Translations under genes and position numbers: made by a program | From: an uncultured bacterium | GTDB lineage: Bacteria > Vulcanimicrobiota > CADAWZ01 | DNA: 33,799 bases | Direction: 5' to 3' | NCBI GenBank assembly: GCA_902790465.1 | Contig: CADASF010000046.1 | Span: forward strand, 1-33,799 | Part shown: one piece after another, positions 1 through 33,799 of the stretch | How the letters are laid out: each line of letters begins with the position of its first letter | Position numbering within the stretch: position 1 is the stretch's first letter | Notes under the pieces: generated by a model | What the model saw: only the letters and a program-made list of their open reading frames with translations | Database searches by the model: none | What the model was told of the DNA's origin: nothing

Positions 1-1
1 T

Positions 2-949
2 CTTAAAAACAAAGATTTTAACCCTATGCAATATCTTATAAGATTATTGCTTAACAATGACAAAATTGTTATTACAAATGTTGTTGGACAATATCAAATC
101 ACAAGCTCAGGGGGAAAAATTAGTGTTTTTGACGCTTATGGAGAAGAAATAAAAATTGTTGAAACTATCGATCCTGAAACTCAAAAAAAGACTACAGAAG
201 AAATCAAAATTAGATACAATATAGAAATACAAAGAGTTAGTGCAGGGGCAGACCCCAAAAGAGCTCGATTTTATAGTGCTACTTTTGATGCAGAAAATCT
301 TGGAAAAAAGCAAGACTATAAAGACCTGACAGAAAGATATATCATTTTCATAACTGAACATGATGTTTTGGGTGAAGGACAAACTATTTATTATGTTGAC
401 CGATTTATCGAATGGAAAAACAAAGAAGGAAAAGTGATAGGAAGAAAACCTTTCAACGATGGGGCTCATATAATTTATTTAAATGCTTCACTGAAAGGCA
501 AAAAAAATCTTCCAAAAGAAAGATTAACAGAGCTTGAAAGAGCTCTGCACGATCTTCATTGTGTAGATTATCGTGACATGTACTGCGAAGAATTGAGAGA
601 ACCTGTAAAATATTTAAAAGAAACAGAGGAGGGAGAAACATTTATGCTAGACTTTTTTGAAAAAGAAATAATAAAAGCTAAAGAAGAAGCTATGAAAGAA
701 GCAGAAGCTAAAATAAAAGAAATTGAGAAAGCAAGAAAAGAAGCTGAAAAACAGGCTAAACAAGCACAAAAAGCTGAAGAGAAAGCAAGAAAAGAAGCTG
801 AAAAACAAGCTAAACAAGCACTAAATCAGGGAAAACTTGAAGGAATGTTGGAAACTGCTAAAAATCTTCTAAAAGAAGGTTTTTCAGTAGATAATGTGGC
901 TAAATTTACAAAATTGAAACTTGCAGATGTAAAAGCATTGACATTATAG
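2..949 (+). CDS. Rpn/PD-(D/E)XK nuclease family protein, 5' truncated by window edge
   Basis: The reading frame is open from the first bases of the window, so the N-terminus is missing. The first ATG, at 26, falls inside what looks like the conserved N-terminal helix (motif LLLNNDKIVI) and is probably not the start. The family (Rpn, also annotated as PD-(D/E)XK transposase-associated nuclease) has a restriction-endonuclease fold. The expected acidic residues are visible: Asp of FDAYG at 131-133 and Glu of IEIQR at 224-226, giving the D...ExQ signature. The C-terminal third is a charged coiled coil with an internally duplicated block (about 724-771 and 778-822), followed by a short helical tail (EGMLETAKNLLKEGFS) typical of this family. 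Members are associated with RecA-independent recombination and mobile DNA, and some act in phage defence. No transposon ends are visible here. The gene converges on the VIT-VWA gene through a shared hairpin. Confidence 0.85.
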   Translation, partial: LKNKDFNPMQYLIRLLLNNDKIVITNVVGQYQITSSGGKISVFDAYGEEIKIVETIDPETQKKTTEEIKIRYNIEIQRVSAGADPKRARFYSATFDAENLGKKQDYKDLTERYIIFITEHDVLGEGQTIYYVDRFIEWKNKEGKVIGRKPFNDGAHIIYLNASLKGKKNLPKERLTELERALHDLHCVDYRDMYCEELREPVKYLKETEEGETFMLDFFEKEIIKAKEEAMKEAEAKIKEIEKARKEAEKQAKQAQKAEEKARKEAEKQAKQALNQGKLEGMLETAKNLLKEGFSVDNVAKFTKLKLADVKALTL

Positions 950-985
950 TAGTGCGTGTTGGTAAATTGAAGAACAAGAAAAAAT

Positions 986-1029
986 AAAATTGCCTCGCCT
1001 TTTAGTAATCTAAAAGATGAGGCAATTTT
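986..1029. terminator. Hairpin terminator between convergent genes
   Basis: A long stem forms from AAAATTGCCTC (986-996) with GAGGCAATTTT (1019-1029) and an inner CTTTTAG (999-1005) with CTAAAAG (1010-1016), with a TAAT loop and a small internal mismatch. Read on the minus strand, the stem runs straight into a T-rich tract (complement of about 975-986), so it is a good intrinsic terminator for the VIT-VWA gene. In the plus direction the T-tract is weaker but the T residues of the right arm may suffice, making it probably bidirectional. Confidence 0.85.
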
Positions 1030-1042
1030 GTTTAGTCTATTT

Positions 1043-3562
1043 TTATGCTAATTCGATTTTGTCAACAGATGAGTTTTCAGAAATTACTATTAAACTCAAA
1101 AGTGCTATTTGATTTACTTCAAGTTCAACAGTTACTTCTTGCTCGCCTTTTTCAATTATATTGAAAGCATCGTTGTCTTCAATCAATTTAAGGGTATCTT
1201 CTGGAACAGTGATGAATTTTATTCTCACTTTGATTTTTCCGTTTTTGTCAATGACTTTTTTCTTGACAACATTTTTAATCTCGTCTTTCAAAACTTCGAG
1301 ATCGTATTTGTCGTTTTTCTGAGTTTCATTGATTTTTTCAAAAAGAGCATTTAGATATTTGTCAAACTTCTTCTCGTCATATTCGAGTTTTGTATTTTCA
1401 AGTGCTGGTGGTTCTACATCTTCGATACATTCTTCCATTTCCATTGGCTCATCAACACAGCAATCAGGAGCTTCATCAACACAGCAACCATCTTCTTCAG
1501 GTTCGACACAACACTCAACCAAAGGTTCTGCCATTCGATAACAACATTTTTCAGCTGGTGGAGCTCCAAACATTCCCATAAATCCCTTAGCTATTCCACC
1601 AAACATGCCATTTGCTGGAGGAGAAGCCATTGGGCGACCAAGCCCTGGAGGAGTTAATGGTTGTCCAAATTGTTGTGGTATTGCTCCACCACAAGCAAGA
1701 GGTGCCATTCTGTCTGCTTGTGTAGATTCAAATCCCTCTCTACTTACTCCACTTGGAAATTCAGAAGGAACTTCTTTATGTTCGAGTTTTCCATCTTCAT
1801 TTACAACTTTGTCTTCAACTGCAACAAAAGATGTATAGAGTGTAGCAAGTCCAAAATCAAGTCCCAATTTTATTATTGTTTGTTTTATCTTGTTATCATC
1901 TCTATCTTTGCCTCTAAAGTTGTCTCTGTCGCTGTAATATTCGATTTTTCTTCTTGCCCAGAGATATGGAAGGCTTTCATATCTTGAATCTCCATCTTTG
2001 TCGAGTACAAAGTCAATTTTCTTTTTGATTGTCTCTCCTGCAACTGTTCCTGTAACTGTTACAGAGCCTTTTCCACCTTTTTTATAAGTTCCGATGAGTA
2101 TAAGAGGTTTGTTGCTATATAGATCAGGAAGATTCTTGGGATATATTTCAGAGATTTTATCGCCAGACCAACTCAATTCGATATTTGTCATCAATGGGCT
2201 GTCTATTTTTTTGAAAAATGCGTCTGCAACTTTTTGCATATTTTCGTTTTCTTTATCTCTATTTCGATATGTAACTGTTATTATTTCAGAGTCTCCTCTT
2301 CCAGCTTCTGCCATTTTTGTGATTAGGTATCTATTTACTGAATCACCTGTTCCAAAAGAAAATACTCTTGTGTTTTTCTTGCATTTTTTATCTATTGCAT
2401 TTATTATTTCGTTTTCATTGCTGACATAACCATCTGTCATGATAGTTATGATTCTCAATCTTTCAGGGTCTTCTTTTGCTTTTAGGGCAGCAAGGATTGG
2501 AGGCATCATTTCAGTTCCGCCGCCGCCATTGTGTTGTTTCATAAATTCTCTTGCAAGTTCTCTATTTTTTTCATCAGCAGGCATTGATTTTTTAAACAAA
2601 AATTCGGGAACATTTGAAAAACATATTACATTAAATGTATCGTTTTCATGCATTTTATCAATGCAAAGGTACATTGCTTTTTTACAGGCTTCAAGTGGAC
2701 CTCCCATCTGAGAGCCTGAAGTGTCAACGACAAATATCATTTCTTTTGGAATGATTTTGTAATTTTCAGGTCTTGCAGGTGGCTGAATAATGAGTGAAGC
2801 AAATCCGCCTTTGTCTTTTGTTTTTATTGAAATCAAACCTTCTTCTATTGTTTCACTTCCGAGGCGGTATTTCAATATGAAATCTCTGTTAGGTATTGAA
2901 TCATGTTCAGCTAATTTTATTTTTTTGCTTGTGTCAGATACTTTTTCAACAATGATTTCGTGCAATTCAGAATTTATTTCTTCAATATTTATTGGAGAAT
3001 TGATTTCAACTGAAAGGGAAATATCATGACCTGCTCTTTTGCCTTCTTCAGGATATGCAGGATTTATATTTCCTTCTTTTCCCTCCATTGTTTTTGGAGT
3101 ATAGCGAGGTCCAACAGTCATTGGGAATACATATTCATAAATTCCTTCTTCGTATTTTATGTCTTCAACATATTTTATCAAAATTTTGATTTCATCACCT
3201 GGCATAATGTTTCCGACATGTTGAACGAAGACATTAGGTCTTTCCTCATCAAGTAGAGAAGCTCTTTTTCCTTCTTGGATTGCCTTGTTATATATAGCCT
3301 TCGCCTCTTCTTTTTCTTTTACAATGCCTCTTATTGTCTTGTCTCCTATTTTCATCAACATTTCAAAAACAGCAGACTTTTCAGGAAGAGGGAAAATATA
3401 TTCAGCTTCAATAGGTGTTTCCATTGGATTTGTAAAAATCTGTGTAACTTCTGTAATTCCAATGAAACCAGAAATATTGGCTTTTACATCTGTATGCTTT
3501 AATGGACATACATTTTCTCCTTCACTTGATACGATTCTGAGAACGCCCTCGGTTACTTTCAT
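1043..3562 (-). CDS. VIT domain / von Willebrand factor A domain protein with cysteine-pair insert
   Basis: An 839-residue protein like inter-alpha-trypsin-inhibitor heavy chains. The start is ATG at 3562, seven bases after a strong GGGAGG site (complement of 3571-3576). A further 24 codons upstream are open but have no such site. Domains: VIT beta-sandwich at about 1-130, then a linker, then a VWA domain at about 270-450 with a complete MIDAS metal site: DTSGS (D280, S282, S284), T350 after a GGGG run, and D377 in MTDGY. After a beta-rich segment comes a Gly/Pro/Met-rich stretch and a cysteine-rich acidic insert with paired cysteines at 673/674, 684/685, 693/694 and 701/702 plus C712, then a charged C-terminal domain. 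No signal peptide is seen, so it is probably cytoplasmic. VIT-VWA proteins usually mediate metal-dependent protein-protein contacts; the partner is unknown. It stands alone between its own promoter region and a terminator. Confidence 0.9.
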   Translation of the reverse strand: MKVTEGVLRIVSSEGENVCPLKHTDVKANISGFIGITEVTQIFTNPMETPIEAEYIFPLPEKSAVFEMLMKIGDKTIRGIVKEKEEAKAIYNKAIQEGKRASLLDEERPNVFVQHVGNIMPGDEIKILIKYVEDIKYEEGIYEYVFPMTVGPRYTPKTMEGKEGNINPAYPEEGKRAGHDISLSVEINSPINIEEINSELHEIIVEKVSDTSKKIKLAEHDSIPNRDFILKYRLGSETIEEGLISIKTKDKGGFASLIIQPPARPENYKIIPKEMIFVVDTSGSQMGGPLEACKKAMYLCIDKMHENDTFNVICFSNVPEFLFKKSMPADEKNRELAREFMKQHNGGGGTEMMPPILAALKAKEDPERLRIITIMTDGYVSNENEIINAIDKKCKKNTRVFSFGTGDSVNRYLITKMAEAGRGDSEIITVTYRNRDKENENMQKVADAFFKKIDSPLMTNIELSWSGDKISEIYPKNLPDLYSNKPLILIGTYKKGGKGSVTVTGTVAGETIKKKIDFVLDKDGDSRYESLPYLWARRKIEYYSDRDNFRGKDRDDNKIKQTIIKLGLDFGLATLYTSFVAVEDKVVNEDGKLEHKEVPSEFPSGVSREGFESTQADRMAPLACGGAIPQQFGQPLTPPGLGRPMASPPANGMFGGIAKGFMGMFGAPPAEKCCYRMAEPLVECCVEPEEDGCCVDEAPDCCVDEPMEMEECIEDVEPPALENTKLEYDEKKFDKYLNALFEKINETQKNDKYDLEVLKDEIKNVVKKKVIDKNGKIKVRIKFITVPEDTLKLIEDNDAFNIIEKGEQEVTVELEVNQIALLSLIVISENSSVDKIELA

Positions 3563-3633
3563 TAAACATACCTCCCATTTTTTCTCTTTTGTTAACCTCT
3601 TTTGTCTATCTAAAAGACCAAAGTCGATTTTCA

Positions 3634-3642
3634 CTTATAACA
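3634..3642 (-). promoter_or_regulatory. Possible extended -10 promoter of VIT-VWA gene
   Basis: On the minus strand TGTTATAAG (complement of 3634-3642) matches an extended -10 element (TGn followed by TATAAG), about 70 bases upstream of the chosen ATG. No convincing -35 hexamer sits at the right distance, so this is only a candidate. Confidence 0.3.
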
Positions 3643-3712
3643 ATAAAATTGCTGTAACTTTACTCGTTGTGTTAGTTATTTTTGGGCATTTAGCAAGTAA
3701 GAGAGTTTTTAC

Positions 3713-3811
3713 GGTGTAAGTCGGCGAACGATATGTTTTTTTTCCATAGTAGTTTCTTGCAATTATAACTATAATATGCGGAAAAAAAAGAACTAGTGAG
3801 CGACTTATACC
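3713..3811. repeat. Two-part inverted repeat, possible structured RNA or small foldback element
   Basis: GGTGTAAGTCG (3713-3723) is the inverted counterpart of CGACTTATACC (3801-3811), and TTTTTTTTCC (3736-3745) of GGAAAAAAAA (3780-3789). The two helices are separated by non-pairing segments of 12 and 11 bases and enclose a 34-base loop. The single mismatch in the outer helix would be a G-U wobble in a plus-strand RNA but an A-C mismatch in a minus-strand RNA, which favours a plus-strand transcript if it is an RNA at all. No match to a known family is recognised. Confidence 0.5.
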
Positions 3812-3878
3812 TAAAAACTAAGAATAATAATTATGGAACTTTATAAGAAAATAAAAAAACACGCTCTAAAATTTACTT

Positions 3879-4679
3879 TTATTTTGTAGTTATTTCCAAC
3901 GATATTATTTCAGGCCTGTTAAACAAACGCTGTGGAAATCGACTTGGTCCCAATCCTCTACTTACAATCAAAGTCGAATTATTTTTTTTGTGAATACCTC
4001 TGTAATATTTAGGAAATATTCCCTGACCTGGTGCATATAATCCACCAACAAAAGGAAATATAAATTGACCACCATGGGCATGACCTGAAAACATTAAATC
4101 TATATCAAATTTACAATAATATTCAAAAAATTCAGGATAATGACAGAGAATTATTTTCAAATTATTTTCTTTTTCAAAACTTTTTAATAAGGGTAGAGTA
4201 TTTTGCTTTAATCCCTCTTCAATTCCTAAGATAGATACTTTTAAGTTATTTACTTTTATCTGCTCTATTTTATTTTGAAGTACCTTAACATTATTTTTTG
4301 ACAATTCTTTTAAAAGATTTTCTACTCTTTCGCCACCGTCAAATTCATGATTTCCATTTATGTAATATACAGGGATTATTTTATTTAATTCTGACAATAG
4401 ATTTATTCCGACATAATCTGTTTTACCTTTTGATCTTCCATTTGTGAGATCACCTGTAAAAAGAATAAAATCAGGCTTTTCATTTTTTATTTTTTCTATT
4501 AGTTTCTCGTTATTTTTGCCAAATGATTTACCATGCAGGTCTGATATGTGAACAATATTTATTTTTTCTTTTATCTTGTCAGATGTCAATTTTAATTTTG
4601 TTATTGTCAGTGTGTTATTTTCTAAATACAAAAATATTGCAATTAAGATAAATATTAAAAAGTAAAATATTGAATACAT
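3879..4679 (-). CDS. Membrane-anchored metallophosphoesterase (YkuE/YaeI-like)
   Basis: A 266-residue calcineurin-like phosphoesterase. An N-terminal hydrophobic segment (about residues 3-20) should anchor it in the membrane with the catalytic domain outside. All metal-binding motifs are visible in order: SDLHG (D47, H49), GDLTN (G76-N80), GNHE (G109-E112), CHYPE (H180) and GHAHGGQ (H200, H202). The family contains dinuclear-metal enzymes acting on phosphate esters; YaeI/YkuE-type members are implicated in lipid or cell-envelope phosphate hydrolysis, but the substrate here cannot be told. It is the last gene of the operon starting at 8534. Its ATG lies two bases beyond the stop of the preceding gene and has only a poor ribosome binding site, so translational coupling is likely. 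Confidence 0.9.
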   Translation of the reverse strand: MYSIFYFLIFILIAIFLYLENNTLTITKLKLTSDKIKEKINIVHISDLHGKSFGKNNEKLIEKIKNEKPDFILFTGDLTNGRSKGKTDYVGINLLSELNKIIPVYYINGNHEFDGGERVENLLKELSKNNVKVLQNKIEQIKVNNLKVSILGIEEGLKQNTLPLLKSFEKENNLKIILCHYPEFFEYYCKFDIDLMFSGHAHGGQFIFPFVGGLYAPGQGIFPKYYRGIHKKNNSTLIVSRGLGPSRFPQRLFNRPEIISLEITTK

Positions 4680-4681
4680 GA

Positions 4682-5560
4682 TTACTGTTCTAATGTGTAT
4701 TTGTATTCACCATTTTTTACTTTTTCAATTTTAGCTATGCCTGGGAAAGGAAAATGGGTTCCTGTACATTTAGTTGGATATTCTTCAGATTCTATCAAGT
4801 CGAGTATATCTTGTCTTGCAGATGTAGCTCTTTCTTGATCATCATCTGTAGTTGAAGATATTTTTGGATTTTTTGTTTGGAGATTTAAGTCAGTGAAAAT
4901 ACCTCCCAATATATATAGAATTTCATTTTTTGATTCAATTCTATATAAAGTATGACCGCCTGTATGGCCATAAGAAGCTATTGATGTTATTGGATTTCTT
5001 GAATCTTCTGCATCACTTCTAAAATTAGTTATTTTCTTTCCATAAATCTTTTCAATCTTTTTATATAAAATTTTATTTGGATCGTCATCTTTTTTACCTA
5101 AAATATATTCGTCTTCACTAAAACTTACATAAATTTTGGAGTTTGGAAATACAGCTTTATCTTCTTTTATAAGTCCTCCTACAGTTTCTGGGTGGATATG
5201 TGTTATATATACTGAGTCTATCTCATCTGGAGTTACTCCGACAGATGAAAGAGTTGTCTTCATATCGATATTTCCAAGTCCTGTATCTATTAAATTTATT
5301 GAACGAGGAGTTTTTACTACAAAGAAATTCACATAAGATGTATATTTTCCATTGGGATATGTCTCTTTTACAAGTTTGTCATCTCCCTTAAAAATATCTG
5401 TACTCTCTTCTGTTTTAGAATCCATTATGTTCCAAACAATAATATTTCCTATTTTTGTTTTATATAAATTTTTATCTTTATTTGAGGATTCACAACCTAA
5501 GCATATAAAACACATAGTTGAGATTAAAACAAAAATAATATATATAGATATTTTTTTCAT
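4682..5560 (-). CDS. Metallo-beta-lactamase-fold lipoprotein with altered metal motif
   Basis: A 292-residue protein beginning with a lipoprotein-like signal peptide; the likely lipidated residue is C23 in the somewhat atypical box CLGC, followed by a polar tether. The MBL fold is recognisable: IDTG (D92), THIHPETVGG in place of the usual HxHxDHxGG, GHTGGH (H199, H203), a D224 in the GGIFTD motif and a late His (H269 in TGTHFP). H121 and H123 are present, but the next metal ligands Asp and His are replaced by E125 and T126. It may bind one metal, or use another site, or be non-catalytic. The overall pattern is closest to lactonase/hydrolase-type MBL proteins (AiiA-like); the substrate is unknown. 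The ATG has a GGAG site seven bases upstream. It lies 28 bases after mltG in the same operon. Confidence 0.85.
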   Translation of the reverse strand: MKKISIYIIFVLISTMCFICLGCESSNKDKNLYKTKIGNIIVWNIMDSKTEESTDIFKGDDKLVKETYPNGKYTSYVNFFVVKTPRSINLIDTGLGNIDMKTTLSSVGVTPDEIDSVYITHIHPETVGGLIKEDKAVFPNSKIYVSFSEDEYILGKKDDDPNKILYKKIEKIYGKKITNFRSDAEDSRNPITSIASYGHTGGHTLYRIESKNEILYILGGIFTDLNLQTKNPKISSTTDDDQERATSARQDILDLIESEEYPTKCTGTHFPFPGIAKIEKVKNGEYKYTLEQ

Positions 5561-5588
5561 ATTATATCTCCATTTCTTTTTTTTGTAT

Positions 5589-6605
5589 TTACCTTAAATA
5601 TTTATCAACAGCATGTTCATGTTCTCTTGCTGTTTCTGAGAAAACATGAGTTCCATTGTTTTTTATACCATTTAAAACATAAAAATAGTAATTGTGTTTT
5701 GTAGGATTTAGTACAGCCTTTAATGATTCTTCACCTGGATTTGCAATAGGACCTGGTGGAAGACCTTCATATTTATATGTATTATATGGAGAATCTATTT
5801 CCAAATCACTATAGAGTAATTCTTTTTTTTGATGTCCCAAAGCATATTGGATAGTTGCATCACATTCTAAACGCATTCCTATTTTTAGCCTGTTGTAATA
5901 AACACCTGCAATTATTGGTCTTTCTTCAGGCACGCTTGCTTCTCTTTCAACTAATGATGCAAGTGTTACAACTTCTTTTAATGTAAGATTGACTGGTAGT
6001 TTTGATTTTTTTTCCAAATATATTGGAGTTATTTTTTTATCAAATGACTTTATCATCATTTCTGCTATTTGTAATGGAGTATATTCTTTGGGAATATCAT
6101 AAGTATTAGGTAGCAAAAATCCTTCTACATCTTTCAATTCTTCTCCATTTACAGTAAATTTATTTGTTTTTGTAACTTCAATAAATTCGCTTGATTTACA
6201 AAGTCCTTTTTGTGAAAAAATTTCTGATATTTGTTTTAATGTCAGTCCCTCTGGAATTGTTACTAAATTTAGGGAAATAGTTCCTTTTTCAAGTTTTTCT
6301 ATTATTTCAACAACAGATTCTTTGGGATTAAAAGTATATGTCCCTGGTAGTATTCTTCCTGATTTCAAATATTTTTTCATTGCAAATCTAAAGACAATGG
6401 GGTCTTTGATGATTCCTTTTTCTTTTAAAATTAGCCCTGCATCAGCCCCTGAAGAGCCTTGTGGAATTGTAACTTCGATGTTTTCTCCTGTTGAATGTCC
6501 CTGCAAACAATCTTTTACATAGAAATAACCGTAAGTCAATGTACCTATTATTAAAATTGTAATTATAGCAATGAATATTAATATTCCTTTTATTACTTTT
6601 TTCAT
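5589..6605 (-). CDS. mltG: Endolytic murein transglycosylase MltG
   Basis: A 338-residue single-pass membrane protein of the YceG/MltG family, which cleaves nascent peptidoglycan strands near the membrane and sets glycan length. One transmembrane helix (about 7-28) is followed by a LysM-like region (TIPEGLTLKQISEIF) and the catalytic domain. The catalytic glutamate is E220 in the ASLVEREA motif, and the conserved ECDATIQYALG, SPYNTY and GLPPGPIANPG motifs are intact. The ATG overlaps the stop of the upstream PAC2 gene as ATGA (four-base overlap), implying coupled translation. Finding it downstream of two PAC2 genes is unusual; in many bacteria mltG neighbours ruvX or tmk-holB. Confidence 0.97.
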   Translation of the reverse strand: MKKVIKGILIFIAIITILIIGTLTYGYFYVKDCLQGHSTGENIEVTIPQGSSGADAGLILKEKGIIKDPIVFRFAMKKYLKSGRILPGTYTFNPKESVVEIIEKLEKGTISLNLVTIPEGLTLKQISEIFSQKGLCKSSEFIEVTKTNKFTVNGEELKDVEGFLLPNTYDIPKEYTPLQIAEMMIKSFDKKITPIYLEKKSKLPVNLTLKEVVTLASLVEREASVPEERPIIAGVYYNRLKIGMRLECDATIQYALGHQKKELLYSDLEIDSPYNTYKYEGLPPGPIANPGEESLKAVLNPTKHNYYFYVLNGIKNNGTHVFSETAREHEHAVDKYLR

Positions 6606-7453
6606 GGGTGTTGTTCTTCCATAACTCTTTTAAATTCTGAAAGTAGTAATTGCATTTCTTCTATGGACAAAAGTTCGTTTTCTTCTATTCGTTCGATAAA
6701 ATCTATTGCATCTTCTGAATTTTGTACTAAAAATTCAATCATTTCATTTTGTTCTTTTGCTATTAATTCGAAATGTTTTCCAAATTGAAATTTCCATTTT
6801 AAAATTTTACATATTAATTTGCCTGCTGTCATTGAAGCTGTAGCATCTCCAATTGGGGACATATAAAATGGACTTTCAATCATTAAATTTACTGCCGATA
6901 GCTTTTTTTTAGAACATATCCAAGATATATAAAAATTTATTTCTGGAATTTCTGTTTTCATATTTGGTGGAAGTGAAAATGGCTTATATTTTATGGATTT
7001 ATATTTTTTTGTAAATTCTTCTTTTAGTTTTTCACTGTTAAATATACATACTGGCATTCTTTCTTTTCTATGACTTGTTTGTGCAGATACACAAGAGACA
7101 GTATAGACATTTTTTACACCAGATTTTTTGAATATATCTGTCAATATATCTACATATTCAGCATATCGGAATATTGGCTTGCTTCCAAGCAAAAATATTG
7201 TATTTTTGTTTTCACTTGCCCACAATACTGATTCTTGTCTTTTTAATGTATTTATATTTAGTTTTACACCTTCGGAAGGATAGTAATATATTGGATTAAA
7301 TCTGCCAAAAGGTGTCATTTCAGAATATATAGAAAGCTGAATATATATGTTGTTTAATGGACAGATGTCATCTTCCCAAAATATGAAGGCTGAGGCATCA
7401 TGTAATTTAGGAATTTTTTCGAAAACTTCGAAATATTTTTTGTTATAAGTCAT
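6602..7453 (-). CDS. PAC2 family protein (second of a tandem pair)
   Basis: A 283-residue protein resembling the PAC2 (proteasome assembly chaperone 2-like) fold: a beta-strand, an ATP-grasp-like GSKPIFRY region, a helix with an ILTDIFKKSGVKNVYTVS core and a late SPIGDATASMTAGKLI segment. Archaeal and eukaryotic relatives assist proteasome assembly, but bacterial PAC2 proteins occur without proteasomes and mostly have no known role. Start: GTG (7456) and ATG (7453) are adjacent; ATG with an AGGA site eight bases upstream is preferred. The gene overlaps the end of the first PAC2 gene by 11 bases and overlaps mltG by four, so the three are surely co-translated. The two PAC2 proteins are diverged paralogues and could form a heterodimer (inference). 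Confidence 0.65.
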   Translation of the reverse strand: MTYNKKYFEVFEKIPKLHDASAFIFWEDDICPLNNIYIQLSIYSEMTPFGRFNPIYYYPSEGVKLNINTLKRQESVLWASENKNTIFLLGSKPIFRYAEYVDILTDIFKKSGVKNVYTVSCVSAQTSHRKERMPVCIFNSEKLKEEFTKKYKSIKYKPFSLPPNMKTEIPEINFYISWICSKKKLSAVNLMIESPFYMSPIGDATASMTAGKLICKILKWKFQFGKHFELIAKEQNEMIEFLVQNSEDAIDFIERIEENELLSIEEMQLLLSEFKRVMEEQHP

Positions 7454-8534
7454 CACTATTTTCCTTTTTGAAAAATTGTTCTATTTCATTGATTGCATTT
7501 TTTACATCTTTTATTGTCAGATTTTTTGTCCCTGTCGTTGTTTTCGAATTTTCTTTTTTGGGTTGTTTATTGATTTCTTTTAATTTGTTTATTTCAGAAA
7601 ATATACTTTTTCTAATTTCTGTAGGGATTGACATACTAAATTTTCCCATTATATCATCTATTTTTTTGTTTAATTTTTCGATTTCTTTATTGATAGGTTC
7701 TAAATCTATATCTATTTTATGTATTTTTGCAAATGCTTCAATTATTGTTTTGGCTGCTTGTGGATATGGTATTTGAATTGTCTGTAAATATATAGGTACT
7801 TTTCCAAGTAGAACTCCTACCTCCATATTTCTGTCTATTGCAGCTAATGGCAATATTCCATTCATGCCACCTATAAAATCATTTGCCATGAATTTATCAG
7901 CCATTTTAAATTTGTATCCTAAAATAGATGCCAATTCTGCTGTAAAAAAATGATTGTCTGTACCATACATTATTTCTGAGTTCATTGAATGATGTATTAA
8001 TGCAAATGTTGCTCCTGCAGTATATATCCTTTTACAACCAAATTTTTGTGCTAAATCAAGTATTTCATTTGCCATTTTATATGAAATATTTTGTTCTGCA
8101 GATATATCTTCATTTATTGGTGGCTGTTGATCAGATAAAAAAAATATAAAATTTTTATTTTTACTATATTTTTTTGAATAAAAAGTATTTCTTGGAAATT
8201 TCATTCCCTTTATTACATTATCTTCAATTATTGTTGATGTTGGATAATAATATTCAGAGGAGTTTATTTCTGCAAAAGGTTTTGCATTTAGTGCTTTTAC
8301 TAAAAAATCACCTGCTTGTAATCCAGCATCTCCTATTCCTGACCAAACTGCAAACATTATTGGGTTATTACCTATGTCGGGATCTTCAAAAATGGTATAG
8401 CTCATTGGAATTGTTTCTCCAAAATTTTTTATTTCGGTAATATTATTTGAGTATTCATATAAATTATATTTCTCTATAATAATTTGATCTTCTATAAAAA
8501 AGTATAATTTACCTTCAGATGTATTTTTGAGCAA
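7443..8534 (-). CDS. PAC2 family protein (first of a tandem pair)
   Basis: A 363-residue protein with the clear PAC2 core near residues 55-85: the segment AVWSGIGDAGLQAGDFLVKA followed by LNAKPFAEI, then a conserved FFLSDQQPP strand and the GCKRIYTAGATFALIHH region. The C-terminus adds a helical segment (about 280-363). The start is uncertain. The assigned start is TTG at 8534 with a poor ribosome binding site. No ATG or GTG occurs in frame before the stop at 8604-8606, although that stretch also translates without interruption. It is the first gene of the minus-strand operon running to 3879, divergent from the OsmC-like gene, so its promoter should lie in 8535-8640. Confidence 0.75.
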   Translation of the reverse strand: MLKNTSEGKLYFFIEDQIIIEKYNLYEYSNNITEIKNFGETIPMSYTIFEDPDIGNNPIMFAVWSGIGDAGLQAGDFLVKALNAKPFAEINSSEYYYPTSTIIEDNVIKGMKFPRNTFYSKKYSKNKNFIFFLSDQQPPINEDISAEQNISYKMANEILDLAQKFGCKRIYTAGATFALIHHSMNSEIMYGTDNHFFTAELASILGYKFKMADKFMANDFIGGMNGILPLAAIDRNMEVGVLLGKVPIYLQTIQIPYPQAAKTIIEAFAKIHKIDIDLEPINKEIEKLNKKIDDIMGKFSMSIPTEIRKSIFSEINKLKEINKQPKKENSKTTTGTKNLTIKDVKNAINEIEQFFKKENSDDL

Positions 8535-8641
8535 ATTTCTTATTGCTGTATTTTTTATTTTTGCAGGATATTTTTTGTAGTAATTGAGAATATTTTTATA
8601 GGATTATTAGATATAGAATTTATTTTTTGGGGGAATATGTT
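8535..8641. promoter_or_regulatory. Divergent promoter region between PAC2 operon and OsmC-like gene
   Basis: This AT-rich stretch must carry both divergent promoters, but no single pair of hexamers is convincing. On the plus strand TTGAGA followed 17 bases later by TTAGAT is a weak candidate for the OsmC-like gene. The GGGGG at 8629-8633 is the ribosome binding site that fixes the ATG at 8642. Confidence 0.4.
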
Positions 8642-9046
8642 ATGTTTTTAAAAAATACGGTTGTTTATGATGGAAATTTTAAGTGTACTGCAATTAACGA
8701 TGCTTCAGGGCAAAAATTGACTACAAATGCAAATAATGGCGAGAAACCTACAGATTTTTCACCAATGGATATTTTATGTTCTGCACTTGGAACTTGCACA
8801 CTTTCTGTTTTGGCATTTGCTTCTGTCAGAGAAAATTTAGCTTTAGATGGAATGAAAGCAGAAGTTAAATGTTCTATTGATGAAAAAACACATAAACCAG
8901 TAGGTTTTGATATAACAGTAACAATGCCTAAAGGTCTTGAAATTACAGATGTACAGAAGAAGAAACTTGAAAAATACGCTAATTCTTGTCCAGTAAAGGC
9001 AAGTTTGAATCCTGAATTAAAGATAAATACAGTTTTTGTATATTAA
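8642..9046 (+). CDS. OsmC/Ohr family peroxide-response protein
   Basis: A 134-residue protein of the OsmC fold. The two conserved peroxidatic and resolving cysteines are visible: C52 in LGTCTL and C116 in NSCPVKASL, so thiol-dependent hydroperoxide reduction is plausible; the family works as a domain-swapped homodimer in the cytoplasm. A further cysteine, C46, sits near the active site. The start is ATG at 8642, placed eight bases after a GGGGG site (8629-8633); an in-frame TTG at 8627 overlaps that site and is rejected. The gene is divergent from the PAC2 operon and followed 67 bases later by the ABC-F gene with no clear terminator between them. Confidence 0.9.
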   Translation: MFLKNTVVYDGNFKCTAINDASGQKLTTNANNGEKPTDFSPMDILCSALGTCTLSVLAFASVRENLALDGMKAEVKCSIDEKTHKPVGFDITVTMPKGLEITDVQKKKLEKYANSCPVKASLNPELKINTVFVY

Positions 9047-9113
9047 TAACTTGAATGAGTGTATTTTTCAAAAATAGGGGAGAAGACAGATAGAATAGGA
9101 GAAAATTTAGGAC

Positions 9114-10748
9114 ATGGTCGAAGAAGCCAATAAAATTATTTTTTCAATGGTTAGAGTCAGCAAATTTTATGACAAAAAGCCTGTTATAAAAGATATATCG
9201 CTTTCTTTTTTTAAGGGGGCAAGAATTGGAGTTATAGGCTTAAATGGAGCTGGTAAAAGTACACTTTTGAAAATTATTGCTGGAGTTGATAAAGAATATA
9301 ACGGTGAAGTCATATTTATGCCAGGAACTACTGTTGGATATTTGCCACAAGAACCAGTTTTAGACCCTGATAAAACAGTTAAAGAGACGATAGAAGAAGG
9401 ACTTAAAGATATTCTTTCTGCTTTAAAAGAATACGATGATATAAATGAAAAATTATGTGATGATTCTGTTTCTGATGAAGAAATGGACAAATTGATGACG
9501 AGACTTGGTGAAGTTCAAGAAAAAATAGAATTTCTCGATGGTTGGAATCTCGATCATACGACAGATATGGCTATGAAAGCCCTTGCTTGTCCACCTCCTG
9601 ATACAAAAATTTCTGTTTTATCTGGGGGAGAGAGAAGAAGAGTTGCACTTTGTCGATTGCTTCTCGAACAACCTGATATTCTTCTATTAGATGAGCCTAC
9701 AAACCATCTTGATGCAGAGTCTGTTTATTGGCTTGAAAGACGACTAAATGAATATTCAGGTACTATTATAGCTGTAACTCATGATAGATATTTTCTTGAC
9801 AATGCTGCAGAATGGATTCTTGAGCTTGATAGAGGCATTGGTTATCCTTGGAAGGGTAATTATTCTTCTTGGCTTGAACAAAAACAGAATAGGTTAAGAA
9901 TTGAGGATAAAGCTGAGGCAGATAGAAAAAAGACATTACAGAGAGAACTTGAATGGATTAGAATGACACCAAAGGCAAAGCATGCCAAATCCAAATCTCG
10001 TATTTCCTCTTATGAAAAGTTGGTTTCAGAAACAGTTGAAAAAAGAGTTGGAAACATGGAAATATATATTCCAAATGGTCCGAGATTAGGTAAAAATGTA
10101 ATTGATTTTGAAAATGTTTCTAAATCTTATGACAATAAAGTTTTGATGAAAGATGTATCATTTTCATTGCCTCCAGGTGGAATTATTGGCATAATAGGTG
10201 TAAATGGAGCAGGTAAAACAACACTATTTAGAATGATTGCAGGAACAGAAAAACCTGATTCAGGAACTATTAAAATAGGTGAAAGTGTAAAACTTGCCTA
10301 TGTCGATCAGCTTAGAGAAGGTCTCGATCCAGAAAAGACAATATGGGAATGTATATCAGATGGCAAAGATACAGTAATGCTCGGAAATATGGAGATGAAT
10401 TCAAGAGCCTACACTGCAAGATTTAACTTTACTGGTCAAGACCAACAGAAAAAAGCAGGAAATCTTTCTGGTGGTGAGAGAAATCGTGTTCATCTTGCAA
10501 AAATTTTAAAATCAGGTGCAAATTTAATTCTTCTCGATGAACCTACAAATGACCTCGATGTAAATACTTTGAGAGCCTTGGAAGATGCTCTTGAAAATTT
10601 TGCAGGTTGTGCCGCTGTTATAAGCCATGATCGTTGGTTCCTTGACAGGGTTGCAACTCACATACTCGCATTTGAGGGAGATGGAAAAGTTTGTTGGTTC
10701 GACGGTGGATTTACAGAATATGAAGAGTATAAAATGAAAAATCAATAA
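9114..10748 (+). CDS. ettA: Energy-dependent translational throttle-type ABC-F ATPase (EttA-like)
   Basis: A 544-residue soluble ABC-F protein with two ATPase domains and no membrane segments. First domain: Walker A GLNGAGKST (42-50), signature LSGGE (169-173), Walker B with DEPTNHLD (193-200). Second domain: GVNGAGKTT, LSGGERNRV and LDEPTNDLD. The N-terminal PGTTVGYLPQEPVLDP segment, the short arm insertion (about 95-145) and the inter-domain linker (about 240-305, basic and helical) fit the EttA subgroup, which binds the ribosomal E site and gates elongation according to ATP/ADP ratio. The start is ATG at 9114; the AGGAG upstream is slightly far (12 bases), and ATG 9147 is a weaker alternative that would remove a conserved first strand. 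It is preceded by the OsmC-like gene. Confidence 0.93.
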   Translation: MVEEANKIIFSMVRVSKFYDKKPVIKDISLSFFKGARIGVIGLNGAGKSTLLKIIAGVDKEYNGEVIFMPGTTVGYLPQEPVLDPDKTVKETIEEGLKDILSALKEYDDINEKLCDDSVSDEEMDKLMTRLGEVQEKIEFLDGWNLDHTTDMAMKALACPPPDTKISVLSGGERRRVALCRLLLEQPDILLLDEPTNHLDAESVYWLERRLNEYSGTIIAVTHDRYFLDNAAEWILELDRGIGYPWKGNYSSWLEQKQNRLRIEDKAEADRKKTLQRELEWIRMTPKAKHAKSKSRISSYEKLVSETVEKRVGNMEIYIPNGPRLGKNVIDFENVSKSYDNKVLMKDVSFSLPPGGIIGIIGVNGAGKTTLFRMIAGTEKPDSGTIKIGESVKLAYVDQLREGLDPEKTIWECISDGKDTVMLGNMEMNSRAYTARFNFTGQDQQKKAGNLSGGERNRVHLAKILKSGANLILLDEPTNDLDVNTLRALEDALENFAGCAAVISHDRWFLDRVATHILAFEGDGKVCWFDGGFTEYEEYKMKNQ

Positions 10749-10799
10749 TTAAAAAAAATCTTTTATAAATCTTTTTTTGATTTTTAGGAAGGATAAAGA

Positions 10800-10833
10800 A
10801 AGATAACAAAAGAATTGATTAATTTGTTATCTT
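10800..10833. promoter_or_regulatory. Inverted repeat upstream of the giant TPR gene, possible operator
   Basis: A perfect 11-bp inverted repeat, AAGATAACAAA (10800-10810) and TTTGTTATCTT (10823-10833), with a 12-base spacer lies about 90 bases upstream of the giant TPR gene. It is AT-rich and not followed by a T-run, so it is a poor terminator. TTGATT (10815-10820) and TATAGA 18 bases later could form a promoter overlapping the repeat, which would make it an operator, but this is weak evidence. Confidence 0.4.
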
Positions 10834-10923
10834 AGGTCTATAGATTTCGAGTTATATATCTGTAAGAAATTTAAGTAAAAATTCACTTCAGATAATGTTT
10901 GGTATAAGGTGGTGCGGAAGAAT

Positions 10924-13900
10924 ATGGCTGGTGGAAATACAATGGCTCTCCAAAATGAAGCCAATGCTCTTATGAGCCAGGCTCAGTGGGATAAAGCTCT
11001 TGAATTATATGAAAAAATTCTTGCTCAAGATCCTGAAAATGGAGATGCCTGTGTAAATGCTTCTAAAATTTATGCTATACGAGGAAGAATTCCAGAAACA
11101 GTTGAGAAATATCTCTTGCTTATGAAGATAAATCGTAAGTTTGGAGAATATAAATCGGCTCTTGAAAATGCCAAATGGGTTCTTAGACTTCAACCTGAGA
11201 ATATTGATGTTAGAATGCTCAGTATTCAGATTTATAAGCAACAAAAAGATATAAAAGCACTTGTTGCAGAACAAATAAGGCTTGCTCGCATTTTCGTTGA
11301 TTCTGGTAAAGGTGAAGAGGCTATAAAGCTATTAAAAGATGCACAAGAATATGCACCATCTGATTTGAATATAACTCTTCAGCTCGCAGATATATCTATG
11401 AGCCATGGACAGATGTCTGAAGCAGTAAATTACTATAAAATAGCAGCAAATTCATTCTTACAAAGAAAAGAATTTGCCGAGGCTTTGGATGCTTTTCGTC
11501 GTATAAAAGTTATGGCTTCTAATGATGCTAAACTTTTGATGACTCTTGGAAATCTTTATTACATATTGGGAAGATATGCCGAAGCTCAAACTGAGTATAG
11601 AAATATCTTTTCGCATGATATGAATAATAAAAGTGCTTTTATGGCATTTGGTTTTGCAAGCCAAAAGAGAAAATCCCCTAAAGATGCTCTTCTTGGATTT
11701 AACAAAGTTGTTCAGATTGATCCTACAGATCCACTTGCTCTTGAAAAGATTGGTGAGATCAATGAAGAGATGAACAACAATAATGAAGCTATTAAGAACT
11801 ATGTAAATTCTGCCACTAATTATCAGCAAATTGGTGAGCGTGATAGTGCTGTAAAATTATATCAAAGGGTTTTAAAATTAGACCCCACAAATCCTACTGC
11901 AAACCGTGAGCTTACAAGTATGGGAGCTCCATTTGAATCAGATACTTGCAATGAACCTGCTGAATTTAATCCACAGATAGATGAAATTACAGATTATAGT
12001 TTTGTTCTTCCTAATAATAAAGAAGAATCTGATGTGGATAGCACTTCTTCTTCTGATTCTCACGAACATATATATTCAAGAGACAGAGGAACAAGTTCTT
12101 CAAGAGATTCTTCTGACAAAGAAGATAGAAGTCATATGCTTGTAAGAAAAGATTCAGGCGGTGGCGGAAAATTAATGGCAAAAGGCTTTGGCAAAAAAGG
12201 CGGAATGGGACGTCCAATGTTAGGCGGTGGCGGTGAAGAAGAAGATGACGGAGGAATGTTCAAGTCTAAGTTTGGTAAAAAAGGCGGTCTAAAAGGTAAA
12301 GCCGCTAAACCAGTTCTTAAATCTAAAGCCCAAAGAGAAGAAGAAGCAAGACTTCAAAGAGAAGCAGAACTTGCTGAACAGAGAGAAAGAGAAGCACAAG
12401 AAGCAAAAGCAAAAGTTAACTTATCTAAGTCTTCTGATGCCGATTCTGAATTTATGCTTCAGCCTCCAGATTCTTCTGCACAATTACAAGATTCAAAAGA
12501 TATTACAACAGATATAGATCCAAATCTTCAACCACCTTCATTCGGTGGAGAAATGCCAAATGATTCATCTTTATTTGGTGGAGATTTTGGTGCTTCTGAA
12601 CTTCAACCACCTTCATTTGATGATATACCAAATGCCGATGCCCCATTATTCGGTGGAGATTTTGGTGCTGGTGAGCTCCAGCCACCTTCATTTGGTGATA
12701 TGCCAAATAATGATGCTCCATTATTTGGTGGAGATTTTGGTGCTGGTGAGCTTCAGCCTCCAAATTTTGGTGAAGCTCCAATAGGTAATGATTCACCATT
12801 TGGAGATTTTGGAGGAGATGTACAACCACCAGCTTTTGGCGAAGCTCCAGCAGGTAATGATTCTCCATTTGCTAATTTTGGAAGCGAAATGCAAAATCCA
12901 TCTAATCAAAGTCCTTTTTCAGGAGCATTTGGTGGAGAAGTGAAGCCTCCTGCATTTGAAGAAAATGTAGGCAATGATTCTCCATTTGGTGCTTTTGGCG
13001 ATGAGCAAACACCTCCTTTTGGTGAGCCAGTTGGTGATATGAATTCTCCATTTGGTGCTTTTGGCAATGAACAGGCACCTCCTTTTGGCGAAGCACCAGC
13101 AGGTAATGATTCTCCATTTGCTAATTTTGGTGATGTTCAAGCTCCTGCTTTTGGTGAAGCACCAGCAGGCAATGATTCTCCATTTGGTAGTTTTGGTGAT
13201 GTTCAAGCTCCTGCCTTTGGCGAAGCACCAGCAGGCAATGATTCTCCATTTGGTGGTTTTGGCGATGCTCAAGCTCCTGCCTTTGGCGAAGCACCAGCAG
13301 GCAATGATTCTCCATTTGGTGGTTTTGGCGATGCTCAAACTCCTGCCTTTGGCGAAGTTCCAGCAGGCAATGATTCTCCATTTGGTGGTTTTGGCGATGT
13401 TCAAACTCCTGCCTTTGGCGAAGCTCCAGCAGGCAATGATTCTCCATTTGGTGGTTTTGGCGATGCTCAAACTCCTGCCTTTGGTGAAGCACCAGCAGGC
13501 AATGATTCTCCATTTGGTGGTTTTGGCGATGCTCAAACTCCAGCTTTTGGCGAAGCTCCAGTAGGCAATGATTCTCCATTTGGTGGTTTTGGCGATGTCC
13601 AAACTCCTGCTTTTGGCGAAGCTCCAGCAGGCAATGATTCTCCATTTGGTGGTTTTGGCGATGTCCAAACCCCAGCTTTTGGTGAAGCACCAGCAGGCAA
13701 TGATTCTCCATTTGGTGGTTTTGGCGATGTTCAAACTCCTGCTTTTGGTGAAGCACCAGTTGAAAATACAAAAGTAGCTACTGAAACAGCAGGAGCAGAT
13801 TTTAATGCTGTGCCAGATTTTGGCGATGTTCCTGCATTTGGCGATTTACCAGCATTTGGCGATTTACCAGCATTTGATAGCTCTATGGAAAATACGGGAG

Positions 13901-16893
13901 AAATGCCTTTAGGCTCTGCTGATAATCTTATTGAAAATTCTCAGACAGTAACTCCAGAAGCTCATACTGCAGTATTTGAGTCTTCTAATTCTCCATTTGG
14001 TAATGATGATTCTTTATTTGCTCCTTCAGCCGATCCATTTGCTTCATCTTCTGATCCTTTTGGATCAACATCTGATCCATTTGGTTCATCAAATGAACAG
14101 ACTTCATCTGATTCATTATTTGGAAATAGTAATGATGTTGCTTCTTCCATTTTTGGTGATACAAGTTCAACTTCTGCTTTTAGTGTTTCTTTAAAGAAAG
14201 AAGAGCCTAAACAAGAGAATCTGGAAGAAATTGTAACAGAACCTGTTGATATCCCCATGCCTCTTGATATGGGGATGGGAGCAACATTTGGACCAGTCGA
14301 AGAAAATGTTGAGGCTCCTTCAGCAGATGAGTTGAGTAGTCCATTTGCTCAGGCTCCTTCAGCAGATGAGTTGGGTAGCCCATTTGCACAGGCTCCTTCA
14401 GCAGATGAGTTGGGGAGCCCATTTGCACAGGCTCCTTCAGCAGATGAGTTGGGGAGCCCATTTGCACAGGCTCCTTCAGCAGATGAGTTGGGTAGCCCAT
14501 TTGCACAGGCTCCTTCAGCAGATGAGTTGGGTAGCCCATTTGCACAGGCTCCTTCAGCAGATGAATTGGGTAGCCCATTTGCACAGGCTCCTTCAGCAGA
14601 TGAGTTGAGTAGTCCATTTGCACAGGCTCCTTCAGCAGATGAGTTGGGTAGTCCATTTGCACAGGCTCCTTCAGCAGATGAATTGAGTAGTCCATTTGCA
14701 CAGGCTCCTTCACCAGATGAAACAGCTTCGGTCTTTGAAGTTCCTGAAGTATCAACTGCTACACCAGATGATATAACTGCATTTACTCCAAATGTATCAC
14801 CAGATGCACCTACAATGCAATTTCCACCACGTGATTCTTCAGATATACCAACAGGTAGTCTTTTAGTTTTACCAAATCAAGTTAATATTGTTAATGAAGA
14901 TTCTGCAATGAGCAATATGTTTGCAGGTCTTCCTTTTGAAAAAGATGATTTAAAATTGGAATCTAAAGATAGCAAGAAAGAAGAAAAGAAAATTTCAGCT
15001 ATTGAATTGGTTAAACTTACAGAGAAGGATTTGATAGGAACTTCTGCTCCAACAGGTGATTTAAGTGAAAAAATTTCTCCTGCTAAGTTGTATCAAGAAC
15101 GTTGTGATTCTATAAAAGAAAAAATTGAAGCTAAGGATATATCTGGTGCTATAGATATATATAATCAGCTTTTGGAAGAGAATCCTTCAAATGTTGAGTT
15201 GAGGGCTGATCTTGCTGATTTATATTATACAAATGGTATCTATACTGATGCTCTTGAACAATATTCAATACTTGTTGATAAAGATCCTTCAAGGACAGAT
15301 TATCTCCAAAAACTCATTTTCTTGGGAATATGGGGACAAAATATTGATCTTGCACAGAAAAATCTTTTAAATATAGCTAGACTATATAAGAAAAATGGAG
15401 ATATTCCAACTGCAATAGATTATTATCAATCTGTTTTGGCTGTGGATTCTGAAAATGTTGAAGCAAGAGATGAAATTGTTGACATCTATTTAGATCAAAA
15501 AATGGAAAAGCCTGCACTTCATCATTTGAATATATTGGGAAATATTTCACTTGATAATACTGAACCAAACAGGGCTATTGAGATTTTAAATAAAATACAA
15601 AAATACACAGGACGACAGGATGTTTGCTTAAAACTTGCCCAAGCTTATGATAAAGCAGGAATGTCTGAAGAGGCTTTATCTTCATATAGGTTATTGCTTA
15701 CAAAGTATAGAGAGAGTTCAGATACTCAAAACATTGCTGTATGTCTTGAAAAAATAAAAACACTCACTCCAGATGATGTTTCTGTTTATGATGAATTAGC
15801 TGAAATATATAAGCAACTTGAAGAGAAAGATAAGTTGATCGAAAACAGGCTTGAATTGGGAAGATATTATCTATCTAAATCAATTCAAGATAAGGCTATT
15901 CCTGTCTTTGAGGAAATTGTATCACTTGATCCTTCAAATCAAGGTGCAAGAAAAGTTTTGATTGATATATTTCTTGAAAATAAGGTTTTTGATAAGGCTT
16001 TTGAACATATATCTATTTTATCTGAAATTTACTGTTCTGAAGATAGATTTGATGAAGCTATTGAATTATATGAGAGTTTGATTACTGAAGAACCTAAACA
16101 TCTACCTGCAAGGGATAAATTGCTTTCTGTCTATCTCAAGATAGGTAAGAATGATGAAGCACTAAAAGAATTGATGTTCATGGCAGATGAATATTCTTCA
16201 GTAAATAAATGGAATGAAGCCGTAGAAGTATATAGACGAATTTTGGATTTGACTCCAAATGATGTAAAATCGAGATATGCACTTGGCTGTATATTGAAAG
16301 ATAAACTTGCATCTCAAAATGAGGCTTTGGAAGAATTTAAGAAGGTCTTTGAAATAGAGCCTACATTCGAAGATAATGCAAAATCTTATATAGATTTGTT
16401 GTTTGCTTTAAAGGATCCAACAGGTGCAATGCAAGTTATAAATAAACTCATAGAAGAAGATCCTTCTTGGTCAGAGTATAAGAATTCTATTGTTGAAGAA
16501 TTCAAACAAAAGGCTGATGCAGATAAATCGGATATGATAAACATATTCAACTTAGGAATCATATATAAAGAATTGAAACAGTATGATGATGCTATTAAGC
16601 AATTCCAAATAACTAAAAAGCAGTATGAATTCTTCATTGATTCAGCAATTCAACTTGCACTGTGCTTTAATGTAAAGCCAGCAATGAAATCTTTGGCTAT
16701 GAGAACTCTTGCCAAAGATTTAAAAGATGCTCGATTTAAAGACAGTGAAAAAATAGAAATGAAATATGTTCTTGCAGGCTTTTATGAAGCTGCAGGCAAA
16801 ACTAAGGAAGCCCTGAATCTCTACATTGAGGTTGAGACCGAACAGAAGGGATATAAGGATGCTTCTGAAAAAATTAGGTTGCTAAACAACTAA
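10924..16893 (+). CDS. Giant TPR protein with central FG-rich tandem-repeat domain
   Basis: About 1,989 residues. The N-terminal ~335 residues are TPR helices (for example AQWDKALELYEKIL, YKIAANSFLQRKEF). Next comes a Ser/Asp/Gly/Lys-rich stretch (about 370-520) with GKK and GFG clusters. Then a disordered Pro/Gly/Phe/Asp-rich region (about 530-1300) holds three successive repeat families: about three 25-residue LQPPSFGD units, ten regular 22-residue units containing GNDSPFGGFGD (722-941) and ten 13-residue APSADELGSPFAQ units (1131-1260). I count more than fifty Phe-Gly dipeptides. The C-terminal ~600 residues (from about 1390) are again TPRs. There is no signal peptide or membrane span, so the protein is cytoplasmic. 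ATG 10924 follows AAGGTGGT (10906-10913) at a slightly long spacing; GTG 10909 and ATG 10942 (GGTGGA six bases upstream) are alternatives. It heads the cluster that ends at 23408. Function is unknown; a scaffold or condensate-forming role is inference. Confidence 0.92.
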   Translation: MAGGNTMALQNEANALMSQAQWDKALELYEKILAQDPENGDACVNASKIYAIRGRIPETVEKYLLLMKINRKFGEYKSALENAKWVLRLQPENIDVRMLSIQIYKQQKDIKALVAEQIRLARIFVDSGKGEEAIKLLKDAQEYAPSDLNITLQLADISMSHGQMSEAVNYYKIAANSFLQRKEFAEALDAFRRIKVMASNDAKLLMTLGNLYYILGRYAEAQTEYRNIFSHDMNNKSAFMAFGFASQKRKSPKDALLGFNKVVQIDPTDPLALEKIGEINEEMNNNNEAIKNYVNSATNYQQIGERDSAVKLYQRVLKLDPTNPTANRELTSMGAPFESDTCNEPAEFNPQIDEITDYSFVLPNNKEESDVDSTSSSDSHEHIYSRDRGTSSSRDSSDKEDRSHMLVRKDSGGGGKLMAKGFGKKGGMGRPMLGGGGEEEDDGGMFKSKFGKKGGLKGKAAKPVLKSKAQREEEARLQREAELAEQREREAQEAKAKVNLSKSSDADSEFMLQPPDSSAQLQDSKDITTDIDPNLQPPSFGGEMPNDSSLFGGDFGASELQPPSFDDIPNADAPLFGGDFGAGELQPPSFGDMPNNDAPLFGGDFGAGELQPPNFGEAPIGNDSPFGDFGGDVQPPAFGEAPAGNDSPFANFGSEMQNPSNQSPFSGAFGGEVKPPAFEENVGNDSPFGAFGDEQTPPFGEPVGDMNSPFGAFGNEQAPPFGEAPAGNDSPFANFGDVQAPAFGEAPAGNDSPFGSFGDVQAPAFGEAPAGNDSPFGGFGDAQAPAFGEAPAGNDSPFGGFGDAQTPAFGEVPAGNDSPFGGFGDVQTPAFGEAPAGNDSPFGGFGDAQTPAFGEAPAGNDSPFGGFGDAQTPAFGEAPVGNDSPFGGFGDVQTPAFGEAPAGNDSPFGGFGDVQTPAFGEAPAGNDSPFGGFGDVQTPAFGEAPVENTKVATETAGADFNAVPDFGDVPAFGDLPAFGDLPAFDSSMENTGEMPLGSADNLIENSQTVTPEAHTAVFESSNSPFGNDDSLFAPSADPFASSSDPFGSTSDPFGSSNEQTSSDSLFGNSNDVASSIFGDTSSTSAFSVSLKKEEPKQENLEEIVTEPVDIPMPLDMGMGATFGPVEENVEAPSADELSSPFAQAPSADELGSPFAQAPSADELGSPFAQAPSADELGSPFAQAPSADELGSPFAQAPSADELGSPFAQAPSADELGSPFAQAPSADELSSPFAQAPSADELGSPFAQAPSADELSSPFAQAPSPDETASVFEVPEVSTATPDDITAFTPNVSPDAPTMQFPPRDSSDIPTGSLLVLPNQVNIVNEDSAMSNMFAGLPFEKDDLKLESKDSKKEEKKISAIELVKLTEKDLIGTSAPTGDLSEKISPAKLYQERCDSIKEKIEAKDISGAIDIYNQLLEENPSNVELRADLADLYYTNGIYTDALEQYSILVDKDPSRTDYLQKLIFLGIWGQNIDLAQKNLLNIARLYKKNGDIPTAIDYYQSVLAVDSENVEARDEIVDIYLDQKMEKPALHHLNILGNISLDNTEPNRAIEILNKIQKYTGRQDVCLKLAQAYDKAGMSEEALSSYRLLLTKYRESSDTQNIAVCLEKIKTLTPDDVSVYDELAEIYKQLEEKDKLIENRLELGRYYLSKSIQDKAIPVFEEIVSLDPSNQGARKVLIDIFLENKVFDKAFEHISILSEIYCSEDRFDEAIELYESLITEEPKHLPARDKLLSVYLKIGKNDEALKELMFMADEYSSVNKWNEAVEVYRRILDLTPNDVKSRYALGCILKDKLASQNEALEEFKKVFEIEPTFEDNAKSYIDLLFALKDPTGAMQVINKLIEEDPSWSEYKNSIVEEFKQKADADKSDMINIFNLGIIYKELKQYDDAIKQFQITKKQYEFFIDSAIQLALCFNVKPAMKSLAMRTLAKDLKDARFKDSEKIEMKYVLAGFYEAAGKTKEALNLYIEVETEQKGYKDASEKIRLLNN
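12526..12780 (+). repeat. 75-bp tandem repeats in giant TPR gene (LQPPSFGD family)
   Basis: About three diverged units encoding the motif LQPPSFGDMPNNDAPLFGGD followed by FGAGE, 25-26 residues each, precede and grade into the 66-bp array. They share the PF/FG pattern with the later arrays, suggesting they all arose from a common short motif. Confidence 0.75.
13087..13746 (+). repeat. Ten 66-bp tandem repeats in giant TPR gene (GNDSPFGGFGD family)
   Basis: Ten in-frame units of exactly 66 bp encode GEAPAGNDSPFGGFGD followed by (V/A)Q(A/T)PAF. Units differ mainly at third codon positions and at V/A and T/A choices. The lengths are all multiples of three, so copy number can vary without breaking the frame. 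The array also creates long antisense open frames that are not genes. Confidence 0.95.
14314..14703 (+). repeat. Ten 39-bp tandem repeats in giant TPR gene (APSADELGSPFAQ family)
   Basis: Ten full in-frame 39-bp units plus a degenerate eleventh (14704-14742). Variation is limited almost entirely to Gly/Ser at one position and a few silent changes, pointing to recent expansion or ongoing homogenisation. The SPF core is shared with the 66-bp family. Confidence 0.95.
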
Positions 16894-16948
16894 TTGATAT
16901 GTTTTTAATGATTTGATAATATAATTAACGCAGTCTGTGATTTTTCGG

Positions 16949-16963
16949 AAGCCTCGGAGGTTT
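16949..16963 (+). promoter_or_regulatory. Small hairpin overlapping the ribosome binding site of the second TPR gene
   Basis: AAGCCT (16949-16954) can pair with AGGTTT (16958-16963) around a CGG loop, tying up part of the GGAGG site (16956-16960) six bases before the ATG at 16967. The stem is short and includes one G-U pair, so any effect on translation is speculative. The GGAGG itself fixes the start of the downstream gene. Confidence 0.3.
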
Positions 16964-16966
16964 TTT

Positions 16967-19900
16967 ATGGCAAGTAAAGAGTTTGAAATGTTTGTAGAAC
17001 AGGCAGATCGGCTTGCTTCACAAGGTAGGTTGGAAGAAGCTGTTGATATGTATCAACGTGCTCTTTCAATCGAACCAAATGATGTGGCAGTTAGGCATAA
17101 TGTCATTAATATTTATATAAAAAGTGGTGAATTTGAACCAGCCGTTTCTGAATATCTTCAATGGGCAAAAGTGTGTCAAGAAAATGGCTTGATAGACGAT
17201 GCTATTGCTGTCTATAATGAACTTAATGATTTGGAAAATCAAGTTTCTAAAAAAAGTTTCATGATGGGACAGAGAAGTGCTGTTGGAGATATAATAAAAG
17301 AACTGGTTGGAAGAGTTAGACCTGATGTTTATTACAATGTTGGAGTTCTACTCCAAGCAAAGGGTTTAATAGACAGTTCAATCGTTTATTTAAAGGCTTG
17401 CTTAGAACTTTCTCCGCCAGATTCTACTGCTCGTGTGCACATGGTTCTTGGTCAGGCATATATGAAAAAAGGTATGGACAGAGAAGCTATTGGAGAGTTT
17501 CAAGAAGTTGTAAGACTTGCTCCAATGGATGCTGCTTATGCCTATGAAATGCTTGGAGAAATATTCATTAGAGGTGGAAGAACTCCTAATAGCACTGTTA
17601 ATTGGTTTAGAAGTGCAAGCGAACTTTATTTAAAAAATAGTCAAATTCTTGATGCCATAAGAGTTTTTGAGCGTATATTGAATTTTGATGCAAGAAATAA
17701 AGATGTTCTTACTGCTCTTTCAGAGATTTATTCTCAGAGAGGACAAATAGATAAATCTATAGATGTTTGTTTGAAACTTGCTAAAATTTATGAAGATGAG
17801 GGGCTTTTCGATAAAGTTGAGGCTATGTATGAGCAACTTACAGAATGGGCTCCAGATAATTTAGATTTCAGACAAAAGTTAATTGATATTTACCGTAAAA
17901 TATTAAATGCAGACCCTGGAAATTTAATTGCAAGACACAAACTCATAAGTATTTTCCTAAATAATGGTTCTACTGAAGAAGCTATTCCAGAATTTCTTCT
18001 TTTGGCTTCTACATATCTTGAAAAAGGTATGTTCCAAGAGGGAATTTCTGTCTGTGAGAAAATGCTTGACATAGACCCAGAGAACTTAAAGGCAAATGAG
18101 ACATTGGGAGAAATTTATTTTAGAGAGGGAGATAGTGATAGAGCTCTCGATCAATTTCTCCATGTTGTTAAGTTGCTTAGAGACCGTGGAGATACAGAAG
18201 CAGCAGATCAGTTAAATAAAGACCTTGTAAAGAGATTTCCACAACAGATAGAGATTTATTACCAACAGGCAATAGAAGAAAAGGAAAAAGGTAATTTTAC
18301 AAGTGCACTTTCAATTCTTGATTCTCTTATAAAAGATAATCCACAATATAAGCAGGCCATGTTTGCAAGAGCTGATGTTTTTGTCAAACAAAATAAATGG
18401 GATGAAGCATTTGCTCAGTATAATGAGATACTTGCAATAGACCCTAATTATATTGAAGTCAGAAAGATTTTGCTTGAAAAATATCTTGCAGATGGTGACT
18501 TGGATAAGGCTCTTGCTGAAAGCAATGAAATGGCATTGAGACTCTTTAATAAGGGTGATTATAGAGAAAGTGAAAATCTCTATAGGAGAATGTTGACTTA
18601 TTTGCCAGATGATCCTGAAATAAGAGAGAAAATATGTGAAGTTCAATCTGAAAGAGGACATATAGAAAAAGCTATGTCTGGCTATCTCATAATATATGAG
18701 ATATATTTCCGCAAAAATGATATTCAGCATGCCATAGATATATGTAATAAAATTTTGAAATTAAGTCCTGAAAATGTTTTTGCAAAGAGAAAACTTGCTG
18801 ATTTATATAAAAATTCAGATCCTAAAAAGGCTGTCGAAATTTATTCTGATGTGGCTAATTTCTATATGGATAAAAAACTTGAAAAGCCAGCAGCAGATAT
18901 TTTTGGAGAAATTCTTGAGATATCGCCAGAAGAAAATGATATAAGACAGAAATTAATAGGTATTTATATTAAGCAGGTAAGATTTGAAGAAGCAACTTCA
19001 CATTATAGATATCTTTTGATGGATTATCTAAAAATAGGAAATTATCCAAAAGCTCGTGAAACTGTAAAAGATATAATAGCACTTCAACCTTTCGATCTTG
19101 CAATGAGAGAAGAACTTGGAGCTATATATATTGATTATAATCTTCTCAGTGAAGCTATGGAAATTTTTGAGGAACTCGTTCATGGTTATACAGAAAAAGG
19201 CGATTCTCAAAAAGTTATAGATTTGAATTTGAAATTAGAACAACTTGCTTCTAAGCAGAAAAATCGTTCTCTTGCTTGGGATTATTCTATTAAAGCAGCT
19301 GAATTATATTATAAAGATGAAAAGTATGACGAAGCTACTGAAAAATATTTGTCAACTCTAAAACAGATGATAGAATATGATGAATATGATAGGGAAGCTG
19401 TTGTTTTTGATAGTTTAATAGGTATATATAAATTTAGAGATAATATTGATGAAGGTATTGCTAAATTAGATTCTATTGCACATGAATTTATAGAATCTGG
19501 TGATATTGATAAAAGTCTTGTACTTTTTGAGCAGATTGAAAAAGTTTATGAGAATAATAAGGAATTTGAAAAAGCTCTTAAAGTTCTTGATTTCTTATCA
19601 TCACATTATGAGGAACTTGGAGATATTTCTGAATCACTCAGAGTAAGACAATCTATGAGTGATCTATACTTCAATCTTGATAAGAATGATGGTAATAGAA
19701 AAGATGATATTGTAGAGAATTACTTTACAATGATAGACTTGGCTTTGAAGAGAGATATGCCTTCTGAAGCATGTACATATTATGATGAGATAGATAAGAT
19801 TAAACCAAATGATTCACCTTCTGTTTTGAGAATGGCTCAAATATTGTTTAATGCAAACTTTATGAATGAGAGTCTTCCATTCTTTGAGAGACTTTTGGAA

Positions 19901-20440
19901 ATCGATCCTAACTCCCATGAGGCAATGTCTCATTTGGCTATAATTCATGCCAATAATTCAAATTATGATCAGGCTATAGTTTATGCTTCTAAGATATTGA
20001 CAATAGGAAATATCGCTTCTGTGATAAAAGAATATCGCAAAATGGTATTTGAAAATTCTTCTGAGGGAGAAGCTCACATGAATTTAGGTAAATTTTATGA
20101 AGCACTTGGATTCCCAGAAGAAGCTGTTGCAGAATATAATGAAGCCACTAAGACTGAGAATAGTAAAGTTGAAGCTCAGAATCAAATTGGATCAATATTC
20201 CTCAAACAAAAATTTTATAATCTTGCTATATCTCAATTCCAAAATATTTTGGCTGAGGGAATTGATGATGAAGAGAGAGAACAAGCAACAAGATATAATC
20301 TCGCAGAAGCATTCTTTTGCCAAGAACAATATGAAGAGGCACTTACAATGTATGAAGAATGTTATGCAGTTGATATCAGTTATAGAGATGTTGAAGAGAA
20401 GATCGCTAAACTTGTTGAAATGATAGAAGGAAATAATTGA
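16967..20440 (+). CDS. Large TPR-repeat protein
   Basis: A 1,157-residue protein made almost wholly of TPR-like helix pairs from end to end, for example GRLEEAVDMYQRALSIEPND near the N-terminus and QYEEALTMYEECYAVD near the C-terminus. No enzyme motif, signal peptide or membrane span is seen. The start is ATG 16967, six bases after GGAGG; an earlier in-frame ATG at 16937 lacks a site. It lies 73 bases after the giant TPR gene on the same strand, and the two N-termini are similar (a short lead followed at once by the first TPR), so they are probably diverged paralogues. It lacks the FG-rich insert. A superhelical scaffold that binds extended peptides is the expected role; partners are unknown, with its own cluster as the obvious candidates. 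Confidence 0.92.
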   Translation: MASKEFEMFVEQADRLASQGRLEEAVDMYQRALSIEPNDVAVRHNVINIYIKSGEFEPAVSEYLQWAKVCQENGLIDDAIAVYNELNDLENQVSKKSFMMGQRSAVGDIIKELVGRVRPDVYYNVGVLLQAKGLIDSSIVYLKACLELSPPDSTARVHMVLGQAYMKKGMDREAIGEFQEVVRLAPMDAAYAYEMLGEIFIRGGRTPNSTVNWFRSASELYLKNSQILDAIRVFERILNFDARNKDVLTALSEIYSQRGQIDKSIDVCLKLAKIYEDEGLFDKVEAMYEQLTEWAPDNLDFRQKLIDIYRKILNADPGNLIARHKLISIFLNNGSTEEAIPEFLLLASTYLEKGMFQEGISVCEKMLDIDPENLKANETLGEIYFREGDSDRALDQFLHVVKLLRDRGDTEAADQLNKDLVKRFPQQIEIYYQQAIEEKEKGNFTSALSILDSLIKDNPQYKQAMFARADVFVKQNKWDEAFAQYNEILAIDPNYIEVRKILLEKYLADGDLDKALAESNEMALRLFNKGDYRESENLYRRMLTYLPDDPEIREKICEVQSERGHIEKAMSGYLIIYEIYFRKNDIQHAIDICNKILKLSPENVFAKRKLADLYKNSDPKKAVEIYSDVANFYMDKKLEKPAADIFGEILEISPEENDIRQKLIGIYIKQVRFEEATSHYRYLLMDYLKIGNYPKARETVKDIIALQPFDLAMREELGAIYIDYNLLSEAMEIFEELVHGYTEKGDSQKVIDLNLKLEQLASKQKNRSLAWDYSIKAAELYYKDEKYDEATEKYLSTLKQMIEYDEYDREAVVFDSLIGIYKFRDNIDEGIAKLDSIAHEFIESGDIDKSLVLFEQIEKVYENNKEFEKALKVLDFLSSHYEELGDISESLRVRQSMSDLYFNLDKNDGNRKDDIVENYFTMIDLALKRDMPSEACTYYDEIDKIKPNDSPSVLRMAQILFNANFMNESLPFFERLLEIDPNSHEAMSHLAIIHANNSNYDQAIVYASKILTIGNIASVIKEYRKMVFENSSEGEAHMNLGKFYEALGFPEEAVAEYNEATKTENSKVEAQNQIGSIFLKQKFYNLAISQFQNILAEGIDDEEREQATRYNLAEAFFCQEQYEEALTMYEECYAVDISYRDVEEKIAKLVEMIEGNN

Positions 20441-20471
20441 TAGAATATAATTTATATTTTGGGGTTATTTT

Positions 20472-20630
20472 ATGTCATCTTTTTTTGATTTCTTTTTTAG
20501 TTGGAATGCGAGCATTGTTTTTTCTGTTATTTTGATCTTGTTGTTTGTCTGGGAATTTCTTGATAAAAATTCTTCTGAGAAAAAGATTGATGATACAGAG
20601 AAAAAAGATCCGTTCGGACTTTTAAATTGA
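20472..20630 (+). CDS. Small single-span membrane protein (52 residues)
   Basis: A short gene between the second TPR gene and the PATAN-like gene. ATG 20472 follows a GGGG site (20461-20464) at a normal distance, and the frame ends with TGA at 20628-20630. The N-terminus is short and aromatic (MSSFFDFFFSWN). One strongly hydrophobic segment (about residues 13-30, core IVFSVILILLFVWEFL) is followed by a charged cytoplasmic-type tail rich in Lys, Asp and Glu that ends DPFGLLN. The arrangement looks like a signal-anchor with a protein-binding tail. The terminal DPFG recalls the SDPFG motifs in the giant TPR protein (14026-14095), which could be chance. Spacing (31 bases after the TPR stop, 34 before the next GTG) supports membership of the same operon. 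I recognise no family. Confidence 0.75.
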   Translation: MSSFFDFFFSWNASIVFSVILILLFVWEFLDKNSSEKKIDDTEKKDPFGLLN

Positions 20631-20664
20631 TAATTTTGATTTGTATTTGTCTGGAGGGTATAAA

Positions 20665-21567
20665 GTGAATTTACCAAAAGGAAATAAGTTGTTTGAAAAA
20701 GTAGCACTTAATAGCAATGATATAAAAATTCTGACGGATAATCTCGCCAAAAATAAATTTTCTGGTTATATAAATTTGGAGATAAATACCGCCAATATGA
20801 GATGGAGAGGGATATTGTTTTATTCCCTTGGTTTGAATAAAACATCTTTTGAGATTGATAACAACAACAATTTTAAGTTGATGAAATCAGCTTCTCGAGT
20901 ATTGGGTAAGGTTAAAAATTCGGGAGCAGTTGTATCTGTTTATATTTTTTCTCCAAAGATTGTTGATGTTTTATCTAATTTTTATCTTTTTTCCGATATA
21001 GCCAATAGAGAGCCATTGAAAAGAAAAGAATTTGGAAAACTTTTAGATGAATGCAAAGATACTGGCATGTATAGTATTATGGAAATTGAGGCAAGAGGTT
21101 CTAAAAATCTTCTCGTAATGGAACAGGGAAATTTTATTTCAGACCCTTGTGCAGAGTATTTTGGTGATATTTTGACAAACCAAGAACAGATAGATGAATT
21201 TGTTGCATTTGTAACTACAAATGGTGGAACTATAACAAGGTCTGGAATAAATTTGGAAGATATGAGAAGAAAAGAAGCTGAAGCTCAGAGAATACTTCAA
21301 CTTGAAAAAGAGTTGGGAGTTATAGTAGCTGGTGGATTCTTTGCAAGTAATGATATAAAAATTGATGAAATTACTATTGGACAGTGGGGATTAGGAAAGA
21401 AAGCAGGAGTTGATATTGAGATAACAACTCATAAAGGTCTCATTACTACAACAAAATGTATTCCTGGAAAAGGAATGACTCAGGGAACTATTTCTATTCC
21501 ACAGGCATTTTGTAAGAGTTTGAATGTAAATAATGGAGAGTTGATTACTGTAAGACCGTTAATTTAA
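20665..21567 (+). CDS. Unknown protein with possible PATAN/DUF4388-like modules and C-terminal beta-barrel
   Basis: A 300-residue soluble protein. The start is GTG 20665, six bases after GGAGGG (20653-20658); the in-frame TTG at 20641 lacks a site. The first ~190 residues show two segments with the pattern of PATAN/DUF4388 modules: a FSGYINLEIN strand followed by RGILFYSLG, and a TGMYSIMEIEARG strand followed by LLVMEQGNFIS. A charged helix (about 205-225) links to a C-terminal ~80-residue beta-rich domain ending SIPQAFCKSLNVNNGELITV, which resembles AbrB or double-psi beta-barrel folds. These assignments are by eye and tentative. PATAN modules are typically protein-interaction parts of bacterial signalling proteins, and its place directly before two Roadblock genes supports a signalling role (inference). 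Confidence 0.8.
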   Translation: MNLPKGNKLFEKVALNSNDIKILTDNLAKNKFSGYINLEINTANMRWRGILFYSLGLNKTSFEIDNNNNFKLMKSASRVLGKVKNSGAVVSVYIFSPKIVDVLSNFYLFSDIANREPLKRKEFGKLLDECKDTGMYSIMEIEARGSKNLLVMEQGNFISDPCAEYFGDILTNQEQIDEFVAFVTTNGGTITRSGINLEDMRRKEAEAQRILQLEKELGVIVAGGFFASNDIKIDEITIGQWGLGKKAGVDIEITTHKGLITTTKCIPGKGMTQGTISIPQAFCKSLNVNNGELITVRPLI

Positions 21568-21603
21568 GATTGATATTTTATTTTTTTGATAGGAGAAAAT
21601 TTT

Positions 21604-21966
21604 ATGAATTCGATAAAAGATGCGTTAGATGCTCTTTGTAGGATAGATGGTGTTACTTATGCATCATTTGTCGATGCAGAAGGAGAGTTGATTGAGGCCT
21701 CTGGAGATGAACCTGAAAAGTTTTTAATGCCTGGAAGTTTTGTAAATGCTCTTAGAATGCTTTGCGAGCAGATAGACTCCCAATATCCAGTTGAAAATAT
21801 GAGTCAGTCTTATATTGAATTTGAAGATTTCAATTTTACCTGTGTTCCTATTGCAGAGTATTTTCTTTGTATAATAGCTTCTTCAGGTGTAAATTTAGGT
21901 CGTGTTAGACTTGAAATTAAAAAGAATAGAAAACATTTAGAAGCCGTTGTTTCTGTAAGTGAATAG
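21604..21966 (+). CDS. Roadblock/LC7-domain protein
   Basis: A 120-residue protein that is essentially one Roadblock/LC7 (MglB-like) domain: an N-terminal helix (IKDALDALCRIDGV), the strand ASFVDAEGELIEASG, a central helix containing FVNALRMLCEQID, then strands FEDFNFTCVPIAEYFLCIIA and a final helix after LGRVRLEI. ATG 21604 has AGGAG (21591-21595) eight bases upstream, ruling out the TTG at 21586. Bacterial Roadblock proteins dimerise and act on Ras-like small GTPases (MglB activates MglA); others serve as scaffolds. No GTPase is encoded in the window. It lies between the PATAN-like gene and a second, larger Roadblock gene, 36 bases from the first and 41 from the second, so all three are likely in one transcript. 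Confidence 0.8.
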   Translation: MNSIKDALDALCRIDGVTYASFVDAEGELIEASGDEPEKFLMPGSFVNALRMLCEQIDSQYPVENMSQSYIEFEDFNFTCVPIAEYFLCIIASSGVNLGRVRLEIKKNRKHLEAVVSVSE

Positions 21967-22007
21967 TATATAACATATTGTATTGTTCTATAAGAGGAGG
22001 TATTTCA

Positions 22008-23408
22008 ATGTCTAAAACGACTATTGAGCGGAAAATAGAAGCCTTGAAATCTTTACTTGATGAATATCCAAATGATCTTGAAACATTAGTTGCCTATGCT
22101 GAATATCAAATGAGATTTGGAAGTAGGCTTGAGGCACTTCAAACATATCAACATGCTTTATCAGTTGATAGTAATAGTTTTGAAGCTCGTTTGGGGCTTT
22201 CTGTGATTTATATGCACCATGGGCTTTATGAAGATGGTTTTTCTGAATTGATTAAAATTCTTAAATCTGATTCTAAAAATGTAGATGCAAGAATTTATTA
22301 TGATTATTTTGCATCTTTACATGAGCCTTCAAGAGATATATCAGATGAATATGCAAAGTTGCCTTTGTGTGAATATACTCTTAAAGATATTAGAGTAATA
22401 CAAGCACATTTTGATTCTTTAGATGAACTTTCTAAGTTGACCATTTCTGGCTTTGATGATTTGATTCAAGAGACAGATGGTGAGTTATTGTATGAATATG
22501 GTAAGGAAGTTGCTTTAAAGAGACATGAAGATATTGATATTTTTAAGAACCATCTTGTAAATTTAGAAGATAATATTTTAGATTCTATAAAAGAAATTAA
22601 AAGAGCTAAAAGAGAAAAAATTGAGAATTCTTTTCTTCAAGAAGAAAAGGTTAAGATGGAGGAAGAAGCTATTCGTCTTGAAGAGATAAGAAGAAAAGAA
22701 GAAGAAGAAAAGAGAAGACTTGAGGAAGAAATAAGACTAGCTCAGGAAGAAATTAGACGAGCTGAGGAAGAGAGACTAAGACTTGAAGAAGAGGCACGCA
22801 GAGCTGAGGAAGAAAGACTAAGAAGGGAAGAAGAAGAACGCAGAGCTGAAGAAGAAAGACTAAGAAGAGAAGAAGAAGAACGCAGAGCCGAAGAAGAGAG
22901 AATTAGGCTTGAAGAAGAGGCACGCAGAGCCGAAGAAGAGAGAATTAGAAGAGAAGAAGAAGAACGCAGAGCTGAAGAAGAGAGAATCAGAAGAGAAGAA
23001 GAAGAACGTAAAGCTGAAGAAATCAGACAGAAGATGGCAAAATATGACGATCTTAGACCAGCATTGTGTGAGGCCATGCAGACAATAGGAAAACACAGAG
23101 GAGTCAATTCTGTATTACTTATTGAGAGAGATGGTTTAGAGGTTGCCGCTATAAGTCCAGAACTTGATTATTCACTTTATCCTAAATTTACTTCTGAAGT
23201 TCTTGAATTGATTGATTCTCATTATTCTGCAGGTTCTCCATCTCCACTTTTATACGCTGTTCTTGAATATAAGGGTGGTCTTATTGCATTGAGAGTTGTA
23301 GCTTCGAATTATCTCCTTGCTGTAATTGCAGGTAGTTCTTCTAACTTTGGTGTTCTTCGTTATAGCATGGAAAAAGTCAGTGAGAGACTTTGTGAAATGC
23401 TTGATTAG
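22008..23408 (+). CDS. TPR - charged single alpha-helix - Roadblock fusion protein
   Basis: A 466-residue protein with three parts. Residues 1-120 form TPR-type helices (FGSRLEALQTYQHALSVDSN). A further helical region leads to about 205-345, an unbroken Glu/Arg/Lys-rich helix built of 14-residue units such as EERLRREEEERRAE; its alternating charge pattern suits a stable single alpha-helix rather than a conventional coiled coil, and would span roughly 20 nm if straight (0.15 nm per residue). The last ~120 residues are a second Roadblock domain (strands VNSVLLIERDGLEVAAIS and GGLIALRVVASNYLLAVIAG, final helix after FGVLRYS). ATG 22008 has GAGGAGG seven bases upstream. It is the last gene of the cluster. 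The helix would hold the Roadblock domain at a fixed distance from the TPR head (inference). Confidence 0.88.
   Translation: MSKTTIERKIEALKSLLDEYPNDLETLVAYAEYQMRFGSRLEALQTYQHALSVDSNSFEARLGLSVIYMHHGLYEDGFSELIKILKSDSKNVDARIYYDYFASLHEPSRDISDEYAKLPLCEYTLKDIRVIQAHFDSLDELSKLTISGFDDLIQETDGELLYEYGKEVALKRHEDIDIFKNHLVNLEDNILDSIKEIKRAKREKIENSFLQEEKVKMEEEAIRLEEIRRKEEEEKRRLEEEIRLAQEEIRRAEEERLRLEEEARRAEEERLRREEEERRAEEERLRREEEERRAEEERIRLEEEARRAEEERIRREEEERRAEEERIRREEEERKAEEIRQKMAKYDDLRPALCEAMQTIGKHRGVNSVLLIERDGLEVAAISPELDYSLYPKFTSEVLELIDSHYSAGSPSPLLYAVLEYKGGLIALRVVASNYLLAVIAGSSSNFGVLRYSMEKVSERLCEMLD
22660..23028 (+). repeat. 42-bp tandem repeats encoding the charged helix
   Basis: In-frame units of 42 bp encode variants of EERIRREEEERRAE. 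They are purine-rich on the plus strand and homogenised in blocks (alternating LEEEARRAE and REEEERRAE forms), indicating growth by tandem duplication. Antisense serine-rich open frames here are by-products. Confidence 0.85.
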
Positions 23409-23516
23409 AAATCATAGTTTTTAAAAGTTTGTTTATATAATAGAATTTATAGATAAGATTTTAGGTACTTTATAAAAAAAATGTTTAGACTTAATTGCTC
23501 TTTTATCCATTTAGTC

Positions 23517-23545
23517 TTGACATCTTGATTATTTTGTACTAAAAT
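23517..23545 (+). promoter_or_regulatory. Near-consensus housekeeping promoter of rplM-rpsI
   Basis: TTGACA (23517-23522) and TAAAAT (23540-23545) are separated by exactly 17 bases, close to the ideal for the primary sigma factor. Transcription should begin near 23552, giving a leader of about 50 bases before the TTG start of rplM. The preceding ~100 bases after the Roadblock gene are AT-rich without a clear terminator. Confidence 0.88.
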
Positions 23546-23601
23546 AGTAACGCTGTAAAATTAAGGACAGTAAAAAATTAGAATTATTGGAGGGGTTTTC
23601 T

Positions 23602-24030
23602 TTGAGTACTCCTGTTGTTAAAGAACAAGATGTTAAAAAGAATTGGTATGTTATAGATGCAACCGACAAAGTAATTGGTAGATTAGCAGTAGAGGTTGCT
23701 CGTATATTGACCGGTAAAAAGAAACCTGAATATGTAGATTATATTGATGTTGGCGATTTTGTTGTAATCGTAAATGCTGAAAAAGTAAAATTTACAGGCA
23801 ACAAATGGAATGATAAGAAATATTATCGTCATAGTGGTTATCCCGGAGGACTTACCGAAGTTGTAGCAAAGGATATGCTTGCAAAGCATCCTGAGAGAAT
23901 TATCATTAATGCTGTAAAAGGTATGCTTCCTAAAAATAAGCTTCGTGCTTTGAGACTTAAAAAGATGAAAGTCTATACAGGTGCAGAGCATCCTCATGCA
24001 GCTCAGAAGCCAGAAAAAATTGAGTTATAA
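23602..24030 (+). CDS. rplM: 50S ribosomal protein L13
   Basis: A 142-residue protein of normal family length. Typical L13 features are seen: WYVIDATDKVIGRLAVEVA near the N-terminus, a GKKKPEYVDYIDVGDFVVIV core, YYRHSGYPGG, and the late KNKLRALRLKKMKVYTGAEH-type segment followed by HPHAAQKPE. The start is TTG 23602, placed six bases after GGAGGGG (23589-23595); an in-frame TTG at 23587 overlaps that site and is rejected. It sits behind the near-consensus promoter at 23517 and is followed 20 bases later by rpsI, the usual pairing. L13 is an early-assembling large-subunit protein. Confidence 0.97.
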   Translation: MSTPVVKEQDVKKNWYVIDATDKVIGRLAVEVARILTGKKKPEYVDYIDVGDFVVIVNAEKVKFTGNKWNDKKYYRHSGYPGGLTEVVAKDMLAKHPERIIINAVKGMLPKNKLRALRLKKMKVYTGAEHPHAAQKPEKIEL

Positions 24031-24050
24031 GGATTTTGGAGGATATTTAA

Positions 24051-24465
24051 GTGCCTAAAACTAAAAGTTTGCAGAAAGCTGTTTCATATTATGCAACTGG
24101 CAGAAGAAAAACCGCTGTTGCAAGAGTTTGGATAACTCCTGGGAAAAGGTTCTATTGTCATCAATAATAGACCATTGGAGACATATTTTGGTCGTAAGGT
24201 AATGGAACTTCAAGTTCGTAAACCTCTCGAACTCGTTGGACTTCAAGGTAAGTTTGATGTAGTAGCAACTTCTGTCGGAGGTGGTATCTCTGGACAGGCT
24301 GGAGCTGTTCGTCATGGTATTTCAAGAGCTCTCGTAGGTTTTGATGAATCTCTTCGTACTATTCTCAAAAAAGATGGTCTTTTAACAAGAGACCCAAGAG
24401 AAAAAGAGAGAAAGAAATATGGTCGTAAGAGAGCAAGAAAAGGATTCCAGTGGACAAAACGTTAA
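24051..24465 (+). CDS. rpsI: 30S ribosomal protein S9, interrupted by a one-base frameshift
   Basis: GTG 24051 follows GGAGGA (24038-24043) by seven bases. The first part reads MPKTKSLQKAVSYYATGRRK and then TAVARVWITPGK, clearly S9. At GGGAAAAGG (24141-24149) there is one base too many: the next codons give RFYCHQ and two stops. Removing one A from 24144-24147 restores TPGKGSIVINNRPLETYFG and a full 137-residue S9 ending in the conserved KGFQWTKR tail, which normally reaches the ribosomal P site. Everything else is intact, and S9 is essential or nearly so in most bacteria. The likeliest explanation is a homopolymer sequencing or assembly error; a genuine +1 programmed frameshift is possible but has no known precedent in this gene. 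Confidence 0.93.
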
Positions 24466-24496
24466 TCGTTTTTCTATAAAGATTTCTTTATCAATT

Positions 24497-24535
24497 ACAT
24501 CCCTCATCTGTAAAGATGGGGGTGTTTTTGTTTTA
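24497..24535 (+). terminator. Intrinsic terminator after rpsI
   Basis: ACATCCCTCATC (24497-24508) pairs with GATGGGGGTGT (24515-24525) around a TGTAAA loop, with one bulged T and one G-U pair, followed by a T-rich run (TTTTTGTTTT). It lies about 30 bases after the rpsI stop and just before the ribosome binding site of the aminotransferase gene. Confidence 0.85.
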
Positions 24536-25687
24536 GTGAGGTTATTTTATGAATATAGAAAGAAAAATTTTATTAATATAGAAAGAAAAATTTTATTAAA
24601 TCCTGGACCTGCCACTACTTCTGATTCTGTTAAAATGGCACAAGTTGTTCCAGATATTTGTCCAAGAGAAAAAGAATTTGGTGATATTATGGAATATATT
24701 TCTATGAGCCTTGCTGATGTAGTCGCAGATTCAAAAACACATACTGCTGTGCTGTTAGGCGGTTCTGGTACTGCTGGAGTTGAGGCAGTTCTTTCGTCTG
24801 TTATTGGTGAAAATGAAAGTGTTGTTATTGTAAATAATGGTGCTTATGGAAAGAGAATGTGTGATATTTGCAAAATTCACAAAATAGATTTTGCTGAATA
24901 TTCAAGTTCAAAAATAGAGCAGATAGATTTTAAAGATTTTGAGAATTTTATAGTTGAACAGAAAAAGATAAAAAATAATTTGAAATATATATCATGTGTT
25001 CATAGTGAAACAACAACTGGGCTTTTGAATAATATAAAAAGAGTAGGGGACTTGGCTAAAAAATATGATTTGCAGTTAATAGTAGATGCCATGAGTTCTT
25101 TTGCTGGTGTCCCTATTGATATGCAGGAGATGAATATATCTTATCTTGTTGCAAGTTCTAACAAAAATATTCAGGGAATGGCTGGTGTTGTTTTTGTTAT
25201 TGCTTCTAAATCTCTTTTAAGTGATCATGCCCATAAAACTCCAAGAACTCTATATCTCGATATTTTCGCACAGTATGAATATTTCATAAAGACAAAACAG
25301 ATGAGATTTACTCCACCTGTTCAAACTTTATATGCGTTAAAACAGGCTATAGATGAATTTAAAGAAGAGACAGCAGAAAAGAGATATGCTCGCTACAGAG
25401 AAAATTGGAAGACATTGAGAGAAGGGCTTCACAAATTGGGATTAAAAACACTTGTTAGCGATGAAGACCATTCAAATATAATAACTTCTGTAATTGAACC
25501 AACAGATATTAAAGGATATTCTTTTGAAAGCATGCATGACTATCTGTACAAAAGAAATATAACGATATATCCTGGCAAAATAAGTGATCAAAATACATTT
25601 AGAATTGCAAATATCGGAGCGATAGATAAAAAGGATATTCTTTTATTTTTAGGTGAATTGAAGAATTATTTTGAATCTTTAAAATAA
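24536..25687 (+). CDS. phnW: 2-aminoethylphosphonate--pyruvate aminotransferase family protein, start disturbed
   Basis: A PLP-dependent fold-type I aminotransferase. PhnW hallmarks: LLNPGPATTSDSVK, VNNGAYGKRM, VHSETTTGLLN, VDAMSSFAGVPIDM, the PLP lysine in SSNKNIQG (codon 25163-25165) and a late YPGKISDQNTFRIANIG. PhnW interconverts 2-aminoethylphosphonate and phosphonoacetaldehyde with pyruvate/alanine, in degradation or in cell-surface phosphonate synthesis; no other phosphonate gene is in the window. The natural start appears to be ATG 24549 (GAGG seven bases upstream), but a 23-bp tandem duplication (24552-24597) puts it out of frame, giving a ten-codon peptide. In the present sequence the body is in frame only with GTG 24536 (383 residues with an odd basic lead). 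Without the duplication it would start MNIERKILLNPG. The 3' end overlaps the convergent thiT by 22 bases. Confidence 0.85.
   Translation: MRLFYEYRKKNFINIERKILLNPGPATTSDSVKMAQVVPDICPREKEFGDIMEYISMSLADVVADSKTHTAVLLGGSGTAGVEAVLSSVIGENESVVIVNNGAYGKRMCDICKIHKIDFAEYSSSKIEQIDFKDFENFIVEQKKIKNNLKYISCVHSETTTGLLNNIKRVGDLAKKYDLQLIVDAMSSFAGVPIDMQEMNISYLVASSNKNIQGMAGVVFVIASKSLLSDHAHKTPRTLYLDIFAQYEYFIKTKQMRFTPPVQTLYALKQAIDEFKEETAEKRYARYRENWKTLREGLHKLGLKTLVSDEDHSNIITSVIEPTDIKGYSFESMHDYLYKRNITIYPGKISDQNTFRIANIGAIDKKDILLFLGELKNYFESLK
24552..24597 (+). repeat. 23-bp exact tandem duplication at start of phnW-like gene
   Basis: Two perfect copies of a 23-bp sequence beginning AATATAGAAAGAAAAATTTT lie head to tail (24552-24574 and 24575-24597). 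Twenty-three is not a multiple of three, so the duplication shifts the reading frame between the well-placed ATG and the enzyme body. Confidence 0.97.
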
Positions 25688-26190
25688 TTTTTTAATTTGG
25701 AATATAAGAATACAAAAATGATTGTGCATATAATTGCTGTTGGAATAATATAAGAAGCATTGTAACTGAGTACATATAATGTTATATTTTTAGGAAGTTC
25801 TTTTAAAAATAGTTTACAAAATAATAATCCAGACAGAATATGCCAAAAAGCTCTTAGACAAAATGCTAAAATAGACATCAGCCATAAATTAATTTGCTTT
25901 CTGTTTTCTTTTAAAAATCCAAGTATAAAAAAAGAAGAAAAAGCGAGGGGATAGTCAAGTAAGAATTGGATTGGATGTACAAACGCAGATGGCTTTGTCA
26001 ACATCATTAATCCATAAGTAAAACATGCAATAAAACCACCGATTGGTCCTGCTATTGAGGAAAAAATCATTAGTGGTATTGATTCGAGTGATATGCCACC
26101 GCCAAAAGGTAGTTTAAAAATATCACAAAATCCTAAAATATAAGCAAGGGATAGACATATTGCCCCTTTTGTTATCAATTTTTTTACCAT
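25666..26190 (-). CDS. thiT: Thiamine ECF transporter substrate-binding component ThiT
   Basis: A 174-residue integral membrane protein with about six hydrophobic segments. The thiamine-specific S-component pattern is seen: GGGISLESIPLMIFSS near the first third and the FVHPIQFLLDYPLAF motif in the middle, which supplies thiamine-contacting residues in the family. It would bind thiamine and pair with a shared ECF module (EcfA, EcfA', EcfT) not in this window. The ATG (26190) lies inside the end of the upstream gene with a seven-base overlap, so the two are co-translated. No TPP riboswitch motif is visible upstream of the pair. Its 3' end overlaps the 3' end of the convergent aminotransferase gene by 22 bases. 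Confidence 0.88.
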   Translation of the reverse strand: MVKKLITKGAICLSLAYILGFCDIFKLPFGGGISLESIPLMIFSSIAGPIGGFIACFTYGLMMLTKPSAFVHPIQFLLDYPLAFSSFFILGFLKENRKQINLWLMSILAFCLRAFWHILSGLLFCKLFLKELPKNITLYVLSYNASYIIPTAIICTIIFVFLYSKLKNYFKDSK

Positions 26191-26714
26191 ATTTTTATAC
26201 CATAGAGTGCTTCTGCTGATTCTTCAAGAGTACAGGGAATAGTTACCAAATTGATTTGTTTCCCTGTTGATTTTTCAATCTTTGCTTTTATTGGTTTTAA
26301 GTCAGGATTGAATATTGTTATACATTCCAAAGTTATTGATTCGTTGGTCATGTCTGTTATTTTTGTTATTTTTATGCAGTCAAATTTCTTTATGCTTTTT
26401 TGAATTTTTGTCAAAAGATTATTTATAAATTCTTCCTTATCTTTTTGCCAAGAATTTATATGTTTTTTAATTGAAAATTTGCCGTTGTAATTTATTTCAT
26501 TTAATGTGTAATAGTAGTAACAGTTTTTGTCATGACATTGGTGCTCATTTTCTAAATCTTCTGTCAAATATCCTCTGTGCATGTAGTAGTCGCAATATCC
26601 ACTGCATTGTTTTCTCTGTTTGACAGAGCCATTTACACATTTGACTTTGAATAAATTAGGTTTTTCTTCTATTGTTCTTTTTTCGGAATTTGTATTATAG
26701 ACAGCAGTCAGCAT
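26184..26714 (-). CDS. Unknown Cys/His-rich protein coupled to thiT
   Basis: A 176-residue protein I do not recognise. The N-terminal half has a cluster that could bind zinc or an iron-sulfur centre: C27 then, about ten residues later, CSGYC, and then HQCHDKNC followed by a run of tyrosines (CYYYY). The C-terminal half is a lysine-rich helix region followed by beta strands (SITLECITIF, GKQINLVTIPC). No signal peptide or membrane span is evident. The gene overlaps thiT by seven bases, which suggests a related role or at least co-expression, but ECF genes are often placed with unrelated neighbours. Its promoter should lie in 26715-26900, in or near the inverted-repeat element. Confidence 0.75.
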   Translation of the reverse strand: MLTAVYNTNSEKRTIEEKPNLFKVKCVNGSVKQRKQCSGYCDYYMHRGYLTEDLENEHQCHDKNCYYYYTLNEINYNGKFSIKKHINSWQKDKEEFINNLLTKIQKSIKKFDCIKITKITDMTNESITLECITIFNPDLKPIKAKIEKSTGKQINLVTIPCTLEESAEALYGIKIW

Positions 26715-26736
26715 TTATTTATCTTTTTATATTTTT

Positions 26737-26869
26737 GGGGCTGTGAACAAACTCTAAATGAGCAACTTTTGTGCGGTTTCTTTTTTAGGAAATCAATTTT
26801 TGTTAATTCCTCTTTGCATCCAAAAAGTTGCGAAAGCAGATAACAAACTATTTTATTTTTCACAGCCCC
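26737..26869. mobile_element. MITE-like nested inverted-repeat element
   Basis: Outer ends GGGGCTGTGAA (26737-26747) and TTCACAGCCCC (26859-26869) are perfect 11-bp inverted repeats. Inside, GCAACTTTTG (26762-26771) is matched by CAAAAAGTTGC (26821-26831), and AGGAA (26787-26791) by TTCCT near 26817-26821. The 133-bp unit thus has long imperfect terminal inverted repeats and no coding capacity. GGGGCTGT-type ends resemble those of some insertion-sequence families (IS1182-like), so it may be a non-autonomous derivative. I see no convincing target-site duplication. It could instead be a structured 5' leader of the downstream minus-strand gene. Confidence 0.5.
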
Positions 26870-26905
26870 ATTAATTTTTTCACACTTTCAAATTTTTAAT
26901 ATAAT

Positions 26906-26948
26906 AACAAAAAAGCCTTCACTTGTCAAAAGCGAAGGCTTTTTTGTT
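26906..26948 (-). terminator. Intrinsic terminator of the rapZ-yvcK operon
   Basis: A perfect 15-bp inverted repeat, AACAAAAAAGCCTTC (26906-26920) and GAAGGCTTTTTTGTT (26934-26948), encloses a 13-base loop. Read on the minus strand it is a GC-core stem followed by six T, eight bases after the yvcK stop. The symmetry allows activity in both directions. Confidence 0.92.
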
Positions 26949-26955
26949 ATTTATT

Positions 26956-28305
26956 TTATATTTTTTTATTTAATATTCTTTTTATGATATTTTTTTCATT
27001 TGTTTTTGACATTGCATTTTTTATTATAATATCGGCTAAAAGTTCTGAATTGTGCCTTATTTTTTCACTATCTTTATTTATTAGTGGGGCATCTATTACT
27101 TCTACTCCCATTGATTTTAATTTTTTGAAATCTGGTTTTACAATTACTGAACCTTCTTCTTGATATTTTTTATTTAGTGATTCTGGGTTAGAGTTATTTA
27201 TTATAATCGTATCAACCAATTTGTCTGTAGAGTTTTTATACAATGCTTTTAAATGATCTGAAGCTGTAAAATTAGAAGTTTCTCCTAATTGTGTCATGAT
27301 ATTACATATATAGAATTTAAGGGCTTTTGATTGCTTTATTTCTTCTGTTATATTTTCTACTTGAAGATTTGGTAATATGCTTGTATATAAACTTCCTGGA
27401 CCTAATATTACAATATCTGCTTCTTTTATCGCTTTTATAACTTCATTTAGTGGTTTACATTTTTGCGGTTTTAAAAATATTTTGTTGATTTTACCTTTGT
27501 GTTTTGGAATTTCTGATTCGCCTTCTATTATTTCTCCATTTTCCATTTCTGCACACAAAACAGTTTTTTCCAATGTAGCTGGATAAACTTTTCCTTTTAT
27601 ATTTAAAATATCTCCTGAAATAGTTATTGCTTTTTGAAAATCATCTCCAGCTATGTTGTTCAATGCTGCTAAAAATAAATTGCCAAAACTGTGTCCTTGT
27701 AGTCCATTGCCTGATTCGAATCTATATTGAAAAAGAGATGAAAGAGTTGATTCATTACCTGCAAGAGCTACAAGACAATTTCTTATATCACCAGGTGGCA
27801 ACATTCCAAAATCATCTCTTAAACGTCCAGAGCTTCCACCATCATCTGAAACAGTAACAACTGCAGTTATATTATTTGTATATTTTTTTAGTCCTCTTAA
27901 AAGTGTTGAAAGACCTGTTCCTCCACCTATTGCTACTATTTTTACTCCCATATCGAGTTTTCTTTTTTCATATATAACTTCTACAAGTTTTTTATTTTCA
28001 TAGGGAACAATGACAGAGTAAATAGAAAGAAAAAGTTGTTTTTGAGCAAATATCGTTATAAATATACCAGTTATACAAAAAAATACATCAAGATATGCAG
28101 AAGAAATTTTTGTATGAAATACAGATGATAAAAAATCAACAATAGATAATTCTATTGTAACTGCTGGATGTATATTTATTATTAAGAAAAAACCAAAACA
28201 AAATATAAGTACACCTAAACATGAAAGAAAAAACCATCTTTTTACTTCCATTCCAGGTGAAAGCCATTTTGTTAAATTTGTAAAAATATCTTTTATGTAT
28301 TTCAT
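26956..28305 (-). CDS. yvcK: YvcK/CofD-like gluconeogenesis and cell-shape factor with N-terminal membrane anchor
   Basis: A 449-residue protein. The first ~110 residues carry two hydrophobic segments (about 24-46 and 72-100) absent from the short Bacillus form. The YvcK core starts at about 121 with VKIVAIGGGTGLSTLLRGLK, followed by TVSDDGGSSGRLR, GMLPPGDIRNCLVALA, GLQGHSFGN, ILGPGSLYTS and CNIMTQLGETSNF, all family hallmarks. YvcK binds UDP-sugars (UDP-GlcNAc in Bacillus), links metabolism to PBP1 localisation and cell shape, and is dispensable on glycolytic carbon sources. The anchored version would act at the inner face of the membrane. The ATG is four bases after the rapZ stop with a poor ribosome binding site, implying translational coupling. 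No whiA follows; the operon ends at the terminator at 26906. Confidence 0.95.
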   Translation of the reverse strand: MKYIKDIFTNLTKWLSPGMEVKRWFFLSCLGVLIFCFGFFLIINIHPAVTIELSIVDFLSSVFHTKISSAYLDVFFCITGIFITIFAQKQLFLSIYSVIVPYENKKLVEVIYEKRKLDMGVKIVAIGGGTGLSTLLRGLKKYTNNITAVVTVSDDGGSSGRLRDDFGMLPPGDIRNCLVALAGNESTLSSLFQYRFESGNGLQGHSFGNLFLAALNNIAGDDFQKAITISGDILNIKGKVYPATLEKTVLCAEMENGEIIEGESEIPKHKGKINKIFLKPQKCKPLNEVIKAIKEADIVILGPGSLYTSILPNLQVENITEEIKQSKALKFYICNIMTQLGETSNFTASDHLKALYKNSTDKLVDTIIINNSNPESLNKKYQEEGSVIVKPDFKKLKSMGVEVIDAPLINKDSEKIRHNSELLADIIIKNAMSKTNEKNIIKRILNKKI

Positions 28306-28309
28306 TTTT

Positions 28310-29230
28310 TTATGACTTCAATTCTCTGTATTCTGTTTGTACTTTATAATTATTGTCTGTCAATGCTTTTGATAATTCGTTTGCAATAAAAACGGATCTG
28401 TGTCTTCCGCCAGTACAACCAACACCTATTGTCAAATTTGCTTTTCCTTCAGCAATAAATTTTGGTATCAGATATAAATTAAAGTCGAGAAATTTTTCTA
28501 AATATTCTTTAGTTTCATTTATGTTGTTGAGATAGTCTTTTACTGGATCGTCGTTTCCTGTCAAATGTCGTAATTCATTTACATAATATGGATTTGGTAA
28601 AAAACGGACATCAAAAATTAAATCTGCATCAAGTGGAATTCCATATTTAAATCCAAATGCTATTACAGTTATGTTTAAACTGTCTGGTTTTTGGTTTATT
28701 CCTATTATTTCAGATAATTCATTTTTTAATTTATTTTGAGATAAAGTCGAAGTATCAATTATTTTATCTGCAATTTTTCTTATTTCTTCAAGTTGTTTTC
28801 TCTCAAATGTTATACCATCTAGAAGCCTTCCATTATGTGCAAGTGGGTGTCTTCTCCTTGTTTCACTAAATCTTCTAATCAATACAGCATCTGATGCCTC
28901 AAAAAATATTATCGTATATTTAAATCCATAATTTGGAATTTCTTTTAAAGCTGTTAAAAGTTCTTTAAAGAATTTTCTTCCTCTTATATCAATTACAAAT
29001 GCTATTTTGTTCATATCTGATGTTGCAGAAAGTTGAACAAATTTAGGAATTAATCCTGGAAGCAAATTATCAACGCAAAAGTAATCCATATCTTCAAGAC
29101 ATTTTAGGGCAAGGCTTTTTCCTGCTCCTGATAGTCCTGTTATTACAATTATATTTCCATTTACTACATTTTCATTCTCTTCTTTTGAAAGTTCTTGAAT
29201 ATTTTCATTTACTTTTTCTTCATTTTCCAT
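28310..29230 (-). CDS. rapZ: RNase adapter / nucleotide-binding protein RapZ (YvcJ)
   Basis: A 306-residue P-loop protein. Walker A is GLSGAGKS (32-39), followed by LEDMDYFCVDNLLPGLIPKF and a FVIDIRGRKF motif. The C-terminal domain contains FGFKYGIPLDADLIFDVRFL, PNPYYVNELRHLTG and GVGCTGGRHRSV, the sugar-phosphate-sensing region. In E. coli, RapZ delivers GlmZ to RNase E in response to glucosamine-6-phosphate; in Gram-positives YvcJ is a GTPase/ATPase of less certain role. The pairing with yvcK, also a UDP-GlcNAc-linked factor, fits amino-sugar and envelope control. The N-terminus is extended by an acidic ~24-residue lead compared with most homologues, so the ATG at 29230 (AGGT site rather far upstream) may not be the true start. 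Confidence 0.95.
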   Translation of the reverse strand: MENEEKVNENIQELSKEENENVVNGNIIVITGLSGAGKSLALKCLEDMDYFCVDNLLPGLIPKFVQLSATSDMNKIAFVIDIRGRKFFKELLTALKEIPNYGFKYTIIFFEASDAVLIRRFSETRRRHPLAHNGRLLDGITFERKQLEEIRKIADKIIDTSTLSQNKLKNELSEIIGINQKPDSLNITVIAFGFKYGIPLDADLIFDVRFLPNPYYVNELRHLTGNDDPVKDYLNNINETKEYLEKFLDFNLYLIPKFIAEGKANLTIGVGCTGGRHRSVFIANELSKALTDNNYKVQTEYRELKS

Positions 29231-29286
29231 AATATGTTTTACCTGTGGATTTTGATTTAGTTATATTATTTTAATTCTAAAAATAG

Positions 29287-29366
29287 TCTTTATATCCTTT
29301 TTTAGGAAAAGAGAGGAGGTAAAAGCCTATTAAAAAAAGAAAAAGTTCTTTATATTTTTTTAGGAA
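29287..29366 (+). repeat. Short direct repeat in leader of pilC-like gene
   Basis: TCTTTATATCCTTTTTTAGG followed by AA (29287-29308) recurs 60 bases later as TCTTTATATTTTTTTAGGAA (29347-29366). The second copy supplies the AGGA before the ATG at 29377. Between them lies a strong GAGGAGG (29313-29319) with no start codon at a usable distance, so it looks like an orphan ribosome binding site. Confidence 0.6.
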
Positions 29367-29376
29367 TGTATATGAA

Positions 29377-30546
29377 ATGCCATTATATGAATATTATGCT
29401 TATAACAGATCTGGAAAATTAATAACAGGACTTATTGATGCTCGTTCAAATAAAAATGCTTATGAAAAGTTGAAAGCAAATAATTTATTTCCTCATAAGA
29501 TATCTGTTGATTCTAAGCCTGTTTCAAAATCAGCTCTTACAAATGATAGATTGTCTTTTGTATTAGTACAATTAGCTACTTTATTAAAAGCAGGAATACC
29601 TATAGATAGAGCTGTTGATTCTGTTTTAGGTCAGACTGATTCTAAAGATATGAGTAGAGTTCTTGCAAGAATAAAGACTTTTATTTTAGAGGGCAAGAGT
29701 TTTTCTGGGGCTATGAAAGAAGAAAAAAGTCTTCCTCCTCTTTTAATAAAAATGGCAGAAGCTGGTGAATCTGTTGGAAATCTTGAAACAATATTGGAAA
29801 ATTATGCACTTTTTCTTGAGAAAGAATCTGAATCAGCAAAAAAAATGGTAAGTGCTTTGATATATCCAACTGTTGTTGTGTGTGCAAGTGTTTTATTGAT
29901 TTTGTTTATTTTGACATATATAACACCTATTTTATCAGATATTTTTAATTCTTTTGGAAGACAACTTCCTTTTATAAGTTCAATTCTTGTTTCATTTGGA
30001 ACATTCTTGAAGAATAATTTTTTGATTTTATTTGTTGTCATTGCTTTAGCTATTTTTATTTTTACAAAATATGTTCCTAAAAAAGTTAAAGATGATTTGA
30101 AAATTTTGTTTCCTTATACTGGTGAAGCATATAAATTTATGGTATATTCGAGATGGGCTAGAACTCTTGGAATGTTACATGGAGGTGGTATTCCTCTTTT
30201 AAAATCTCTTGAATCTGCAAGAAAAGTTACAGATAATGAATCTATAGAAAAAGATTTGGTATATGTTGAGGGTAAAGTTGAAAAGGGGGAATCTTTTTCA
30301 AAAGCTCTAAGTATTGTTTTTCCTCCTCTTATTGTGAATATGGTTGAAACTGGGCAACAAACAGGTGAACTTGCTAAAATGATGAATTCTGTTGCTGATT
30401 TTTATGAAAAAGAAGCAGATAGAAAAATAAATATTTTTTTGAAGTTGTTTGAACCTGCAATGATAATTGCACTTGGAATAACAATTGGATTTATTGTAGT
30501 ATCTGTACTTCTTCCAATTTTTGAAATAAATTCTATTGTGAAATAA
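29377..30546 (+). CDS. Type IV pilus / type II secretion inner-membrane platform protein (PilC/GspF)
   Basis: A 389-residue protein starting with the family pattern MPLYEYYAYNRSGKLITG. It has two tandem T2SSF domains, one at about residues 55-175 (LSFVLVQLATLLKAGIPI, then KMAEAGESVGNLE) and a second at about 255-380 (YSRWARTLGMLHGGGIPLLK, then NMVETGQQTGELAKMM). Three hydrophobic segments lie at about 160-190, 212-232 and 362-385. The protein forms the inner-membrane platform that the assembly ATPase turns to add or remove pilins. No pilin, ATPase (PilB/PilT) or secretin gene accompanies it here; the next genes are a HEAT-repeat protein and an acidic-repeat protein, so it is isolated from a standard pilus operon. 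ATG 29377 is chosen on family start; AGGA lies upstream. Confidence 0.93.
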   Translation: MPLYEYYAYNRSGKLITGLIDARSNKNAYEKLKANNLFPHKISVDSKPVSKSALTNDRLSFVLVQLATLLKAGIPIDRAVDSVLGQTDSKDMSRVLARIKTFILEGKSFSGAMKEEKSLPPLLIKMAEAGESVGNLETILENYALFLEKESESAKKMVSALIYPTVVVCASVLLILFILTYITPILSDIFNSFGRQLPFISSILVSFGTFLKNNFLILFVVIALAIFIFTKYVPKKVKDDLKILFPYTGEAYKFMVYSRWARTLGMLHGGGIPLLKSLESARKVTDNESIEKDLVYVEGKVEKGESFSKALSIVFPPLIVNMVETGQQTGELAKMMNSVADFYEKEADRKINIFLKLFEPAMIIALGITIGFIVVSVLLPIFEINSIVK

Positions 30547-30624
30547 CATTATTTATTAAATAGAGGAAAAAAACTTAATAATAAGAATTTTTAAAATAAG
30601 ATATTTTACGTTGAGGTAATTTTT

Positions 30625-32196
30625 ATGTTTGATGAGTTAATTCAGTTGTTACCTATCAATATAGATAAATTAGAAAAAGACAAAGATGTTAGAAAATTGA
30701 GAAATATTTTGACTAAATATAAAGACCCTACTAAAAGAATGAAGGCTGCTTATGCTTTAGGGAGAATCACAGGTGATCCCTATGATAAACAGGCTGAAAC
30801 TATTTTGTCAAATGTTGCAAGTGATGAGAGTCAAGATCCTGCAATAAGAAATCATTGTGTTTTGAGTCTTGGTAAACAGCAGACAGAAAATTCTAAATTA
30901 ACTCTTTTTGAGTTTTTACATAGTAATTCTGAGGCTTTAAGAGCAAGTGCTATAAGAGCATTGTCCGATTTTAAAACTCCAGATGTAGCTGTTGAAGTAG
31001 CAAATACATTTAAAGGTACTACATCTGATAAAATTATTTCTGCTGTATCTGATTCACTTGAGGGGGCAAATCAAAAAGCTGTTGTTACTTTAAATGATGC
31101 TCTTTTTAATGAGAATGAACAGCAGAGAGCTAAGGCTTGTAGAGATTTAAATTATGCTAAGTCAAAAAGAGTTATTGAATTTCTCGTCAGTTTGCTAAAT
31201 GGAGAAGATGAATTTTTGAGAAGACGCTCTGCAATGGCTTTGGCAAGCATAGAATCTGAAATTGTGATATCACCTTTGATGGCGAGACTTGATAAGGAAA
31301 AGGGAGATAATTTAAAGAATTTGTATTTGGCTATTGGAAAAATAAAATCTGATAAAACCCTTGATTGTCTTTTGACTGGTCTTGATAGTGATGATCCAGA
31401 TATAAAAGGTTCTTGTATTTATGGTCTATGTGAGAAAAAATCAGATAAGGCAGTATCAAGATTGATTGATATTTTATCTGATTCCACTGAAAAGGAAGAG
31501 TATAGAATTGCAATCGTAAAATATTTGGGGAAAACTAAAAATAAAAATGCAATGAATGTTATGGTTGCCTTGATTAGGAATTCTTCAGAAGCTCTTTGTA
31601 ATAAGATACAGGAAGCATTGATTGAAATGAATTTACCAGATTTGCCGACACTTCTTCAGCCTTATTTGTCTTCTTCTTCTGATTCAGAAAGACTTGTTGC
31701 TGTTAAAATTTTGACTAAAATTCAAAAGCCAGGAAGTGCTTCGATGTTGTTCCCATTGCTGAAAGATAGTGTTCCTGATATAAGGAATTTGGTTATAATT
31801 GGTCTTGGTGGATTTAAAGATCCAGATGTTTCAGATGAACTTTTAAATATTGCACAAGATAGAAGTCAACCTTCTCAATTAAGAGGACAATCTACTCGTT
31901 CTATCGGTATGATTGCTGATTCAAGAATGATATATCCACTTTTTGAACTTCTCAAAGATAGTGATGAATATGTCAGAGGAAGTGCTGCTTTTGCACTTGG
32001 TAGTTTTAAGAATCCTGAAGTTATTGATGTTTTAGGAAATGCTATGAATGATAAATCTGATTTTGTTAGAAGTATGGTTGTTGAAGCTTTTGGTTATTTA
32101 AAAGATCCTAAAGCACTTGAATATCTCAAAAAAGCAAGAGAGGATTCAAGTGATAAGGTCAAGGGTGTAGTTGCAAGGGTTTTGAGAAATATGTAA
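30625..32196 (+). CDS. HEAT-repeat protein (PBS-lyase-like repeats)
   Basis: A 523-residue protein made of about 30-residue helical repeats throughout, with typical HEAT/PBS-lyase-type units such as DEYVRGSAAFALGSFKNPEV and DPAIRNHCVLSLGKQ. No catalytic motif, membrane span or signal peptide is seen. Such proteins are alpha-solenoid interaction scaffolds; some act as adaptors of cyclases, GTPases or phycobilin lyases, but nothing here points to one of these. ATG 30625 follows GAGGT at a normal spacing. It lies 78 bases after the PilC/GspF gene and 19 bases before the acidic-repeat gene on the same strand, so the three probably share a transcript. Confidence 0.9.
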   Translation: MFDELIQLLPINIDKLEKDKDVRKLRNILTKYKDPTKRMKAAYALGRITGDPYDKQAETILSNVASDESQDPAIRNHCVLSLGKQQTENSKLTLFEFLHSNSEALRASAIRALSDFKTPDVAVEVANTFKGTTSDKIISAVSDSLEGANQKAVVTLNDALFNENEQQRAKACRDLNYAKSKRVIEFLVSLLNGEDEFLRRRSAMALASIESEIVISPLMARLDKEKGDNLKNLYLAIGKIKSDKTLDCLLTGLDSDDPDIKGSCIYGLCEKKSDKAVSRLIDILSDSTEKEEYRIAIVKYLGKTKNKNAMNVMVALIRNSSEALCNKIQEALIEMNLPDLPTLLQPYLSSSSDSERLVAVKILTKIQKPGSASMLFPLLKDSVPDIRNLVIIGLGGFKDPDVSDELLNIAQDRSQPSQLRGQSTRSIGMIADSRMIYPLFELLKDSDEYVRGSAAFALGSFKNPEVIDVLGNAMNDKSDFVRSMVVEAFGYLKDPKALEYLKKAREDSSDKVKGVVARVLRNM

Positions 32197-32215
32197 ATTA
32201 ATTAAGGTGATTTGA

Positions 32216-33799
32216 ATGCCTAATAATTTTGATAAAGATAAAATTAACAATTTAAAAAATGAAAATGTAGATTCATCTTCTTTTTTGAATGAATTTGCCG
32301 AATTTAAAACTCGAACAGACAATATTTTTTCAAAATTTGGAACTAAAGAAGAAAATTTTGTTAGTAAAGATGCTGTTGAGAGTAAAAAAGGTAATGTTGA
32401 TAATTCAAAAAATAGTGTTTTGGGGTCAAATTCACTATTAAATAAACTTGCTGAATTAAAAGAGCAGTTGAATACTTCTTTTTCGAAATTGGAAGCTACA
32501 GAAGAAAAGCCAAGTGATGAAGATTCAGTTAAAGAAGAACCAGAAAAAGTTGATTCTGAATTAGAATCTAAAGAAGAAGAGCCTAATCCTGAAGATTCAG
32601 CTAAAGAAGAACCAGAAAAAGTTGATTCAGAATTGGAAGCTACAGAAGAAAAGCCAAGTGATGAAGATTCATCTAAAGAAGAACCAGAAAAAGTTGATTC
32701 TGAATTAGAATCTAAAGAAGAAGAGCCTACTCTTGAAGAACCATCTAAAGAAGAATCAGAAAAAGTTGATTCAGAATTGGAAGCTACAGAAGAAAAGCCA
32801 AGTGATGAAGATTCAGTTAAAGAAGAACCAGAAAAAGTTGATTCAGAATTAGAATCTAAAGAAGAAGAGCCTATTATTGAAGAACCATCTAAAGAAGAAT
32901 TAGATAAAGTTGATTCAGAATTAGAATCTAAAGAAGAAGAGCCTACTCTTGAAGAACCATCTAAAGAAGAATTAGATAAAGTTGATTCAGAATTAGAATC
33001 TAAAGAAGAACCAGAAAAAGTTGATTCTGTTAATGTGAGAGAGAGAGAATCGGAAAGAGATTCTTTATTGAAAAAACTTGCTGAATTGAGACAACAGGCA
33101 AAAATTGCTATAGAGGAAAAAGAAAAGGCTAAACTTAGGCTTGAGGAAATAAAGCAAGCTGAAGAAGTAACAGAATCTGAAAAAGCTGAAGAAGTTACAG
33201 AATCTGAAAAAGCTGAGGAAGTAATAGAATCTGAAAAAGCTGAAGAAGTAACAGAATTTGAAAAAGCTGAGGAAGTAACGGAATCTGAAAAGACTGAGGA
33301 AGTTACAGAATCTGAAAAAGCTGAGGAAGTAACAGAATTTGAAAAAGCTGAGGAAGTAACGGAATCTGAAAAGACTGAGGAAGTTACAGAATCTGAAAAA
33401 GCTGAGGAAGTAACGGAATCTGAAAAGACTGAGGAAGTTACAGAATCTGAAAAGACTGAAGAAGTAACGGAATCTGAAAAGACTGAAGAAGTAACGGAAT
33501 CTGAAAAGACTGAAGAAGTAACGGAATCTGAAAAGACTGAAGAAGTAACGGAATCTGAAAAGACAGAGGAAGAAGTTACAGAATCTGAAAAGATTGAAGA
33601 AGTAACGGAATCTGAAAAGACAGAGGAAGAAGTTACAGAATCTGAAAAGACAGAGGAAGAAGTTACAGAATCTGAAAAGACAGAGGAAGTAACAGAATCT
33701 GAAAAAGCTGAAGAAGTAACGGAATCTGAAAAGACAGAGGAAGAAGTTACAGAATCTGAAAAGACTGAAGAAGTAACGGAATCTGAAAAGACAGAGGAA
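32216..33799 (+). CDS. Highly acidic tandem-repeat protein, 3' end beyond window
   Basis: The frame opens at ATG 32216, preceded by AAGGTGA, and stays open for 528 codons to the window edge, so the C-terminus is unseen. The N-terminal ~95 residues are of mixed composition. Then come longer repeats of about 20-26 residues, alternating types around KVDSELEATEEKPSDED and KVDSELESKEEEP (roughly 32500-33030), a helical spacer (SLLKKLAELRQQAKIAIEEK) and an array of 9- or 10-residue EEVTESEKT units from 33161 to the end. The motif LxKLAEL occurs twice (LLNKLAELKEQL early, LLKKLAELRQQ later). No cysteine, signal peptide or membrane span is visible. Composition is dominated by Glu, Lys, Ser, Thr, Val and the net charge is strongly negative. 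No family recognised; a disordered bristle or spacer is plausible. Confidence 0.88.
   Translation, partial: MPNNFDKDKINNLKNENVDSSSFLNEFAEFKTRTDNIFSKFGTKEENFVSKDAVESKKGNVDNSKNSVLGSNSLLNKLAELKEQLNTSFSKLEATEEKPSDEDSVKEEPEKVDSELESKEEEPNPEDSAKEEPEKVDSELEATEEKPSDEDSSKEEPEKVDSELESKEEEPTLEEPSKEESEKVDSELEATEEKPSDEDSVKEEPEKVDSELESKEEEPIIEEPSKEELDKVDSELESKEEEPTLEEPSKEELDKVDSELESKEEPEKVDSVNVRERESERDSLLKKLAELRQQAKIAIEEKEKAKLRLEEIKQAEEVTESEKAEEVTESEKAEEVIESEKAEEVTEFEKAEEVTESEKTEEVTESEKAEEVTEFEKAEEVTESEKTEEVTESEKAEEVTESEKTEEVTESEKTEEVTESEKTEEVTESEKTEEVTESEKTEEVTESEKTEEEVTESEKIEEVTESEKTEEEVTESEKTEEEVTESEKTEEVTESEKAEEVTESEKTEEEVTESEKTEEVTESEKTEE
32500..33030 (+). repeat. Long-period acidic repeats (about 60-80 bp units)
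   Basis: Two alternating in-frame unit types share a KVDSELE core and differ in tail (ATEEKPSDED versus SKEEEPTLEEP). Copies are nearly identical in DNA, including silent sites. Confidence 0.8.
33161..33799 (+). repeat. 27/30-bp tandem array encoding EEVTESEKT units
   Basis: More than twenty in-frame units of 27 bp, some lengthened to 30 bp by one extra Glu codon, continue past the window edge. Subtypes (EKA, EKT, EKI and EFEKA) are grouped in runs, a sign of recent tandem duplication. Because both unit sizes are multiples of three, copy-number change leaves the frame open. Confidence 0.93.

Follow-up and report, generated by a model that had tools for sequence, protein, structure and literature searches.

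Background

SgmX of Myxococcus xanthus is a cytoplasmic protein with TPR at both its N- and C-terminus, and is important for the polar localisation of PilB (PMC7519303). Bd2492 of Bdellovibrio has the same build (PMC3983030), and both proteins are connected with type IV pili and with the MglA/MglB (Roadblock) system (PMC7519303; PMC3983030). PATAN proteins have likewise been linked to the pilus motor in cyanobacteria (PixE and PilB1) (PMC7690835). In eukaryotes, human Nup98 has 7.8 Phe-Gly (FG) dipeptides per 100 residues, the hallmark of Nup98 domains is charge depletion (D+E 0.0–0.5%), and PFG and PAFG contexts are known in plant Nup98 (PMC4283134). Eps15, an endocytic adaptor, carries arrayed DPF motifs in a disordered tail, which mediate multivalent weak binding (PMC4921775).

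Here these systems are compared with a TPR-linker-TPR scaffold protein encoded in a stretch of 33,799 nucleotides from an uncultured gut bacterium (contig CADASF010000046.1), referred to as the window. On balance, we favour the reading that this protein is a cytoplasmic, SgmX-like TPR scaffold belonging to a type IV pilus control cluster specific to the phylum, and that its linker constitutes a multivalent array of aromatic motifs.

Architecture of the scaffold protein

The features of the scaffold gene and of the genes following it are given in Table 1. Alignment with the protein from a second genome of the same genus (G001) suggests that the ATG near position 10924 may be the true start of the open reading frame. 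The protein has TPR at its N- and C-terminus, and neither a transmembrane segment nor a signal peptide was found, the latter being judged by eye from the sequence. An AlphaFold2 run based on five sequences left residues 508–1200 at a pLDDT of about 30 and without secondary structure, and the charge-hydropathy of the array also points to disorder. A preliminary description of this DNA had placed a disordered, FG-rich segment between two alpha-solenoids; TPR are indeed present on both sides of the linker (Pfam TPR_19, E value 1e-64), and no ordered fold is predicted over residues 540–1200.

The basic segment contains two KPxL/RPxL motifs against 0.2 expected, and relatives contain up to nine, also against 0.2. 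This module close to the N-terminal TPR is kept as motifs, often repeated, in most lineages of the phylum. Across the phylum, conservation of its KPxLGG, RPGL and KGL forms, in the window and in the linkers of relatives, is broader than that of the FG array.

Table 1. Coordinates of the scaffold gene, its parts and the downstream genes in the window
Feature	Coordinates	Strand	Remarks
TPR-linker-TPR scaffold gene	10909..16893	+	ORF, 1,994 aa
N-terminal TPR solenoid, residues 9-350	10933..11958	+	profile match; pLDDT ~90-96; best-conserved part
Basic Gly-rich segment, residues 415-471	12151..12321	+	KPxL/RPxL motifs (GRPML, KPVL)
Single long predicted helix, charged, residues 472-508	12322..12432	+	AlphaFold2
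FG array 1, residues 540-950	12526..13758	+	49 FG; 22-aa unit SPFGGFGDVQTPAFGEAPAGND, three F per unit
Degenerate F-rich region, residues 951-1140	13759..14328	+	9 FG; DPFG/DPFA/SLFG
Array 2, residues 1141-1278	14329..14742	+	13-aa unit APSADELGSPFAQ with a single F (SPFA), zero FG
C-terminal TPR solenoid, residues 1386-1994	15064..16890	+	profile matches, relatives
Second TPR protein (TPR2)	16937..20440	+	1,167 aa; next gene
308-aa protein	20641..21567	+	ortholog group matches DUF4388
Roadblock/LC7 protein	21586..21966	+	MglB-like
TPR - charged repeat - Roadblock-like C-terminus protein	21978..23408	+	C-terminus called Roadblock-like from a cross-match to a relative's Roadblock gene (L136)

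Neither tRNAs nor RNA families were found in the window. Elsewhere it encodes a VIT-VWA protein (1043–3634) with a Cys-rich C-terminal tail (ECCVEPEEDGCCVDEAPDCCVDEP) and no evident signal peptide. An acidic low-complexity ORF (32216–33799), open at the contig end, is built of 72/144-nt and 27-nt tandem arrays (EEPEKVDSELESK; EEVTESEK) and has no Pfam match.

Composition of the linker and comparison with nucleoporins

The linker interval, 12526–14742, corresponds exactly to residues 540–1278 and contains 58 FG, whereas its composition predicts 10.9 ± 2.9 and the maximum among 5,000 shuffles was 23; the earlier claim of more than fifty is therefore borne out. The predominant contexts are SPFG (13), PAFG (13), SPFA (12) and GGFG (8), so that the contexts previously described are present. 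However, FG does not span the whole interval, being limited to residues 540–1127, and array 2 has none. At the DNA level the linker is made up of 75-nt units (12571–12871), a 66-nt unit repeated 12 times (12969–13759) and a 39-nt unit repeated 10.5 times (14312–14720). The FG copies arose by tandem duplication of a motif-bearing unit and therefore do not represent 58 independent gains. Within the 12 full-length 22-aa units of array 1 the three F codons are invariant and at least six other positions vary; in tandem copies as young as these, such invariance is weak evidence of selection. The array occurs once in its genome, and a sequence comparison of the array with solved structures gave no match up to an E value of 10.

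The density of FG across the linker, 7.8 per 100 aa, equals that of human Nup98 and rises to 11.9 in array 1. Together with the predicted disorder and the PFG/PAFG contexts shared with plant Nup98, this is the case for a cohesive, condensed cytoplasmic FG phase of the nucleoporin kind, which would either enrich pilus regulators or form a selective barrier; the basic segment could, in addition, partly neutralise the acidic array. The charge of the linker argues against it: 117 D/E and 5 K/R among 739 residues (D+E 15.8%, K+R 0.7%, net −112) are to be set against the near absence of D+E from Nup98. Furthermore, GLFG and FxFG are absent (0 of each), the FG lie in tandem 22-aa units, and orthologs retain the acidity and not the FG, in a gene context of type IV pili rather than of a barrier. 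Charge depletion is thus clearly failed by the linker, and therefore cohesion cannot be assumed. A specific likeness to cohesive FG nucleoporins is not supported, and the view that the resemblance is convergent is supported. We regard an FG phase of this kind as quite improbable and nucleoporin-like selectivity as unlikely; condensate formation by the linker is possible.

We read the DPF array of Eps15 as the closer functional model, because the array of the scaffold is acidic, Pro-rich and variable in its flanking residues. Both proteins have many Pro-Phe tripeptides in a disordered region, and the orthologs of family f14 have actual DPF repeats. This similarity, too, is convergent, and an AP-2 or muHD partner is not expected in bacteria.

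Evolution of the linker in the protein family

A profile search with the N-terminal TPR indicated that the phylum, probably Eremiobacterota (Vulcanimicrobiota at NCBI), has the scaffold family in 29 of its 149 genomes. Brachyspira as the host, which composition had suggested, is rejected, as no hits fell there and the class contains just five genomes. A pattern search of the genome contigs with the C-terminal TPR recovered no relatives, whereas the N-terminal alignment did find them. Approximately 14 complete or nearly complete orthologs share the N-terminal TPR, a linker of ~210 to 1,340 aa and the C-terminal TPR; several linkers are incomplete because many contigs stop within the array. The position of the linker is conserved among the orthologs and its sequence is not. 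SPFG and PAFG are the units in the window's own genome (G000) and in G001. The linker of G002 has PDFGSALEA units (PDFG, 9), that of G004 has PSLE/PSFE and SPFFDVP, and G134–G137 have DPFA/DPFG units, with 67 DPFA and 16 DPFG in G137. In G139 the units are DLFG/GLFD (DLFG, 11), in G140 SDFGQSSFAPPTPA with SDFGQSSFA units, in G144 QQFVGADVSGEQLGAEVPYEE, and in G146 and G148 EELFAG, and the linkers of G141 and G143 are composed of tyrosine units. DLFD and SPFF also serve as units at the FG position. Few aromatics are found in the linkers of G006, G007, G009, G013, G131 and G133. The orthologs of families f3, f5, f9 and f13 have shorter linkers with almost no aromatics, and therefore the family can do without the array. 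Placed on the N-terminal TPR tree, FG-enriched linkers imply two or more changes, and the unit types seven or more. The net charge is negative in all measured lineages, ranging from near neutral to −0.24 per residue.

The linker is best read as fast-evolving. The main rival to our interpretation is that it is a passive spacer grown by slippage, i.e., a low-complexity repeat under little constraint in which F is incidental. The huge differences among lineages in unit sequence, length and aromatic content are what such a spacer would display, as are the lineages that have no aromatic units and the recent origin of the arrays by tandem duplication. It accounts less well for the FG-enriched linkers of at least two separate lineages, in which 9–60 FG are found and 1–11 expected, or for the finding that F lies mostly in [D/S/G/P]-[P/L/A/D]-F-[G/A/D]; in G135, 52 DPFA and 35 DPFG comprise 87 of the 114 F. 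Moreover, F is constant over the 12 units of array 1, and neutral slippage is not expected to keep picking the same motif. Hence we consider a passive spacer unlikely, albeit not negligibly so.

Linkage to type IV pili

The order scaffold, TPR2, 308-aa protein, Roadblock and TPR-Roadblock is conserved over many families. In 13 genomes from nine families (G004, G006, G007, G009, G011, G013, G132, G133, G139, G140, G141, G146 and G148), pilQ is located directly upstream of the scaffold gene; where the retrieved sequence reaches far enough, pilM/pilN/pilO and pilT/pilC are found upstream of pilQ. PilM is present in all 20 cluster-bearing genomes tested; a PilT-family match, found in 110 of 147 genomes, is uninformative as a phylum profile. 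Against the pilus reading, the gene is no longer beside the pilus operon in the window's own family, f1, in which an ABC-F gene lies upstream, and pilQ linkage is also lacking in genus g64 of f14. In the genome of the window, pilM and pilT lie on another contig (G000:C15). A PilC/GspF-like inner-membrane protein is encoded on the same contig as the scaffold (29377–30546), away from the main pilus operon, and is followed by a HEAT-repeat protein (30625–32196).

Wzy_C/TPR membrane genes come after the cluster in some relatives (G004), which would fit control of exopolysaccharide rather than of the pilus, the scaffold then serving the adjacent O-antigen-ligase-like/TPR membrane protein. The pilQ linkage is, however, broad and tight, and the window locus has no such gene. 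We consider this alternative very improbable.

The results from profile analyses indicate that the Roadblock gene resembles MglB, which is its best named relative among PDB structures (E value 4e-8). PF03259 is matched by 10 of 11 orthologs, and the window copy scores just below the Pfam cut-off (19.4 vs 23). Unlike the MglB systems, the cluster has no MglA partner among the 11 genomes searched: no GTPase of MglA size was found in them, and PF00025 matches only long-frame GTPases (389–1,272 aa). The 308-aa protein belongs to a group in which 11 of 15 members match DUF4388, the domain that we take to be one with PATAN. In this respect it resembles the PATAN pilus regulators, from which it differs in having no fused receiver; the window copy by itself gives no match, and its model, built from two sequences, was too poor for a fold search (pLDDT 48.5). 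In relatives, the genes near those for the Roadblock proteins include one for a GAF histidine kinase and one for a CheY-like receiver.

Relatives usually have a protein with one transmembrane segment encoded between TPR2 and the 308-aa gene, where the window has no gene. In six of eight such proteins the motif [DEG]x[FWI][KREA]xL[L] occurs two to three times per protein (0.02–0.1 expected). Cytoplasmic tails with repeated DPFKALL, DPWKALL or DAWEALL are encoded at L081:8365-9957, L124:9269-10540, L131:10236-11585, L135:10478-11005, L137:7708-8757, L140:10099-11667 and L141:4735-5664. In the TPR-Roadblock protein, 21/42-nt repeats encode a charged RAEEERLR coil whose unit and length vary among relatives, making it a second repeat-variable linker of the cluster. 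All five genomes of genus g64 have a second N-TPR relative adjoining a homolog of the 308-aa protein (G134:C77, G135:C144, G136:C58, G137:C4 and G138:C138).

The scaffold thus resembles SgmX and Bd2492 in being cytoplasmic, in having TPR blocks at both ends of an unassigned middle, and in being linked by its genes to pili and Roadblock proteins. It differs in scoring far below the cut-off of the SgmX model NF052243 (109.9 vs 1800 bits), in the lack of a detected MglA, in its operon and in its long repeat array. A search of the open-access literature returned no relevant paper on pilus or TPR proteins with FG repeats in bacteria and none on the cluster, which suggests that the whole pilus control cluster, comprising a Roadblock protein without MglA, a DUF4388-like protein, two TPR scaffolds and a membrane anchor, is still undescribed.

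Proposed role of the scaffold

In the mechanism that we propose, the two TPR solenoids would bind structured partners, among which we infer TPR2, the Roadblock and DUF4388-like proteins, and pilus base or motor proteins. The acidic linker would act as a multivalent array of weak F-centred linear motifs in a Pro/Gly/Ala/Asp context, similar to the DPF arrays of Eps15, and would gather multiple partner copies, or more than one scaffold, close to the base of the pilus, where it might affect the pili. Because the pilus cluster is conserved and the middle of the scaffold has been filled by different F-centred repeats in one lineage after another, the FG linker of this gut bacterium probably serves a pilus regulator as its multivalent docking arm rather than being a mimic of the nuclear pore. 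A bolder proposal, which we hold to be rather doubtful, is that a pilus regulator evolved eukaryote-like F arrays (FG, DPF, DLFG) more than once in one phylum, and that these make the machinery controlling the pilus condense or cluster with high avidity.

The comparison turns an isolated resemblance into a testable system, in which FG, DPF, DLFG and Y repeat grammars arose at one site of one scaffold. The diversity of the arrays constitutes a natural experiment that bears on which properties matter in a sticker array.
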